A stretch of 64,000 nucleotides of DNA from Methanolobus tindarius DSM 2278 (GTDB lineage Archaea; Halobacteriota; Methanosarcinia; Methanosarcinales; Methanosarcinaceae): positions 2,082,879 through 2,146,878 of the forward strand of contig NZ_AZAJ01000001.1 of assembly GCF_000504205.1 (NCBI RefSeq), read 5' to 3'. Shown in pieces: positions 1-64,000 of this stretch. A model generated the notes under the pieces. It saw only the letters and a program-made list of their open reading frames with translations, was not told the origin of the DNA and made no database searches. The stretch's first letter is position 1. Every line of letters begins with the position of its first letter. A program made the translations under genes and the position numbers.

Positions 1-360
1 GCTCTTCAGGCAGCAGCTCTTATTGCTGACACAATCCACAAGGATGCAATCTACAAGATTACTGCAACTGCACGTCCTGAGCAGGTAAAAGAACTTATCA
101 TGACTGCTCTGGAGGGGAGTTTCAGTGCATCCAGAAAACATCTGGACAGCCTTTTGCTGGAGCAGGGACTTTCCGGAGAGGATGTTGTAGGTCAGATATA
201 CAGGGCCATGTTTGAGGTAGATATTCCTGAGAAGAAGATGGTCGAACTAATCGATGTCATCGGTGAGATTGATTTCAGGCTTACAGAAGGTGCCAATGAA
301 AGAATTCAGCTTGAATGTCTGCTGGCACACTTTGCATTGTCGGGTAAGGAATGTAATTGA
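1..360 (+). CDS. rfcS: Replication factor C small subunit, C-terminal part (5' truncated by window edge)
   Basis: The reading frame is open from base 1, so the N-terminal AAA+ ATPase part lies outside the window. The visible 119 residues are the helical C-terminal collar domain of the archaeal clamp-loader small subunit. Recognisable stretches are LSGEDVVGQIYRAMF and the ending IDFRLTEGANERIQLECLLAHF, both typical of RfcS. In the RFC complex this subunit assembles with the large subunit and loads the PCNA sliding clamp at primer-template junctions; the collar domain holds the pentamer together. The TGA stop shares four bases with the TTG start of the next gene, so the two are probably translated together. 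Nothing is visible about its promoter. The family call rests on my recognition of conserved C-terminal residues. Confidence 0.9.
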   Translation, partial: ALQAAALIADTIHKDAIYKITATARPEQVKELIMTALEGSFSASRKHLDSLLLEQGLSGEDVVGQIYRAMFEVDIPEKKMVELIDVIGEIDFRLTEGANERIQLECLLAHFALSGKECN

Positions 361-863
361 GTCTTGAAGCAACAGTACTGGACTTACTTTCCTCTTTTCC
401 TCACTGGCTTGCAACCATGGTGATTGGTGCAATGCCAATATTTGAGTTAAGGGGTGCCATTCCCATTGCACTTGGAATATATGATATGAGTCCTGTTTCC
501 GCATTTATTTTTGCAGTACTGGGCAACATGATTCCCGTTGTACCTTTACTCCTGTTTCTGGATCCCGTTTCCACTTATCTTCGCCGTTTTGCTATATTCG
601 ATAAATTCTTTTCATGGCTTTTCGGAAGAACACACCGTAACCATTCGGAAAGATTTGAGAAATACGGTACGCTTGCACTGACACTTTTTGTTGCAGTACC
701 ACTGCCTGTAACTGGTGCATGGACTGGGTGTGCAGCAGCGTTTGTTTTTGGTATTAAGTTCCGACATGCATTTCCGGCAATACTTGCAGGAGTGCTGATT
801 GCAGGAATAATAGTAAGCAGTGTTACATTAGGTGGAATAGGTCTGGTAGATCTTTTCAGCTGA
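357..863 (+). CDS. Small multidrug export family membrane protein (COG2426-like)
   Basis: A 168-residue hydrophobic protein with about four to five membrane segments. It carries the family's signature near the N-terminus (GAMPIFELRGAIPIALG, about residues 24-40) and a second conserved segment LFVAVPLPVTGAWTG (about 112-126). These match the putative small multi-drug export family, whose transport substrate is not established in archaea. The start is TTG at 357, overlapping the rfcS stop (TTGA). An AAGGA ribosome-binding site lies about 6 bases upstream, inside rfcS. The overlap implies cotranscription with rfcS, although the two functions are unrelated. The protein is about the usual length. 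'Multidrug export' is a historic family name, not a demonstrated role here. Confidence 0.8.
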   Translation: MSLEATVLDLLSSFPHWLATMVIGAMPIFELRGAIPIALGIYDMSPVSAFIFAVLGNMIPVVPLLLFLDPVSTYLRRFAIFDKFFSWLFGRTHRNHSERFEKYGTLALTLFVAVPLPVTGAWTGCAAAFVFGIKFRHAFPAILAGVLIAGIIVSSVTLGGIGLVDLFS

Positions 864-936
864 AAATACAGGCAATGCTGATAGTTACAAAATAGAATTA
901 ATAGAACAGTGAAACTAAAAAAGTAGGATTTTGGGA

Positions 937-1149
937 TTATTTTCCCAGCATCTCTTTTGCAAGGGTGATATCTTCAGCCTTAACTGTTTTTCTTCCTGCA
1001 TGTTCTGCAAGTTTAATGGCTTCCCTTGAAATTTCAAGTCCGTATTCTTCCAGTATGGCTGTGAGTTCCATTCCTGCAGACTCGCTTACTCTTTGTGCTC
1101 CGGCGTTTCTTATAACTCTCTCAATAGGTGCAAATGGAATTATTGTCAT
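937..1149 (-). CDS. Archaeal histone (HMf-like)
   Basis: A 70-residue minimal histone fold with no tails: three helices with the typical sequences FAPIERVIRNAGAQRVS, ELTAILEEYGLEISREAIKLA and KAEDITLAKEML. The length is the norm for euryarchaeal histones, which dimerise and wrap DNA into nucleosome-like polymers. The gene stands alone, pointing left, convergent with the rfcS pair. A strong TATA box (minus strand, 1217-1229) lies about 70 bases upstream of the ATG, suggesting an abundant transcript with a short leader. No second histone gene is seen in the window. Confidence 0.95.
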   Translation of the reverse strand: MTIIPFAPIERVIRNAGAQRVSESAGMELTAILEEYGLEISREAIKLAEHAGRKTVKAEDITLAKEMLGK

Positions 1150-1216
1150 AAATATCCTCTTATATGTCTTCTATAATCAATTTGGTTGAATTTCCAGTAA
1201 CAAATATCAAAATAAC

Positions 1217-1229
1217 CTATATATAGTTT
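1217..1229 (-). promoter_or_regulatory. TATA box of the histone gene
   Basis: On the minus strand the sequence reads AAACTATATATAG, a near-ideal archaeal TATA element. It is placed so that transcription would begin about 40-45 bases before the histone ATG. The surrounding 150 bases are very AT-rich. The assignment is by motif and position only. Confidence 0.5.
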
Positions 1230-1311
1230 TTTAAAGAAAAATCCAAATTAAATCAAGCTTATTTGTATTTTCAGGGTAATTTGGATATTTTTTATTTTTT
1301 GACTCGATGAA

Positions 1312-1749
1312 TTACTCTTTCTTTTTCATTTTCTTAGCCATGTCTTTTCCAAGTCTGATGCATTCGGCCAGATCTTTTTCATTTGGGACATACTGTATTC
1401 TCAATACCGGGTCAATTACTTCTACTCCTGCTTTTCTGAGCTTCTCAGCGATTAGCACTGGTGCTTCTCCGCTCCATCCGTAAGATCCGAAAGCTGCACC
1501 CAGTTTACCTTCAATTCCTATCTCTATTAATTTGTCCAGGAATTTAGCTATGGGTTCCAGCATTGTGTAATAGAAGGTGGATGAACCTATGCATATGGCA
1601 TCATATTTTGCAACTTCTGCCGGGTCCCATTCATAAAAGTTGTCAATGTCAACATCTACATGTTTTTCACGTGCACCCTCGGCAATGGCTTCTGCCATCA
1701 TTTTCGTACTTCCCTGGGTACTAAGGTATACTATAGCTAGTTTTGGCAT
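1312..1749 (-). CDS. Flavodoxin-like protein
   Basis: About 145 residues forming a single flavodoxin domain. The N-terminal strand and phosphate loop are LAIVYLSTQGSTKMMAEAIAEG, followed by CIGSSTFYYTMLEPIAKFLDKL and GAAFGSYGWSGEAPVLIAEKL, which frame the FMN isoalloxazine. The segments resemble the flavodoxin half of A-type flavoproteins (FprA), but the metallo-beta-lactamase diiron half is absent, so this is a stand-alone electron carrier. I start at the internal ATG (1749), because GGGGGT lies 6-7 bases before it; an upstream ATG at 1764 would add five residues. The C-terminus is a lysine-rich tail. Expected role: low-potential one- or two-electron transfer through FMN in the cytoplasm; the partner is unknown. 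Confidence 0.82.
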   Translation of the reverse strand: MPKLAIVYLSTQGSTKMMAEAIAEGAREKHVDVDIDNFYEWDPAEVAKYDAICIGSSTFYYTMLEPIAKFLDKLIEIGIEGKLGAAFGSYGWSGEAPVLIAEKLRKAGVEVIDPVLRIQYVPNEKDLAECIRLGKDMAKKMKKKE

Positions 1750-1908
1750 TTTTTTGACCCCCATAATTTACGGCAGTTTCCACTGCTATTTTAAAATATG
1801 TAGTCTCCACGTTCATAAACATTCCTGATAATGTAATTGTACATTTGGTTATCTTTATTGCTAATCAGGAAATACAATTATGGAGACTTCAATTAAAGGA
1901 GAATCCCT

Positions 1909-3216
1909 ATGGACGAGAAAATCGCGCCACATATAGATGAATTAACCATGGCGCTTGGAAACATTAGCAGGGAAGAGATTAGCAGAGAGCTTGATAAACT
2001 TTTGAAATACCGGGTTCCTCTGGATGAAGCAAAAAGGATGATAAAAAGCAAATATCTTTCAGTTTCATCTAATACGGTAAGTGTCAAAGACCTTTCACCG
2101 GGGCTGAATGGTATCGAAATAAGCGGACGTATAATCGATATTGTTGAAAAAACCGTTTCTATACAGGGCGAGCAGAAAACCATATTTTCAGGAACTCTTG
2201 GTGATGGCACAGGTATCTGTTCATTTACGTGCTGGGATGACATGTCCTTAAATCCCGGAGATGCGATACTTATCAGGAATGCCTATACGCGCCTCTGGAA
2301 TAACAGGCCTGAACTTTATTTTGGAAAAAGATCAACGATAACATATCTTCAGGATGATGAACTTCCTGAATCTGACGAGATGTCCCAGTCAAATCTCAAA
2401 AAACTTGGTGACATTGTTCCTGCAGATGTACTCGTAAGTTCTGTGGTATTGATTGTAGAGATGTATCACCGCGAGATAATGCTCAAAGGCAAGGAAGTTA
2501 CTGTTGTTGAAGGTGTCCTGGCAGATGAGACCGGTAAACTCCCATTTACTTCATGGATGCCTATGGGAGGGCCGGATATCGGTGATTATATTCATTTCGA
2601 AGGAGCTTCTGTGAGAATATTCAGGGGTCTTCCCTCCATTAATTTTACGGAAACAACTACCATTGAGAAAATCTCTGATGCAACGGGGCTGCCATTTTCA
2701 ATAGAATCAGTAAACAAGGCAAACTCATCTGTTGCAATTGAAAAACTTCTTGAGAAGGAAGGAATGTTTGATGTAACTGTCAGTGGTAATATAATATCTG
2801 TCAGGTCGGGTTCAGGACTCATTGAACGCTGTTCCCAATGTAATCGTGTAACACAGAAATCTTCCTGCCGCTCACATGGGGAAGTGGAATGTCTGACGGA
2901 CATGCGTATAAAAGCTATTCTGGATGACGGAACCGGTGCAGTTCACCTGATGCTTAACAGGGAACTTTCCGAGGCCGTTTATGGTAAAAGCATGCATGAT
3001 GCTGAGAAGATGGCACAGAGTTCACTTTCCGGGGAAGCTGTCTTTGAAGACATGAAAAAGGTGCTTACAGGTAAATATCTTGCAGCAAGGGGAAATTCAT
3101 CCCGAAATGAGTTCGGTGTTTCACTTGTAGCCAGATCGGTATGGATTCCGGAAAATTATGTTGAGCAGAGTATTGAAGAACTTCTGGAAAGAATGGATGC
3201 AGGATGTGATGATTAA
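1909..3216 (+). CDS. rpa: Replication protein A (single-stranded DNA-binding, multi-OB, zinc finger)
   Basis: A 435-residue euryarchaeal RPA. After a helical N-terminus of about 60 residues come OB folds at about 65-150 and 170-260. A third OB unit is interrupted by a zinc-finger motif C308-x2-C311-x8-C320-x2-H323. The family coats single-stranded DNA in replication and repair. A clear Shine-Dalgarno (AAAGGAG) lies 7 bases before the ATG. The stop TAA overlaps by one base the ATG of the RPA-associated protein, so the two are translationally coupled. A shorter paralogue with an identical finger spacing lies at 11535-12461, also followed by its own associated protein. This copy has extra OB-fold sequence compared with that one. 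Confidence 0.88.
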   Translation: MDEKIAPHIDELTMALGNISREEISRELDKLLKYRVPLDEAKRMIKSKYLSVSSNTVSVKDLSPGLNGIEISGRIIDIVEKTVSIQGEQKTIFSGTLGDGTGICSFTCWDDMSLNPGDAILIRNAYTRLWNNRPELYFGKRSTITYLQDDELPESDEMSQSNLKKLGDIVPADVLVSSVVLIVEMYHREIMLKGKEVTVVEGVLADETGKLPFTSWMPMGGPDIGDYIHFEGASVRIFRGLPSINFTETTTIEKISDATGLPFSIESVNKANSSVAIEKLLEKEGMFDVTVSGNIISVRSGSGLIERCSQCNRVTQKSSCRSHGEVECLTDMRIKAILDDGTGAVHLMLNRELSEAVYGKSMHDAEKMAQSSLSGEAVFEDMKKVLTGKYLAARGNSSRNEFGVSLVARSVWIPENYVEQSIEELLERMDAGCDD

Positions 3217-4088
3217 TGGTTGAGAGAGAAGTTGCATACAGGATGTTTGCCAGGGAGTTCAATGATTCACGTTTTCACCTTTATTCCTCATCATCGGCAT
3301 CTGAACAGGATATCTATTCACCTAATTTTCTTATAAGTCCTACCGGTCTTAAAGTAAACAGGGTTTTTATTGTTGGTGTCGTTACGGAAGTTGACCGTCT
3401 GTCCGAGCAGAAAGGCAGTGAAAGGGAATTATGGAGAGCACGCATCTCAGATCCGACCGGAGCATTCACCATTTATGCCGGAAGCTACCAGCCCGAAGCA
3501 TCTGTATTTTTGTCCACAATACAGGTTCCGTCTTATGTAATGGTACTTGGAAAGGTTCGGTCATACGAGCCAGGTGATGGTTCAGTCTTTGTATCCCTGC
3601 GCCCGGAAGAAATTAATTATGTTGATGAATCCATTCGGGACAGATGGATAGTTGAGACTGCTGAAATGACACTTGATCGTCTTGATGAATTTGATAAGTT
3701 CTTTTCAGAGGATACGGGAGAAGGCAAACTTATGGACAGAATACTGTCAAGCGGTGTTCAAGATTCATCGGCAGGTGGAATGTGTCTTTCACTTGATTAT
3801 TATCACAAGGATGCAGAATATTATAAATCAGTAAAAGAGGATGTGAGGAAAGCTCTGTGTTCAATAAGAAAATCCAGTGGTAAAACCGAGGATATTGATT
3901 ATGAATCAGAGGTTCAATCGATTGCTGAGGAACTTGACGATGGCAGTGGATTTGAGTATATTGCTTTTATTAACATAGCAATTTCCAGAAATATTCCGGA
4001 AAAGCTTGCTGATTCTACATTAAAGATACTTCTTTCAAAAGGTCATCTTTATGAACCAAGAGCCGGTGTTTTTAAAGTGATACACTAG
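3216..4088 (+). CDS. RPA-associated protein (OB fold, COG3390-like)
   Basis: A 290-residue partner of the preceding RPA. The N-terminal OB fold (about residues 1-140) holds the conserved run REVAYRMFAREF, then SPTGLKVNRVFIVGVV and ISDPTGAFTIYAGSYQPEA. The same motifs recur in the product of 12463-13029. In haloarchaea, genes of this family are cotranscribed with rpa and their products copurify with RPA; that is family knowledge. Residues beyond about 190 form an additional acidic and helical region absent from the paralogue, which is 102 residues shorter; its function is unknown. The start ATG overlaps the rpa stop by one base. Confidence 0.85.
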   Translation: MVEREVAYRMFAREFNDSRFHLYSSSSASEQDIYSPNFLISPTGLKVNRVFIVGVVTEVDRLSEQKGSERELWRARISDPTGAFTIYAGSYQPEASVFLSTIQVPSYVMVLGKVRSYEPGDGSVFVSLRPEEINYVDESIRDRWIVETAEMTLDRLDEFDKFFSEDTGEGKLMDRILSSGVQDSSAGGMCLSLDYYHKDAEYYKSVKEDVRKALCSIRKSSGKTEDIDYESEVQSIAEELDDGSGFEYIAFINIAISRNIPEKLADSTLKILLSKGHLYEPRAGVFKVIH

Positions 4089-4216
4089 CATTTAGGACTA
4101 TGTATCTACTATGGGAATTAAAGGTTTAATGCGATATGCTTAAATATGCCGGAATATTACTCCAGAAGAGTTATTGATATATCTGCTTTGCTTATTCATA
4201 TAATGAAGGGGTACTT

Positions 4217-4804
4217 ATGGAACATGATGAGATAATAAACAATGTGAAAAACAGTATTACTCAAATGCAGGGTGTAGGGAACACTCTCCTGCTTAATGAG
4301 GATGACAGAGAGATTATCAGGGAACTTGAGAAGAAAGCTGATGAAATGACTCTCATGGGACTTGGCAGAGGTGACAATAAAGGTGTAAAGGCAGTTCTTA
4401 AGAACGATGTGATATTTGCTTTCACCACCAACATGAATTTCTGCTGGCCTGAAGGTCCGAATGTCATTCTTATGCACGATGGTTGTGTCGTTGGTCAGGA
4501 TGTAGATGACGAAGCTAAACTTGAGGAAGTAAAAACATGCAAGGATAAGCTCGTTATCGGTAACATTGTGATATATGACACAAGTGTCCTCAAAAAGATG
4601 GATGTCAAGAATAATCCACTTATTGTAGTATTGCCTCCAAAGCCATGCGCCGATGTGGAGGCAGTTGATGAGGTATGCAATGTGGTACTTGCTTCTCCGT
4701 CTCCGCCAAGTGATGAGTATCTTAAGGAGAAAATGGGACTTGAGAATCTCCACGGTACAGGTACATTCCTGTTGGGATTCGATTTTGATTGTTCCTGTAA
4801 TTAA
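4217..4804 (+). CDS. Unrecognised cysteine-containing protein
   Basis: A 195-residue soluble protein that I do not recognise. A good ribosome-binding site (GAAGGGG) precedes the ATG. The sequence is acidic with a helical N-terminus of about 60 residues. Six cysteines are scattered: one in NFCWPEG, others in the HDGC, KTCKD, PKPCAD and EVCNV contexts, and a final DCSC four residues from the end. No CxxC pair typical of a zinc ribbon is present. The C-terminal FDFDCSCN is unusual and could bind a metal, but that is speculation. The gene stands alone between the rpa operon and a histidine kinase, and ends in a strong hairpin (4810-4833). Confidence 0.7.
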   Translation: MEHDEIINNVKNSITQMQGVGNTLLLNEDDREIIRELEKKADEMTLMGLGRGDNKGVKAVLKNDVIFAFTTNMNFCWPEGPNVILMHDGCVVGQDVDDEAKLEEVKTCKDKLVIGNIVIYDTSVLKKMDVKNNPLIVVLPPKPCADVEAVDEVCNVVLASPSPPSDEYLKEKMGLENLHGTGTFLLGFDFDCSCN

Positions 4805-4809
4805 TTTCT

Positions 4810-4833
4810 AAATAGCTGTATTCACAGCTATTT
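4810..4833 (+). terminator. Hairpin terminator after the 4217 gene
   Basis: A perfect 10-bp stem (AAATAGCTGT / ACAGCTATTT) with a 4-base loop begins 5 bases after the stop codon. It is followed by T-rich DNA (TTTCTCTTAT and onwards). The facing kinase gene ends 25 bases further on, so the hairpin may serve both directions. Confidence 0.55.
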
Positions 4834-4857
4834 CTCTTATCTGCACTTATATTTCTC

Positions 4858-5835
4858 TTATTTTTTTATTCCGTGATCTGGAGTAGGCAGTCTGATATGG
4901 ACCGTCGTTCCAAGTTCAGGTTCACTTTCTATCCATATATCTCCCTTATGTGCTTCAACTATGGTTTTTGCAATATGGAGTCCAAGTCCGTTACCTCCGT
5001 AGCGTCTTGTTTTAGAACCATCTACCTGATAGAATCTTTCAAATATGTTTTCCAGTTCTTCTTCAGGTATCCCTATTCCCTTATCGATTACCTTTATGTG
5101 AAGACTTTTGTAACCTTCGTGGGTTATCAATTGTATATTCTGTCCATTCGGACTGAACTTACTGGCATTTTCAAGTATCTGGATAAGTGCTTCCTTGAGA
5201 TATTTTCTGTCTCCTTCCAGATATGAAAGCCTTGGTCTGATATCAACATCAACTTCCTGTTTCCTCTGGTTAAGCTGGTCAGCAATATCTACAATAGCTC
5301 CAGTTGCAATATCATTAATATTGAGTGTTGTAAATGTGTATTCAACATCCCCGGACTTTGCAACACTTATAAAAATAAGAGAATCAATGAGTCTCTCCAG
5401 TTTTTCAGAGGAATTGATCATCTTTTTGAGAGCTTCTTTTTGTTTCTGGTTAATCTCGCCAAGACTTCCATCATACAGGATTTCAGAATAACCTCTGATT
5501 GGTACAAGTGGAGTTTTTAGTTCGTGTCGAAGGTTTGCAATGAATTCCTCTTTGATAGCATTAATTGAATTGAATTCTTTGATTGCATCCCTTGTGTCAT
5601 AATATCGTCTGTATGCAAACATCAATGATGCCATCATAACAAGTGTGATAGTTATCAGGATCTCGCCCATTGTCCACTCGTCCAATGGACACGTAGTACC
5701 CGTAAAAATATGGGCTAAGTCTGTTACTATTGAAAGGAATAGTATACAGATGCTACCTGTGATAAGTAGGATTGTATCGGTGACAATCCTTTTAGTATAG
5801 GTTTCTTTTCTTTGATTTATAGATTTTTCATCCAT
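4858..5835 (-). CDS. Membrane-bound sensor histidine kinase
   Basis: About 325 residues: two N-terminal membrane segments (about 20-40 and 57-75) bracket a very short outside loop. A cytoplasmic HisKA domain follows with the phospho-acceptor His104 in ANLRHELKTPLVPIRGY, then a HATPase domain with N box ILENASKFSPNG, G1 DKGIGIPEEE and G2 YGGNGLGLHIAK. The small extracellular loop suggests it senses a signal within the membrane or through a partner. I choose the ATG at 5835: a TATA box overlaps a more upstream ATG at 5880, so that codon would lie before the transcription start. No response regulator is adjacent. Confidence 0.85.
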   Translation of the reverse strand: MDEKSINQRKETYTKRIVTDTILLITGSICILFLSIVTDLAHIFTGTTCPLDEWTMGEILITITLVMMASLMFAYRRYYDTRDAIKEFNSINAIKEEFIANLRHELKTPLVPIRGYSEILYDGSLGEINQKQKEALKKMINSSEKLERLIDSLIFISVAKSGDVEYTFTTLNINDIATGAIVDIADQLNQRKQEVDVDIRPRLSYLEGDRKYLKEALIQILENASKFSPNGQNIQLITHEGYKSLHIKVIDKGIGIPEEELENIFERFYQVDGSKTRRYGGNGLGLHIAKTIVEAHKGDIWIESEPELGTTVHIRLPTPDHGIKK

Positions 5836-5879
5836 AGTGGGTCCGTTTTGTTTATTAGGAAACAAGTTTCCTTTCAACA

Positions 5880-5890
5880 TATATATAGTT
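5880..5890 (-). promoter_or_regulatory. TATA box of the 4858-5835 kinase gene
   Basis: On the minus strand AACTATATATA lies about 45 bases before the chosen ATG. That would put the transcription start near 5857 and rule out the ATG at 5880, which overlaps the box itself. Motif and spacing only. Confidence 0.45.
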
Positions 5891-6005
5891 ATTCTTGTAT
5901 AATATTATCATTTTATTATCATCACAAATCTGTATCTGTCTGCATTTTAAGCTGAAAATAAAAAAAGATAGTAAAAACTAATCGACAATCAAAATAAAAA
6001 AAGTA

Positions 6006-6025
6006 TGCATGATTTAAACCATGCA
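6006..6025 (-). terminator. Hairpin terminator after the aldolase gene
   Basis: TGCATG and CATGCA form a 6-bp stem with an A/T inner part. On the minus strand it is followed by ACTTTTTTTATTTTG. It begins about 10 bases after the aldolase stop codon. Confidence 0.45.
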
Positions 6026-6034
6026 AAATGAGGA

Positions 6035-6958
6035 TTATTCGCCGTTGTAGATCTTGAGTGCATCCTCAACAGATGCATCCTCAACTGTGATAGCATAAAT
6101 TGCGTTACACATTCTGACTGCTTCATCAAGAGATTTCTGATGTACATTCCTTCCGGTTGCATTACCGCATGCACCACTTACATGGATCTGGGCATAGAGC
6201 TTTTCAAGGAATGATTTCGGGTCATCGCTGGAACCGCCTGCACAAACAACTTTTGTCCTGCCTGCTGCCAGAACTGCTTCTTTGAATGCTTCTTCAGTTG
6301 GCATTCCCTCAGCTTTTGGATAGTTTACCTTTACAAAGTCTGCATTAAGGCATGCGCCGACACCAGTTGCACCTGCAATAAGGTGTGGGTCTTTCTCATT
6401 AGCAACAGATTCTCCTCTTGGGTAAATCCAGAGGACAGTTAGCATTCCATACTGGTGTGCTTCGTAGATGAGCTGTGCAGCCTGGTGGAACATTTCAGCT
6501 TCATACTTGCTTCCAAGATAGATGGTGTAACCGATTCCAAGAATGTTAAGGCCGCTGTTTTCGCGGAACTGTGCAATCTGGTCCATGTCATACCACTGGC
6601 CGCTGTATGGGTCGTCCTGCTTTGTTTTAACAAGGTGGGATTTTGAGTTGACTTTGACAAGGTATGGTACATCGGTATAGTCCATTCCATATCTTGCAAT
6701 AAGTCCGAGCTGTGTTGCAAAAACACCTATCTTTGAGTTTGCAGCTATTTTAAAAAGATGTTCCGGATCATTATCATCTGCAGGGACGTCCTCTCCAAAA
6801 AAGTCATCGTTGAGGTGTTCAACTTTCTGGTCACCTGCAAAGAGCATCATATTTCCGCTGTTTGATGTGATCTTCATATAATTTTTAATATATGTTTCAC
6901 GTGCATCCTGTGGTACATCCAGTGGAACTTTAATATCTTCTTCTTTTATTAAGGCCAT
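6035..6958 (-). CDS. Class I fructose-1,6-bisphosphate aldolase (DhnA-type)
   Basis: A 307-residue archaeal class I aldolase of the DhnA/LacD-like superfamily, with a TIM-barrel fold. The Schiff-base lysine is probably K210 in ADFVKVNYPKAEG. The phosphate-binding end VVCAGGSSDDPKSFLE and the GACGNATGRNVHQ loop are both present. In methanogens it condenses glyceraldehyde-3-phosphate and dihydroxyacetone phosphate during gluconeogenesis. A separate GlpX-type fructose bisphosphatase is encoded at 23681, supporting that direction. Related archaeal enzymes also act in aromatic amino acid precursor synthesis, but that branch (ADH synthase) is shorter; I favour the aldolase. A GAGTGAT ribosome-binding site precedes the ATG. 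It is divergent from the antiporter gene. Confidence 0.82.
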   Translation of the reverse strand: MALIKEEDIKVPLDVPQDARETYIKNYMKITSNSGNMMLFAGDQKVEHLNDDFFGEDVPADDNDPEHLFKIAANSKIGVFATQLGLIARYGMDYTDVPYLVKVNSKSHLVKTKQDDPYSGQWYDMDQIAQFRENSGLNILGIGYTIYLGSKYEAEMFHQAAQLIYEAHQYGMLTVLWIYPRGESVANEKDPHLIAGATGVGACLNADFVKVNYPKAEGMPTEEAFKEAVLAAGRTKVVCAGGSSDDPKSFLEKLYAQIHVSGACGNATGRNVHQKSLDEAVRMCNAIYAITVEDASVEDALKIYNGE

Positions 6959-7274
6959 TTAAATCACTCAGCTTTCTTAATTGGTCTTGTCTTCTAGTAC
7001 CCTAAATCACGTTTTTCTATTTTAATTGTTGTGTAGCTTACACTAGTATGTAGTTCATTTTTGAAATATATTGAAATTGAGCTGATTAATAAATTGATTT
7101 ATTTAGTATAATTATTTTCCCGCTCATTCAGATCTCACACATAAACAAACATTTAAGATTAGTGCTTTGCATTAGTATTTTATATTTATAGCCCTATCAG
7201 ATAATTATTACATACTTAATAATTAATGTATTAACAAAACAAACTAATATTTTGTATACTCCCGGAGCATAACT
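6959..7274. other. Divergent promoter region without genes
   Basis: A 316-base AT-rich spacer between the left-pointing aldolase gene and the right-pointing antiporter gene. A TATA-like TTTATATTTATAG near 7180-7192 could serve the antiporter transcript, and GGAG (7265-7268) lies just before its GTG start. I see no conserved RNA, repeat or short gene here. Confidence 0.4.
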
Positions 7275-9110
7275 GTGGATTCTATATATTTTCTGGAAGT
7301 TGTCGTTTCTGTGCTTTTTATGAGCATGGTGGCCCAGACACTCAGCAAGCGTTTTCAAGTGCCTGTTATCATTTTTCTTCTAATCGAAGGAATTCTGATA
7401 GGGCCTGAAGTATTAAATTTTATAGACCCGGCTACTTTTGGTGATGGATTAACTGCTATTGTTTCTCTGTCAGTTGCTGTTATTGTCTTTGATGGTGGCT
7501 TGCACATTGATATCAAAAGCATCAGGCCAATACAGAAAACTGCGCTAAAACTGACAACTATTGGTGTTCTCATCACTTTTGTGGGTGCCACTTTAACTAC
7601 ATATCTGATTCTTGGTGTTAGTGTAAAACTGGCGGCACTTTTTGGTGCTCTGGTTGCTGCAACTGGTCCGACAGTGATAACACCTCTAGTAAGGAATATA
7701 CATGTCAATCACAAGGTAGGAAAAATACTTGAGATTGAGGGCGTCTTCAATGACGCAGCCAGCGTGATACTTGCTGCTTTCATGTTCGAGTGGATTGTTT
7801 CCCAGCTTTATGGATTTGATGCAGTCGCGTTTATACTTCAGAGGCTTGTAATAGGCATTATAATTGGTATGGTCAGTGGAAATATTCTTAAAAGATTTCT
7901 TTCAAGTGGCTCTCTGGTAACTGACCAGACTGCCAGATTCTTTACATTGACACTGGTTATGTCTTCCTATGTAGTATCTGAATTATTGGGTAACGAATCT
8001 GGAATTCTCGCAGCGGCAGTTTTTGGAATTGTGACCGGAACATCTAACATCCCTCATAAACAGGCTCTAAAAGAATTCAAATCCGATCTTGTAATGATGA
8101 TGCTATCCATTATATTCATCCTTCTCGCTGCGATGTTGAATTTCGAGGATATTTTAGGTTTGGGTCTTAAAGGTATCATAGTAGTCCTCATTTTGATACT
8201 TATAGTTCGTCCGTTAGCTGTTTTTGGTTCAACTATAGATTCACATCTAAAAACAAAAGAAAAACTGTTCATTTCATTTATAGGTCCAAGAGGTGTTGTT
8301 CCGGCATCTATTGCAACATATTTTGCAGTTAAACTGGACTCCATGGGGATCTTTGGAGGACAAACACTTGTGGGTCTCGTATTTCTAACAGTAATAATAA
8401 CCGTTGTAATGACTGGTACTTTAGCAAGAAGAGTTGCTAACTTTTTAGGAGTTATACCTATGGAAATCCTGATAATTGGAGGCGGAGAGGTCGGAAAGAT
8501 CCTGGCTGAGAGATTTGAGAAAAGAGGAGAGAATGTTGTTGTAGTTGACAATTCTGAAGATAAATGTCAACGTCTACTAAAACAGGGTATACGTGCTATT
8601 CATGGTGATGCTGAAGATATCAATGTTCTAAAGAAAGCAGGTATTGAGAAAGCCAAGTATATCGTAGCAACTACAGATCAGGACAACACAAATCTTCTGG
8701 TTTCCCAGATAGCAAAAAGTAAATTCAACCTTAAAGAGGAACAGATAGTTGCAAGGGTTAACAATGTGGAAAATCTTCATGCATTCTGGGATCTGTCTAT
8801 CAGATCAATGAGTCCTCAAATGACCACGGCTCTTGTCCTTGATAATATGGTTGGAAAACCTTCCATGTTCTCGATGTGCGAGGTTGGAGAGGAAGGCGAG
8901 ATTCTGGAGATAAGGGTTACCAATCCGAAAGTGGCAGGAAAGGCTATAAAAGAGCTCTCTCTTCCGGAAAATAGTCTCTTGCTTATGATACGAAGAGGTG
9001 AGAAATCATTTATTGCCAATGGTAATCTTGTCCTTGAATATGACGATCTTGTAACAGTAATTGGTGAAGGAGATTCAGCAAAGGAAGTTGCAGATATCCT
9101 TTACAGATAA
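7275..9110 (+). CDS. Cation/proton antiporter with C-terminal TrkA-N and TrkA-C domains
   Basis: A 611-residue protein. The first 390 residues form a 12-13 segment Na+(K+)/H+ exchanger of the CPA group, with the conserved VIVFDGGLHID, the ATGPTVITPLVRN and EGVFNDAASV segments (acidic residues of the ion path), and GPRGVVPASIA. A linker leads to a TrkA-N Rossmann domain starting at about residue 396 (MEILIIGGGEVGKILAERF, NAD-binding glycines), then a TrkA-C domain in the last 80 residues. Such regulatory domains gate transport by nucleotide binding. The start is GTG, with GGAG 7 bases upstream. The next gene (9154) follows after 43 bases, so the two may form an ion/solute-homeostasis operon. 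Na+ versus K+ preference cannot be read from sequence. Confidence 0.85.
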   Translation: MDSIYFLEVVVSVLFMSMVAQTLSKRFQVPVIIFLLIEGILIGPEVLNFIDPATFGDGLTAIVSLSVAVIVFDGGLHIDIKSIRPIQKTALKLTTIGVLITFVGATLTTYLILGVSVKLAALFGALVAATGPTVITPLVRNIHVNHKVGKILEIEGVFNDAASVILAAFMFEWIVSQLYGFDAVAFILQRLVIGIIIGMVSGNILKRFLSSGSLVTDQTARFFTLTLVMSSYVVSELLGNESGILAAAVFGIVTGTSNIPHKQALKEFKSDLVMMMLSIIFILLAAMLNFEDILGLGLKGIIVVLILILIVRPLAVFGSTIDSHLKTKEKLFISFIGPRGVVPASIATYFAVKLDSMGIFGGQTLVGLVFLTVIITVVMTGTLARRVANFLGVIPMEILIIGGGEVGKILAERFEKRGENVVVVDNSEDKCQRLLKQGIRAIHGDAEDINVLKKAGIEKAKYIVATTDQDNTNLLVSQIAKSKFNLKEEQIVARVNNVENLHAFWDLSIRSMSPQMTTALVLDNMVGKPSMFSMCEVGEEGEILEIRVTNPKVAGKAIKELSLPENSLLLMIRRGEKSFIANGNLVLEYDDLVTVIGEGDSAKEVADILYR

Positions 9111-9153
9111 ATACTGTGAACTTTATACACTTATGTGATATGATGGGGATAAT

Positions 9154-11388
9154 ATGGCCATAATTAAAACCAGTGAAAGTCTTGGACGTAGTTTGGGTTT
9201 CTTTCAGACTTTTGCTATTGGGACCGGCACAATGATAGGTGCTGGTATTTTCATTTTACCGGGAATAGCGATTTCTTCAGCAGGTTCTGCAGCCATATTA
9301 TCGTTTTTGATAGGCGGAGTCATATCTATGGCAACCGCTATCAGCATGGCTGAACTGGCTACAGGTATGCCGAAGGCAGGAGGAAGTTATTATTTCATAA
9401 GTAGGGCAATGGGTGCAGCATTTGGTGCTATTATTGGATTAGGAGCATGGCTTGCGCTTGTGTTTAAAGGTTCTTTCGCACTTATAGGTCTGGCTGATTA
9501 CTTTTTTGTCCTTGTACCTGTTCCTGTTATAATCACTGCCAGTGCAGCAGGACTATTCCTTTTGTTCATAAATTATCGTGGAGCACGAAGTAGTGGTTCA
9601 CTTCAGAACATTATTGTCGTTTTTCTCCTTGTTATACTTTCACTCTTTATTGTGAAGGGTATGATGATGTTTGATACTGAGAAATTCTATCCTGTCATGC
9701 CATATGGCTATAGTTCTGTATTTGCAACTACGGGTCTTATCTTCATATCTTATCTTGGAATCACACAGCTTGCCGCCATATCCGAAGAAGTCAAAGATCC
9801 ATCAAAAAACCTTCCACGTGCTCTTATTGCATCCGTGGGTGTTGTCACTCTGATCTATGTTGGTGTTATGCTGGTTGTTAGTGGCAGCCTTACACATGAT
9901 CAATCATTAAATACTTTGACACCGCTTGTCGATGTTTCTCAAATGATGGCAGGAGATGCTGGTAAGATTCTGATTATTATTGGTGGATTGCTTGCGACCT
10001 TATCTACAGCCAATGCTGCAATCATGTCTTCTTCCAGATTTCCTTTTGCCATGGGCAGGGATGATCTGATTCCCAGTTGGTTTGTCAGCATCCATAAAAA
10101 ACATGATACTCCACACAATGCTATTTTAATTACAGGTATTGTGATGATTTTATTATTGTTGCTTTTTAATGTTGAACAACTGGCTAAACTTGGCAGTACA
10201 TTCAATATATTCATCTTTGTACTGATCAATCTGTCAGTTCTGATTCTAAGAAAAAGGTCTCTTGATGAATACAAGCCAAAGTTCAGAGACCCATTTTACC
10301 CTTACACTCAGATCATAGGCATTGTTTTCAGCCTTTTATTGCTGCCTGCAATGGGATTATTGCCAATGGTATTCGCATTTGCTGTCATTGTTCTGGGCTT
10401 GATCTGGTACAATTATTATGGTAAAGGAAAAGCCTTTCCCAGATATGATCTTTTTGATGTTCTTGAAGACAACATTTCCCCGGCTCCGTTAAAGGATAGC
10501 TCTACAATTAAGATACTGGTTCCAGTTGCAAATCCAAAACATGAAAAAGATCTATTGTATCTTGCAGATAATCTGGGCGACACTATCATAGGTCTTAATG
10601 TAATCAAAGTGCCTCAACAGATCGGTCTGGCAGAAGCAAGAGATGCATTCCATGCAAATAGGATTGCTGTGGATGGTGCATTAAGGGAGAAATTCGAAGA
10701 ATTTCCTGCAATTGTGGGTCATGAAAGGAAGTACGTAATATCTTTTGATCATAATGTCACTAATTCCATTGTGGAACAAGCTGAACTAGAAGATGTTGAT
10801 TTTATTATAATCGGCTGGCATGAGATGGATTGTCTGCATTCTCTGTTTGGAAATATTACTAATCAGGTAATGTCATCTGCCAGTAAGAACATTGTCGTAT
10901 TGAATGGCTATCTTCCTTCTAAAATCAGGCGTATAGTTGTGGCTTATAATGGTAAAGATAATTCTAGCTATGGCTTGTATCTTTCCAAAAGACTATCAAA
11001 GAGTACTGGTGCTGAATTGCATGTCCTTAGGGTAATAGACCCAAATCTTGATGATGAATCCTATAATGCCATCTTAAATGATATTGAAAAAGCTTCAGGA
11101 GGGTCTTCGGTTCATAGTATATCTACGCACCTAATCAAACACATTTCAGTTGAAGAGGGGATACTGGATTTTATTGAAATGGGTGACATGCTGGTAATAG
11201 GTGATTCTGGAAAACGTTTCAGTTTCTCCTTGATAGGTGATAGGTCATGTGTTCTGGCTAAAGGTCATAAGGGCCCTGTGATAATCATTAAGAAACATAG
11301 GCCAATTTCTTCCAGGGGTTTGATGTATGTTCTCATGAAAAGAACAAGGGGTGTAATGTCATATATCATGCGTTTAACCAAAAACTGA
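9154..11388 (+). CDS. APC-superfamily amino acid permease fused to two universal-stress-protein domains
   Basis: A 744-residue protein. Residues 1-430 hold about 12 membrane segments and the APC start signature FQTFAIGTGTMIGAGIFILPG. Two cytoplasmic Usp-like domains follow: the first begins at about 448 (TIKILVPVANPKHEKD) and the second at about 592 (IRRIVVAYNGKDNSSYG). Usp domains bind ATP or other ligands and are often regulatory; in permease fusions they probably tune transport to cell energy state. The transported substrate is not identifiable. The ribosome-binding site is GGGG before the ATG. It lies 43 bases downstream of the cation antiporter, perhaps as one operon. The C-terminus ends in a short basic tail. 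Confidence 0.85.
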   Translation: MAIIKTSESLGRSLGFFQTFAIGTGTMIGAGIFILPGIAISSAGSAAILSFLIGGVISMATAISMAELATGMPKAGGSYYFISRAMGAAFGAIIGLGAWLALVFKGSFALIGLADYFFVLVPVPVIITASAAGLFLLFINYRGARSSGSLQNIIVVFLLVILSLFIVKGMMMFDTEKFYPVMPYGYSSVFATTGLIFISYLGITQLAAISEEVKDPSKNLPRALIASVGVVTLIYVGVMLVVSGSLTHDQSLNTLTPLVDVSQMMAGDAGKILIIIGGLLATLSTANAAIMSSSRFPFAMGRDDLIPSWFVSIHKKHDTPHNAILITGIVMILLLLLFNVEQLAKLGSTFNIFIFVLINLSVLILRKRSLDEYKPKFRDPFYPYTQIIGIVFSLLLLPAMGLLPMVFAFAVIVLGLIWYNYYGKGKAFPRYDLFDVLEDNISPAPLKDSSTIKILVPVANPKHEKDLLYLADNLGDTIIGLNVIKVPQQIGLAEARDAFHANRIAVDGALREKFEEFPAIVGHERKYVISFDHNVTNSIVEQAELEDVDFIIIGWHEMDCLHSLFGNITNQVMSSASKNIVVLNGYLPSKIRRIVVAYNGKDNSSYGLYLSKRLSKSTGAELHVLRVIDPNLDDESYNAILNDIEKASGGSSVHSISTHLIKHISVEEGILDFIEMGDMLVIGDSGKRFSFSLIGDRSCVLAKGHKGPVIIIKKHRPISSRGLMYVLMKRTRGVMSYIMRLTKN

Positions 11389-11534
11389 TACTTTCTTCTG
11401 GTAAATGTATGCTCGATGATTATATGCTTTATATATTACTTTCACCTAGCTTAGAATTAGGTTATATAGTCCGGATGCATACTGAGTATTGCCTCTCCAT
11501 AAGAAGAAACAAACAAGAGGCTTGAGGATTTAAA

Positions 11535-12461
11535 ATGAAACAATTAGCACAGGAAATTAGTGCCAGGTTCAGCGAACTTGGAGTGGAGATCCCAATCGGG
11601 GAAATTGAAGAGCGTCTTGACAAGATGATTAATAAGTTCAAGGTGCCAAGGGAAGAAGCACGCAGAAGCGTTGTAAACTACTTTTTAAAATCATACAATA
11701 TCAAGAGGAATGAGTTCTATATAGGGCAGTCAGAATCTCCTCTTATCAACATTTCCGATGTGGATGACGGCAAGTGGGCAAATATCAGGGGGAAGATTGT
11801 CCAGCTGTGGGATAATACACATGAGTCCATATCCCAGGTAGGTCTTATCGGTGATGAAACAGGGACTATCAAGTTCACAATTTGGGAAAGTGCAGGAGTA
11901 TCTTCTGTTGAAGAAGGAAAAAGCTACCTCCTGAAAAATGTAGTTGTGAACGAGTGGAATGGTAAATTCCAGCTTAATGTTAACAAAAGCAGTTCTATTG
12001 AAACCCTTGATGAAGAAATTGAAGTTGGAAACGCTACAGTGGAGTTCAATGGAGCAATGGTGGACATTCAATCCGGTTCAGGTCTTATTAAGAGGTGCCC
12101 GGAATGTAACCGTGCCCTTACAAAAGGGGCATGTATGGAACATGGTAAGGTAGATGGAGTTTATGATCTTCGCATCAAGGCCGTAATGGATGATGGTAAC
12201 TCCATACAGGATGCAATTCTCAAAAGAGATCTTGTGGAAGAAATAACAGGCATGACTCTTGAAAGCGCAATTACACTTGCTGCTGATGCTCTGGATCAGG
12301 GAGTTGTCCTTGAGAAAATGAAGGACTTACTTGTAGGAAGATATTATAGTGTAAAAGGTTCAAGGGTTGACAGGTACCTTATAGTAGAATCAATTTCTCC
12401 AATATTTGCATATGACCTGTCCGAGTTGGATGAGCTTATCGCAGCTGCAGAGGTGGTCTGA
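11535..12461 (+). CDS. Replication protein A paralogue (zinc-finger OB protein)
   Basis: A 308-residue second RPA. The N-terminus (LAQEISARFSELGVEIPIGEIEERLDK) is a helical region with the same layout as the 1909 gene product. Next come one OB fold at about 70-150 and a second carrying C188-x2-C191-x8-C200-x2-H203, the same finger spacing as the longer paralogue. It corresponds to the shorter RPA class (RPA3-like) described in Methanosarcina and haloarchaea. The start ATG is preceded by GAGG at about 9 bases. The stop TGA is separated by one base from the ATG of the downstream RPA-associated protein. Confidence 0.87.
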   Translation: MKQLAQEISARFSELGVEIPIGEIEERLDKMINKFKVPREEARRSVVNYFLKSYNIKRNEFYIGQSESPLINISDVDDGKWANIRGKIVQLWDNTHESISQVGLIGDETGTIKFTIWESAGVSSVEEGKSYLLKNVVVNEWNGKFQLNVNKSSSIETLDEEIEVGNATVEFNGAMVDIQSGSGLIKRCPECNRALTKGACMEHGKVDGVYDLRIKAVMDDGNSIQDAILKRDLVEEITGMTLESAITLAADALDQGVVLEKMKDLLVGRYYSVKGSRVDRYLIVESISPIFAYDLSELDELIAAAEVV

Positions 12462-12462
12462 G

Positions 12463-13029
12463 ATGGCAGGATATACAAGGGAAGTTGCCAGAAGGATATT
12501 TGCACAGGAATTCAGGGAATCTAACCTTAGTTTTAAGGATGGTGATGATCAGTATGCTCCGCAATATCTTCTGACTCCAACAGGTGCTAAAGTTAACAGA
12601 ATTTTCATAGTAGGAACTCTCATCGAAAAAGAAGACATAGGAACTGATTCAGAGTACTGGCGTGGAAGAGTGACCGATCCTACAGGTTCCTTCCTTCTAT
12701 ATGCAGGTCAGTACCAGCCTGAGGCTGCACAAGTGCTTGCAGAATGTGAAACTCCGGCATTTGTAGCGGTTGTTGGTAAGCCAAGCACTTATACAACTAA
12801 CGAAGGTGACGTTATTACTTCAGTAAGGCCAGAATCGCTTCACATAGTAGATGGGCAGACAAGAGATATGTGGGTAATCGAAACTGCAAAATGCACTCTT
12901 GACAGGATTAAAGCACTTGACAGTGCATCTCCAAACTCCCAGAGGGCAAAGGAGTATTACGATCCCGATGCAAAACATTATTCTTCAATGGTTTCTCAGG
13001 CATTGAAATCCCTGAAAGACACATATTAA
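12463..13029 (+). CDS. RPA-associated protein paralogue (OB fold)
   Basis: A 188-residue protein paired with the preceding RPA. It shares with the 3216 gene product the runs REVARRIFAQEFRES, TPTGAKVNRIFIVGTL and TDPTGSFLLYAGQYQPEA. It lacks the roughly 100-residue C-terminal extension of that paralogue, so it is close to a minimal OB-fold unit. I begin at the ATG one base after the rpa stop; an upstream in-frame ATG would lie deep within rpa. By analogy with haloarchaeal rpa3-rpap3, it should form a heteromer with its own RPA. A hairpin terminator follows 2 bases after the stop. Confidence 0.86.
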   Translation: MAGYTREVARRIFAQEFRESNLSFKDGDDQYAPQYLLTPTGAKVNRIFIVGTLIEKEDIGTDSEYWRGRVTDPTGSFLLYAGQYQPEAAQVLAECETPAFVAVVGKPSTYTTNEGDVITSVRPESLHIVDGQTRDMWVIETAKCTLDRIKALDSASPNSQRAKEYYDPDAKHYSSMVSQALKSLKDTY

Positions 13030-13031
13030 TT

Positions 13032-13054
13032 AATCAGGGTTTAACTCCCTGATT
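13032..13054 (+). terminator. Hairpin terminator of the second rpa operon
   Basis: AATCAGGG and CCCTGATT form a perfect 8-bp stem around a 7-base loop immediately after the RPA-associated gene, followed by TTCATCTATTTTT. Confidence 0.6.
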
Positions 13055-13072
13055 TTCATCTATTTTTGAATT

Positions 13073-13381
13073 ATGGAATTATTTTTACTCTTTGACTTTT
13101 CGACCAAAACTCCCATAAGTAAGATCGACATTGATAAAATAGTGGGTGTTATGAAAACTTATTTAGTACTCTGGTTTAACAGTAATGGTGCCCTGCCTTC
13201 GGAAATTGACAGAAGTCTTATGTCACTTGGATTCAAGGCAGTCCAGGGAAATTATGATTATGTCTATGACTGGGGTGACAATGTAAATCTGGATGAAATA
13301 CTTCGTTTTACCGATCAGATACATATGACACTAAATGGTAGCGGTGTTATGTTTAAAACAGAAACTGTGAATGGCCAATAA
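13073..13381 (+). CDS. Small unknown protein
   Basis: A 102-residue protein that I cannot assign. It has an alpha/beta look: a hydrophobic N-terminal strand (MELFLLFDF), a helix containing DKIVGVMKTYLVLWF, and a tyrosine-rich NYDYVYDWGDN segment. No membrane anchor or cysteine motif is present. No convincing Shine-Dalgarno precedes the ATG, which lies only 18 bases after the upstream hairpin, so the transcript may be leaderless or read-through. It converges with the phosphoesterase gene, whose stop lies 15 bases away. The call rests on the codon-like composition and on the lack of any alternative gene. Confidence 0.6.
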   Translation: MELFLLFDFSTKTPISKIDIDKIVGVMKTYLVLWFNSNGALPSEIDRSLMSLGFKAVQGNYDYVYDWGDNVNLDEILRFTDQIHMTLNGSGVMFKTETVNGQ

Positions 13382-13396
13382 ATTTTATGAAAACAT

Positions 13397-13930
13397 TTAA
13401 CTCTTATTTTCCCCAAGTTTGCGGGAATAATCAATATATCCGCAGGATTGGCCGGTTATAGGAATAATATTCGTTGCCACAGTGCCGTTATTTATCTCTA
13501 GTTCAACTGCGCAGGGATCAGACATACGTGGCTTTGTTGGCGATCCAGGGCATATCAAAAGAACATCACTCTTTTCTATAATTGGTCTGTGAAGGTGGCC
13601 GAACACGAGAACATCGACACCCATTTCAAGAGCCATGTATCTTGTTGCCGTATTATCTACAATAGAAAGTGATGCTTCGTGGATAATCCCTATCTTTACA
13701 CCCTCAACTTCAAATACAAGCTTCTCAGAAAGGATTTCCCTTACAGCAGGCTCATCTGAGTTTCCATGAACAGCTTTCAGTTTTCCTGTGGCTTCAAGTG
13801 CTTTATAAAATTGAAGACTATCAAAATCTCCTGCATGTATGATCATTTCATAGTCATCAAAAAGTTCTGACAGGAATGAAGGAATACTATCACTACTTGA
13901 GTGAGTGTCTGATATGATAATGATCTTCAT
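13397..13930 (-). CDS. YfcE/MJ0936-type metallophosphoesterase
   Basis: A 177-residue calcineurin-like phosphoesterase. The metal-binding motifs are in order: SDTHSSSDS (D-x-H), HAGDFDS (GD), VHGNSDEP (GN-D), an IIHEAS histidine and VFGHLHRP (GH-x-H). The size matches the single-domain YfcE/MJ0936 group, which hydrolyses phosphodiesters with Mn2+ or Ni2+; the physiological substrate is unknown. It is the last gene of a leftward three-gene cluster behind two winged-helix regulators, 15 bases after the second. That suggests cotranscription, without revealing a shared pathway. Confidence 0.85.
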   Translation of the reverse strand: MKIIIISDTHSSSDSIPSFLSELFDDYEMIIHAGDFDSLQFYKALEATGKLKAVHGNSDEPAVREILSEKLVFEVEGVKIGIIHEASLSIVDNTATRYMALEMGVDVLVFGHLHRPIIEKSDVLLICPGSPTKPRMSDPCAVELEINNGTVATNIIPITGQSCGYIDYSRKLGENKS

Positions 13931-13945
13931 GTTTCCTCGTTTGGA

Positions 13946-14734
13946 TTATTGTATGCTGAGATCAACAAGTTCGTATTCCAGATTCTCAGTCTCAAGTCTG
14001 CTGAGTATGGTTGGAACTTCTTCATCGATGGCAAGTACAAGTGATGACAGGCCGTGATATGCAGCTTCTATTACAGATTCCTTTGCACCGAACATCACAT
14101 GTGGTTCCATGTCTATTCTTCTAAGAGCTATAAGGGATTCCACACCAATTGTGGCAATATATGCTTTTGATTTTGCGAGTGCTCTGAGTCTCTCAACATC
14201 AACATTATGTGAACCGCCTCTTTCAACCCTGGGAATCCTGCACACAGTTATACTGGCATTTTCAAGGTCAATCAGTCCCATCAGGTCAGTAACACCTACA
14301 TCCTCTCCCTGCTTTGCAGCAGATATTGTTGTTCCTGTTGCATTTGTTACATCAGTGGTGCTTACATAAAGCAGTCCACTTTCCATTTTCAGGTAGACTT
14401 CCTTTCCTTCTTCAAGGTCTTCTCTTGCTATTGCAGTCCATGTAGAGACGTGACTTATGATGTCGCTCATCACATAGCGTGCATATCTCTTCATATCTGC
14501 TGCATTTTCAAGTACCCATTCAACACCCTGCTTTGTAATTCTGTAGCGCACCCTTCCTTCTGAATAAATAAGACCTTCTGCAACCAGCTCCTTGATATAT
14601 TCAGAAACTGCCTGGGGTGTAACCCCAATTTTCTCAGCAATTTCTTTCTGTCTTACATTAGGCTGATGTGCAGCTACTTCTATCAGGATCTGAAATTTAG
14701 TTATACCACTCTTGCTGTGAAGGAGTTCTATCAT
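13946..14734 (-). CDS. Archaeal winged-helix transcriptional regulator (COG1497-like)
   Basis: A 262-residue protein. The N-terminal 80 residues form a MarR-type winged helix: QKEIAEKIGVTPQAVSEYIKELVAEGLI is the recognition helix region, with the wing at EGRVRYRITKQG. The C-terminal 170 residues form a conserved archaeal ligand-like domain with GLLYVSTTDVTNATGTT and GVESLIALRRIDMEPHVMFGAKESVIEAAYHG, whose ligand is unknown. The ATG overlaps the stop of the upstream regulator gene (ATGA), so the two are coupled. The two-regulator tandem may act together on one set of targets, but no binding site is apparent. Confidence 0.78.
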   Translation of the reverse strand: MIELLHSKSGITKFQILIEVAAHQPNVRQKEIAEKIGVTPQAVSEYIKELVAEGLIYSEGRVRYRITKQGVEWVLENAADMKRYARYVMSDIISHVSTWTAIAREDLEEGKEVYLKMESGLLYVSTTDVTNATGTTISAAKQGEDVGVTDLMGLIDLENASITVCRIPRVERGGSHNVDVERLRALAKSKAYIATIGVESLIALRRIDMEPHVMFGAKESVIEAAYHGLSSLVLAIDEEVPTILSRLETENLEYELVDLSIQ

Positions 14735-15246
14735 TCTGCCTCTCCGCCTTGAAGTACCTTGAGTCTCTGTCCCATAACAGAAAGTTTATCGGATCTGCGG
14801 GCAACAGCGCGAATATACAGGGGACTCTTGTTCAATGCCCTGGTAAGACTGCTCATAGAGTCATTACCCTGCTCTACCAGTTGTTCAAGTTCTTCAATGG
14901 CATCCTTTACTTCCTCATAAGGCATGAAAGTAAGCATGATGATGTCGCTCATATCTTCAAAAGAGCACTGGAAATTTGTCTGGACTTTAGAATAGGATGT
15001 ACGATACTCTTTTTCAGGAGTCTTCCCGGGTTCTGGCATATGCCACTGACTTTCTATCAGACCACTCTTTTTAAGTATGTTGATACTTTTTGTTACATCT
15101 GTTCCTAAAAGATCTTCAAGATCTTCCTTTGTCATCCAAAGGTTCAGAAGCGCATCAAATACTTTTTTGTGTCTCTGGGATCCAAAAACCTGAAGTAGAG
15201 GTACGAGTTCGGAAGGATCATTGATAATTCTTGTTCGTTTACTCAT
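14731..15246 (-). CDS. ArsR-like winged-helix regulator
   Basis: A 171-residue protein. The N-terminal half looks like a winged helix: QRHKKVFDALLNLWMTKEDLEDLLG, then TKSINILKKSGLIESQW as recognition helix. A C-terminal helical region (SFEDMSDIIMLTFMPYEEVKDAIEELEQLVEQG) is likely for dimerisation. The Shine-Dalgarno GAGGT precedes the ATG, and a TTTTATA box lies about 28 bases upstream, so the leader is very short. It is the first gene of the leftward operon with 13946 and 13397. The fold assignment is by pattern only; no ligand is known. Confidence 0.7.
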   Translation of the reverse strand: MSKRTRIINDPSELVPLLQVFGSQRHKKVFDALLNLWMTKEDLEDLLGTDVTKSINILKKSGLIESQWHMPEPGKTPEKEYRTSYSKVQTNFQCSFEDMSDIIMLTFMPYEEVKDAIEELEQLVEQGNDSMSSLTRALNKSPLYIRAVARRSDKLSVMGQRLKVLQGGEAE

Positions 15247-15772
15247 CTAATTACCTCGTATAGCCAACGGACCAGGTATAAAACAGACACATTCGGGCTC
15301 AGAACGCCTTGGAATGCGAAAAATATTGCCTACATGTTGTCTATTTTTAGTACCTATCATATGGAGGTTAAACTTAATAAATGTGTTGTGATTTCATAAT
15401 GTTTCGAAATAGATACTGTTTTTGCTGCTGTTCATTTTGAGTGAGGGCTCTTTTGAACATGTTATTTTGTTTTCCCACGAAGTCATTGTTTTTTGTTAAC
15501 CAGTCCTTCGAAATACCGTATCTTCCTTTTAATCGAATTGGAACATAGAAATATCTCTTATGTACTGTTGCATACAGATTACAGGAGAGAACCATCTTTT
15601 CATGTCGGTAAAGCCGCATATACTGCCTGACGTATAACTATCTATTTCCTTCCTCCTAAGAGGGACTCTTATAACGTCATTATTCTTATTAAATGTACCT
15701 GTTTTCTACTAAATTATATTTGGAAGAGACCGGCAAATATATCAGGTTTGTTATCAATTATGATACAGTCAT
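15247..15772. other. Gene-poor interval
   Basis: This 526-base divergent spacer separates the leftward regulator operon from the rightward 15773 gene. An 81-codon leftward reading frame (15374-15619) begins with ATG but has no ribosome-binding site and matches no family I know. I do not call it a gene. No tRNA, repeat or riboswitch-like structure was found. The right end is AT-rich, as expected for the 15773 promoter. Confidence 0.4.
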
Positions 15773-16384
15773 ATGTCTGATAGCATCTATTTACTAATAA
15801 ACGATATTCTTAAAGGCCGCCAGCTTTCAATTAGTGGTGTTACAAGGGAACTTAAGGACAAAGGTGTTGATGAACATCGTCTTGTAATGACAGGTTACCT
15901 GCGTGCTCTTAAGGACATGAGAAAACTGACTGAAGTTGAGATTCCTCCTTCAAAGGTCTACAGTCTTATAGAAACCGAGCAGGCAGATTCCGAAGATATA
16001 CATTCCCTTATAGCTGAAAATATAAGGTCTGTGGAGCCTGCTTACATGGTTCCGGTAGCTGCATATGTGCTCTCAAGGACCGTTGAAAGACCTGTTTTCA
16101 AGGAAGAATTTGCGCGTATGGGCATCGGCCAAAAAAGTCTGGCTGATTATCTTGCTTCATCAGATTGCATCTTAAAAGCTGCGGAAAAAAGTCCGAAAGA
16201 ATATGCAGCAGGAATTACCAAGCTGAAGATCACTTCCACGGAACCTGCCTATGAGGTAGGAAAGATAAATGAAGATATTCTTAAGCATTCAAATTGCATA
16301 CTTCTTAAAATTATTAGAAGCTCGGTGGATCTCACTGGTCTGATTCCCAAAACAAAGTCAACTTCATTAGAGGATTTCAGTTGA
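15773..16384 (+). CDS. Unrecognised protein with probable N-terminal winged helix
   Basis: A 203-residue soluble protein. Residues 1-75 (LINDILKGRQLSISGVTRELKDKG, then LVMTGYLRALKDMRKLTEVE) look like a DNA-binding winged helix used as a scaffold. The middle region (SLIAENIRSVEPAYMVPVAAYVLSRTVERPVF) repeats a similar helix-turn-helix shape. The remainder is alpha/beta with no catalytic motif. It may be the first gene of a rightward trio with TrmO (52-base gap) and a nitrilase-family enzyme. I cannot name it. No strong Shine-Dalgarno precedes the ATG. Confidence 0.65.
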   Translation: MSDSIYLLINDILKGRQLSISGVTRELKDKGVDEHRLVMTGYLRALKDMRKLTEVEIPPSKVYSLIETEQADSEDIHSLIAENIRSVEPAYMVPVAAYVLSRTVERPVFKEEFARMGIGQKSLADYLASSDCILKAAEKSPKEYAAGITKLKITSTEPAYEVGKINEDILKHSNCILLKIIRSSVDLTGLIPKTKSTSLEDFS

Positions 16385-16435
16385 TGATGCAGTTGTCAAT
16401 AAGTCCGGTTTTACACTTTATGGCACGTGATATCT

Positions 16436-16837
16436 ATGTCTGAAAACAACAATGATACTTCCATTCTAATGCATCCAATTGGATTTGTAGACAATAGCAT
16501 TTTTGAACCTGCTTCTGCAAGAGAGAAAAAAAATACTGAATCTTTGATTGTTCTTAAAAGTGAATATGCTGAAGGTCTCGACAGCATTACAGACTTTGAT
16601 AAAATACAGGTCTTCTTCTATTTCCATCTTTCAGAAGGTTTTCCCATGATACAGAAACGCAGATATGATGGTAAAATGGCCGGTGTTTTTGCATCAAGGA
16701 GTCCAAAAAGGCCAAATGGTATTGGCGTTACTGTTGTGGAGCTTCTTAAAGTTGATAATAATATTCTTCACGTAAAAGGACTTGATGCAATAAACGGGAC
16801 TCCTATTCTCGATATCAAACCCTATATCTCTGAATAA
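16436..16837 (+). CDS. TrmO/TsaA-family tRNA t6A37 N6-methyltransferase
   Basis: A 133-residue protein of the UPF0066/VirR fold: MHPIGFVDN at the start, then IQVFFYFHLSEG and the signature FASRSPKRPNGIGVTVVELLKV, which binds S-adenosylmethionine at the dimer interface. GLDAINGTPILDIKPYI is the C-terminal substrate edge. In bacteria TrmO methylates N6 of t6A at tRNA position 37; archaeal members are inferred to do the same. I start at ATG 16436, because GTGAT just upstream resembles a Shine-Dalgarno; a GTG at 16427 is the alternative. Two other A37-modification genes lie within 9 kb (23053, 24792). Confidence 0.85.
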   Translation: MSENNNDTSILMHPIGFVDNSIFEPASAREKKNTESLIVLKSEYAEGLDSITDFDKIQVFFYFHLSEGFPMIQKRRYDGKMAGVFASRSPKRPNGIGVTVVELLKVDNNILHVKGLDAINGTPILDIKPYISE

Positions 16838-16892
16838 TATATTTTCAGAAAAACTTGCATCTATCGATAATTTTGGAAAGGAGATTTTATTA

Positions 16893-17702
16893 ATGTCTGG
16901 AAAAAGCAGAATCAAAGTAGCCTGTATTCAGATGACTATCTCAGATTGCAATAAGCAGTCTAATGTTGAAAAAGCATTATACATGGCCAATGATGCCTTA
17001 TCTGATGGTGCGGATATTCTGGTTTTCCCTGAGGTTTTTTCCACAGGTTTCTGTTATGACGAAATTGAAACTTCCAGTGAAGATGAAAATGGTGAGACAA
17101 TCAGGCAGATGTGCGCGTTCTCAAAGATAAATAAATGTGTAATGGTATTTTCCATTATTGAAAAACAGGCATTTTCAAAAGGTCTAAAGTATTACAACCT
17201 GGGTGTTTGTGTGGAAGATGGACATGTTGTTGGAACTTATCGAAAGACGCATCCTTTCAAGCGGGAAAAACAGTATTTCTCAGCAGGGGATTCTATAATT
17301 CCTGTCCGGCTTCCAAAAAGAAAATTAACAATCGGTCTTCAGATATGCTATGAAATACGTTTCCCTGAAGTTGCCAGAAAACTTACTTTAATGGGATCTG
17401 ACATTCTTATAACAATAGCTGAATTCCCAAGTCCAAGAGGGCATATATGGCGTTCACTTGCAATTGCACGGGCTATTGAGAACCAGATTCCCCACATTGC
17501 CTGTAACAGGGTGGGAGAAGGTTCCGATTCATCATTCTTTGGAGGTTCTTTAATTGTAGATCAACTGGGTGATGTAATGGAAGAAGCCGGTGATGATGAA
17601 TCAGTTATTTTTGGGACTATTGATCTCGAAAAGATAACTAAAATAAGAAATGATATTCCTGTGTTTGATGATCGCAGGACAGATATTTATTATAATTTAT
17701 AG
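16893..17702 (+). CDS. Nitrilase-superfamily C-N hydrolase
   Basis: A 269-residue carbon-nitrogen hydrolase with the full catalytic set: Glu47 in LVFPEVFSTGF, Lys118 in YRKTHPFKREK and Cys152 in LQICYEIRFPEVAR. The layout resembles omega-amidase/Nit2 and related small amidases, which hydrolyse amides such as alpha-ketoglutaramate; the true substrate is not defined by these motifs. A strong AAAGGAG ribosome-binding site lies 10 bases before the ATG. It follows TrmO by 55 bases in the same direction. It converges on the sensor kinase gene, with 25 bases between stops. Confidence 0.87.
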   Translation: MSGKSRIKVACIQMTISDCNKQSNVEKALYMANDALSDGADILVFPEVFSTGFCYDEIETSSEDENGETIRQMCAFSKINKCVMVFSIIEKQAFSKGLKYYNLGVCVEDGHVVGTYRKTHPFKREKQYFSAGDSIIPVRLPKRKLTIGLQICYEIRFPEVARKLTLMGSDILITIAEFPSPRGHIWRSLAIARAIENQIPHIACNRVGEGSDSSFFGGSLIVDQLGDVMEEAGDDESVIFGTIDLEKITKIRNDIPVFDDRRTDIYYNL

Positions 17703-17727
17703 GAGAAGCTGAACTTTTTCTGTTTTT

Positions 17728-19431
17728 TTATATCTTTGTTTTTTGCAGCCTTACTTTGAATGTTGTTCCTTTCATGCCAGCTCTGTCAAAGACCTCAACT
17801 GTTCCTTCATGAAGGTCAACTATACGTTTAACAATAGCAAGCCCCAGTCCTGTTCCTTTTATATTGACTTTGTGTGCTCTTTTAAAGCGATCAAAAACAA
17901 ATGGCTTTTCCTCATCAGGAATTCCTTCTCCTTCATCAGAAATCTCTATTTCCCATGCATCATCAACATCTTTGACGCATATATCAATATTAGTTCCTGA
18001 TGGGCTGTATTTGATAGCATTGCTGATAAGATTGGAAAAAACATCTTCTATTGTTGTATTCACATCTGCAGGATAACTGCCTGATGGATTGAACGATACG
18101 GTTATATCCTTTTCTTCAAGCTTTGGAATGAGATGTTCTATAACCTCTTCTATTATTTCTTTTAGATCAAGTGTCTTAAAAGTCATATCATCCATATTCT
18201 CAAGTTTTGCAAGATGGGCCGCATTTTCAATTAACTCTATAAGCTTCTTGTTGTTCCTTTCAATGGCTTCCATTGCCTCTTTTTTTCGGGGCTCTTCTTC
18301 CATTTCCATAAGGAACTCTACATAACCTTTGATAACAGTTGCAGGGTTTATGAGATCATGCCTGAGTATATCTGTAAAGAGATCCTTCAATTCATTTGAA
18401 TTTTTCAGATCAAGAGAGTATTGTTTCAGTTTTTCTTCTGCAATCTTTCTCTCCCTAATCTCAACTTCAAGTTCCCTGTTCTTGGAATTCAGTTCATACG
18501 TTTTCTCTTCAACTTTATTTTTAAGAGTAAGACTTAATATTACAAATATCAGAAGAAGGCCGCCTCCAATGCCAACAGAGAACTTAAGCCAGGAAGGACT
18601 TTCCCATGTAGAGAGATTTTCTTCAGTTATGTCTTTATCAATGTTCTCCTGCATATAGTGGATAGTCCCGTTTTCCGTAATCATCTGGGATATATCTGCA
18701 TCTATCTGCTTTGCAATTTCAGGATTCGTATTATTCGATAATGCAAAAACCATATCTGTAGGTGATATTACAAACGGTATTTTTTCAAGATCAAACTGGT
18801 CTTCATAAATCTCTCCATATGATCTTGGTATAATTCCTGCATCAGTTTCTTTGTTATCAAGAAGTTCGAATATCTCAATATAGCTGCCGGCACTTATGAA
18901 TGAGTAATTGGTGTTTCCATTTCCGGGACTTGAATTGAAGCTTTCATAGAATATGTCATCTACATGTGCTATTCTTTTCCCGTCAAGATCGTTCATGGAA
19001 GTGATTCCTGATCCTCGGTAAGTGTAAACTATTCCCCAATCTGTGTATGGGGCTTCAGTAGTCAAAATGTATTTTTGTTCTATTTCCGGAATAAAAGGCA
19101 CCGCAGGAAGGATGTCTATACTGCCGTTATCAAGCCGTTGATAAGATTGAACAAGTGTGCCTGGTACGTATTCAAGTTCCCAGCCTTCTTTTGCAGCTAT
19201 ACTCTCCAGTATCTCTGCATAAAGCCCGATGGCTGTTCCGTTCTGTTCCTGTGATATTAGCGGCTCATTCGGATAGACTCCGACTTTGACTTCCATTGTG
19301 GAATTTGCACCAGCACATGTAACCAGCAGGAAACTGAGTATCATGAAAACAAGAAACGTTCTGGCTGCAAGCCTGACTTTCCTTTCGTTGCTTTCATCGG
19401 GAGTCTGATTTTTTACGTTCATTTGATGCAC
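17728..19431 (-). CDS. Sensor histidine kinase with extracellular solute-binding (SBP_bac_3) domain
   Basis: A 567-residue protein. A signal anchor (about 22-42) leads to a periplasmic-type solute-binding domain of about 240 residues (VKVGVYPNEPLISQEQNG, then DGKRIAHVDDIFYESF and TDAGIIPRSYGEIY). Next are a membrane segment (about 287-308), a coiled coil and a HisKA domain with His358 in ILRHDLINPATVIKGYVEFL. The HATPase has NLISNAIKYSPSG, DEGEGIPDEEK and GTGLGLAIVKRI. It probably senses an amino acid or similar small solute outside the cell. GTG at 19431 and ATG at 19422 are both possible starts; neither has a clear ribosome-binding site. No response regulator or transporter is adjacent. Confidence 0.85.
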   Translation of the reverse strand: MHQMNVKNQTPDESNERKVRLAARTFLVFMILSFLLVTCAGANSTMEVKVGVYPNEPLISQEQNGTAIGLYAEILESIAAKEGWELEYVPGTLVQSYQRLDNGSIDILPAVPFIPEIEQKYILTTEAPYTDWGIVYTYRGSGITSMNDLDGKRIAHVDDIFYESFNSSPGNGNTNYSFISAGSYIEIFELLDNKETDAGIIPRSYGEIYEDQFDLEKIPFVISPTDMVFALSNNTNPEIAKQIDADISQMITENGTIHYMQENIDKDITEENLSTWESPSWLKFSVGIGGGLLLIFVILSLTLKNKVEEKTYELNSKNRELEVEIRERKIAEEKLKQYSLDLKNSNELKDLFTDILRHDLINPATVIKGYVEFLMEMEEEPRKKEAMEAIERNNKKLIELIENAAHLAKLENMDDMTFKTLDLKEIIEEVIEHLIPKLEEKDITVSFNPSGSYPADVNTTIEDVFSNLISNAIKYSPSGTNIDICVKDVDDAWEIEISDEGEGIPDEEKPFVFDRFKRAHKVNIKGTGLGLAIVKRIVDLHEGTVEVFDRAGMKGTTFKVRLQKTKI

Positions 19432-19529
19432 AATAATTAATTATATTTTATTGGCTTCAAATTTATATTTATCGTATATTTTAACGTTTCTCGTAACATA
19501 GGATACAAAAATAAAAACAAAAAAGAGAA

Positions 19530-19550
19530 ATACTGGTTAAAAACCAGTAT
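19530..19550 (-). terminator. Terminator hairpin of leuS
   Basis: ATACTGGTT and AACCAGTAT form a perfect 9-bp stem around AAA, two bases after the leuS stop (minus strand). CTCTTTTTTGTTTTTATTTTTG follows on that strand, an ideal poly-T terminator. Confidence 0.65.
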
Positions 19551-19551
19551 C

Positions 19552-22440
19552 TTATTCTAAGTATATTGCAGGTCTGAGTGGTGCTGCAAATCTGGATTTA
19601 CTTTCCGGATCATATTCCGGCTCATCAGCACTGTAAACCTGTATGGAACAGCCTATTTCGTTTTCAAGACATCCAATATTCTCTTTAAGTATTGTCATCT
19701 CATCAAGACTCATTCCAAGCAGCATCTCAAATCTTTCGGTCTTCACGCTGCACATATCAGGCACAAGCTTCTGGACATATTTTGGTATTTCTTTGCCGTG
19801 TTTGCGGTTCTCTGGATCTGCCATCAATGTCTTGATAAGTTTTCCTGGGTTGAGATCTTCTTCATTCTTCATCTCAAGAGCCATCTTGAAAGCTTTTATT
19901 TTCCACTCTGGTGCGGTGTAAAGAGCTACCATTTTCGGTGTTATTTTTGTGACCTTGATGATCTCTTCTATGTCTGAAAGTGTGCTGCACATGAGTTCCT
20001 CGGCAAGTTCCGCGTCATTATCAACGAATCTTGGGCAGAATATAGGATATGCTGCCTGTGATACGAAGTCTCCTTCGCCGTGACCCATTGCACTCCAGAT
20101 CTCTTCACAGATGTGAGGTGTGAATGGAACCATCAGGCGGACCCATACATCCAGTACATCGTAAAGCAGTGCGCTTCCACCTCTTCGCTGGTACCACTTT
20201 ACATCATTGTAAAGCAGGAAGAATGCATTCTGCAGTGCACTTCTTGTCCTGATGGATGTCATATCATTGTTAGTTTCCCTGACGCACTGCTGAAGCCTGC
20301 TGAGCATCCAGCGGTCGATAAGCTTCAGTTCACCGTCAATTCCTGATGTGGCACCAGAATCAATAATTTCCATTGCAAGCTTGTAGAACCTTTCAACCTG
20401 TTTCTTTGCGCTTTCAACACCCACATTTCTCCAGTCTGCGTCCTGAGTCTGCTCGGCACTTGAAAGTATATACATACGGGAAATGTCTGCTCCGTAGTCG
20501 CCAACAGCTTCCATAAGAGTAAGTATTGGTCCCTTGGACTTGCTCATCTTCTGTCCTTCAAGGGAAACGAATCCATTAACTGCAAGACTACGCGGCCATT
20601 TATCCTCATCAAATATTGCAACGTGGTGGAAGAGGAAAAACAACAGGTGGTTTGGTACAAGGTCTTTTCCTGATGATCTCAGGTCAACAGGATACCAGTA
20701 ATCAAAGTCTGATTTAATGTTGGCAATGAACTGTTCTGAAAGTCCGGTGTCAATGGCTGTCTGCTGGACTGAACCTTTTCCAAGAAGTACGTAATCAAAG
20801 AGTGAAGGTTTCAGTTGATCAACATCAACACCCTGTGCAAAGAACTTGTTCATTATGTAGTATGACATGTAAATTGTAGAATCGCCAAGTGATTCGATAA
20901 GCCAGTTTGTATCAAATGGCAGCTTTGTTCCAAGACCTTTCTTCCTGGCACATGCCTTGTCCTTAAGCCAGTCTACCTTGTTGTTAAACTCAACTCTGAT
21001 CTCCTCAGGGATGATGTCCATATTCTCAATACATTTGTAGACTTTTGCTTTCCACTGCGGATCTGAGTAGTTAAGGAACCATTGTCCTTTTACCATATTC
21101 ACGACACATTTTGTTCCGCAGCGGCATACTACAGGTTCACTGAATTCGTAGAATACTTCCCCGATTCCTTCATCAAGCAGATCACGTGTGAGGATGTCCT
21201 TTATTTTGGAAACTGCGACACCTGCATATTTTCCGGTGTTCTCTTTAAGGACTCCACCATGGAATTCACGGCGATACACCATCTTTGTTGCTTCCTCGGC
21301 TTTCGGATCATTCTGGTCTTTAACGCCAAGTTGCTCGACTGCTTCAACTGCCGGATATTCTCCGAATTCCTTGGCCTGGATAAGTGATATCAGTTTAATC
21401 TCTTTCAGATCTTCCGTAATTCCATATTCGGACAGGTCTTTATCGTAAAGGTCTTTGAGTGCAAGATAATCATAAGGTGCATGTGCAGGCACACTCATGA
21501 CAATACCGCTGCCGTTTCCGGGCTTGACAAAAGATGCTGGAAGTGTGATAACCTCGTTTCCTGAGAGCGGGTTTTGAACTTTTAGCCCCACAAGCTCTTT
21601 TCCAGGAACATTCTCTATGAATTCAACTTCTCTGTCTGTAAACGTAAGTTTCCTGTGAGCTTCCTGACTGACAATCCATATCTCTTCGCGTCCATCTTTG
21701 CTAACCTTGATTTTTGCGTGTTCTATATCAGGATTTATCCAGAGGTTTGTAACTCCGAAAATAGTTTCAGGTCGAAGTGTTGCACATGGCAGTACCATAC
21801 CTTCATAGGTAAATTTGACAAGTGTAAAATCAACAATAGTGGCTTCTTCACCATGAAGAATATCGTGGTCTTCTACCGGATTGTTGTCGTTTGGACACCA
21901 TTTAACAGGATGCGCTCCTTTAACTATGAGACCTTTTTCATGAAGAAGGTTGAACTGCCATTCAATGAACCTCTTATATGTAGGGTCAGTGGTTGTAAAC
22001 TTGCGTCTCCAGTCAATGGAATAACCAATTGCACGCATCGCTTTTTCAGCTTCCACGCTGAAATAGTCTACTATTCTTTCAGGTTTTGTAAGTGTTTCAA
22101 GGATATCCTCAGGTATTCCGTGAAGGCGGGAATAAACATCCATTGTTTGCGGATCCTTGTTTTCAATTTGTTCAGCGAGTCCTACAATAGGTGTTCCTGT
22201 AACGTGGAATCCCATTGGGTAAAGTACATTGTAACCAAGCATTCTCCTGTGCCTGGCAATAACGTCACCGATGGTGAATGTCCTTGTGTGCCCGGCGTGT
22301 AAATTGCCGTTTAAGTATGGGTAAGGGATAGTGATAAAGAATTTTTCCCTTTCATCAGGCTCTGGCTCGAATATCCTGCTTTCATTCCAACGGCTTTGCC
22401 ATTTGTTTTCTATTCCATGTGGATCATAATCCTGTTCCAT
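19552..22440 (-). CDS. leuS: Leucyl-tRNA synthetase, archaeal type
   Basis: A 962-residue class I synthetase. The HIGH-type motif is HAGH at residues 48-51 (PYPYLNGNLHAGHTRTF) and the KMSKS motif is intact near residues 631-635 (EGQKMSKSKGP). A large connective editing domain (about 150-510) contains TLRPETIFGVTNLW and the SVPAHAPYDYLALK loop that hydrolyses mischarged tRNA. The archaeal C-terminal domain is present. The true start is ATG 22440, not the in-frame GTG nine bases upstream, since GAGAGGTG lies 6 bases before the ATG and includes that GTG. It charges tRNA-Leu in the cytoplasm. It is monocistronic, with a hairpin terminator. Confidence 0.96.
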   Translation of the reverse strand: MEQDYDPHGIENKWQSRWNESRIFEPEPDEREKFFITIPYPYLNGNLHAGHTRTFTIGDVIARHRRMLGYNVLYPMGFHVTGTPIVGLAEQIENKDPQTMDVYSRLHGIPEDILETLTKPERIVDYFSVEAEKAMRAIGYSIDWRRKFTTTDPTYKRFIEWQFNLLHEKGLIVKGAHPVKWCPNDNNPVEDHDILHGEEATIVDFTLVKFTYEGMVLPCATLRPETIFGVTNLWINPDIEHAKIKVSKDGREEIWIVSQEAHRKLTFTDREVEFIENVPGKELVGLKVQNPLSGNEVITLPASFVKPGNGSGIVMSVPAHAPYDYLALKDLYDKDLSEYGITEDLKEIKLISLIQAKEFGEYPAVEAVEQLGVKDQNDPKAEEATKMVYRREFHGGVLKENTGKYAGVAVSKIKDILTRDLLDEGIGEVFYEFSEPVVCRCGTKCVVNMVKGQWFLNYSDPQWKAKVYKCIENMDIIPEEIRVEFNNKVDWLKDKACARKKGLGTKLPFDTNWLIESLGDSTIYMSYYIMNKFFAQGVDVDQLKPSLFDYVLLGKGSVQQTAIDTGLSEQFIANIKSDFDYWYPVDLRSSGKDLVPNHLLFFLFHHVAIFDEDKWPRSLAVNGFVSLEGQKMSKSKGPILTLMEAVGDYGADISRMYILSSAEQTQDADWRNVGVESAKKQVERFYKLAMEIIDSGATSGIDGELKLIDRWMLSRLQQCVRETNNDMTSIRTRSALQNAFFLLYNDVKWYQRRGGSALLYDVLDVWVRLMVPFTPHICEEIWSAMGHGEGDFVSQAAYPIFCPRFVDNDAELAEELMCSTLSDIEEIIKVTKITPKMVALYTAPEWKIKAFKMALEMKNEEDLNPGKLIKTLMADPENRKHGKEIPKYVQKLVPDMCSVKTERFEMLLGMSLDEMTILKENIGCLENEIGCSIQVYSADEPEYDPESKSRFAAPLRPAIYLE

Positions 22441-22757
22441 TGTAAGCACCTCTCACACCGGGTGTAATTTACCGCAAGAGTTTCTATATTAACTTAAGTC
22501 AGGTGAAATATTAACTTTCTGTATTCATCCTGAATTAATCTAACTCATGGCTTTCATCAACAAAATCTGGTTTTAATTCCAGAATGTAAGATGAGACTCA
22601 AGGGTAATATTCAATTGTTTATTTTCAATAGTGTTTGATGTGGTAATAAATAACAACCTACATAAAACACACGGAAAAGGCAGTCTATGTTGCTTCAGAT
22701 CAAACCAGAAGGTAGGTTGACTTTGTTCTGAAAAAGAATACCAATGGTTTTACATTT
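22441..22757. other. Spacer with an inverted-repeat element
   Basis: 317 bases between the 3' end of the zinc-ribbon gene and the start of leuS, both leftward. The right part holds that gene's terminator (22731-22766). The middle holds an 8-bp inverted repeat (CAACCTAC at 22654, GTAGGTTG at 22712) that can close a three-way junction. The left part is AT-rich and should carry the leuS promoter. No protein gene is convincing. Confidence 0.4.
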
Positions 22758-22766
22758 TCACCATTG
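22731..22766 (-). terminator. Terminator of the zinc-ribbon gene
   Basis: On the minus strand CAATGGT and ACCATTG pair across an 11-base loop, overlapping the stop codon of the small gene. They are followed by ATTCTTTTTC. The arrangement supports that gene's reality. Confidence 0.5.
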
Positions 22767-22913
22767 TCTTGACATGTGTTCTCCACAAAAAGGACATCTG
22801 AACTCTCCTTCTCCACAACTGTGACATGGGTTTAATACTTCCATGTTATATCCGCAGTTATAGCATCGATAGCGTTCTCTGATATTGTTTGCTGTTTCGC
22901 AATGTTCGTTCAT
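22758..22913 (-). CDS. 51-residue double zinc-ribbon protein
   Basis: A very short gene (51 codons plus TGA). ATG 22913 is preceded on the minus strand by an excellent ribosome-binding site, AAGGAG, about 8 bases away. The protein holds Cys5 and three CxxC pairs: C17YNC20, C30HSC33 and C40PFC43. C17/C20 with C30/C33 could form one ribbon, while C40/C43 needs another ligand pair or a partner. Similar tiny multi-CxxC proteins in archaea are thought to act in nucleic-acid binding or as subunits, but none is firmly assigned. It is divergent from cgi121 and ends in a hairpin terminator that overlaps its stop. Confidence 0.78.
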   Translation of the reverse strand: MNEHCETANNIRERYRCYNCGYNMEVLNPCHSCGEGEFRCPFCGEHMSRQW

Positions 22914-23052
22914 GGCCCCAGCTCCTTCTTAACTATTGCACCCAACATATAATAAAGTTAACCAGTTACACATGTGCAACATTATTAGTATTAATGTTTC
23001 TCTGGGGTTCAGACCGTTACGCTTATTCTCGGTTACCTGTGTATTCAGTAAT

Positions 23053-23562
23053 ATGGAATTCAAGACGATTGGTGGTTCTGTATCTATCCGTAAAGTACCT
23101 GTGTTTTTAAAAGAGCTGGCATCTGTTTCCTCTTTACATAACACTATTGTACAGGCAATGGATGCGGACAAAATTGCAGGTGAGGAGCACATTTCTCTTG
23201 CTGTTGAAAAAGCTCTGAGGGCTGTTGAAAATGGATCCAATGTAGCCCGTGATACAGGTGTTGAAATTATGAGGTTTGCTTCGGGAAAAAGGCAGATAGA
23301 AGAAGCATTCTCAATGGGAGTTCATGAAGGTGACATGAATGTGGTCTTTGTTGTTCTAGGTGAACCGGGGGATGTAGACCTTACAATACAGGATTTAAAG
23401 GAAATTGTAAGCGAAAAACCAGTACTTGCTTATTCTGAAAGTAAAAATGAAATTCTTGCCAGTCAGTTCTCCATTACTGAGCAGGAAATAAAAGCAGCCG
23501 GAAAAAGTAGTATTCCTTTGCTGGTACTGGAAAGAGTTGCTCTTGTTGATATATTGAAGTAG
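23053..23562 (+). CDS. cgi121: KEOPS complex subunit Cgi121
   Basis: A 169-residue Cgi121/TPRKB-family protein. The conserved core VQAMDADKIAGEEHISLAVEKALRAVENGSNVARDTGVEIMRFASGKRQIEEAF carries the family's near-invariant pattern. Cgi121 binds the Bud32 kinase in KEOPS, which makes t6A at tRNA position 37 with Kae1, and helps recruit the tRNA 3' end (family knowledge). I start at the internal ATG 23053, where homology begins; upstream codons give a hydrophobic, unrelated tail. No other KEOPS gene lies in the window. It is followed by the fructose bisphosphatase gene after 118 bases. Confidence 0.83.
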   Translation: MEFKTIGGSVSIRKVPVFLKELASVSSLHNTIVQAMDADKIAGEEHISLAVEKALRAVENGSNVARDTGVEIMRFASGKRQIEEAFSMGVHEGDMNVVFVVLGEPGDVDLTIQDLKEIVSEKPVLAYSESKNEILASQFSITEQEIKAAGKSSIPLLVLERVALVDILK

Positions 23563-23680
23563 ACTTTGTTTTCACTATTTTCATATGCTATTCAAAGCCC
23601 TCGCAACTCTAATATAGTAAACATTAATACATGTGCCACACAATCATTCATGAAAGAAATACGATTAGGAAAAGATAATT

Positions 23681-24772
23681 ATGCCTCATCCGAAAACCGC
23701 AGAAGCTCTTATTAAATGTGCAGGACCAATCGAATGTTCCCTTTTGCCCAGACTTTTACACGTTACAGAAGCAGCAGCAATTGCAGCTTCTTACCAGATG
23801 GGTCGTGGTGACAAGAACTACGCTGACCAGGTTTCAGTTGAAGCCATGCGAAGGATGCTGAACTGTCTTGATATGAAAGGCATCATCAAAATTGGTGAAG
23901 GAGAGCGCGATGAAGCACCTATGCTTTACATCGGTGAAGAAGTAGGAACAGGTGAAGGTGACCTTGAAGTAGATATCGCAGTCGATCCTCTTGAAGGAAC
24001 AAATCTTGCTGCTGATGGAATTCCAGGTGCAATAGCCGTAATGGCTATGGCAGAGAGGGAAGGACTTTTCCACGGACCAGATATCTATATGGATAAGATA
24101 GTTGTTGGTCCTGAAGTTGTCAAGTACGAAAAAGCACATCCTGATGAAAAAATTGATCTGGATGCACCTGTAATTCGCAATCTTGAGATCGTTGCCAAGG
24201 CTTTCAATAGAAATATTGACGAGCTTGTTGTTGTAATTCTTGACAGGCAAAGACACAAGGAGAAAATAAAAGAGATCAGAGGGACCGGTGCAAGAGTGAA
24301 TCTCATAAGTGACGGAGATCTAATGCCTGGAATCGCAACTGCCATACGTGGTTCAGGAATCCATATGGTTCTTGGTGCAGGCGGCTCAGGTGAAGCAGTC
24401 CTGACAGCAGCAGCAATGAAGATACTTGGTGGTAAGATGCTTGCAAGACTTGTTCTTCCAACTGTTGCAAATGGCGGTACACCTGAAGAGATAGAAGCTG
24501 AAAAAGCTGAAAAAATGCCAAGACTTGAAACCATGGGAATCACCGAAGAAAATATCAATGATGTAATGGACATCGATAAACTTGCTCCCGGAAAAGATAT
24601 AATATTCTCTGCAACCGGAGTAACTCCGGGAATTTTGCTCAAAGGCGTAAGTCTTTTTGGTGAAGGTGATGCCAGAGTTCACAGTATAACCATGGGAAGT
24701 TCCGGTGTTGTGAAGTTTACTGATACTATTTATATCCATGACAAGGAAAAGAACCCTCTCAGAATGGGCTGA
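23681..24772 (+). CDS. glpX: Class II (GlpX-type) fructose-1,6-bisphosphatase
   Basis: A 363-residue protein of the GlpX family. The metal/phosphate motifs are KIGEGERDEAPML, VDIAVDPLEGTNLAADG (DPLEGT is diagnostic) and the glycine-rich HMVLGAGGSGEAVLTAAA. It dephosphorylates fructose-1,6-bisphosphate in gluconeogenesis with Mg2+ or Mn2+. Many archaea use the bifunctional aldolase/phosphatase instead; here separate aldolase (6035) and phosphatase genes exist. The start ATG has AGGAAAAG upstream. The C-terminus is about 20 bases from the start of the methylthiotransferase gene, so the two probably share a transcript. Some archaeal GlpX-like proteins also hydrolyse sedoheptulose bisphosphate; that cannot be excluded. 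Confidence 0.87.
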   Translation: MPHPKTAEALIKCAGPIECSLLPRLLHVTEAAAIAASYQMGRGDKNYADQVSVEAMRRMLNCLDMKGIIKIGEGERDEAPMLYIGEEVGTGEGDLEVDIAVDPLEGTNLAADGIPGAIAVMAMAEREGLFHGPDIYMDKIVVGPEVVKYEKAHPDEKIDLDAPVIRNLEIVAKAFNRNIDELVVVILDRQRHKEKIKEIRGTGARVNLISDGDLMPGIATAIRGSGIHMVLGAGGSGEAVLTAAAMKILGGKMLARLVLPTVANGGTPEEIEAEKAEKMPRLETMGITEENINDVMDIDKLAPGKDIIFSATGVTPGILLKGVSLFGEGDARVHSITMGSSGVVKFTDTIYIHDKEKNPLRMG

Positions 24773-24791
24773 TAAGGTAAATTATCTTAAA

Positions 24792-26084
24792 ATGAAAGTA
24801 CATATTTCTACATACGGCTGCTCTGCCAGTCAGGCATCAGCCGAAATTATGAAGGCAAGTGTCAGGGACGGCGGACATGAACTTGTCCCTGAGAACGATG
24901 CCGAAGTTGTTGTTATCAATACATGTACTGTGAAGTACAGCACCGAGCAGAAAATTCTTCATAAGATTCGGGAATTCGGTGAAAAAGGAATAGCTGTTAT
25001 CGTAACTGGATGCATGCCTGAAGTACAGCTTGAGGATATAATGCACCAGAATCCCGATGCTCATATACTGGGTGTTAATTCAATATCCAGATTAGGTCAT
25101 GTACTTAATTCCCTTTCACGCAATGAACTTACAGGCGGCAGTGTAAAACTATTCCTTGAAGAGCCGGAGGGTTTCCAGAGCGTTCCACGAATCCGCTATA
25201 ATTCTAATATTCATATCTGTCAGCTTTCCCAGGGCTGCAATTATGCATGTGCTTATTGTATTGTTACAATAGCACGTGGAAACTTATCTTCTTTTGAGCC
25301 CGAGGAAATCATTGATGATATCCAGAGAGCAGTTGATGATGGCTGCCGTGAGATCTGGCTGACTTCCCAGGATAATGGTCAGTATGGAACTGATAAAGAG
25401 GTTTTGCTGCCACAGTTGCTGAAAATGATATGCAGGATACCAGGAAATTACAGGATACGTGTGGGAATGATGAATCCATTCTCAGTGATTCCTATTCTTG
25501 ACGATCTGCTTGATGCATTTGAGGATGAAAGGATATACAAATTCCTCCACCTGCCAATACAATCTGCTTCAGATGATGTCTTAAAGGATATGAACCGGTA
25601 TCATTCAATTTCAGAAACCAATACTATCATCGAGGCTTTCAGGGAAAGATTCTCTGACATGACTATTTTTACAGATATCATTGCAGGTTATCCCGGTGAA
25701 ACAGATGAGGATTTTGAAAAGACTGTTGAATGGGTGAAGGAATGGAAGCCTGAAAAGGTGAACATTTCCCGCTTTACTCCAAGACCTCATACAAAAGCAT
25801 GGGATATGCGCAAAATAGATTCCCGTGTTGTTGTGAACAGGTCCAATGAGCTTCACGAAGTGTGTGAGGCTGTAAAGCTTGCTACCCGTGAAGGAATGAT
25901 TGGAAAGGAAGTGGAAGTTTTCCTGTCAAAACCTGCAAAGCAGAAAGGTATGATGGCAAGGACTGCATCATACAAACCGGTTGTAATTCCTGAGTGTGAT
26001 TTACAGCCCGGAATAACATGTCGTGTGCTAATCTATGATGTGACACCTGGATATTTCCTGGGTCGTATTGTTAGTTCAAATTGA
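24792..26084 (+). CDS. tRNA t6A37 methylthiotransferase (MtaB/CDKAL1-like radical SAM)
   Basis: A 430-residue methylthiotransferase. The N-terminal MTTase domain offers Cys10, Cys45 and Cys74 for one [4Fe-4S] cluster. The radical SAM domain has Cys149-x3-Cys153-x2-Cys156 in QGCNYACAYCIVTIARG for the second. A C-terminal TRAM domain (about 365-430) should bind tRNA. Archaeal members of this group (e-MtaB) convert t6A37 to ms2t6A, rather than acting on i6A like MiaB. The start is ATG 24792, where homology begins; an upstream ATG lies inside glpX. With Cgi121 and TrmO it forms a tRNA-A37 theme across 9 kb. The spacing from glpX suggests one transcript. Confidence 0.87.
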   Translation: MKVHISTYGCSASQASAEIMKASVRDGGHELVPENDAEVVVINTCTVKYSTEQKILHKIREFGEKGIAVIVTGCMPEVQLEDIMHQNPDAHILGVNSISRLGHVLNSLSRNELTGGSVKLFLEEPEGFQSVPRIRYNSNIHICQLSQGCNYACAYCIVTIARGNLSSFEPEEIIDDIQRAVDDGCREIWLTSQDNGQYGTDKEVLLPQLLKMICRIPGNYRIRVGMMNPFSVIPILDDLLDAFEDERIYKFLHLPIQSASDDVLKDMNRYHSISETNTIIEAFRERFSDMTIFTDIIAGYPGETDEDFEKTVEWVKEWKPEKVNISRFTPRPHTKAWDMRKIDSRVVVNRSNELHEVCEAVKLATREGMIGKEVEVFLSKPAKQKGMMARTASYKPVVIPECDLQPGITCRVLIYDVTPGYFLGRIVSSN

Positions 26085-26135
26085 TATTTCTGTTCAGAAT
26101 GTAAAAATCAGATATTTGAATTCAATTAAGGTTTT

Positions 26136-27896
26136 TCACTGCTCAGGATTCATTTTTTGAAGTCTTTGAACTTTGTCCAGTATCTTCTTGTCATAGAGTT
26201 TGACAATATCACTGCGTGTGATAATTCCCAACAGTTTGTTGCTATCAGATCTGGATACTACTGGAAGCCTGCCTATATCTTTTGCAGCAAGACGTTTTAG
26301 TACAGTATTCAGTGTTTCATCCTGATAGGCTACCGCCACATCTTTGGTACATATTTCTGTGATGGTTTTTTCAAGTTCGTCATGGCCTACTTTGTCCCTG
26401 ACATCCTTGAGAGTTACAATACCTGAAAGCTGACCGTTGGAGTCAAGTACCGGGAAACCTGCATGCCTGCTTGACTGCATAAGTGCAATAAGTGCACCTA
26501 CATTCTTGTTTTCGGATACGGTTTGAACATTATGTTTCATTGCATCCTTGACAAGAAGTGCTTCCATAATATCAACTTCCCTGCCTTTGCGGATAGTAAA
26601 TCCTCTGCGGTGAAGTCCTTCTGTAAAAATGGATTCTGAATTTATGGAACTGGAAATGACGTTACTGACAACACATGCCAGCATAATAGGGAGTATCATA
26701 TTATAATCTCTTGTCAGTTCGAATAGGATGAGAATGGATGCAAGAGGTGCTCTGCTTGTTCCTGCAAATACTGCTCCCATTCCAACAAGAGCGTATGCAC
26801 CTGATTCTGCTGTAACATCAGGGAACAGTCCATGAACTATTGATCCGTAGCTTCCTCCCATCATTGCTCCTACAAAAAGTGCTGGTACAATAGAACCACC
26901 GGAGCCGCCGGAACCCATGGTGAATGAGAATGCGATTATTTTCAAAAATATCAGTAAAAACATCAACTGCAATGTGAGATTCCCATTGAGGGCATCAGTT
27001 ATTACATCATAACCGACACCAAAAACCTGAGGGTAAAAATATCCGATTAATCCAACAAAAAGTCCGCCTACTGCAGGCTTTATCACTGGATGGATCTGCA
27101 GGGAGTCAAAGGCTTTGTGTGTACCAAAAAGAGCACGCATAAGCAATGCAGATGTTAGTCCTGCAATAATTCCTAAAAGGAGATAGAGCATGAATTCATG
27201 AAGTGGATTAACGAATTCATAAGAGGCAACTCCTATGTTTTCCACACCAAACACAAGACTTGAAACAATTGTTGCAAAAACTGCTGACACGACAATGGGT
27301 ATGAAACTGCTGGCTTCCAGTTCTCCAAGAATAACTTCTACAACAAAAACCACACCTGCAAGGGGTGCGTTGTATGCTGCGGCAATACTACTTGAAGCTC
27401 CACATCCTATCAGTATCTTTACTCTGTTTCCGTGAATTTTCAGTAAATTGGCAAGACCAGCTCCAATTCCTGATCCTGCAAGGACGACAGGTGCTTCTTT
27501 TCCGGCTGAGCCACCTGATCCTATGGATATGATTGATGCAAGGACTTCGAGAAGAGCATTGCGAGGAGACATTTTACCACCACGCAAGGCGGTTGCTTCA
27601 ATAATTTCTTCAATGTCATACCGCCTGGTGTTGATAAAAAAGTGGGCAAGGATGCCTACAAGAAGTCCACCTATTGCAGGCAGGAGTATTATGAAATATC
27701 TTGATGTGTGAGATACAGTTCCAAAAAATGAGTTATGACTGAAATCCAATAAAGTATCATAGAATACTATGGCAAGTCCTGTCAGTACTCCGATGATAAC
27801 TGCAAGTGAGTTAGAGATCAGTGACTCTGTGTGTAGCCATTGGATCGTGTTTTGCTTGAATTTTTGGAAGGCTGTTTTATCATCCAAAGATTTCAT
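26136..27896 (-). CDS. ClC-family chloride channel/antiporter with two CBS domains
   Basis: A 586-residue protein. About 10-11 helices occupy residues 25-440, with the ClC ion-path motifs GSGGSAGKEAPVVLAGSGIG, then GSGGSGGSIVPALFVGAMMGG and GMGAVFAGTSRAPLASILILFELT. Two CBS domains follow (about 450-570: LVKDAMKHNVQTVSENKNV and TEICTKDVAVAYQDETLN), each likely to bind adenosine nucleotides and regulate gating. The canonical gating glutamate region reads GKEAP, so the external glutamate is present. Channel versus H+/Cl- exchanger cannot be told with certainty. It converges with the methylthiotransferase gene and is divergent from the surface-protein cluster. Confidence 0.88.
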   Translation of the reverse strand: MKSLDDKTAFQKFKQNTIQWLHTESLISNSLAVIIGVLTGLAIVFYDTLLDFSHNSFFGTVSHTSRYFIILLPAIGGLLVGILAHFFINTRRYDIEEIIEATALRGGKMSPRNALLEVLASIISIGSGGSAGKEAPVVLAGSGIGAGLANLLKIHGNRVKILIGCGASSSIAAAYNAPLAGVVFVVEVILGELEASSFIPIVVSAVFATIVSSLVFGVENIGVASYEFVNPLHEFMLYLLLGIIAGLTSALLMRALFGTHKAFDSLQIHPVIKPAVGGLFVGLIGYFYPQVFGVGYDVITDALNGNLTLQLMFLLIFLKIIAFSFTMGSGGSGGSIVPALFVGAMMGGSYGSIVHGLFPDVTAESGAYALVGMGAVFAGTSRAPLASILILFELTRDYNMILPIMLACVVSNVISSSINSESIFTEGLHRRGFTIRKGREVDIMEALLVKDAMKHNVQTVSENKNVGALIALMQSSRHAGFPVLDSNGQLSGIVTLKDVRDKVGHDELEKTITEICTKDVAVAYQDETLNTVLKRLAAKDIGRLPVVSRSDSNKLLGIITRSDIVKLYDKKILDKVQRLQKMNPEQ

Positions 27897-28265
27897 CTCT
27901 ATTCATAATAGGTGGCTGGTGTAACATGTACATTATAGATATATTTTTTGAATCACTATTCTTATCTATTATCACACTGTTTATGACGAAGTTGTCAATA
28001 CATTACTGATGTATTCAATTCTATAAAATATTAGTATATTATTAATTAGTATATTAATTGCTCAAAATTTATAAAATAAAGGATATTGAATACTTTTATA
28101 ATATATCAGGGTATATTGGTAATCGTGGAGTAATGTGGGGGCATCAGTGATACTACTGAATGTCCGCAAAAGCAATAGACGTAGTTGTATTTATGGTTGT
28201 GTACAGCTCTAAAAGACATAAATGATATATCGGACTCAGATCGCAGATATTTCAAGGGTGAGAGT
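27897..28265. other. Divergent promoter and leader region before the surface-protein cluster
   Basis: A 369-base spacer. It holds a TATA element at 28065-28076 (AAATTTATAAAA) and a possible stem at 28139-28165 in the presumed leader of the first surface protein. The leader would be about 160 bases long. A 27-codon hydrophobic frame (27926-28009) with a weak GGTG upstream is present; I do not call it a gene. The left end should carry the ClC promoter. Confidence 0.4.
28065..28076 (+). promoter_or_regulatory. TATA box of the first surface-protein gene
   Basis: AAATTTATAAAA, matching the element before the third surface-protein gene (35933-35944). Transcription would start near 28100, giving a leader of roughly 165 bases. 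Confidence 0.4.
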
Positions 28266-31200
28266 ATGCATCCCTTTATGAAAAACAGTAAGGAAAACGG
28301 GGTATTGAATTATATCAGGGTATTGTTGGCGGTTTCTATAGTTCTGTCAGCATTCAACCCAGTGCTAGTAGCGGGCGCAAGCTCAGTAATCAACGTTTCA
28401 ATCAGTTCAGACAAGGTCATACAGGGCGATATTGCCAATGTAGTTGTTTCTCTTGAGAATTGTGAGAATATAACCGGAGTAAACATGACTCTGGTATATG
28501 ATCAGAGTGTAGTTTCTCTGAAAAGTATTGGTCTGAACGAAACGGTCATGGCAGGTCATTCTGTAAGTTACAATGACCTTGGTTCTGGAAAAGTATCTAT
28601 CAGTCTTAGTGGACTTGATTCCATAACAACAGCTGTCACTCCGGTAGTAGATGTGGCAATGAAGGGAGATGCTAGTGGAACTTCCAGCATGGAATTGCAG
28701 GACATAGAGTTCATTACAACTGACAGCAGTTCTCCAAGTGAAGCTGTTAGTAATGGAGAGATTAATGTAAACTCTGCTCCAGTGCTTACAGCTATCGGAA
28801 CTCAGACTATTAATGAAACTGAAACTCTGACATTGACATTGACTGCAACAGATGCAGATAATGATCCACTTACATACTCAAAGATAGGAATAGGTTCCCT
28901 TACAAACAATGAGTTTAGCTGGACTCCGGCCTCAGGTGAGAACGGTACTTACGCAGTAAATTTCACTGTTTCTGATGGTTATGAGGAAGCCTCAGAGAAT
29001 GTAACTATTACAGTAAATGTAAATACAAGTCCTGTACCTGGCAATTTTGCACCAGTATTTGATACAATTGATGATATCAACGCAACTGCAGGAAGCCTTG
29101 TGAACTTCACAATTTCTGCAACAGATGCAGATTATGATCCACTTACATATTATAATAATTCCATATTGCCAGCAGATGCAGTGTTCTACCCAGGCAACCA
29201 GACCTTTGTTTGGATTCCTTCTTCTATTGGTACATACAATCTCAATTTTGGTGTAGATGATGGAAACGGTGGTAGCGATTCTCTTGATGTCATGATCACT
29301 GTAGATAATGTAGTGGTTGCAAACAATCCTCCTGTTCTTACCCCTATAGGAGACCAGAGTGTTAACGAGTCCGAACTCCTGGAGATAACACTTAATGCAA
29401 CTGATATCGATGAAGATTCTCTTACATTCACTATCGCAAATATGCCTGCAAATGCTACCTTTGATACCTCCACAGGTAATTTCAGCTGGACTCCAATAGA
29501 TGGTGAGAATGGAACTTACTATGTAACTTTTGGAGTAACAGATGGTGAGGATATTGACACCGAGGATGTAATAATTACTGTAAACGCAGAAAAATCTCCG
29601 GTTTCTGATCCAGTTTATACTCCGGCAAATCCCACTAACTTTGTCAGCACAACCGGCAACTTCTGGGTACTTCATGACTGGGATGCAGGAAATGAAAATA
29701 TCACTGACGGATACAATGTCAGTTACAATGGAACCTGGTACAATATAACAGATTCAAAGTTCAACAATACAATAGACCTGAAGGCTCATAGCTGGTCAAA
29801 CATTACAGTTTATGCTTACAATGCTACTGGCTCCGAACTTTCAGATGGAATTGATAGCAAAGTTCAGATTCCAAACAATCCAATAAGCATCAATGATGTT
29901 GCTTCCTCTTATGTAATTGATGAAGGCAACACACTGTATATAGATGCAAATTATACTGATCTTGATGATGACAGTGCCACCTTTGATTCAAATGATACCA
30001 ATATCTTTGCTGATATTGATGCATCAGGCATTGCTAGCTGGGAGACAAAGCGTAAGGATATTGGAACTCATTATGTCAAATTGACAGTATCAGATGGGTA
30101 CGGTTCTGAAGATTCCCAGATTGTAGAAATTACGGTGACTAATGTAAACACTGCTCCTGAGCTTGCAGCAATTGGTGTACAGTCTGTTTACGAAGGACAG
30201 GAACTTGCATTCACACTAAATGGAATAGATGATGATGGAGACACTCTTGTTTACAATGTAACAGGTCTCCCTTCTGGAGCAACACTGGATGCAAATACAG
30301 GTGATTTCTCCTGGACTCCGGATTATGACATGGCAGGAGAATACACTGCCAACTTCAGTGCAACTGATGGAATAGAAACAGTCTATCAGGAAGCTGCTAT
30401 TACAGTAGAAAACACCAACAGAGCTCCACAGTTCCCTGCATTCGATGAAATCAATGTTGCTGAGAACAACACAATGACACTGGATGTAGGAGCAACCGAT
30501 CTGGACAACGATACCCTTACATATTCATGCAATGCAACTTATGGTGCTTTTTACGCCGCCAATCATACATTTACATGGACACCTGGTTTTGATGATGAAG
30601 GAATGCACTATATCAAATTCACAGTGGCAGATAAATCTACAGAAGACATTGTTATCGTGGCTGTTAATGTAACTAATGTTAACAGAGCACCAATATTCAA
30701 AGCAATTGCAGACCAGACAGTTGGTGAAGGCAATACTTTGTCTTTCACCGTCAATGCAACAGATGAAGATGGAACTGGTCTTACCTATACTGCAGTAAAT
30801 ATTCCTTCGGAATCAACATTCGATTCCGGCACTGGTGATTTCTCCTGGACTCCTGATTATGATAAGGCAGGAAACCACATTGCCAACTTCAGAGTCTCTG
30901 ATGGAGAAGCTGTTGTTTATCAGGAAGTCGCAATTAATGTTACTAATACCAACAGGGCACCACAGTTCCCTACATTTGAAACTGTTAATGCATCCGAGGG
31001 TGTAGAGCTTGTATTAAACATCAGTGCAATCGACCCTGATGGCGACACTCTCAGTTACTCGAATGATGTCAACTTCGGTGCTATAAACGGTACAAATTTT
31101 GAATGGATACCAACTTATAATGATTCAGGCACTCACTATGTAGAGTTCAATGTCTCAGATGGTTCATTGTTCAATACAACTGTTGTAACTATAATTGTAG

Positions 31201-33128
31201 GTAATACTAACCTTGCTCCAGAAATAGATACTGAGTCTATCAGGTCGTATTATATTCTTGATGTAGGTGAAACTGTATCCTTTAATATAATAGCTTCTGA
31301 TGCAGACAATGATACAATAACTTACAATGTAACAGGATTGCCAGAAAGTGCAAACCAGAGCCTAAATTCAAATACTGGTGCTTTCAGTTGGAAACCTGTA
31401 TCTGTTGATGGTGACAATGTATTCAATGCTGTTTTTACAGTATCTGATGGAAATCTTTCAGATTCAGTAACAACAACATTTGCAGTTGATGTACTCAATA
31501 CTCCGCCAACTCTGGAAGAGATTGATATTCAAGAGATAAATGAAACAGATTATTTGAAGATTGAACTCAACGGTTCCTCAGGTGATGGTGATTCAATTAC
31601 CTACAACGCAACAGGACTGCCTGATGGTTCAACATTCGATAAAATTAATGGTATCTTTGAATGGACTCCTACTTATGAGCAAAGTGGAACTTACTCTGTA
31701 ACATTTAGTGTAACAGATGGAGTATTCACTGAAAAAGAAAAGGGAGTTATTATTGTTTCCAACGTGAACAGGGCTCCTTACTTTGAAACAATGCCAGATT
31801 ATGTTGTTAATGAGACAGAGGAACTTAGTATCACACTTAATGCTACAGACCTTGATTCTGAAGATGTGAATTCTCTTGAATTCCAGTCAGATGTAGCATA
31901 CGGGTACATAACAGACAATGTTTTTACATGGACTCCTGGCTACACAGCAAATCAGACATCAAATGGTCTCTATGAAATTAACTTTACAGTATCAGATGGT
32001 GAGTTCACTGACAAAACAGTTGTAACTGTAACAGTTAATGATGTAAATGCACCACCTGTACTGAGTGCAATAGGCTCTCAAAGTGTGGATGAAGGTGACG
32101 AGCTCACAATTAATCTCACAGCAACAGACGTAGATGGTGACAGTCTGACCTTCACAATAGCTAATGAGCCTGCAAATGCTACCTTTGATACATCTACGGG
32201 TAACTTCAGCTGGACTCCTATAGATGGAGAGGCAGGAACTTACTATGTGCTGTTTGGTGTAGATGATGGAGAACTTAATGACACTGAAAATGTGACAATA
32301 ACTGTTGATTCAGTTTCTTCAAGCAGCAGCTCCAGTTCCAGCTCAAGCAGCAGTGGCGGCGGTGGCGGTGGCGGTTCACTGTCCAGTGGAGAGAAGTTTG
32401 AGAATATCTTCATCAAGGATTATGTACTCAAATCCATAGTAAAGGATACAGAAGCCGTGTTCTCATTCTATAAAGAGAATAACAGTATCGTTTCTGTAAG
32501 CTTTACACCAAAGCTCAACGGTGGTCAGGTTAAGGCTGTAGTTGAGATGCTGTATGACACATCCAGTCAGGTAAGCTCTGATGCACCTGGCAATGTTTAC
32601 AAGAACATGAACATTTACGTGGATACCAAGCTATCTTCAGATGCAATGGGTAACTCAAAGATCAATTTCAAGGTCGAAAAGGAATGGATTGATGAGAATG
32701 AGATTGAAATCTCTACAATTACACTTAGCAGATACTCTGGCGGGTGGGCAGAACTGCCAACCGAACTCGAAGGTGAAGATGAAGATTACTACTATTTTGT
32801 AGCCACTACTCCGGGATTCTCTCCATTTGCAATTTCCAGCGTAGATCCCACACTTGAAGTAACAGAAGAAGCTTCTTCAGAAGTTTCAGAGGAAAATCCA
32901 CAGGATGCAGAGTCAATGATGTCAACAGAAGATGCAACCCAGATGGAGCTTTCAACCGAAACACCTCAGGAAGGCCAGTCTTCAATTGTACCTATAGTTG
33001 TTCTGCTGGGTCTGATAGTTCTGACAGTTGTAGGGATATTCGGGTACAGAAACAGGGATTACTACGAGAAGGTGAAGTTGCAGCTAGGAAATCCTGATGG
33101 AAAGCGTTACAGACGTGCTAAAAAGTAA
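28266..33128 (+). CDS. Giant surface protein 1: cohesin-like domain, 12 Ig-like repeats, PGF-pre-PGF domain, membrane anchor
   Basis: About 1620 residues. A signal peptide (to about 36) is followed by a cohesin-like domain (about 38-165: VNVSISSDKVIQGDIANVVV, then NMTLVYDQSVVSLKSI). Twelve He_PIG/cadherin-like repeats of about 90 residues run from 171, each with a DPDGD-like acidic loop and an FSWTPDY strand. A fibronectin-like insert around residues 450-540 (GYNVSYNGTWYNIT) splits repeats 3 and 4. Then come a Ser/Gly linker, a PGF-pre-PGF domain (about 1375-1525, GEKFENI to GFSPFAIS) and one membrane segment (about 1574-1594) with a short basic tail ending NPDGKRYRRAKK. N-glycosylation sequons (NxT/S) are frequent. 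I start at ATG 28266, with AGGGTGA 5 bases upstream. Likely a cell-surface adhesin or sheath component. Confidence 0.87.
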   Translation: MHPFMKNSKENGVLNYIRVLLAVSIVLSAFNPVLVAGASSVINVSISSDKVIQGDIANVVVSLENCENITGVNMTLVYDQSVVSLKSIGLNETVMAGHSVSYNDLGSGKVSISLSGLDSITTAVTPVVDVAMKGDASGTSSMELQDIEFITTDSSSPSEAVSNGEINVNSAPVLTAIGTQTINETETLTLTLTATDADNDPLTYSKIGIGSLTNNEFSWTPASGENGTYAVNFTVSDGYEEASENVTITVNVNTSPVPGNFAPVFDTIDDINATAGSLVNFTISATDADYDPLTYYNNSILPADAVFYPGNQTFVWIPSSIGTYNLNFGVDDGNGGSDSLDVMITVDNVVVANNPPVLTPIGDQSVNESELLEITLNATDIDEDSLTFTIANMPANATFDTSTGNFSWTPIDGENGTYYVTFGVTDGEDIDTEDVIITVNAEKSPVSDPVYTPANPTNFVSTTGNFWVLHDWDAGNENITDGYNVSYNGTWYNITDSKFNNTIDLKAHSWSNITVYAYNATGSELSDGIDSKVQIPNNPISINDVASSYVIDEGNTLYIDANYTDLDDDSATFDSNDTNIFADIDASGIASWETKRKDIGTHYVKLTVSDGYGSEDSQIVEITVTNVNTAPELAAIGVQSVYEGQELAFTLNGIDDDGDTLVYNVTGLPSGATLDANTGDFSWTPDYDMAGEYTANFSATDGIETVYQEAAITVENTNRAPQFPAFDEINVAENNTMTLDVGATDLDNDTLTYSCNATYGAFYAANHTFTWTPGFDDEGMHYIKFTVADKSTEDIVIVAVNVTNVNRAPIFKAIADQTVGEGNTLSFTVNATDEDGTGLTYTAVNIPSESTFDSGTGDFSWTPDYDKAGNHIANFRVSDGEAVVYQEVAINVTNTNRAPQFPTFETVNASEGVELVLNISAIDPDGDTLSYSNDVNFGAINGTNFEWIPTYNDSGTHYVEFNVSDGSLFNTTVVTIIVGNTNLAPEIDTESIRSYYILDVGETVSFNIIASDADNDTITYNVTGLPESANQSLNSNTGAFSWKPVSVDGDNVFNAVFTVSDGNLSDSVTTTFAVDVLNTPPTLEEIDIQEINETDYLKIELNGSSGDGDSITYNATGLPDGSTFDKINGIFEWTPTYEQSGTYSVTFSVTDGVFTEKEKGVIIVSNVNRAPYFETMPDYVVNETEELSITLNATDLDSEDVNSLEFQSDVAYGYITDNVFTWTPGYTANQTSNGLYEINFTVSDGEFTDKTVVTVTVNDVNAPPVLSAIGSQSVDEGDELTINLTATDVDGDSLTFTIANEPANATFDTSTGNFSWTPIDGEAGTYYVLFGVDDGELNDTENVTITVDSVSSSSSSSSSSSSSGGGGGGGSLSSGEKFENIFIKDYVLKSIVKDTEAVFSFYKENNSIVSVSFTPKLNGGQVKAVVEMLYDTSSQVSSDAPGNVYKNMNIYVDTKLSSDAMGNSKINFKVEKEWIDENEIEISTITLSRYSGGWAELPTELEGEDEDYYYFVATTPGFSPFAISSVDPTLEVTEEASSEVSEENPQDAESMMSTEDATQMELSTETPQEGQSSIVPIVVLLGLIVLTVVGIFGYRNRDYYEKVKLQLGNPDGKRYRRAKK
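28776..32310. repeat. Twelve Ig-like coding repeats of surface protein 1
   Basis: Each unit spans about 85-95 codons from an (A/P)PVL start to TVxNTNR or equivalent. The DNA copies are diverged, so the repeats are old. Shared landmarks are ATDxDxDxLTY, FSWTPDYD and FTVSDG. Confidence 0.8.
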
Positions 33129-33145
33129 AAATAGCATGTTATATG

Positions 33146-33169
33146 GCAGTCATATGTCTTATGCTGCCT
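33146..33169 (+). terminator. Hairpin after surface protein 1
   Basis: GGCAG and CTGCC pair over a 14-base loop 17 bases after the stop codon, followed by TGTTTTTCCTTTTTT. It would partly separate the first and second genes. Confidence 0.45.
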
Positions 33170-33300
33170 GTTTTTCCTTTTTTGCTCTTTTAACCCTTAT
33201 CTGCCTGAATATATTTATTTTAGAATATTCAATTAAGTTTATCATTTTAAAAACTCAAGATAAGATCTATCATGGAGGGGATTTTATCTTTAAACACGTC

Positions 33301-35829
33301 ATGCATGGGTTTCCAGACATAACTGGAAGTTTGAGCAACTTAAGGAATAAGAGCATTTGCATAATCTCACTAAAAGTATTGCTACTTCTGGTTTTTATTA
33401 CAGGATTGTTGATCCAGGGAGTTTCAGCAGCAAGCAATTCTCCTGTGCTTTCGGTGATCGGTGACCATTCTGTCAATGAAAACAGTCAGCTTACATTCAC
33501 TCTTTCTGCAACAGATCCTAACAATGATTCTCTTACCTTTTCCGCATCAAATATGCCATCAGGTGCAGCTTTGAATAATTCCACGGGCGTGTTCACATGG
33601 ATCCCCAATTATGATCAGGCAGGCAGTTACCTTACCAAATTTGTCGTTTCTGACGGTTCCAATGTGGATTCTGAATATATAACAATAACAGTGAACAATG
33701 TGAATCGTGAACCTGTATTTTCCTCTCTTAACTCATTTACGGCAGAGGAAAATAGTGAGCTGGAAATAACACTGTCAGCAACAGATGATGACAGTGACCT
33801 TCTTGTATTTGGCAAAGATGTTTCGTATGGAAATATTGAAGGCAATGTTTTCACCTGGATACCTGAATATGATGATCAGGGACTCCATACGATAATGTTC
33901 AGTGTAAATGATGGCCAGTTCACTGTGACACAAACTGCTGAAGTTAATGTTTCAAACATAAATCGTGCTCCTGTTCTCTATCCTATTAGTGATACGCTTG
34001 TTGAGGCGAATGAGGATATTACAATTGAGTTGAATGCTTTTGATCCGGATGGCGATTCCCTTAATTATTCTAACGTTACAGAGCTACCAGTCGGTGCGGC
34101 ACTTGAAGCTTCAACAGGTGTTTTCACATGGATCAATCCAACAGAACTTGGCACAAAAGCATTGACTTTTAAAGTAAATGATGGTGTAGGGTCAGATACG
34201 CAGACAGCCACGATAGTGATAGGAAATTCAAATACCCCTCCTGTAATCGATACAATAGATACCCTTTATGTAAATGAGAATTCCACCTTGAATTTCGAAC
34301 TGTCAGCAACAGACCCGGATGGCGATTCATTAGCATTTTCCTGGCCAACAGGATTGCCAAATACAGCATCTATAACAATGCAAAGTTCTTCTATAAATGT
34401 AAGTTTTACTCCTACATATGAAGAAGCAGGTGATTATCATGCTGTATTCAGGGTGGCAGACAGTCATTCAAGTTATAGGGTGGTGGATATAGTTGTATCT
34501 GATGTTAATCGTGCTCCTGTAATGGGTTCAGTAGCAGACGATACAGTTGCAGAGAATGATGTGCTATACATCGATCTTACAGGGTCAGACGCAGACAATG
34601 ATGAATTAACTTATTCCACAAACAGTAGTTTTGGAACTATAAGAGGCAACACTTTCATCTGTACTCCGGATTACACCGATGCCGGGACTTATGATGTACT
34701 ATTTACAGTTTCAGACGGCAGTTTGAGTAACAGTACAATTGCAACGATTACTGTAACAGATGTCAATATGCCTCCGAAGCTTAATACTATGAGTGCAAAA
34801 AAAGTAGATTATAATGATACTCTGGAGTTTTATTTATCCACAGAAGATGTAGATTCGAGCAACACTTTGACATATACCTGCCTTGAAACTCCTTCAAACG
34901 CCACACTGGATTCCTCCTCCGGACTGTTTAGCTGGATACCTGTTGCAAGTCAGGTAGGCACTTATTCTGTAAGTTTTTATGTAACAGATGGTAGTGCAGA
35001 AGACTATGAAACTGTATCTATAACAGTAACAGAGCCTTCCTCTTCCAGCAGTTCAACAACTTCATCATCAGGAAGTAGTGGTGGCGGTGGCGGAGGTTCC
35101 CAGAATACAGGTGAAAAGTTCGAAAATATAGAGTTCAAAGACTATGCCCTCAAATATGTAATGAAGGATAAGGAAACTGTATTTGAATTCGATGAACCTG
35201 CTAACAACATAGTCTCTATAAGTTTTGTCTGTAAACTTAATGGAGGGCAGACTAAAACCATTATTGAGATGCTGAAAGGAACTTCTGCTCTCGTAACGTC
35301 AGCACCTTCTGGTAATGTGTACAAGAACCTTAACATCTGGGTAGGAGATTCAAAGTTTCCGTCTGATGTGATTTCAGATGTAATAATCAGGTTCAAAGTG
35401 GAAAAGTCGTGGCTCAATTCTAATGATGTTGACCAGGATTCAATTGTGCTTTCCCGTTACTCAGATGGGAAGTGGACACTTCTGGAAACCTCTTTTGAAA
35501 GTGATGATGGGGATTACCTATATTATGCAGCTAAAACACCTGGTTTTTCACCATTTGCCATTCTTGTACCTGATATAACTGAAACAATCCTGAGTGAGAA
35601 CATCTCTGCTGTAAACCAATCTCTTATGTCAATGGGGGATGAGATTGTTCCGGTTTCAAGTGAAACATCCCAGGATAAAAGTAGCAGCAAAGGAATTTTG
35701 TTATTTTTGCTTGCATGTATAATTACTGCTGTTGGAGTCGTGGGCTATAAATATAGAGGACACTACGAGCAATTGTATCTCCAGATAAGTAATCCTGATG
35801 GAAAAAGATACAGACGCCTGAAAAAATGA
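33301..35829 (+). CDS. Surface protein 2: 6 Ig-like repeats, PGF-pre-PGF domain, membrane anchor
   Basis: About 842 residues with the plan of its neighbours but no cohesin-like domain. A long signal peptide (hydrophobic core LKVLLLLVFITGLLIQG) is cleaved near GVSAAS (about 43). Six repeats follow (44-577, for example DPDGDSLNYSN and FTWIPEYDD), then a Ser/Gly linker, a PGF-pre-PGF domain from about 605 (GEKFENIEFKDYALKYV), and an anchor at about 798-817. The tail ends NPDGKRYRRLKK, nearly identical to that of surface protein 1. The start is uncertain: the open frame extends back into the previous gene, but ATG 33301 gives a sensible signal peptide. A GGAGGGG lies about 20 bases before it, further than usual. 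A hairpin terminator overlaps the stop. Confidence 0.8.
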   Translation: MHGFPDITGSLSNLRNKSICIISLKVLLLLVFITGLLIQGVSAASNSPVLSVIGDHSVNENSQLTFTLSATDPNNDSLTFSASNMPSGAALNNSTGVFTWIPNYDQAGSYLTKFVVSDGSNVDSEYITITVNNVNREPVFSSLNSFTAEENSELEITLSATDDDSDLLVFGKDVSYGNIEGNVFTWIPEYDDQGLHTIMFSVNDGQFTVTQTAEVNVSNINRAPVLYPISDTLVEANEDITIELNAFDPDGDSLNYSNVTELPVGAALEASTGVFTWINPTELGTKALTFKVNDGVGSDTQTATIVIGNSNTPPVIDTIDTLYVNENSTLNFELSATDPDGDSLAFSWPTGLPNTASITMQSSSINVSFTPTYEEAGDYHAVFRVADSHSSYRVVDIVVSDVNRAPVMGSVADDTVAENDVLYIDLTGSDADNDELTYSTNSSFGTIRGNTFICTPDYTDAGTYDVLFTVSDGSLSNSTIATITVTDVNMPPKLNTMSAKKVDYNDTLEFYLSTEDVDSSNTLTYTCLETPSNATLDSSSGLFSWIPVASQVGTYSVSFYVTDGSAEDYETVSITVTEPSSSSSSTTSSSGSSGGGGGGSQNTGEKFENIEFKDYALKYVMKDKETVFEFDEPANNIVSISFVCKLNGGQTKTIIEMLKGTSALVTSAPSGNVYKNLNIWVGDSKFPSDVISDVIIRFKVEKSWLNSNDVDQDSIVLSRYSDGKWTLLETSFESDDGDYLYYAAKTPGFSPFAILVPDITETILSENISAVNQSLMSMGDEIVPVSSETSQDKSSSKGILLFLLACIITAVGVVGYKYRGHYEQLYLQISNPDGKRYRRLKK
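33439..35035. repeat. Six Ig-like coding repeats of surface protein 2
   Basis: Units of about 86-92 codons from an xPVL start to TVxNVNR. They are the most diverged of the three arrays; FTWIP replaces FSWTP in most copies and unit 5 has FICTP. Confidence 0.75.
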
Positions 35830-35851
35830 TGCTGTTGCATCCCGCATCATT
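35825..35851 (+). terminator. Hairpin terminator after surface protein 2
   Basis: AATGATGC and GCATCATT form an 8-bp stem over an 11-base loop, overlapping the stop codon. A T-rich run (TATTTTATCTGTTTTTT) follows. Confidence 0.5.
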
Positions 35852-35932
35852 ATTTTATCTGTTTTTTGGCACACTACATACTCATTATATTGATTATGTT
35901 CAGGTATAATTATTATATCGATGTAATTAAAA

Positions 35933-35944
35933 AAATTTATAATC
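35933..35944 (+). promoter_or_regulatory. TATA box of surface protein 3
   Basis: AAATTTATAATC, sharing AAATTTATAA with the element before surface protein 1. The implied leader is about 100 bases. Confidence 0.4.
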
Positions 35945-36063
35945 TATAAGTGATTAGGTCTTTAATGGTGGGTGGTAGTGCTTTCTCCTTGGGGGTACAC
36001 CAATAAAAACGTTATATTAGAAGGCAGTTTCATCCTCCTTTAAGAATGCTTTGGGGGAAAAGC

Positions 36064-39000
36064 ATGTTTCCTAAAGGAACGGAAAAATGTAAAAAAATAG
36101 GTTTTATTTTCATAAGTATAGCTTTGTCAATATTGTTGCTGTCCGTATTTGCCAGTGCATATTCGAATGAAACAGTAATTGTAGGCTCAACTGTAGTTAA
36201 TCCTGGAGTTTCATTCTCACTTCCCGTGTTTGTAGATAACATTACAAATATCGGGTTATTGTCTTTTGATATTCTCTTTGATAATTCGTCTATCCATATT
36301 GAAGATATTTCTGCCAACATTACAATGCAAAGTTCGGATCCTGATTCTTATCTTGATAACTCTACAGGTTTTGCCAATACTACATTTTATTTCGATAATC
36401 TTTCAAGTGAAGATGAACTTCACATTGCCAACCTGATGTTCAGATCGCTGGTCAGTGGCAATACTTATGATATTGTACTCAGAAATGTTTCATTTTCAAA
36501 CAATACAAGTTCATTCCCTGCTGGCTATGTTGTTAATGGTTCTGTCAGGGTAAACTCTCCACCTGTAATAAACGATATTGAGAATAAGACCGTAAATATT
36601 GGTTCAAACCTGAACTTTACTATTTCTGCAACAGATCAGGATGAAATGGATAATATAAATCTGAGTTATGCTGTGGAAGGGCTTCCTGGAGGCTATTTAC
36701 TCAATTCCAGCAACGGATCTTTTTCATGGACACCAGCTGAAACTGATATTGGTAATCATAGTGCAAATTTCTCGGTTTCTGACGGTTACGCATTAGATTT
36801 TACTTCTGCAACTATATTTGTTAAGGAAATAGCAGCAGTTATTGACCATAAGCCAGAACTTCTGCCTATAGGTAATAAATCGGTAAATGAAACCGAAACT
36901 CTTTCATTTTTGCTTCAGGCAACAGATCTGGATAATGATCCAATTACATATTCTTCTGAAATTCTTCCTGATAATTCTACATTGAATGAAACTTCAGGCG
37001 AGTTTAAATGGGTTACTGATTATTCAGATTCAGGCGACTATATTGTAGAGTTCATTGCCTCCTCTACAGATAAAAGTGATTCTGAAACCATTTATATTGA
37101 AGTTACAAATCTCAATCAAGCTCCGGTTCTGGAAGAAATTACTGAACAATATGTAAATGAAACCGAAACTCTGGAGCTGACTCTCCTTGCAAATGATTCC
37201 GATTCCGGTGCCATTCTTAGTTACTCAACCAATGCTACATTTGGCGAATTGTCAGGCAGTATTTTCACCTGGACTCCCGATTATAATTCAGCCGGAACTT
37301 ACGTTGTAGAATTCACTGTAAACGACACAATGGATACAGATTCACAAACCGTGATTATTAATGTTGGAAATACTAATCGTCCACCTGTTCTTGATCCCAT
37401 AGGTAATTTTGAGGTTAATGAAAACGACTCTCTCTCAATCACTTTATCAGCCAACGATTCCGATGGAAATAGTTTGGCATATTCATCCAATGTTTCATTC
37501 GGCAGTATTTCAGGTAACACTTTCACCTGGATTCCTGAATTTGATGATGCTGGCACTTATGATGTAGAATTTACTGTAAGTGACGGTATTGATTTAGATT
37601 CAAAGATTGCTACTATAATCGTGAATAATACAAACCGTCCCCCTGATCTTAAGGGTATAGGTTCCCAATCAGTTTTGGAAAATTCTCTTCTTGAGATTAC
37701 TCTTTCGGCTACAGACCCGGATTCTGAAGACTCTTTGACCTATGGTTTTAATGCCAGTTTTGGTAATCTGTCAGGGGATGTTTTCACCTGGATCCCTGGA
37801 TTTGATGATTCAGGTATTTACAATGTTGAATTTAATGTGAGTGATGGTTCGCTCGTGGATTATGAAGTAATAACAATCACTGTTAGCAATGTTAATAATG
37901 AACCGGTCCTGACAGAAATCGGTGAGAAATATATCAGTGAAAATGACACTTTAATAATTACTCTTTCTGCAACAGATGCAGATAATGATGCTAACTTAAC
38001 TTATTCAACCAATGCTACATTCGGAAATTTATCAGGAATTGTCTTCACCTGGAAGCCAGACTATGATTCTGCCGGAATTCATGTTGTTGAATTCACAGTC
38101 TCAGATGGCATGGATTCAGATTCTGAAACAGTAGTCATCAACGTTGAAAATATAAATCGTGCTCCTGTGCTATCCTCAATTGAAAATTTAGAGATAAATG
38201 AAAATGAACTTATGTCAATTACTTTGCCGGGTTCAGATCCCGATGGCAATAATTTGATCTATTCAAGTAACGTTACATTTGGTCATGTGTCTGACAACAT
38301 TTTCACCTGGACTCCAGGTTACGATGATGCAGGAGTTTATATAATTGAATTTACTGTAAGTGATGAATTTGATTCAGATACCGAAATTGTTACTGTGACA
38401 GTAAATAATGTCAATCGTGCTCCAGATCTTTCACCCATTGGGTCCTATAGTGTAGATGAAAATTCATCGCTAATAATTTCTCTGGATGCAGCAGATTTTG
38501 ATTCAGAAGACACTCTTGATTATGATTGCAATGTTAGCTTTGGAAACCTAAATGACAGTATCTTCACCTGGACTCCTGACTATGAAAGTTCCGGTGTTTA
38601 TGCCATTGAATTTACTGTAAGTGATGGAAATGAATCTGACTCTGAAGTTGCCGTGGTAACTGTGAATAATGTCAACAGGGCTCCTGTTCTAACATCTCCA
38701 GGTTCCTATTCCGTTGCTGAAAATTCAGCTCTTGTGATTACTCTTTCAGCAAATGACCCTGACTTTGGTGATTCCCTCTACTTTAGTCACAATGTTACTT
38801 CTGCAAGTATGGAAGATAATGTGTTCACCTGGATTCCTGATTTCAACCAATCGGGTGTTCATGCAATAGAGTTCACTGTAACTGACGGAAACCTTTCGGA
38901 TTCGGCAGTTGCTATCGTCACTGTAACTAATACAAATCGTGCGCCCTTCATTCAACCGATATCTGATAAACTTGTATATGAAAATCAAGAGCTGGTAATC

Positions 39001-42000
39001 CAGATAGATGGCAGCGATCCTGATGATGACTTACTGACTTATGAGACAAGTGCATCCTTTGGTAATCTTGAAGGCAACGTTTTCATCTGGACGCCCAGTT
39101 ATGATGATAGTGGAATTTATGATGTAAGCTTCACAGTTTCAGATGGCAATCTGACATATACGGAATACATAAAAATTGCTGTAGGTAACACCAACGTACC
39201 GCCTGTTCTAGATACAATTGGTGGAAAAACCGTTGATGAAAATCAATATCTTTCATTTACTATAAATGCAAGTGATGCAGATTCGGGCGACACTCTTACT
39301 TATTCTGCATCAGGACTTCCTTCCGGTGCATCATTTAATGACCAGAACCGTCAGTTCTCATGGACTCCGACATATAACCAATCAGGAACACATAATGTGG
39401 TCTTTGAAGTGAGTGATGGACTCTTCACTGACACTGAACTTGTCCAGATAGTTGTTAATAATATCAACATTGCTCCTTTCCTTGCACCCATTGGTAACAT
39501 AACCGTCAATGAAACTTCTAAAATTATCTTTATTGTAACAGCTACTGATCATGATAAAGATAGTCTGACATATTTGATATCTAATCCGTCTAACGTAGGC
39601 AGTTTCAATTCTATAACCCATGAATTCCGCTGGATACCTGGTTATGATGACTCTGGAACCTATAATCTGACTTTTACTGCAAGTGATGGTGTTCTTTCTG
39701 ACTCTGAAACAATATACATTGAAGTTAAGAATGTTAACAGGGCTCCAGAACTGGATCCTATAGGTAATAAAGTTGTCAATGAAGCAGAGCAACTCTCATT
39801 CACAATAATTGGCAGTGATCCTGATTATGATTCCCTGGATTATTCTGCCAATGGAATCCCGGATGGTGCAGACTTCAATGAACTTACACATACTTTCACC
39901 TGGACTCCTGACTATGATGATTCAGGAGCTTATGATGTAACTTTCACTGTTAGTGATGGTACTCTTTCCGATTCCGAAACTATTACTATCAGCGTTGGCT
40001 CTGCTAACCGTCCCCCAGAACTGGATTACATTGGTGACAAAACTGCTGTAGAAGGCTCAGAACTTAGTTTCAGTATAAATGCTAGCGACCCTGATATGAC
40101 CACTCTTACTTACACGACATCTGTTCTCCCTGAAGGTGCAGATTTTGATGAAAATACGCTTGCTTTTACCTGGACTCCTGACTATGATCAGGCAGGTAGT
40201 CATTCAATAACTTTCACTGTAGGTGACGGTGAACTTTATGATTCCGAAACAATCTCCATAGATGTTGCTAACACAAACCGTGCCCCAACACTATCAGAAA
40301 TTGGAAACAAGAATGTTGCAGAAGGTGAGGAACTTTCGTTCACAGTAATTGGTAATGATCCTGATTCTGAACTTTTGACTTATTCAGCTAGTGGAGTACC
40401 CGATGGTGCAGACTTTGATGAATCTACACGTACTTTCCTCTGGACTCCTGATTATGACGATTCAGGATCTTATGATGTCAACTTTACAGTTAGTGATGGT
40501 GATCTTTCAGACTCTGAAACAATTACTATTAGCGTTGGTTCTGTTAATCGTCCACCTGAGCTGGAGTCTATAGGCGATAAAAATGCTGTGGAAGGTTCAG
40601 GATTAAGTTTCACAATTAATGCTACAGATCCTGACCAGAACAGTCTTAGTTATTCTACATCTGCTCTTCCTGCAGGTGCAGATTTCGATGAAGAAACACT
40701 CACTTTTGTCTGGATTCCTGACTATGACCAGGCAGGCAGCCATTCTGTTACATTTACTGTAAGTGATGGTGAGCTCTCCGATTCCGAGACAATTTCCATA
40801 GGTGTTGAGAATACAAATCGTGCTCCAGTAATGGCCAATATTGAAGACGTATCTGTGGATGAAAATTCTGAACTGATAATTTCAGTCTCAGCAACAGATC
40901 CGGACGAGGAATCATTGTCATATTCAGTTACAGGTAAACCTGAAAGTTCAATATTCAATACCCAGACGCACAAGTTGGTATGGACTCCTGATTATAATGA
41001 ATCCGGAGTCTACAACGTTACTTTTACTGTCACTGATGGTGACCTTTCAGATTCACAGACAGTAACCATTACGGTAAACAATGTCAACCGTCCACCTGTC
41101 CTCACAAACATAGGCAACAAAAATGTAGATGAAAATACAACGTTGTCTTTCATTATAAGTGCTGAAGATCCGGATCTAGATGATCTTATATATTCAGCCA
41201 CAGAGTTACCAGATGCTTCAGAATTTGATCCTGAAACCCATGAATTTAGCTGGACACCGGATTATGGGGAATCCGGCATTTATTCCGTAACTTTCACTGT
41301 CAGTGATGGTGAGCTTTTCGATTCCGAGACGGTAACCATCAGCGTAGGTCTGGTGAACCGTGCTCCGGAACTAGTTCCAATTGGGGATAAAACAGTTGCT
41401 GAAGGCTCAGAACTTAATTTCACAATAAGTGCTGCAGACCCTGATGAAGATAATCTTGAATACTCTGCGTCTGAGCTTCCGGATGGAGCCGATTTTGATG
41501 AAGATTCCTATACTTTTAGCTGGAGTCCTGATTATGAACAGGAGGGCAGTTATTCTGTAACATTTACTGTTAGTGACGGCTCTCTTACAGATTCCGAAAC
41601 CGTATTCATAGATGTTGAAAATACAAATCGTGCCCCATTGTTGTCTGAAATAGGAAACAAGAATGTTGCAGAAAGTGAGAAACTTTCATTCACAATAGAT
41701 GGCAGTGATCCTGACAATAATCCTCTAAGTTACTTTGCTTCAGGCCTTCCTGATGATGCTGTTTTCAATTCAAATACTCGCAGCTTTATCTGGACTCCGG
41801 GTTATGATGACTCCGGCATTTATGAAGTAACTTTTACCGTTACTGATGGAGAGCTCAATGATTCCGAAACCATCAGTATTTCAGTAGGTGCCGTGAATCG
41901 TCCTCCCGTGCTTGTACCTATAGGAAACAAGATTGTAAATGAAAACTCTGAACTTTCATTCAATATTGCAGGAACAGATCCGGATGAGGATGATCTTACA

Positions 42001-45000
42001 TATTACATTGAAAATAAACCAATTGATGCTAATTTTGATGAAAATACAGGCTATTTCAGCTGGATACCTGACTACAATGCATCAGGCGTTTATTCCGTAA
42101 CTTTTGGAGTAAACGATGGTTCATTAACTGATTCCGAAACAATCAGCATAACAGTGTATCATGTCAATCGTGCTCCTGTCCTTGGTAACATCGGTAACAA
42201 ACAGGTAAATGAAGGCACAGAACTTTCATTCAATGTGTCTGCAGAGGACGAAGATGGTGACACTTTAATCTACTATACAAACGCCCTCCCCCAGAGTGCA
42301 GTCTTTGATCCTGAAGCCCGTGAGTTTAGCTGGACTCCGGATTTTGAGGATTCAGGTTCTTATTCCGTAACTTTCTATGTAAGTGATGGCTATCTTGTTG
42401 ATTCTGAAACCATTACTATTAGTGTTGGCTCAGTAAATCGTGCACCAGAGCTGGTTCCTATTGGCGATAAAACAGTTGACGAAGGTTCTGAATTAAGGTT
42501 TGCAGTATCAGGTTCTGATCCTGATTTAAATGATCTGACTTATTCAGTAACGGGTCTTCCGTCAGGCGCAGATTTCGATGAAGATACACAGGAATTTACC
42601 TGGTATCCGGATTATGACCAGTCAGGAACCTATAATGTAACTTTTAGCGTGAGTGACGGAGTTCTCTCTGATTCTGAAACCATAACTATTACTGTTGTTT
42701 CAGTAAATCGCTCTCCGGAACTGGTTCCTATAGGTGACTTGTTTGTAAATGAAAATGAACTATTGACCATAAATCTGCAGGCAAATGATGAAGATGAAGG
42801 CGATGTTCTTTATTATTCAGTGGTAGATGCTTCCGGCGATTCCACAATTGATTCTTCAACCGGTGTTTTTACATGGACGCCTTCATATGATGAGGCCGGG
42901 ATACATTACGTTGTATTCTCAGTTTCTGACGGTCAGGCAGAGGATACTGAAAATGTAAAAATAACAGTTGCAAACGTCAACAGACCACCACAAATAGACA
43001 TACCTTCTCCGGTCTATGTGGCTGAGAATGATACTTTGGTCCTCGATCTGAACGCATCTGATCCCGACAATACACCACTTGGGATAAGCAAGGACTTTGG
43101 GTCAGGTTCTCTTGATGATGGTATTTTCACATGGAATACAGGTTATGAAGACGAGGGCAGTTATTTCGTGACTTTTACTGTCAGCGATGGTGAGTTAGAA
43201 GTAAGCCAGACAGTTGAGATAATAGTTACTGGTTCTAACTCAGCCCCGGTGCTCTCTCCTATAGATAGTATTGTTGTTAATGAACTCGAAACGCTGTCTA
43301 TTGATCTTACAGCGAATGATATAGATAATGACGAACTTAACTTTTCAAAGGATGTGGAATATGGTGAGCTCACAGACAATATATTCACATGGACTCCCGG
43401 AATAAATGATAAAGGAATTTATTATATTGTTTTTACAGTCTCAGATGGTCAGCTTTCTGATTCCAAGACTGCCATGATTGCTGTAGGTAATACGAATATT
43501 CCCCCAACTATAGTAAAAACAGGAAATCAATATATTAATGAAAATGAGACTCTGGAGTTTACTCTTAATGCCACTGACCTGGATAATGAGACACTGACTT
43601 ATGCAGTTACAGATCTTCCATCCGGTGCCACCTTTAATACTTCCTCAGGTTCTTTTAAATGGACCCCTACTTATGAGCAATCAGGTGAATATAGCATCGA
43701 ATTCCGTGTATCTGATTTGCTATACACAGCTTTTGACACTGTACTTGTCAATGTTGAGAACGTAAATCGTGCACCGGTATTTGATTTTATACCCACGTGT
43801 GAGGTGAATGAGACTGAACAGGTAAAGATAAACCTGAGTGCCGGGGATCCTGATGGTAATTCTCTTTCATTCTTAACAGATTTTGAGAATGGAAAGATAA
43901 TCGGAGACACTTTTGTATGGGATACAGGATATTATGACAGTGGCGAATATTACATAATTTTCAATACAACAGATGGTGAACTTTATGATAGCACTACGGT
44001 TTATGTACTGGTAAATCCAACAAACATGCCTCCTGAAATGGAATCAATAGGTTCACGTTCCATCTATGAGAATGAGACACTGGAATTTTATGTGAACGCA
44101 ACTGATGCTGACAATGATAGTCTTACATATACCGTAAGTGGTGCACCATCTGGCTCTTCATTGGATCCGGATACAAGACTTTTCCATTGGATTCCTAATT
44201 ACAGACAGTCAGGTTCTTACTCTATAGAATTCCATGTAACTGATGGGGAGTTCAATGATTCAGAGGCTATTACCATCAGAGTCTATGATGTTGATAACAA
44301 GGTAACAGATTACAGCGGTTTTTCATCATCAGACAGTAGCAGTGGTGGTGGCGGAGGTGGAGGTTCCAGCGGTGCTGAAGACTATAACAATGTAGCATAC
44401 AAAGATTATTCTATTAAATATGTGACACAGGGCTCCCAAATAGAGTTCGCGTTCCCAAATTCAGAAAACGATCTTGATTCCGTGAAGTTCACAGCCCTTA
44501 AGGCAGCTGGTCAGGTAAAGACAGTAATTGAGATATTGTACGACCGCTCCTCCCTTGTAAGCACCAATCCACCTGGAAATGTTTATCGTTACATCAACAT
44601 ATGGGTAGGTGACACCAAGTTCAATTCAGGAAATTATTTCTCCTCGGCAGAGGTTTCATTCAAGGTTTCAAAACAGTGGCTTGAGGATAACAACGCAGAG
44701 CCGGAATCTGTAAAACTTTACAGGTATTCCGGTGGTTCATGGAGTGAATTGAAAACATCAAGAATAGGCACCGATGTGAACAATTACTATTTCAAGGCAC
44801 AGACTCCGGGATTCTCTCCTTTTGCTATTGCAAGCACGGGCAGCACTTCAATCCTCCGCAGTTCGGTTACTGAGTCAACTGCACAGAGTACAAAAGTGAG
44901 CTATGAAAGCAATGCGGAACTAAATTCTATGAATGACGTTCCCGATGCGGAAATAATGAGCAAGGCACTTGAACAGGAACCAGTTAGTCCTTTTAATACA

Positions 45001-45282
45001 AGAATTCTTTTCATAGGAATTGTAGGCATTTTGTTAATTGGTTCTGCAGTAGGTTATCGTTCCAGAAATGAATCCCCTGTACTTCGAAGATATTATGAGG
45101 CAATTCATGCATTCGTTCTTGGAATAAAAAATGCAGGAGAATGGACAGCTCATAAACTAAGTTCCGAATCCCTGAATAAAGACTATGCAGCTCTCAGTGT
45201 GAAATGGGATGAGATAAAGTCCACCGACTATAAGGCAATCTATGAAAAGAAACTCGCTGAAATCAAAGAAAGACAGAAGTAG
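36064..45282 (+). CDS. Giant surface protein 3: cohesin-like domain, 29 Ig-like repeats, PGF-pre-PGF domain, membrane anchor and cytoplasmic tail
   Basis: About 3072 residues, the largest gene in the window. A signal peptide (IGFIFISIALSILLLSVFASA) is followed by a cohesin-like domain (about 38-160: VNPGVSFSLPVFVDN, LSFDILFDNSSIHIEDI). Twenty-nine repeats cover 166-2745. Repeats 3-10 are an 86-87 residue type with (S/T)FGxLSGxxFTW; repeats 11-23 are mostly a 90-residue type with LPxGADFDExT; repeats 24-29 are mixed. A Ser/Gly linker, a PGF-pre-PGF domain (about 2771-2925) and an anchor (about 2981-3000) follow. Then comes a roughly 72-residue helical cytoplasmic tail, unlike the short tails of proteins 1 and 2. 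The product is strongly acidic, with many DxD loops that may bind calcium. ATG 36064 has GGGGGA at 5 bases. Probable long surface fibre or adhesin. Confidence 0.87.
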   Translation: MFPKGTEKCKKIGFIFISIALSILLLSVFASAYSNETVIVGSTVVNPGVSFSLPVFVDNITNIGLLSFDILFDNSSIHIEDISANITMQSSDPDSYLDNSTGFANTTFYFDNLSSEDELHIANLMFRSLVSGNTYDIVLRNVSFSNNTSSFPAGYVVNGSVRVNSPPVINDIENKTVNIGSNLNFTISATDQDEMDNINLSYAVEGLPGGYLLNSSNGSFSWTPAETDIGNHSANFSVSDGYALDFTSATIFVKEIAAVIDHKPELLPIGNKSVNETETLSFLLQATDLDNDPITYSSEILPDNSTLNETSGEFKWVTDYSDSGDYIVEFIASSTDKSDSETIYIEVTNLNQAPVLEEITEQYVNETETLELTLLANDSDSGAILSYSTNATFGELSGSIFTWTPDYNSAGTYVVEFTVNDTMDTDSQTVIINVGNTNRPPVLDPIGNFEVNENDSLSITLSANDSDGNSLAYSSNVSFGSISGNTFTWIPEFDDAGTYDVEFTVSDGIDLDSKIATIIVNNTNRPPDLKGIGSQSVLENSLLEITLSATDPDSEDSLTYGFNASFGNLSGDVFTWIPGFDDSGIYNVEFNVSDGSLVDYEVITITVSNVNNEPVLTEIGEKYISENDTLIITLSATDADNDANLTYSTNATFGNLSGIVFTWKPDYDSAGIHVVEFTVSDGMDSDSETVVINVENINRAPVLSSIENLEINENELMSITLPGSDPDGNNLIYSSNVTFGHVSDNIFTWTPGYDDAGVYIIEFTVSDEFDSDTEIVTVTVNNVNRAPDLSPIGSYSVDENSSLIISLDAADFDSEDTLDYDCNVSFGNLNDSIFTWTPDYESSGVYAIEFTVSDGNESDSEVAVVTVNNVNRAPVLTSPGSYSVAENSALVITLSANDPDFGDSLYFSHNVTSASMEDNVFTWIPDFNQSGVHAIEFTVTDGNLSDSAVAIVTVTNTNRAPFIQPISDKLVYENQELVIQIDGSDPDDDLLTYETSASFGNLEGNVFIWTPSYDDSGIYDVSFTVSDGNLTYTEYIKIAVGNTNVPPVLDTIGGKTVDENQYLSFTINASDADSGDTLTYSASGLPSGASFNDQNRQFSWTPTYNQSGTHNVVFEVSDGLFTDTELVQIVVNNINIAPFLAPIGNITVNETSKIIFIVTATDHDKDSLTYLISNPSNVGSFNSITHEFRWIPGYDDSGTYNLTFTASDGVLSDSETIYIEVKNVNRAPELDPIGNKVVNEAEQLSFTIIGSDPDYDSLDYSANGIPDGADFNELTHTFTWTPDYDDSGAYDVTFTVSDGTLSDSETITISVGSANRPPELDYIGDKTAVEGSELSFSINASDPDMTTLTYTTSVLPEGADFDENTLAFTWTPDYDQAGSHSITFTVGDGELYDSETISIDVANTNRAPTLSEIGNKNVAEGEELSFTVIGNDPDSELLTYSASGVPDGADFDESTRTFLWTPDYDDSGSYDVNFTVSDGDLSDSETITISVGSVNRPPELESIGDKNAVEGSGLSFTINATDPDQNSLSYSTSALPAGADFDEETLTFVWIPDYDQAGSHSVTFTVSDGELSDSETISIGVENTNRAPVMANIEDVSVDENSELIISVSATDPDEESLSYSVTGKPESSIFNTQTHKLVWTPDYNESGVYNVTFTVTDGDLSDSQTVTITVNNVNRPPVLTNIGNKNVDENTTLSFIISAEDPDLDDLIYSATELPDASEFDPETHEFSWTPDYGESGIYSVTFTVSDGELFDSETVTISVGLVNRAPELVPIGDKTVAEGSELNFTISAADPDEDNLEYSASELPDGADFDEDSYTFSWSPDYEQEGSYSVTFTVSDGSLTDSETVFIDVENTNRAPLLSEIGNKNVAESEKLSFTIDGSDPDNNPLSYFASGLPDDAVFNSNTRSFIWTPGYDDSGIYEVTFTVTDGELNDSETISISVGAVNRPPVLVPIGNKIVNENSELSFNIAGTDPDEDDLTYYIENKPIDANFDENTGYFSWIPDYNASGVYSVTFGVNDGSLTDSETISITVYHVNRAPVLGNIGNKQVNEGTELSFNVSAEDEDGDTLIYYTNALPQSAVFDPEAREFSWTPDFEDSGSYSVTFYVSDGYLVDSETITISVGSVNRAPELVPIGDKTVDEGSELRFAVSGSDPDLNDLTYSVTGLPSGADFDEDTQEFTWYPDYDQSGTYNVTFSVSDGVLSDSETITITVVSVNRSPELVPIGDLFVNENELLTINLQANDEDEGDVLYYSVVDASGDSTIDSSTGVFTWTPSYDEAGIHYVVFSVSDGQAEDTENVKITVANVNRPPQIDIPSPVYVAENDTLVLDLNASDPDNTPLGISKDFGSGSLDDGIFTWNTGYEDEGSYFVTFTVSDGELEVSQTVEIIVTGSNSAPVLSPIDSIVVNELETLSIDLTANDIDNDELNFSKDVEYGELTDNIFTWTPGINDKGIYYIVFTVSDGQLSDSKTAMIAVGNTNIPPTIVKTGNQYINENETLEFTLNATDLDNETLTYAVTDLPSGATFNTSSGSFKWTPTYEQSGEYSIEFRVSDLLYTAFDTVLVNVENVNRAPVFDFIPTCEVNETEQVKINLSAGDPDGNSLSFLTDFENGKIIGDTFVWDTGYYDSGEYYIIFNTTDGELYDSTTVYVLVNPTNMPPEMESIGSRSIYENETLEFYVNATDADNDSLTYTVSGAPSGSSLDPDTRLFHWIPNYRQSGSYSIEFHVTDGEFNDSEAITIRVYDVDNKVTDYSGFSSSDSSSGGGGGGGSSGAEDYNNVAYKDYSIKYVTQGSQIEFAFPNSENDLDSVKFTALKAAGQVKTVIEILYDRSSLVSTNPPGNVYRYINIWVGDTKFNSGNYFSSAEVSFKVSKQWLEDNNAEPESVKLYRYSGGSWSELKTSRIGTDVNNYYFKAQTPGFSPFAIASTGSTSILRSSVTESTAQSTKVSYESNAELNSMNDVPDAEIMSKALEQEPVSPFNTRILFIGIVGILLIGSAVGYRSRNESPVLRRYYEAIHAFVLGIKNAGEWTAHKLSSESLNKDYAALSVKWDEIKSTDYKAIYEKKLAEIKERQK
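36559..44300. repeat. Twenty-nine Ig-like coding repeats of surface protein 3
   Basis: Repeats begin with (A/P)PxL and end with VNRAP or NTNRAP joins. Units 3-10 are 258-261 bp, units 12-23 are exactly 270 bp, and the rest vary. A two-unit 540-bp tandem duplication lies at 39742-40821. Confidence 0.85.
39742..40821. repeat. 540-bp two-unit tandem duplication inside surface protein 3
   Basis: Units 13-14 (39742-40281) and 15-16 (40282-40821) align as pairs. They share GADF, TITISVGSxNRPPEL and DYDQAGSHS positions that the other units lack together. Junctions alternate ISVGSxNR and VxNTNR, giving a period of two units. Confidence 0.75.
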
Positions 45283-45296
45283 TAGCTTTGCAGAGT

Positions 45297-45314
45297 TTTC
45301 CTTGAAACAGGAAA
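45297..45314 (+). terminator. Hairpin terminator after surface protein 3
   Basis: TTTCCT and AGGAAA form a 6-bp stem over TGAAAC, 14 bases after the stop codon. TCTCTCCTTTTTTCTTT follows. Confidence 0.5.
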
Positions 45315-45401
45315 TCTCTCCTTTTTTCTTTAACTTTCTCCCTTAATTTTATCTATTATTGAACATTATTAATAAAAAGGGAATAATCGCAGGGAGAAAT
45401 C

Positions 45402-47501
45402 ATGCTCGAGAAAATGTTCAATCCTGATTCTGTAGCCGTTATCGGTGCATCCAGGAAAGAAGGTAAAGTAGGGAGAGCTGTACTTGAAAATCTGATGCAG
45501 AACAGTGAGCTCACTATCATACCTATTAATCCTAATGTTGATGAAATATTAGGACTTCCGTGTTATCATAACATACTGGAAGTCCCGCCTGAAATAAAGG
45601 TTGACCTTGCAATAGTCGTGGTTCCGGCAAAGTTTGTGCCAAGTTCCATTGATGAGTGTGGCAGGGCAGGTGTTGGAAATGTCATCATCATATCTGCCGG
45701 TTTTAAGGAAGCCGGCATTGAGGGTGCGCGTCTTGAACGCGAATGTATAGCATTATGTGAAAAATATGGAATTAATCTTATAGGTCCGAACTGTCTTGGT
45801 ATAATTGATACTGCTTCAGGGCTTAACGCATCTTTTGCGGCTAACATGGCATACGAAGGAAACATAGCCATGATGTCCCAGTCAGGAGCAATATGTACTG
45901 TAACCCTGGACTGGGCTGAAAGAATCGGAGTTGGTTTTTCCAAATTTATAAGCCTTGGAAACAAAGCCGTACTTGCGGAAAATGATTTTTTACAGTTGTT
46001 TGAGAATGATTCCACAACAGCAGTTATTGCAGCTTATCTTGAAGGTGTAAAAGACGGTCCTGAATTCATTAAGATTGCAGAGCTGGTATCTCGGTCCAAG
46101 CCGATAATTATTGTAAAATCAGGACGAACCTCTGTTGGTTCAAAAGCTGTTTCATCACACACAGGTACACTGGCAGGTTCTGATGCAGCATATAATGCAG
46201 CTTTCAAACAGGGTGGCGTGCTTCGTGCAGATTCACTTGAGGAAATGCTTGATTACAGCCGTGCATTTTCAGTCTGTCCCCTGCCTGAAGGCAGGAATAT
46301 TGCCATAGTCACTAACGCAGGTGGTCTTGGTATCCTGACAGCAGATGCGTGTTACAATTCAGGTCTTTCAATAGCTTCATTTGAAGAGAAAACAGTGGAA
46401 AAATTAAGAGAAAAATTACCACCGGCTGCAAATTTCTACGACCCGGTTGATGTTCTGGGAGATGCAGGTGCTGACCTTTATGAGCATGCTCTTGATGTTG
46501 TTCTGGATGATATTAACGTAAACGGAATTATAGTTCTCGTCTCGCCTCAGTCAATGACAGATGTTCCGGGTATTGCTGAAAAGGTTGCAGAAAAGATCAA
46601 GGATTCTAAAAAGCCAATACTCTGTAACTTTGCAGGTGGAAGCAGGATTGCAGCAGGTGAGGAAATCCTCAACAAATACGGAATTCCCAATTACTCATCA
46701 GCAGAAAGGGCAGTTGCAAGTATGAATGCGCTCTGCAACTATTATACGATTAAGAATCACAAACGTGGTGAGCCTTCAGAGATTAAGGCTGACAGGAACT
46801 ACGCCCGTTCATTCATAGAGTCTGCTTCTGAAAACAAAAGAAGGATGCATGGTCTCGAATCTATGGACATTCTGAAAGCCTATGATATCCCGGTTGTTGA
46901 TGCAAGAATAGCAAAAACCCTTCCAGATGCCGTCAAAGCAGCAGAAGACATGGGATACCCAATAGTCATGAAGATTCTTTCACCAGACATTTCACATAAG
47001 AGTGATGTAGGTGGTATCCGCCTGAACCTAAAGCATGCAGATGACGTGGAGCGTGCTTATAACTCTATGATGTCGGATGTGAGACACTACATGCCTGATG
47101 CCACTATCACGGGTGTACAGCTCCAGAAGATGATAAGCGGAGGAAAAGAGGTCATCATTGGAATGGACAGGGATCCACAATTTGGTCCTTTGCTTATGTT
47201 TGGACTTGGTGGAACTTATGTTGAGTTCTTAAAAGATGTTTCGTTTGCAGTTGCTCCTATCACAGAGGCGGAGGCAAAACACATGGTGTCTTCGATTAAA
47301 ACCTATCCTTTAATTGCAGGTGTAAGGGGTGAGGCGGCATCAGATATTGACTCAATAGTGCGTACTCTGCTGAAAGTGTCACAGCTAGTTACGGATTTTC
47401 CGGAAATATTAGAATTTGAAATAAATCCTTTAATGGTAATGCCTGAAGGTCAGGGATGTGTTGCAATGGATATCAGGTTCACACTGAATCTGAATGAGTA
47501 A
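45402..47501 (+). CDS. acd: ADP-forming acetyl-CoA (acyl-CoA) synthetase, fused alpha-beta
   Basis: A 699-residue NDP-forming acyl-CoA synthetase with alpha and beta parts in one chain. The N-terminal CoA-binding domain starts MFNPDSVAVIGASRKEGKVG. The ligase-CoA domain carries the phosphohistidine His253 in KAVSSHTGTLAGSDAAYN. The C-terminal ATP-grasp domain (about 470-699) contains YPIVMKILSPDISHKSDVGG and GVQLQKMISGGKEVIIGMDRDPQFG. It converts acetyl-CoA, ADP and phosphate to acetate, CoA and ATP (and back), conserving energy in archaea; other acyl groups are possible. The Shine-Dalgarno AGGGAG lies 7 bases before the ATG. The next gene overlaps or abuts the stop, so the two form an operon. 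Confidence 0.9.
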   Translation: MLEKMFNPDSVAVIGASRKEGKVGRAVLENLMQNSELTIIPINPNVDEILGLPCYHNILEVPPEIKVDLAIVVVPAKFVPSSIDECGRAGVGNVIIISAGFKEAGIEGARLERECIALCEKYGINLIGPNCLGIIDTASGLNASFAANMAYEGNIAMMSQSGAICTVTLDWAERIGVGFSKFISLGNKAVLAENDFLQLFENDSTTAVIAAYLEGVKDGPEFIKIAELVSRSKPIIIVKSGRTSVGSKAVSSHTGTLAGSDAAYNAAFKQGGVLRADSLEEMLDYSRAFSVCPLPEGRNIAIVTNAGGLGILTADACYNSGLSIASFEEKTVEKLREKLPPAANFYDPVDVLGDAGADLYEHALDVVLDDINVNGIIVLVSPQSMTDVPGIAEKVAEKIKDSKKPILCNFAGGSRIAAGEEILNKYGIPNYSSAERAVASMNALCNYYTIKNHKRGEPSEIKADRNYARSFIESASENKRRMHGLESMDILKAYDIPVVDARIAKTLPDAVKAAEDMGYPIVMKILSPDISHKSDVGGIRLNLKHADDVERAYNSMMSDVRHYMPDATITGVQLQKMISGGKEVIIGMDRDPQFGPLLMFGLGGTYVEFLKDVSFAVAPITEAEAKHMVSSIKTYPLIAGVRGEAASDIDSIVRTLLKVSQLVTDFPEILEFEINPLMVMPEGQGCVAMDIRFTLNLNE

Positions 47502-47514
47502 GGAGATGATAATT

Positions 47515-48594
47515 ATGGCTTCAATATTGGTTAGTTCATCAGAAGAGTTCTCCGGTAAGAGCTCTATATGTATGGGTCTGGGGAAAATATTCCAGGAAAG
47601 CGGTTTGAAAATCGGTTATATGAAACCTGTTGGGAATCTCCTGATAGATGTGGACGGTTCACTTACGGATGAAGATTCCGAAGGTATCAAGAGTTTATTG
47701 GGTATCGAAGATTCTGCAAAATATGTAACTCCTATCCATTTGACAGACAGTCTCATAGACGATGCTCTCAAAGGTGTTGAGAAAGATCTTGATAAAAGAC
47801 TTTCAGATGCATTTTCTGTGATCTCAAAAGAGAAAGATGTAATATTTGTTGAGGGCACCGGTTGTATCGGTGGCGGTTCAATGTATGGCCTTTCAGACCC
47901 GGAAGTTGCATCTAAACTTGGAATTGCGATGATGCTTGTCACACGCTTTGATTCCATAAATGCAATCGACAGGATACTCTGTGATGTGCGTATTGTTGGA
48001 GATAAAGCAACCCTTACAGGTGTTATACTCAATGAGGTTCCACGTAACATGGAGGACAGGGTAACTGAGATAGTTGTCCCTTTCCTTGAGCGTAAAGGCA
48101 TAAAGGTGTTCGGTGTAATCTACGAAGACCATACTCTGCGCTCAGTATTTATTTCCGAAATTGTTGAAGACCTGCATGCAGAAGTCCTTGTGGCTCCTGA
48201 TAAACTGGACCAGCTTGTTGAGAATTATCTTGTGGGTGCAATGGAAGTCGGCTCTGCAATCAAATATTTCAGACGCCAGCCAAACAGTGTTGTCATCACA
48301 GGTGGTGACAGGGCAGATATACAGATGGCTGCAATTGATTCAAGAGTTAAATGTTTGATTCTTACTGGAAATATGCGTCCCAGTGGTGCTGTTCTTGCAA
48401 GTGCGGAAGAAGCAGGAATTCCTGTAATTCTGGTTCGCGGTGATACCATGAATACCATTGAGAGAATGGAAAACCTCATAGGCCATGCTCATATCAAACA
48501 GCAGGTAAAACTTGACAGGGTTACTGAGCTTTTGAGAAACCACCTTGATATTTCTGCTATTGCAGAAAGCATCGGTGTGGAACTGGATGGATAA
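47515..48594 (+). CDS. BioD-like P-loop plus DRTGG domain protein (COG0857-type)
   Basis: About 359 residues. The N-terminal 210 residues form a BioD/CobQ-like P-loop domain: SSSEEFSGKSSICMGLGK (Walker A SGKSS), then MKPVGN and VEGTGCIGGGSMYGLSDPEVA. A DRTGG domain follows (about 215-330: VITGGDRADIQMAAIDSRV, then ILTGNMRPSGAVLASAEEAGIPVILV). This pair makes up the regulatory N-terminus of some long phosphotransacetylases, but the catalytic PTA domain is missing. In archaea such proteins commonly neighbour ADP-forming acyl-CoA synthetases, suggesting a regulatory or assembly role in acetate metabolism. The start is ATG 47515, with AAGGAG 9 bases upstream; an in-frame ATG at 47494 overlaps acd. 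The gene ends just upstream of the ISL3 element. Confidence 0.8.
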   Translation: MASILVSSSEEFSGKSSICMGLGKIFQESGLKIGYMKPVGNLLIDVDGSLTDEDSEGIKSLLGIEDSAKYVTPIHLTDSLIDDALKGVEKDLDKRLSDAFSVISKEKDVIFVEGTGCIGGGSMYGLSDPEVASKLGIAMMLVTRFDSINAIDRILCDVRIVGDKATLTGVILNEVPRNMEDRVTEIVVPFLERKGIKVFGVIYEDHTLRSVFISEIVEDLHAEVLVAPDKLDQLVENYLVGAMEVGSAIKYFRRQPNSVVITGGDRADIQMAAIDSRVKCLILTGNMRPSGAVLASAEEAGIPVILVRGDTMNTIERMENLIGHAHIKQQVKLDRVTELLRNHLDISAIAESIGVELDG

Positions 48595-48643
48595 AGGAGA
48601 TTCAAAACTCTCTTTTCCTCATCCCCTTTTTTCCTAAAAATTT

Positions 48644-48651
48644 AATTTTAT
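48644..48651. repeat. Left 8-bp target duplication of the ISL3 element
   Basis: AATTTTAT, identical to the right copy at 49926-49933 and directly next to the left terminal inverted repeat. Confidence 0.85.
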
Positions 48652-49925
48652 GGTTCTCTTTAACATCGTGTGGGTAAACGAAGTTTACCCGCCATCAAGA
48701 ATATCATTGTATTCCTACACTTCTCAGTCTTCAATCCATATGATCTCTTAAAAGCAGTTTTAATTTTGTTGTTCAATCCTTCAACAACACCATTACTGAT
48801 ACCTTGTTTGATTGATTCCAATATCCCATGAGAATTTCTTTTAATCATCTTGGCCAATGTGATAATTTCCTTGATGTTGCTATGTGTTCCCCAATAATGC
48901 CATTTGTCAAGATATTCCCTCGCTACCTCTATATTTTTTATATCCCACAGACGTTGAAGTCCAAGCTTAAATCTGTAAGCTTTTGCTGTTTTAGTATCCA
49001 AATCTTTGATTGATCGAATCTTAGCTATTTCCCTATCCGATAGATTTTCAGGATTTTTCAACCACATGAATCTCGTTTTACCCAGATCTTTATTTGTTTG
49101 ATACTCCTTTCTTCGAACCTTATCAATTGCATCATTCATCATTTTGACAATATGGAACTTATCGTAAACGATCTTAGCATTTGGGAAATATTCCCTTGCT
49201 CCACCCCTAAAAGCAGGATACATGTCCATTGAAATATACTTGATATTATCAGGGTCTATTTTTCTGGAAAGAACTTCCCTGAAGTTCTTGAAAACACTTC
49301 TTTTCTTGCCATTTTCAATATGAATTACTCTTGATTGATTTAGATCATAGAACAAGGTCACATAGCTGTGACCTTTTGTGACAGATATTTCATCTACTCC
49401 AATAGTATCTAACTCAGAGAGATCCATCTTTGCTCTGGCTTCTTCAACATAATGAGCTAGAATTATCCATACAGAATTTTCATGAATATTGATCAATTCA
49501 GCAATTGAAGAAACACTCATTTCTTTGGACATTGCAACGATTAGTGCTTCGAAAAATAATGTAAATCCAGTATTTTGTCTTGTCCATGGAACTTCAACAA
49601 GTTTTACATCATCTCCATCACACTTTGTTCGGGGAACTCGTGCATGAATGTATGTTTCATGATGGAAGAAATCAAGGTGTCTCCATACTTTTTCTTTGGT
49701 ATCATGGAGATCACACAGTTTGTTGCAAACTGGGCAAGGGAACTTCGTTCCCTTGGTAAAATCTAGATAAATATCCATTCTTTTCTTAGAAACATTAAGA
49801 TCAATGTCTTTCACATACCATGGAGGGGTTATTCCCAGAGCCATTTGAATCAAGAGTTTATCGTCCATCCAATATGGATTGGATGAACAGAATATTAAAT
49901 TACCCACTCAATCTTGAGGAGATCC
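48652..49925 (-). mobile_element. Intact ISL3-family insertion sequence, 1274 bp
   Basis: One transposase gene bounded by imperfect inverted repeats of about 26 bp: left 48652-48677 (starts GGTTCTC, ends GTGGGTAA) and right 49900-49925 (complement starts GGATCTCC, ends GTGGGTAA), with about 19 of 26 positions matching. Both flanks carry the same 8-bp sequence AATTTTAT, and ISL3 elements are known to make 8-bp duplications. The insertion lies between the convergent genes ending at 48594 and 49934, in a low-risk site. Undamaged ends and a complete transposase frame suggest recent, possibly still active, transposition. Confidence 0.92.
48660..49868 (-). CDS. ISL3-family transposase
   Basis: A 402-residue DDE transposase (start at ATG 49868, where MDDKLLIQMALGI begins; a GTG at 49907 inside the terminal repeat is the alternative). 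The N-terminal zinc finger shows CPVCNKLCD and later RTKCDGDD. The helix-turn-helix IAELINIHENSVW binds the terminal repeats. The catalytic core has IGVDEISVTKGHSYVTLFYD (first Asp), ISMDMYPAFRGGAREYFPNAKIVYDKFH (second Asp) and the distal Glu in NGVVEGLNNKIKTAFKRSYG. All catalytic segments look intact. No obvious Shine-Dalgarno is seen, so expression may rely on a leaderless or outside transcript. Confidence 0.9.
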   Translation of the reverse strand: MDDKLLIQMALGITPPWYVKDIDLNVSKKRMDIYLDFTKGTKFPCPVCNKLCDLHDTKEKVWRHLDFFHHETYIHARVPRTKCDGDDVKLVEVPWTRQNTGFTLFFEALIVAMSKEMSVSSIAELINIHENSVWIILAHYVEEARAKMDLSELDTIGVDEISVTKGHSYVTLFYDLNQSRVIHIENGKKRSVFKNFREVLSRKIDPDNIKYISMDMYPAFRGGAREYFPNAKIVYDKFHIVKMMNDAIDKVRRKEYQTNKDLGKTRFMWLKNPENLSDREIAKIRSIKDLDTKTAKAYRFKLGLQRLWDIKNIEVAREYLDKWHYWGTHSNIKEIITLAKMIKRNSHGILESIKQGISNGVVEGLNNKIKTAFKRSYGLKTEKCRNTMIFLMAGKLRLPTRC

Positions 49926-49933
49926 AATTTTAT
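49926..49933. repeat. Right 8-bp target duplication of the ISL3 element
   Basis: AATTTTAT, identical to 48644-48651. Its right edge touches the stop codon (49934-49936, minus strand) of the AMP-forming acetyl-CoA synthetase, so the insertion fell exactly after the gene. Confidence 0.85.
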
Positions 49934-51877
49934 TTAATTTTCCAGTTTCATTGTTTTTTCCTTTAGTGCCTGAACTACATCAGGATCCTGCAGAGTTGTA
50001 AGGTCACCAGGATCTTTTTCGTTTGCAATTGCTTTGAGAACTCTCCTCATAATCTTACCACTTCTTGTTTTTGGCAGGTCATCTGCAAAGATTATCTGTT
50101 TTGGCCGGGCAAAAGGGCCAATGTTTCTTTCAACATAGGTTCTGAGTTCCTTTTTGATGTCTTCACTCTCTTCTACACCGGTTCTGAGAGTCACGTAGCA
50201 GTAAATAATCTCACCTCTGAGTTCATCTTCTTTACCGACAACTCCTGCCTCGGCAACAGACGGATGAGAAACCATAATACTTTCAAATTCTGCACTTCCG
50301 ATGCGGTGTCCTGAAACTTTGATGACATCATCAACACGGCCAATAATCCAGAAGTAACCATCGTCGTCTCTTTTTGCACCATCACCTGCAAAATAGGTTT
50401 TATTGTCCCATTTGCTCCAGTAGGTTTCTATGAAACGCTCTTCATTTCCAAAAACCGTGCGGACCATGCTTGGCCATGGATTAAGGATTGCAAGATAACC
50501 ATTCTCACCAGGTGCAACTTCGTTCCCCTTGTCATCCAGAACTGCGGCTTTAATTCCGGGGAATGCCATTGTGGCACTTCCTGGTTTTGTAGTTGTTATT
50601 CCCGGAAGTGCGGATATCATTATCATCCCGGTCTCAGTCTGCCACCAGGTATCGACAACCGGACATTTTCCAAGTCCGATATTCTCATGATACCACAACC
50701 ATGCACCCGGGTTTATAGGTTCACCTACAGAACCAATAAGCCTGAGTGTTGATATATCGTGCATCTGGGGCCAGGATGGTCCCCATTTCATGAAGGTCCT
50801 GATGGCTGTTGGTGCAGTGTAGAGTATTGTAACTTTATGTCTTTCAATTATGTCCCAGTACCTGTCTTTGTCTGGATAATCCGGTGCACCTTCGTAGGTT
50901 ACAAGGGTGGTACCATTGGCCAGTGGTCCGTAGACAATGTATGAATGTCCTGTTATCCATCCACAATCCGCAGTACACCAGTAGATATCGTCTTCTTTCA
51001 GATCAAAGATGAATTTGCTGGTTGTCTGGGTTGCAACCATATATCCGCCTGTGGTGTGGACGATTCCCTTTGGTTTTCCGGTTGTACCGCTGGTATACAT
51101 CAAAAAGAGCATATCTTCTGAATCCATTACCTCGGGTTCACATGAAGTGCCTGCTCCTTCCATTATTTCATGCCACCAGATGTCTCTTCCATCTTTCATC
51201 CGGACATCGTTTTGCTGGTGTTTGACAACGACAACTTTGTCCACAATTTCACTGGAACGGATTCCATCATCGACCTTGTTTTTCTGTTCGACGACTTTTC
51301 CACGTCGTGAGTAACCGTCACAGGTAACAAGTATCCGACTATTTGCGTTTTCGATTCTCGTTGCAAGTGATTCCCCTGAGAATGCTGCAAAAACAACACT
51401 ATGTGGAGCTCCTATACGTGCACATGCAAGCATGGAAATAATAACCTGAGGTATCATTGGGAGGTATATCGTGACAATATCTCCTTTTTTAACTCCAAGG
51501 TCTTTGAGAACATTTGCAAATTTACAGACTTCTTCAAGCAGTTCACTGTAGGTATATTTGCGAATTTCTCCACTCTCGGATTCCCAGATAAGTGCATTCT
51601 TATTGGCATGCTCTTTGAGATTCACATCAAGACAATTGTAACATGCATTAAGTTTTCCACCAACGAACCACTTTGAATGTGGAGGTTTCCATTCCAGGAC
51701 TTTTTCCCATTTGTTATACCATTCAATGTTCTCTGCATTCATTTCCCAGAACTTTTCCGGGTCTTGTTCAGCTATTTTGTAAATATCAGGATCATTGGCA
51801 TTTGCATTTGCAGCAAAATCCTTCGGTGCCTTAAACAGAGCTTCGCTTTCTTGAGATTTGTCTGATTTTTCTCCCAT
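49934..51877 (-). CDS. acs: AMP-forming acetyl-CoA synthetase
   Basis: A 647-residue ANL-superfamily acyl-CoA synthetase. The ATP-binding signature is YTSGTTGKPKGIVHTTGG, with later DTWWQTETGMIM and the hinge GRVDDVIKVSGHRIGSAEFE. The catalytic lysine of the C-terminal domain is in LPKTRSGKIMRRVLKA; in many organisms its acetylation switches the enzyme off. It makes acetyl-CoA from acetate using ATP, giving AMP and pyrophosphate. The start is ATG 51877 with GGGTGTT upstream; GTG at 51889 is the alternative. A TATA box (near 51940-51949) and an operator-like palindrome lie upstream. It converges on the ADP-forming enzyme's operon across the IS element. Confidence 0.92.
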   Translation of the reverse strand: MGEKSDKSQESEALFKAPKDFAANANANDPDIYKIAEQDPEKFWEMNAENIEWYNKWEKVLEWKPPHSKWFVGGKLNACYNCLDVNLKEHANKNALIWESESGEIRKYTYSELLEEVCKFANVLKDLGVKKGDIVTIYLPMIPQVIISMLACARIGAPHSVVFAAFSGESLATRIENANSRILVTCDGYSRRGKVVEQKNKVDDGIRSSEIVDKVVVVKHQQNDVRMKDGRDIWWHEIMEGAGTSCEPEVMDSEDMLFLMYTSGTTGKPKGIVHTTGGYMVATQTTSKFIFDLKEDDIYWCTADCGWITGHSYIVYGPLANGTTLVTYEGAPDYPDKDRYWDIIERHKVTILYTAPTAIRTFMKWGPSWPQMHDISTLRLIGSVGEPINPGAWLWYHENIGLGKCPVVDTWWQTETGMIMISALPGITTTKPGSATMAFPGIKAAVLDDKGNEVAPGENGYLAILNPWPSMVRTVFGNEERFIETYWSKWDNKTYFAGDGAKRDDDGYFWIIGRVDDVIKVSGHRIGSAEFESIMVSHPSVAEAGVVGKEDELRGEIIYCYVTLRTGVEESEDIKKELRTYVERNIGPFARPKQIIFADDLPKTRSGKIMRRVLKAIANEKDPGDLTTLQDPDVVQALKEKTMKLEN

Positions 51878-51891
51878 GGTAACACCCACAT

Positions 51892-51918
51892 GGACAATAT
51901 GTCCCTACATTTGTCCCT
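51892..51918 (-). promoter_or_regulatory. Operator-like repeats upstream of acs
   Basis: A perfect palindrome GGACA-ATA-TGTCC (51892-51904) is followed by a second TGTCCCT (51912-51918), which repeats the right arm (51900-51906) 12 bases away. It lies at or just after the presumed acs transcription start, a usual place for a repressor site. The binding protein is unknown. Confidence 0.4.
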
Positions 51919-51939
51919 GTTATTAAATTGTCTTAATTT

Positions 51940-51949
51940 GTTTATATGG
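51940..51949 (-). promoter_or_regulatory. TATA box of acs
   Basis: On the minus strand CCATATAAAC gives a reasonable archaeal TATA element, about 65-70 bases before the acs ATG. Confidence 0.4.
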
Positions 51950-52032
51950 TTTGTCATGGGCTTTTGTAAAAAAAGTCAAAAAAGTTGAACAAAGAATAAG
52001 CGAGAAAAGAATAAAGATGTGAAGAAAATATT

Positions 52033-52596
52033 TCATTTCTTCATCATTTCAAGAACATCACAGACTTTGTTGATGGTGTCAACTGCTGTTTTCATGCCTT
52101 CTTCATCTTCTGCAGCAGGTTTCTGGAGAATTCCACCGAAGTGTCCACCATCACCTACAACTATCATTCCATGGATGTGCATCCACTCATGAATAGTCTG
52201 GATTGTTTTTTCCTGGCCGCCGTTTCTTGAACCACCGATTGCCATTGCAGCACCGAGTTTATTGCTGAGCTTGAATCCCTGTCTTCTGTGGACAACGCTT
52301 CTGTCACAGAGTGCTTTAAGCTGTGCTGTCATTGTTCCGAAGTAGACAGGAGATGAAACCACAATTGCGTCTGCTTCTACAAGCTTGTCATAGACTGGCT
52401 GCATGTCATCGTCTATTACGCATCTTTCTCCCTTTGCGCAAACTCCGCATGCAGTACATGGAGCAACTTTTGATTCAGAAAGGAAAACTGCATCAGTTTC
52501 AAAACCTCTTTCCGATGCGATTTTCAACATATCTTTGATTAATGTATCATTATTCTGGCCAACTTTAGGGCTTCCTGATATTCCGAGTATCTTCAT
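52033..52596 (-). CDS. Iron-sulfur flavoprotein (Isf-like, NADPH-dependent FMN reductase family)
   Basis: A 187-residue FMN-binding flavoprotein. The phosphate loop is LGISGSPKVGQNNDT, and a compact cluster motif Cys47-x2-Cys50-x2-Cys53-x5-Cys59 sits in APCTACGVCAKGERC. Isf in Methanosarcina has this unusual close spacing and carries a [4Fe-4S] cluster with FMN, reducing O2 and peroxide with electrons from ferredoxin. SSPVYFGTMTAQLKALCDR and GAAMAIGGSRNGGQ complete the flavin site. The start is ATG 52596, with GGTGATC just upstream; an ATG at 52614 lies before that site. Likely role: oxidative-stress defence or electron transfer. Confidence 0.85.
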   Translation of the reverse strand: MKILGISGSPKVGQNNDTLIKDMLKIASERGFETDAVFLSESKVAPCTACGVCAKGERCVIDDDMQPVYDKLVEADAIVVSSPVYFGTMTAQLKALCDRSVVHRRQGFKLSNKLGAAMAIGGSRNGGQEKTIQTIHEWMHIHGMIVVGDGGHFGGILQKPAAEDEEGMKTAVDTINKVCDVLEMMKK

Positions 52597-52744
52597 ATGA
52601 TCACCACTTTGCAATAGAAGGCAATCAATATTAGTTTTTGGCTGCCTTTCTTTTTTCCTTAATGGAAAAGATATAATAAGATTAGTTCATTATGACAAAA
52701 AATTAGACAATATATGTCATTTATATACTTACGTGAACTTATTT

Positions 52745-52758
52745 ACTCTATATATATT
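52745..52758 (+). promoter_or_regulatory. TATA box of pgk
   Basis: ACTCTATATATATT places the transcription start near 52780, downstream of the in-frame TTG at 52764 and upstream of the TTG at 52800. This supports the latter as start codon. Confidence 0.45.
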
Positions 52759-52799
52759 GATCATTGGTCATTCAGGTTATAAGAAGCGGTGATGGAATT

Positions 52800-54032
52800 T
52801 TGACTAGCAGGGACTATCTTACTATTGATGATTTTGATGTGGACGGCAAGACCATACTTGTGAGAGTGGATCTGAATACTCCTATGGATACGGAAGGTAA
52901 CATTCTCGATGATATGAGAATCAGAAGCCATATTCCTACTATAAAGGATCTTGCAGATGCAAAGGTCGTACTCATGGCTCACCAGAGCCGCGCAGGTAAA
53001 AAAGATTTTACTACCATGAAACCACACGCCCAGCGCATGTCACATTTCCTCAGAAAAGAGGTAAAATATGTGGATGATATCTTCGGGACACATGCACGTT
53101 CTTCTATCTCATCCATGGAAAATGGTGATGTGATGTTACTTGAGAATGTCAGGTTCTACTCAGAAGAAAGTATAAGCAGACCTGCAGGTGAACACTCAGA
53201 TACGCATATGGTAAGAAAACTCTCTCCTTTGATTGATATATTCCTCAACGATGCATTTGCTGTATCTCACAGAAGCCATCTTTCCATTATGGGCTTTACT
53301 GAAGTACTTCCAACAGGTGCAGGTCGCGTTATGGAGAAAGAGATAACATCACTTGACAGGGGCGTAAAAAGTGGTGAAAGTCCATGTATCTTTGTACTTG
53401 GCGGTGCAAAGGTTGACGATTCCCTGACAGTTGCTGAGAATGTCCTGAGTAATGGCGGTGCTGACAGAGTGCTTGTCACCGGTGTTGTTGCAAATGTTAT
53501 GCTTGCGGCATCAGGTGTGGACATTGGTTCTACCAATCTTGATTTTATAAAATCGCAGGGTTACACCGACCAGATAACAAGAGGAAAAGAGGTTCTTGCG
53601 AAATTTGAAGGTAAGATAGGAATTCCTGTTGATGTTGCATTTAATGATGGTGGAAAAAGGGTTGAAGCTCACGTGAGTGAATTGCCTGACGGAAACCTTC
53701 CGATAAACGATATTGGTCTTGAGACCATTGTTTCTTTTGCTGATGAAATTAAAGCTGCAAAGACTGTAGTGCTTAATGGTCCTGCCGGTCTTTCAGAAGT
53801 TGAGCCATTTGCACTTGGCACCCATGAGATTATCAAGGCTGCTGTGCAGTCTGAATATTCTATCGCAGGAGGCGGTCATATTTCCGCAGAAGTGAGAAAC
53901 CTCGGCTATGATGAGAAATTCTCTCACCTCAGTACAGGTGGCGGTGCATGTATTGATTACCTTGCAGGAGCAAAGCTTCCTGGAATTGAAGCTCTTAAGA
54001 CTGCAGCCACTCGATACAGACTTAATAGATAA
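52800..54032 (+). CDS. pgk: Phosphoglycerate kinase
   Basis: A 410-residue enzyme with the substrate-binding segments ILVRVDLNTPMD, LMAHQSRAGKKDF, MLLENVRFYSEES and LNDAFAVSHRSHLSIMGF. The nucleotide-side segments are FVLGGAKVDDSLTV, VLNGPAGLSEVEPFALGT and the glycine-rich AGGGHISAEV and STGGGACIDYL. It interconverts 3-phosphoglycerate and 1,3-bisphosphoglycerate; in a methanogen this is mainly gluconeogenic, matching the aldolase and fructose bisphosphatase in this window. I use TTG 52800, because GCGGTGATGG lies 4-8 bases upstream and the TATA box excludes the earlier TTG. The AMMECR1 gene follows on the same strand after 54 bases. Confidence 0.93.
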   Translation: MTSRDYLTIDDFDVDGKTILVRVDLNTPMDTEGNILDDMRIRSHIPTIKDLADAKVVLMAHQSRAGKKDFTTMKPHAQRMSHFLRKEVKYVDDIFGTHARSSISSMENGDVMLLENVRFYSEESISRPAGEHSDTHMVRKLSPLIDIFLNDAFAVSHRSHLSIMGFTEVLPTGAGRVMEKEITSLDRGVKSGESPCIFVLGGAKVDDSLTVAENVLSNGGADRVLVTGVVANVMLAASGVDIGSTNLDFIKSQGYTDQITRGKEVLAKFEGKIGIPVDVAFNDGGKRVEAHVSELPDGNLPINDIGLETIVSFADEIKAAKTVVLNGPAGLSEVEPFALGTHEIIKAAVQSEYSIAGGGHISAEVRNLGYDEKFSHLSTGGGACIDYLAGAKLPGIEALKTAATRYRLNR

Positions 54033-54044
54033 GAACTAAATTTA

Positions 54045-54070
54045 TTTGCTGATGATTAATAGTCAGCAAA
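54045..54070 (+). promoter_or_regulatory. Hairpin between pgk and the AMMECR1 gene
   Basis: TTTGCTGA and TCAGCAAA form an 8-bp stem over a 10-base loop. It ends just before the AAAAGGAG ribosome-binding site of the downstream gene. No poly-T follows, so it looks more like an attenuating or protective structure than a terminator. Confidence 0.35.
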
Positions 54071-54086
54071 AAAAGGAGTGTTACTT

Positions 54087-54722
54087 ATGAGTGAAGGGGT
54101 AAAATTACTTTCAGGTACCGAAGGTCAGGCTGCTGTGCAACTTGCCAGGGATGCCATTGAATTGTATTTGAGAACAGGTGAGATGATGGATGGTTCTGAG
54201 ATCCAGCTCCCTGATATATTTAACGAAATACGGGGAGTTTTTGTAACTCTTACCAAAGGTCACGACCTGCGTGGTTGTATTGGTCACCCTTATGCCGATT
54301 CCTCATTAAGGCATGCAATTACAGATTCCGCTCTTTCAGCGGCACTTCGTGATCCAAGGTTTCCTCCGGTGAAAAAAGAAGAATTAGATGACATCACAGT
54401 GGAAGTGACAATACTCACAAAACCAGAACTTGTTGATGTTCCAGCAAAAGACCTGCCATCATCTATTAAGATTGGAAGGCATGGACTTATTGTAAAAAGT
54501 GGTTACAGGCAGGGTTTGTTATTACCTCAGGTTGCTCCTGATAATGATTTTGATGAGATTGAGTTTTTGAACCACACATGCATAAAAGCTGGTTTGCCTC
54601 ATGATGCATGGGTTACAGGTGCTGAAGTTTATGCCTTTGAAGGCCAGATATTTACAGAATCCGAACCACGTGGCGAAGTCATAGAAAAAGATTTTAAAGA
54701 AGGGTCATGCTCAGGTAAATAA
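54087..54722 (+). CDS. AMMECR1-domain protein
   Basis: A 211-residue protein with the AMMECR1 signature LRGCIGHPYADSSL and the surrounding VFVTLTKGHD and ALRDPRFPPVKKEELDDITVEVTILTKPE. The family is conserved from archaea to humans. Its fold is known but its function is not settled; in archaea it often pairs with Memo-like or radical-SAM genes, neither of which is here. The start is ATG 54087, with AAGGAG 8 bases upstream. It is probably cotranscribed with pgk through the hairpin. A terminator hairpin overlaps the stop. Confidence 0.88.
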   Translation: MSEGVKLLSGTEGQAAVQLARDAIELYLRTGEMMDGSEIQLPDIFNEIRGVFVTLTKGHDLRGCIGHPYADSSLRHAITDSALSAALRDPRFPPVKKEELDDITVEVTILTKPELVDVPAKDLPSSIKIGRHGLIVKSGYRQGLLLPQVAPDNDFDEIEFLNHTCIKAGLPHDAWVTGAEVYAFEGQIFTESEPRGEVIEKDFKEGSCSGK

Positions 54723-54744
54723 TCAAGTACCTGGCATGATTATT
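54718..54744 (+). terminator. Hairpin terminator after the AMMECR1 gene
   Basis: AATAATCA and TGATTATT form an 8-bp stem over an 11-base loop, overlapping the TAA stop. AAATTTTTTTG follows. Confidence 0.55.
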
Positions 54745-54794
54745 AAATTTTTTTGTAATTTAGTTTTTTAAAATCTTATTTTTGTTTTTTTGCT

Positions 54795-55223
54795 TTAAAG
54801 ATAGCTTTCAAGCACTTTGAGAATGGAATCGACATCCCTTTCAAGTGCTTCCACTGCCATTTCCATCATGAGGTTTACGATACCTTCATCTCCAAATGTC
54901 CTGAAGTCTGTTTTAAGTCCAAGCACCGGAATTCCTTTTGCATAGGCATAACCCATTTCCCATGCTGTTCCGGAATCCACATCACTGCCACCGTCAAGCA
55001 CTGCCAGGACAATGTCTGAGTTATCAATTCCACTCACATCGTTGTCAAAGATATTTTTCTGCCTGTCCTCCATACGGCTTGACTCAGTATCGTTGCCATC
55101 CTCCTGTGGCAGGAAAACAGAGAATCCCATCTCAACCAGCCTGTCCCTGAGCAGTACGTTAAAATCCCTCTCTGCCTGTGAAAAAAGTGGCCCTGCTAAG
55201 TATATCTGTTTTTTTCCATCCAT
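54795..55223 (-). CDS. Nucleoside 2-deoxyribosyltransferase-like protein
   Basis: A 142-residue protein starting with the substrate-binding YLAGPLFSQAERDF. The family's key segment VLDGGSDVDSGTAWEMGYAYAKG carries the expected catalytic Glu89. Such enzymes transfer deoxyribose between bases or hydrolyse (deoxy)nucleotides; related archaeal proteins can be nucleotide hydrolases (house-cleaning), so the exact reaction is uncertain. The gene is leftward and alone, converging with the AMMECR1 gene. No strong ribosome-binding site is apparent. Confidence 0.82.
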   Translation of the reverse strand: MDGKKQIYLAGPLFSQAERDFNVLLRDRLVEMGFSVFLPQEDGNDTESSRMEDRQKNIFDNDVSGIDNSDIVLAVLDGGSDVDSGTAWEMGYAYAKGIPVLGLKTDFRTFGDEGIVNLMMEMAVEALERDVDSILKVLESYL

Positions 55224-55317
55224 TAATTATTCCGTCCATTTAATTTAGAGAAATGTATAATTGACCAACTGCTTAATAATAGTGTTGTAAGCAGGGTGAA
55301 AATAATAATCCGGTAAT

Positions 55318-55947
55318 TTACTCTTCTTCGATATTGATGTTTTCCATTTCATCAAGGAAGTTTCTGACAATTGATTCCAGTTTCAGTATCTGCCTGTAAT
55401 AACGAGTAATTATTTCCAGTTCACTTGCATTTTTATCTGAACCAACATGTTCGTATTTTTCGATAATACCCGGTAGCATCTTTTTTGACGGGAGAATCAC
55501 GTTATCGTATTTTATTCTCAGTGCCTGTGCACCGATAGCTGCAAGATTTTTGTTAATGAAAAAGAAAGCTTTTTTTGAACCTGGTTTTTTGAATCTTTTT
55601 ACAATATGAAACTGTGATAGGTTCTTCATAGCGGTGCTGACGGCAGACAAACTATATCCAGTTTCAATGGAAATCTCTTCGAGTGACATTTCTTCAGGCT
55701 CTATGAAAAGCACTCCGATAATCCTGGAGGATATTTCATCAAAACCTTCGGACTTTAAGTTCTGTGTTATGAGTTCTGTAAATTCCTGCTTAGGGCTTTC
55801 CTGATCTGAAGGTATCCAGGATATATCTCTGGTTTCTCTTTTCGTATTAGGATAAAGCAAAGAACATCTTTCTCTCGTATTGCTCCCTCTTTCATCACCA
55901 GGTCGAAGAGGTGTTATCTTTGCTGTTTTTTTTTCATTGTCATCCAT
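55318..55947 (-). CDS. GbsR/MarR-type transcriptional regulator
   Basis: A 209-residue protein with a long, charged N-terminal extension (about 60 residues). A winged helix follows: FDEISSRIIGVLFIEPEEMSLEEISIETGYSLSAVSTAMKNLSQFHIV (recognition helix in SLSAVSTAMKNL) and wing FKKPGSKKAFFFIN. The C-terminal helices (about 150-205) should dimerise. The arrangement matches the GbsR family, which in bacteria controls osmoprotectant genes; the archaeal targets are unknown. It is monocistronic with no adjacent target that is obvious. Confidence 0.78.
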   Translation of the reverse strand: MDDNEKKTAKITPLRPGDERGSNTRERCSLLYPNTKRETRDISWIPSDQESPKQEFTELITQNLKSEGFDEISSRIIGVLFIEPEEMSLEEISIETGYSLSAVSTAMKNLSQFHIVKRFKKPGSKKAFFFINKNLAAIGAQALRIKYDNVILPSKKMLPGIIEKYEHVGSDKNASELEIITRYYRQILKLESIVRNFLDEMENINIEEE

Positions 55948-56167
55948 GGAACTGCCTCAATATCAAAATCGCCGGATTATTAAAAATTGAAAAATATGAT
56001 ATTTTAGTCATGGATTCCATGCCTATAATGTTTTCTATGAAAAACTACAGGGAATTGTCTAACCAGTTCTCCTGCAAATATCAGTATTGGAATAATTAAA
56101 ACTATATTGAGCTATAGGATTTATTTCTTGTTTCCTTTCTACTAGCCCCTAAAAGTTAAGCTACTTT

Positions 56168-56449
56168 TCATTCATCAATCGTTTTCCAGGCATAGTTAAG
56201 CCCTGAGCTCATTCTTATCAGTGAAGCTACCATAATTGCTTCATTTATTTCATCGTCAGAAATTCCGGCATCTTTTGCCCGTTTTGAATTAGCTGAAAAG
56301 CATACATCGCAACCAACAGCAACAGCGCTTGCAATTAAAATGAGCTTCTTTGTTCTGCTATCTATTGCTCCATCTTCCATAATAGCTTTTTTCATGGCAG
56401 AAAAGCCTATTTTCCTATCTATTTCATCAATTTTTTCCTGATTATTCAT
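56168..56449 (-). CDS. Carboxymuconolactone decarboxylase/AhpD-like protein with a changed active site
   Basis: A 93-residue all-helical protein with the family's core KKLILIASAVAVGCDVCFSANSKRAKDAGISDDEINEAIMVA. The CxxC pair is Cys47 and Cys50. In AhpD a His four residues after the second Cys and an upstream Glu complete the proton relay; here those positions are Asn54 and Lys34. So peroxidase-reductase activity of the AhpD kind is doubtful, although the dithiol remains. The ATG shares one base with the upstream regulator's stop, so the two are coupled. Confidence 0.8.
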   Translation of the reverse strand: MNNQEKIDEIDRKIGFSAMKKAIMEDGAIDSRTKKLILIASAVAVGCDVCFSANSKRAKDAGISDDEINEAIMVASLIRMSSGLNYAWKTIDE

Positions 56450-56787
56450 TATTTCGTCTCCTCTACATTATCAAGAAAAGCTTCTCCTCTGGGAGATATC
56501 TGATACATGAGTGGCTCACTGTTCTCAACCCTGTCTACGTAAAGTGCATTTTCCAGCATTTCAACATGAAACTTCGCCATAGAGCTATTGAGGTTCAGAC
56601 TATCACCAATATCCCCGATGCTGAGTGAACTATTATTCAGCATTTTGAGGATCTTACGGCGCATCGGGTTTTGCATTGTCTGAAGTCCTATCTTATGATC
56701 TTCAGTAGGATTTGCTTTCAGTCTTCCTTCCTTTTCCAGTTTGTTGAGCCATTCCTGTTTTTTTGTTGAGCTGTCCTTTCCACTCAT
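56449..56787 (-). CDS. ArsR-like winged-helix regulator
   Basis: A 112-residue protein. The winged helix reads MRRKILKMLNNSSLSIGDIGDSLNLNSSMAKFHVEMLENALYVDRVE, with the recognition helix in NSSMAKFHVEML and the wing ending EPLMYQISPRGEAFLD. No metal-binding cysteine is present, so it is not a classic ArsR metal sensor. It directly precedes and overlaps the AhpD-like gene, which it probably controls together with itself. It could respond to redox or an organic ligand; there is no direct evidence. Confidence 0.78.
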   Translation of the reverse strand: MSGKDSSTKKQEWLNKLEKEGRLKANPTEDHKIGLQTMQNPMRRKILKMLNNSSLSIGDIGDSLNLNSSMAKFHVEMLENALYVDRVENSEPLMYQISPRGEAFLDNVEETK

Positions 56788-56897
56788 TTGACCACCAATT
56801 GATATTCTAATTACTAATATACTGAACTTTCAGTAATTACAGAAAGTAATAAAACTTTAATTTATTTAATATTATGGGTTTGATCGTGTCCTTCGAT

Positions 56898-57008
56898 ATG
56901 AGTACAAAAAGGTTTAATTCCCGGGTTCAAATTGATAACAGACTTAAATCATTAATAATAGCTATACAGAGTATCAGTTCAGTCACTAATTTTGCATATA
57001 TTTTGTAG
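56898..57008 (+). pseudogene. Possible remnant of a MEDS-kinase gene 5' end
   Basis: A 36-codon frame starts with ATG and ends in TAG three bases before the (opposite-strand) end of the PAS kinase. Its last third (56964-56996) matches 62183-62215, just inside the MEDS kinase frame, at 28 of 33 bases. The translations also agree (IQSI, then S, then NFA). It looks like a truncated copy of the beginning of such a gene. Alternatively it is a conserved upstream element of both loci. Confidence 0.4.
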
Positions 57009-57010
57009 GT

Positions 57011-59785
57011 TTAAGCGTCTAAATACGGGTCTACTGGAATTTCAAAAGTAAAATTGCTGCCATTTCCAGGTTCACTTGCCACCCACATGTTTCCATCGTG
57101 GAGCTCTACTAACTTTTTGCAAAGTGCAAGCCCAATTCCAGTTCCATTATATTTACGGGCAATGGAACCATCTAACTGGAGGAACGGTTTGAAAATCTCG
57201 TTCATATCATCTTTATCTATCCCAATTCCCGTGTCAATTACCGATATTCTCAACATACCTCCGTATGCTGAAGTTTCTACAGTAATAGATCCACCCGGAT
57301 TTGTGAATTTTACAGCATTTTCAAGGAGGTTATGTATTATCTGGGTAAGTTTATGTTCATCTGCGTAGAATGTACCAACAGATTCCTTTCTTTTGAATGA
57401 AAGACCAATACTCTTGTCTGCTGCTTTTTTTGAGATCAGCATCATTATTTCACTAATAAATGAGTCCAGTGTTATTTTTTTAATATTCAGATTTTCCGGA
57501 TCATTTATTTCATATCTGGAAAAATCAATTATTTTATTGATTATGTCAAGTAGATTTTTTCCACTGCTGTTGATGTATTCAACATACTTTTTTTGCTCTT
57601 TGCTAAGTCCTTCATAATCCTCTTGCAAAAGTACATCTGAAAAACCGATGACCGATGTCAGTGGTGTTCTTAGCTCATGTGACACATTATTCATGAACTC
57701 GCTTTTTATACGGTTAGTATCCTCAGATATTATCCTGGAATAGATCAAAGCCTCTTCTACAATTTTTCTGTCAGTAATGTCCCAGTTAGCCCCAATTAAT
57801 TTTAATGGTGTTCCGTGCAGATCACGCTCAACCATCCCATGTGCTTCAATGAACCGGGTTTCATTGTTGGGAGTGATAATACGGAATTCGGTTTTGAATT
57901 CCTTTATCCCGGAAACCGCATCATCAATTTCTTTCAGTGCATTTTCAATGTCATCCGGGTGAACTTTTTCCTTCCAGAATTCAAACTCTCCTGTAAATTC
58001 TATAGGTTCGGTTCCATATATTTCATGCATTTTTTTATCCCATATAAGGATATTAGTTTTGAAATCCCATTCCCATATTCCCATATTGGCACTTTTGGTT
58101 GCCAGGAACAATCTGTGGGTTGCAGAAACAAGCATTTCCTCTGCTTTTCTTCTTTCCATTTCGGCAGCAGCACGAGAAGCAAAACTACTCAGTATGGAGT
58201 ATAAGTGTTCAGAGCGTTCCATTGGCTTGTCATCAATTATTGCAAGTATTCCAATAGTTTCTCCAGAATCATTTTTAAGGGAAATTCCCCAATAACTCTC
58301 GGCTTTCAAATCTCTAAGTACCTTACTATCTGGATAAAGTTGCTGTACTTTAGAAGGCCAGAGCCATTCCCCGTTCAATATTACATTTTCGCATAATGTT
58401 CCTTCTATTTTAAAATCAAACTCTTCTTTATATTTTCCATGACTCCAGACTGCCACTGTACATCCTTTTTCACTGTCTCCTTCTTCTGTACAGTATTCTG
58501 CCAGAAAAGCGGTGCTTATGTCCTGAGAAATAGCAAGCTGACGTACAAGAACGCGGAGTATGTCATCCCCATACTCAAATCCTGTTTCAGCAATGGTTGT
58601 TAAAGTATCCCTGAAATTCTTGCTTTCAGTAATATCACGGATTATTGCAAGCACCTGGTTATTGTAAATCGGACTAAGCCTTGCTTCAAAATATGATTTT
58701 TTCCCGTCAATTTTTAGATAATACTCAACAGTATGCAGTTTTCCGGAATCTATACATTTGTTGCATATCTCTATGTATCTTCTTGCTTCTTCGGCAGGGA
58801 ACACTTCTTTTATGTTAGAGCCAATCAGATTTTCAATGGGAATTGAGGTTTTTGCGTTCTCTCCTAAATGGGCTTCCGTGCAATATCCTTCTCTATCGAC
58901 AACAAATAGCATATCCGGCAGCGTAGCAATTATCGCTTTATCCCTTTCACCCTGCAGTTTATGTATTTCCTCTGCTTTTTTTCTATCAGTCACATCTGTT
59001 ATTATTGTTGCAAACTGATTATGGCGGGGTCTGTACGCTACCACTTCGTAGTATCTGCCAAGTTCCCGGGAATAATTTTCATAGAATAGTGGTTCACCTG
59101 TAAGTGCCACCTGTCCGTATTGCTCTATCCAGTAATGTTCAGTTTCAGGAAGCACTTCAAGCACTGTTCTGCCGATTATCTCTTCCTTTTTAAGGCCGGT
59201 AATTCTTTCAAAACTGTCATTTGCGTCAAGAAAACGATAGTCTGTAACTTTTCCATCATCGTTGGTAATAATTTCATGAACTGCAAGTCCCTGTTGCATC
59301 CCGGAGACAAGTGTCCTGAATTTTTCCTCACTCTCCTTTAACGTTGTTTCAGTCTTTTTTCGTTCAGAGATATCAAGAGCTGTGAATGTAACTCCAAGTT
59401 TCAGATCGTTAATATCAATTGGAGTAGAGGACAGTAATACATCAATAATGGTTCCATCTTTTTTCAGCCATTTTGTTTCAACCGTTCCCGTGCCATTTTC
59501 AGATATCTGGCGATACTTCTCAGTACCAACGTATTCATAATCAGCATCAGTTGGATATAGTATTCTGGCACTGGAACCTATAAGTTCTTCATTAGTATAA
59601 CCGGTCATTTCACATATTCGTGAATTTACTTCGGTAAGAATCCTATCTGATACAACTCCGATTCCAATAGGGGCAGCTTTGAATATGCTTTTAAGCCTTT
59701 TTTCACTTTCAGATAGACTGCAGTTTTCATCTTTTATATTCTCCTGAAACCCAGCAGTTTCATTCGTTTTATCCGTTTCATCCAT
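57011..59785 (-). CDS. Multi-PAS/GAF sensor histidine kinase
   Basis: A soluble 924-residue kinase. Approximate order: PAS 1 (30-140, LKSIFKAAPIGIGVVSDRILTEV), PAS 2 (150-265, FRTLVSGMQQGLAVHEI), PAS 3 (280-385, AIIATLPDMLFVVDREGYC), GAF (390-550, TAFLAEYCTEEGDSEKGC), PAS 4 (560-680, FLATKSANMGIWEWDFKT with the PAC end LIGANWDITDRK). Then HisKA with His703 in NNVSHELRTPLTSVIGFSDVL, and HATPase with NLLENAVKFTNPGG, DTGIGIDKDDMNEIF and GTGIGLALCKKL. No membrane segment is present. The start is ATG 59785 with AGAGTGGT upstream. No cognate regulator is adjacent. It is divergent from the dehydrogenase gene. Confidence 0.88.
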   Translation of the reverse strand: MDETDKTNETAGFQENIKDENCSLSESEKRLKSIFKAAPIGIGVVSDRILTEVNSRICEMTGYTNEELIGSSARILYPTDADYEYVGTEKYRQISENGTGTVETKWLKKDGTIIDVLLSSTPIDINDLKLGVTFTALDISERKKTETTLKESEEKFRTLVSGMQQGLAVHEIITNDDGKVTDYRFLDANDSFERITGLKKEEIIGRTVLEVLPETEHYWIEQYGQVALTGEPLFYENYSRELGRYYEVVAYRPRHNQFATIITDVTDRKKAEEIHKLQGERDKAIIATLPDMLFVVDREGYCTEAHLGENAKTSIPIENLIGSNIKEVFPAEEARRYIEICNKCIDSGKLHTVEYYLKIDGKKSYFEARLSPIYNNQVLAIIRDITESKNFRDTLTTIAETGFEYGDDILRVLVRQLAISQDISTAFLAEYCTEEGDSEKGCTVAVWSHGKYKEEFDFKIEGTLCENVILNGEWLWPSKVQQLYPDSKVLRDLKAESYWGISLKNDSGETIGILAIIDDKPMERSEHLYSILSSFASRAAAEMERRKAEEMLVSATHRLFLATKSANMGIWEWDFKTNILIWDKKMHEIYGTEPIEFTGEFEFWKEKVHPDDIENALKEIDDAVSGIKEFKTEFRIITPNNETRFIEAHGMVERDLHGTPLKLIGANWDITDRKIVEEALIYSRIISEDTNRIKSEFMNNVSHELRTPLTSVIGFSDVLLQEDYEGLSKEQKKYVEYINSSGKNLLDIINKIIDFSRYEINDPENLNIKKITLDSFISEIMMLISKKAADKSIGLSFKRKESVGTFYADEHKLTQIIHNLLENAVKFTNPGGSITVETSAYGGMLRISVIDTGIGIDKDDMNEIFKPFLQLDGSIARKYNGTGIGLALCKKLVELHDGNMWVASEPGNGSNFTFEIPVDPYLDA

Positions 59786-60144
59786 ATTTACCACTCTATG
59801 AAATTAACGTGATTCCAAACCTAATTTTACTATTAATTCACAGTTTTTTGATTTAATTATTGAAAGAAGAACGATCTCATAAAGCAATTATATGTGTGTT
59901 CCATATGAACAGTTCTTGTGGGCAATATATTCTTTACTGTGTATAATGAAAATTATGTACCAATACCTCTTGATTTAATATTTGAAATTAATACGTATAT
60001 AACTCTGTTGGCATATTTAGTTAGTATATATTGCACATATATGGTTCAATTTGTATTGGATTAATTTGTATTATAATATCAGAACCCATGTGACTGGATA
60101 AACCTTTTATTTCCTGCATTCCAAATTTAAACAGGGGTTTACCA
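59786..60144. other. Divergent promoter region
   Basis: A 359-base AT-rich spacer between the PAS kinase and the dehydrogenase gene. TATA-like runs occur near 60024-60032 (TAGTATATAT) and 60036-60043. I see no gene, repeat or structured RNA. Confidence 0.35.
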
Positions 60145-61329
60145 GTGGAAATCAAGTCTGAGAAGAAAATATGGTGGATATCTTTTGTATTTCTGGCAAT
60201 TATCATTATACTTGTATTATCTGCCAATTATATGGGCGTTCGTCCGACAGTTACAGGTTCCGGAGTGGCAGGAATCACTTTACCTGAAGGGTTTGTTATC
60301 GATGTCTATGCGGATGATCTGGGCAGCACTCTGCTTTCTTTCGGTGGTCCATCGCCCGGCCCCCGTATGATGATGATAAAAGATGGTCTGCTTTTTGTAT
60401 CAATTCCAAACAAGGGCATAATAGCTATTCTGCCGGACAGGAATGACGATAATGTTGCTGATGAACTCCGGATTTTCATTCAGGATCTTGATTATCCTCA
60501 TGGCATTGATTACTACGATGGATGGTATTACATAGCAGAGGAAAGCAGGGTCATTCGCGTAAGGGATGATGATGGTGACCTTGTAGCTGATGCTGGCACC
60601 ATTGAAGTATTGATTAATAATCTTCCGACAGGTGGTCATTATACCAGAACCGTGAAGGTCCATGAAGGTGAACTTTACCTGAGCATGGGCTCTTCATGTA
60701 ATGTCTGTGATGAATCCAATGAAATGAGAGCAGCTATCTCTAAGAGTAATCTTGACGGAAGCAACCTTACTGTATATGCAAGCGGACTTCGCAATTCTGT
60801 AGGTCTGGCATTCCACCCGCTTACGGGAGAGTTGTATGCAACCGAGAACGGAAGAGACTGGCTAGGAGATAACACTCCTCCTGATGAGATCAACATGATA
60901 GTTGAAGGCGGAAATTATGGCTGGCCGGACTGTTATGGTAAGAATATATTTGACACTGATTTTAACAATAGTGAATACACCGGAAATCCCTGCAATGACA
61001 GTGGCAGGATTCCCAGTTTAGTTGACCTTCAGGCTCATTCAGCGCCGCTTGGCCTTACATTCTACGATGGTGACATGTTCCCTGAAAAGTATCAGGGTGA
61101 CCTTTTCGTATGTTATCACGGTTCATGGAACCGTCAGGAACCTACCGGATATAAAATAGTCAATATTGATATGGATACTCTGGAGGTCAATGATTTTGCA
61201 AGCGGCTGGCTTAAAGCTGCAACAATAAGCGGCAGACCAGTTGATGTGATTGTTGCAGATGACGGTTCGCTTTTTGTCAGCGATGATAATGCGGGGAAGA
61301 TATACAGGATATCTTTTATTCAAAAGTAA
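60145..61329 (+). CDS. Membrane-anchored sorbosone/glucose dehydrogenase-like beta-propeller protein
   Basis: A 394-residue protein. An N-terminal anchor (WWISFVFLAIIIILVLSANYMG, about 10-31) precedes a six-bladed propeller. Typical segments are LPEGFVIDVYADDL, DLDYPHGIDYYDGWYYIAE, then GSSCNVCDESNE and YASGLRNSVGLAFHPLTGELYATENGRDWLGDNTPPDEIN, and later GSWNRQEPTGYKI. They match the PQQ-dependent sugar dehydrogenase (sorbosone type) family. Methanogens are not known to make PQQ, so the cofactor and substrate are unclear; a structural or hydrolytic role is possible. Start GTG 60145; CAGGGG lies upstream. The protein probably faces outside. Confidence 0.82.
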   Translation: MEIKSEKKIWWISFVFLAIIIILVLSANYMGVRPTVTGSGVAGITLPEGFVIDVYADDLGSTLLSFGGPSPGPRMMMIKDGLLFVSIPNKGIIAILPDRNDDNVADELRIFIQDLDYPHGIDYYDGWYYIAEESRVIRVRDDDGDLVADAGTIEVLINNLPTGGHYTRTVKVHEGELYLSMGSSCNVCDESNEMRAAISKSNLDGSNLTVYASGLRNSVGLAFHPLTGELYATENGRDWLGDNTPPDEINMIVEGGNYGWPDCYGKNIFDTDFNNSEYTGNPCNDSGRIPSLVDLQAHSAPLGLTFYDGDMFPEKYQGDLFVCYHGSWNRQEPTGYKIVNIDMDTLEVNDFASGWLKAATISGRPVDVIVADDGSLFVSDDNAGKIYRISFIQK

Positions 61330-61390
61330 TTTATACCTATCTGTTAGTATTAATATTGAATTCTAGTATTATTCTGTAAAAAGTGGTCAG

Positions 61391-61999
61391 ATGGAAAAAA
61401 CATTTTTAGAAAAACTGGAAAATCCAATTTTAGAACTCACAACTAAAATTCCTAAAGAAAAAATATTGTATGCTATATGTGAATTTTACAGGAAAATGGG
61501 TCACAGGGAAATACTACTTATTAAGGAATCAGACGATGATATCAATTATGAAGATTATAATCCATTGAATTTGATTGGAAACACGATTGAAATTACACGT
61601 ATTTCGGTTATAGTCTCTAAACTCTGTAAAAAAGAAAATGAGTTAAAGTTTGATTCTATCCAAATTAAAATTGAAGATGATGTGTTAAATAATAAAATAC
61701 AATGGAATGTTGATTCCAGAATTAAAGCTATACATGTAATAACTGTTATATTTTTGGCAATTGGTCTTGTTGCTACTGTAATTTATGGTTATCATAACAT
61801 ATATCCTGAGAATCGTTTTTTGAGCCGTTATGCAACTGGTTTGCTTGCTGGGGTTACTTTAGGGCCGGTAATATATTTTCTGTTCTATTTATTATATCTT
61901 AAAGTTGAAAAAATTAAATCCCACTCAGGCACAATCAAATACGCAAAGGATTTTGAAGAATTTATCCGATATAAGGAAGAGGAATGGTCTAAACTCTAA
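61391..61999 (+). CDS. Unrecognised protein with two membrane segments
   Basis: A 202-residue protein of unknown family. A charged N-terminal domain (about 1-115) is followed by two hydrophobic helices (about 118-136, HVITVIFLAIGLVATVIYGY; and 150-172, GLLAGVTLGPVIYFLFYLLYL) and a lysine- and glutamate-rich cytoplasmic end. Codon use is more AT-rich than its neighbours, which might mean a recent acquisition. No clear ribosome-binding site (GTGGTCAG before ATG). It sits between the dehydrogenase gene and the MEDS kinase. Confidence 0.55.
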   Translation: MEKTFLEKLENPILELTTKIPKEKILYAICEFYRKMGHREILLIKESDDDINYEDYNPLNLIGNTIEITRISVIVSKLCKKENELKFDSIQIKIEDDVLNNKIQWNVDSRIKAIHVITVIFLAIGLVATVIYGYHNIYPENRFLSRYATGLLAGVTLGPVIYFLFYLLYLKVEKIKSHSGTIKYAKDFEEFIRYKEEEWSKL

Positions 62000-62182
62000 A
62001 AGGTGAAATTTTTTTCTTTCTTCTTCGAAAAGTAACTTTGTTTTGGATACACTATGCAGGCTAAAAAAAGCAACTACTTTAATATAAGAGTTTGATACAG
62101 TAATAGTGAGTAAATGGCTTTTCCATAACGAAATTTCATTTTACATTCATATTATTCATATCAGTGGGGCTATATTATTACC

Positions 62183-62215
62183 ATACAGAGTATCCAGTCA
62201 GACATTAATTTTGCA
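62183..62215. repeat. 33-bp sequence shared with 56964-56996
   Basis: 28 of 33 bases match without gaps: ATACAGAGTATC is identical at the start and TAATTTTGCA at the end. This copy lies in the open frame just before the first plausible start codon of the MEDS kinase. The other copy lies in a short frame near 57 kb. Confidence 0.65.
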
Positions 62216-62221
62216 GAGGAT

Positions 62222-64000
62222 TTGACACAGGGTAATTCATACTCCCTGCTCTATGATACAACAGATCAACTTGTGGATGTCGTTGCTTCCTTTTTTGATG
62301 CGGGACTAAAGAATAATGAGTGCTGCCTCTGGGGAGTAGCAGGACAGCTTGACGTTGATTATGTGAAAGACCTGTTAAGGGATGCAGGACTTGATGTTGA
62401 CAAGTATGTTGAGAACGGGCAGTTGATATTTTCGGAATGTAATGAATGCTATATTGCCGGAAAAGGCTCTGTTTCTGATATGGATCTTCTGAAATGGCAG
62501 GAGATGTACAACATTGCAATGGCTGAAGGCTACAACGGCCTGCGTATTGTTGATAAATTTACGATTGTAGATGGTGAATCCTGGAACAGCTTTGTGGAAT
62601 ATGAAAAACAGGCCATGGAACTTATCAGGACAAAGAAGATAACAGGTCTTTTTGCATTTCTCCTTGAAGCACGTTCAAGAATGGAAATGATAGAGCTTAT
62701 CAGCATGCATGACGGAACAATCATTGAGAAAAATGGCAGGTGGACACTGCTTCAAAGTTCCTCATCATGTAAGACGGTTAGCAGAAGTCAGTATTTCAGG
62801 GATGAGATTCTTGAAAATGTCTGGACCGGTTTCTGGGCAGTTGATGAAAATGACAAAATAGTCTTTTTCAATAAGGGCATGGAATCCATATCCGGCCTTT
62901 CAAAAAGTGACGTATGCGGAAAAAAACTGACAAGTTTTGTTCCACAAAGTATTGAGGGTGAAGACCCTGGATTTGCAGATGTTTTTCAGGCAGTGAAAGA
63001 AGACCTGCAATCAAGAAGTTATAACGTTTTTCCATTTGTAAAACCGGACGGTCAGTTCATTTATCATAGTGGTTTCCTGCTTCCCCTTACGGATGACGAG
63101 GGAAATTACAGCGGTATGATAGGTACTATCGGCAAACTTGTAGAGCAGACCATCGACCATGAAACACTACGTGATAAGTTCAAATCCATAGAAAAACTGG
63201 AAGACATCTACAGAAAAAGTCCTGTTGTAGCATTCCTCTGGAGTGCAGAGGACGACTGGCCAATTGCTTTTGTTTCAGAGAACATTTCGCAGTTCGGTTA
63301 TACTCCTTTTGATCTGACTTCCGGTAAAATGAATTACGGTGATATAATCCATCCCGATGATCTGGATTATGTACGCAGCGATGTGTCAGAGCTTGAAATC
63401 CAGGGTAAGATGTTTTTCTCAAAAGAATATCGCCTCATGACAAAATCCGGCAAGATACGCTGGGTCACTGAAAGGTCTCACCTTATCAGGGATAAAAAAG
63501 GGAATCCTGCCTACTATCAGGGTATTATCATTGATATCACGGAAAGGAAAAAGGCAGAAGAAACTGCTCTGGATGCTGAGAAAAAATATCGTCTTATTTT
63601 TGAGAACTCTCCTCTTGGAATTTTCCACTTCGATGAAAAAGGGATTATCACTCACTGTAATGAAAAATTCCTGGACATAATGGAACTGGAAAGTAAAGAG
63701 GATATTATTGGTTTTGATCTTGGTGCATCAATTGTAGATAAAAACATGAAGCAGGCAGTGGATGATGCTCTTTCCCGAAAACAGGGTTTTTTTGAAGGAG
63801 AATATCACACAGTTTCCACAGATATTACAATCTATATCAAAGCATATTACAGTCCAAACGTTGCAGAAGATGGCAGTTTCCTTGGTGGCATTGGAGTATT
63901 TGAAGACATCTCCGAGAAAAAGAGAGCGGAAGATGCTGTACTGGAAGCTGAAAAGAAATACCGGCTTATCTTTGAGAACTCTCCGGTAGGAATTTTCCAT
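62222..64000 (+). CDS. MEDS-domain PAS sensor kinase, 5' part (runs off window)
   Basis: At least 593 residues, cut by the window edge. A MEDS (DcmR-type sensory) domain comes first (about 1-180: LLYDTTDQLVDVVASFFDAGLKNNECCLWGV, then YNGLRIVDKF). PAS domains follow at about 190-300, 320-440 and 455-570 (with PAC ends DITERKKAEE and DISEKKRAED); a fourth begins at the edge. The open frame extends upstream to 62129 without ATG or GTG; the first conventional start is TTG 62222, directly after AGAGGA, which is too close to act as a normal ribosome-binding site. Non-standard ATT starts upstream are possible. A histidine kinase part is expected beyond the window. Confidence 0.78.
   Translation, partial: MTQGNSYSLLYDTTDQLVDVVASFFDAGLKNNECCLWGVAGQLDVDYVKDLLRDAGLDVDKYVENGQLIFSECNECYIAGKGSVSDMDLLKWQEMYNIAMAEGYNGLRIVDKFTIVDGESWNSFVEYEKQAMELIRTKKITGLFAFLLEARSRMEMIELISMHDGTIIEKNGRWTLLQSSSSCKTVSRSQYFRDEILENVWTGFWAVDENDKIVFFNKGMESISGLSKSDVCGKKLTSFVPQSIEGEDPGFADVFQAVKEDLQSRSYNVFPFVKPDGQFIYHSGFLLPLTDDEGNYSGMIGTIGKLVEQTIDHETLRDKFKSIEKLEDIYRKSPVVAFLWSAEDDWPIAFVSENISQFGYTPFDLTSGKMNYGDIIHPDDLDYVRSDVSELEIQGKMFFSKEYRLMTKSGKIRWVTERSHLIRDKKGNPAYYQGIIIDITERKKAEETALDAEKKYRLIFENSPLGIFHFDEKGIITHCNEKFLDIMELESKEDIIGFDLGASIVDKNMKQAVDDALSRKQGFFEGEYHTVSTDITIYIKAYYSPNVAEDGSFLGGIGVFEDISEKKRAEDAVLEAEKKYRLIFENSPVGIFH
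63575..64000. repeat. Tandem PAS-encoding repeat, 372-bp period
   Basis: GCTGAGAAAAAATATCG at 63575 and GCTGAAAAGAAATACCG at 63947 begin copies that encode AEKKYRLIFENSPLGIFH and AEKKYRLIFENSPVGIFH. This indicates a recent PAS duplication of 124 codons. Confidence 0.7.

Follow-up and report, generated by a model that had tools for sequence, protein, structure and literature searches.

Three consecutive genes in the window, by which we mean the whole stretch of 64,000 nucleotides that was analysed (G000:C1:2082879-2146878, in a host genome that is a single contig of 3,151,883 bases), make up what we read, with a probability of roughly 0.6, as a Methanolobus-specific surface-display site for adhesive or docking stalks. 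In the arrangement that we propose, one conserved promoter/leader would start a tandem array of genes that encode single-pass membrane proteins. An N-terminal signal would direct each protein to export, and a C-terminal helix would hold it in the cytoplasmic membrane with a short tail inside. Adjacent to the membrane would lie the PGF-pre-PGF domain, a beta-sandwich with a predicted ZU5/GAIN-like fold, from which a rod of Ig/cadherin-like beads would point outward in the window's three proteins. The distal cohesin of proteins 1 and 3 would bind either a secreted protein that has a dockerin or some other partner, and with a partner held at the tip these two proteins would act as adhesive or docking stalks. 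Selection would keep the anchor, namely the leader, the ZU5/GAIN-like domain, the helix and the tail, and the outer part would shift as repeats are gained or lost and ectodomains exchanged. The reading of the three proteins as membrane-anchored surface stalks is well supported, adhesion by them is plausible as judged from their sequences, and a signalling role is possible. Because some members of the locus lack Ig-like repeats of this type or carry other ectodomains, the term stalk does not fit all of them.

Gene 1 (28266..33128) encodes a type I membrane surface protein of 1620 residues with 12 Ig/cadherin-like repeats, gene 2 (33301..35829) one of 842 residues with six repeats and without a cohesin, and gene 3 (36064..45282) one of 3072 residues with 29 repeats; the genes and all features described within and before them lie on the forward (+) strand. 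The first two lengths are counted from the ATG codons at 28266 and 33301; the frame of gene 1 reaches back to a TTG at 28185, and that of gene 2 is open from 33097. Each protein has a signal-like N-terminus, a Ser/Gly linker and a C-terminal transmembrane segment. A sequence-only reading had given the coordinates, lengths and repeat counts of these three neighbouring genes, and they are borne out by the open reading frames and by an HMM built on the repeats of gene 3. It had also placed a PGF-pre-PGF domain in all three proteins, which TIGR04213 confirms with scores of 156-175 bits (cut-off 28), and the domain searches that it had proposed as a check were run and matched He_PIG, Big_9, Cadherin_4/5, cohesin and TIGR04213. 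Its view that the proteins share one design holds for the repeats, the linker, the PGF-pre-PGF domain and the anchor, but the cohesin and an excess of glycosylation sequons are confined to proteins 1 and 3, and the tails differ in length. The informative features of the locus, which that reading did not name, are the leader, the tail, the ZU5/GAIN-like domain and the distinct make-up of gene 2.

The repeats occupy 28770..32315 in protein 1 (gene 3-based HMM; Pfam He_PIG/Big_9), 33439..35031 in protein 2 (the same HMM) and 36553..44289 in protein 3 (Pfam, the same HMM and register across species). The Pfam names that they receive are He_PIG, Big_9 and Cadherin_4/5, with whole-protein E-values of about 1e-20 to 1e-210, and the 20 He_PIG and 27 Big_9 stretches in protein 3 place it among He_PIG/cadherin-like (CADG) proteins. 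The array of protein 1 is interrupted at about 29586-29908 by a non-repeat insert, delimited with the HMM, which has no Pfam match. N-glycosylation sequons are in excess in protein 1 (59 vs 28.4 +- 4.8 in shuffles) and in protein 3 (78 vs 48.5 +- 6.0), and not in protein 2 (15 vs 13.1 +- 2.9). An extended Ig/cadherin bead measures 4 to 4.5 nm, and at this spacing the rods would reach about 25 nm for gene 2, 50 nm for gene 1 and 120 nm for gene 3. The gene 2 product, which is short and constant and has neither a cohesin nor a sequon excess, probably works close to the envelope.

The distal cohesins (PF00963, gathering score 24.1) lie at 28389..28769 in protein 1 (24.9 bits) and at 36175..36549 in protein 3 (30.8 bits), and protein 2 starts straight with its repeats. 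A profile made from the protein 3 cohesin and its relatives in the genus and the genome matches solved scaffoldin cohesins at 5e-9. Cohesin matches number ten in the genome and dockerin matches two, of which one exceeds its cut-off; one dockerin is part of a protein of about 1150 residues that looks exported and also has a cohesin of its own and He_PIG-type repeats. The two dockerins are possible partners of the tip cohesins, though ten cohesin matches compete for them, and proteins with cohesins and dockerins may form a surface docking network. Noncellulosomal cohesin-dockerin proteins are described in archaea (PMC9012536, citing Peer et al. 2009). The present case resembles these systems in having cohesins on surface proteins and dockerin proteins in the same genome, and differs from them in that lone cohesins tip an anchored stalk of 12 or 29 repeats. 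Two further observations concern the dockerin genes. A weak dockerin match ends a large protein (L184:1-3147; G000:C1 ~2753692), and the next gene encodes a two-cohesin protein. A transposase-bearing element found in the window at about 48630-49920 has ten copies in the genome, two of which flank the gene for the cohesin-He_PIG-dockerin protein in an arrangement resembling a composite transposon (G000:C1:2692261-2699001).

The PGF-pre-PGF domains (TIGR04213) extend over 32391..32837 in protein 1, 35113..35565 in protein 2 and 44377..44832 in protein 3. The domain was modelled twice with AlphaFold2, once with protein 2 as the query and 24 locus relatives aligned, and once with protein 3 as the query and 18 further PGF-pre-PGF domains from the genome; the two alignments overlap only in the domain of protein 1. 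Both models are confident beta-sandwiches with pLDDT above 90 over most of the domain (93.6 for the protein 3 model, with a pTM of 0.88), and the best solved matches of both fall in one superfamily. The Z-scores for the two models are 9.4 and 9.7 with ankyrin ZU5, 8.3 and 9.2 with the GAIN domain of CD97, 8.3 and 9.1 with that of BAI3, 7.3 and 7.8 with that of CELSR1, and 7.8 and 7.1 with NLRP1, where a Z of 8 is near the level at which common arrangements show up. Searches of the PGF-pre-PGF sequence against Pfam and the PDB, which can miss remote relatives, gave no match to ZU5, GPS or GAIN. In both models, the aligned chain of cleaved receptors ends on the Phe of the motif G-F-S-x-F, at GPR56 382 and latrophilin 1 837, which we take to be the residue just before the GAIN cut, and the F-S pair of PGF-pre-PGF is thus predicted to fall on the GAIN self-cleavage (GPS) site. 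F-S is almost always kept, but none of the 156 motif-bearing PGF-pre-PGF domains has the catalytic His that precedes the cleaved bond. The domain is therefore not an autoproteolytic GAIN/ZU5 domain with the H-[LF]-[ST] triad, and self-cleavage or release is not predicted.

Taken together, the models make it probable that PGF-pre-PGF adopts a fold of the ZU5/GAIN/FIIND superfamily, an assignment that we do not claim as new. Liao and colleagues reportedly extended ZU5-like domains to bacteria and archaea in 2014. The ZU5 superfamily as defined by Zhang et al. 2012 (PMC3482391) includes the GPS domain and also occurs in bacteria, in large surface proteins that carry adhesion modules, and up to 24 PGF-pre-PGF domains per genome have been described in methanogens and ANME archaea (PMC5244752). 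The predicted fold is that of the GAIN domain of adhesion GPCRs and polycystins, of ankyrin ZU5 and of NLRP1 FIIND, and as in GAIN proteins the domain sits between adhesive repeats and the membrane with F-S at the cleavage site. Unlike the GAIN, ZU5 and FIIND proteins, it has no catalytic His and no sequence similarity detectable with Pfam or the PDB, and the membrane part is single-pass here as against seven-pass in adhesion GPCRs.

Hydropathy places the transmembrane segments at 32970..33053, 35680..35754 and 44983..45063 in proteins 1, 2 and 3. They are followed by tails of 24, 24 and 72 residues, located by tail alignment and a pattern scan in protein 1 (33054..33125, with GNPDGKRYRRAKK) and protein 2 (35755..35826, with SNPDGKRYRRLKK) and by ORF translation and hydropathy in protein 3 (45064..45279, ending in IYEKKLAEIKERQK). 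The motif N-x-DGKRYRR at the end of proteins 1 and 2 and their relatives is invariant in 25 of 25 aligned tails and, since it comes after the helix, should lie in the cytoplasm. A scan with a DNA pattern for the motif hit 23 of the 27 Methanolobus genomes and none of the family's 85 others, and a reversed control pattern had no match in the same scan. The copies cluster, mostly two or three per genome, and their codons differ, indicating that the conservation is at the protein level; conservation of the DNA itself is thereby rejected. One species has short tails without DGKRYRR at this locus (L045), so the tail is not indispensable. The genome encodes archaeosortase A and has 21 TIGR04213 matches, and proteins 1-3 share this domain with the PGF-pre-PGF/PGF-CTERM proteins that archaeosortase A anchors. 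Unlike those, they keep the helix and a tail of 24-72 residues, and a search for the PGF-CTERM signal TIGR04126 found none in them up to an E-value of 1, nor is there a PGF motif before the helix. TIGR04126 is weak in this genome, where it matches two of six paralogues, each time below its cut-off. Anchoring of proteins 1-3 by archaeosortase was rejected on the absence of PGF-CTERM.

The juxtamembrane position of the predicted ZU5/GAIN-like fold, which is that seen in adhesion GPCRs, raises the question of whether the proteins are sensors resembling adhesion receptors, in which an outer stalk would be pulled or bound, the ZU5/GAIN-like domain would transmit, and the DGKRYRR tail would bind an inner partner. 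The F-S pair on the GPS site fits this explanation, as does the cytoplasmic tail, which is better conserved than any other stretch of the aligned C-terminal region and has varying codons. We nevertheless consider it unlikely, given that no self-cleavage or release is predicted for a domain that lacks the catalytic His in all 156 motif-bearing copies, that no cytoplasmic effector is known, that one species lacks the tail, and that many PGF-pre-PGF paralogues of the genome terminate immediately behind the helix. The corresponding broader proposal, that PGF-pre-PGF is an archaeal branch of ZU5/GAIN used as in animal adhesion receptors, with a cadherin-like stalk and a conserved tail in a single-pass sensor of contact or force, is likewise doubtful.

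The display-site reading draws on a comparison of the locus across the family. The genes are flanked by a ClC-type channel gene (26136-27896) and an ADP-forming acyl-CoA synthetase (Acd) gene (45402-47501), and in each of the 13 Methanolobus genomes that were compared, the window included, PGF-pre-PGF genes lie between the two, as a rule two to four of them. In six genomes from other genera, this site is without a PGF-pre-PGF gene in a neighbourhood that is much alike (ClC is present in four), and in one of the six (L055) the ClC and synthetase genes are about 170 bases apart. The cluster, which the sequence-only reading did not recognise as a unit, can thus be placed as a Methanolobus-specific locus. 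Repeat numbers for genes 1/2/3 are 12/6/29 in the window, 12/6/30 in genome G039, 12/6/25 in M. vulcani PL 12/M, 9/6/24 in M. profundi Mob M and 11/6/13 in M. vulcani B1d; in genome G004, gene 1 is duplicated, with 2 and 11 repeats, and genes 2 and 3 have 6 and 14. The remaining Methanolobus loci lack gene 2 or gene 3 or carry other ectodomains on the same anchor (Big_3 in L048, Big_2 and PKD in L052, Big_2 in L053). Gene 1-type proteins have 0-24 repeats in the genus and gene 3-type proteins 13-30, so that the graded reach suggested earlier fits the anatomy of the three proteins in the window but the grading 6/12/29 is not kept in the genus. The suggestion of a sheath system has nothing in its favour, and sheath or fibre assembly is rejected.

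Gene 2 has six repeats in seven other species too, and nearly all of these repeats align one-to-one. Repeat 1 and repeats 24-29 of gene 3 correspond one-to-one with those of close species, and units 13-23 change; the middle of gene 3 has a two-repeat period, units 13/15 and 14/16 being 75-76% identical. By this comparison of repeat sequences, the rod grows and shrinks in the middle with its ends fixed. One gene 2 orthologue (L046:11825-14362) carries a PGF-pre-PGF domain and tail of the gene 1 type, which probably reflects gene conversion between neighbouring anchors. Another Methanolobus genome has an IS66-type transposase between two gene 1 copies (L050:4971-6287). A second tandem of PGF-pre-PGF giants occurs elsewhere in the host genome (G000:C1:2576690-2587506; L060:2691-13507), with proteins of 2119 and 1445 residues, the larger of which has 12 repeats of the same kind and no DGKRYRR tail. 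The window also holds two look-alike neighbouring gene pairs (1909-4088 and 11535-13029), which by their translations resemble single-stranded DNA-binding proteins of the replication protein A type.

These patterns bear on the explanation that the proteins are structural beams of the envelope, linking the membrane, the S-layer and an outer coat without a specific ligand. A PGF-pre-PGF paralogue in the genome has four S-layer duplication domains, and protein 2 is short and constant, as such a role would lead one to expect. On the other hand, Pfam and TIGR searches gave no match to the S-layer duplication domain in proteins 1-3, the repeat number and the ectodomain differ strongly among close species, and proteins 1 and 3 bear distal cohesins, which together make this explanation improbable.

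The surface-display reading also includes the region ahead of the genes. A conserved non-coding promoter/leader at 28086..28265 has a TATA-like TTTATAATATAT, then GTGGAGTAATGTGGGGGCATCAGTG...CACTG.ATGTCCGC. It is 75-97% identical (77-97% over 28086-28200) in 22 of 27 Methanolobus genomes, where it stands before the first surface gene of the locus irrespective of the ectodomain encoded downstream. A genome normally has one copy of it; G004, with its duplicated gene 1, has two. The stretch 28086-28200 is more conserved across species than the protein encoded after it. No known RNA or riboswitch was matched in Rfam. A possible hairpin at 28138-28168 can form in most of the sequences, with covariation not clearly above controls, and the folding energy of the leader is unremarkable (z -0.55). 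A sigma-70 promoter scan was uninformative because the host is an archaeon. The region upstream of gene 3 (35896..36063) is also conserved, at 88-91% identity in close species and with shorter matches in more distant ones.

In comparisons with two close species, the flanking ClC gene has a dN/dS of 0.06, gene 2 one of 0.11-0.15, gene 3 one of 0.15-0.17 and gene 1 one of 0.29-0.31, and the PGF-pre-PGF domains give 0.06-0.16. Values well under 1 reflect purifying selection and indicate that the three genes work and are constrained; positive selection on whole genes or domains was rejected, the highest value being 0.48. The stalks evolve fast. Fast-evolving stalks between conserved flanks, ectodomain replacement, a probable exchange of C-terminal parts among adjacent genes and the IS66 insertion in one species are what would be seen at a diversifying recognition surface shaped by conflict with viruses or kin or by self/nonself discrimination, with a logic like that of VARTIG, but this is very improbable in view of dN/dS far under 1 throughout, a conserved membrane-proximal end, which is the reverse of VARTIG, and the absence of any toxin or immunity genes seen within the intervals.

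Loci of several large PKD/Ig-domain surface proteins are present in Methanosarcinales, for example in Methanosarcina acetivorans (Makarova et al. 2021, PMC8416519). The Methanolobus locus is like them in its tandem of large secreted Ig-fold genes, its recombination mosaics and its conserved or homogenised C-terminal part, and unlike them in its genus-specific site, conserved leader, invariant tail, cohesin tips and one member with a constant repeat number. Like the VARTIG modules of Thermococcales (PMC8416519), it is a locus for large Ig-domain surface proteins that varies among species. In VARTIG, however, the C-terminal Ig domain is variable and the downstream genes are varied (PMC8416519), whereas in Methanolobus it is the outer stalk that varies, on a constant C-terminus; with its C-terminal region as the conserved part, the locus does not belong to VARTIG, which is defined by a hypervariable C-terminal Ig domain. 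The Methanolobus locus is thus a variant of known multi-gene Ig-fold loci with a constant signature of its own.

For the biology of these archaea, the locus offers a unit that can be deleted as a whole. Its anchor stays the same and its stalks form a natural range of 6-30 beads among the species, so that the distance to which an archaeal cell extends past its S-layer could be studied directly. Should the ZU5/GAIN-like fold be borne out, it would give a structural identity to a domain that single Methanosarcinales genomes encode in as many as about twenty proteins, and archaea would be known to combine adhesive repeats with a GAIN-like domain on the membrane side.
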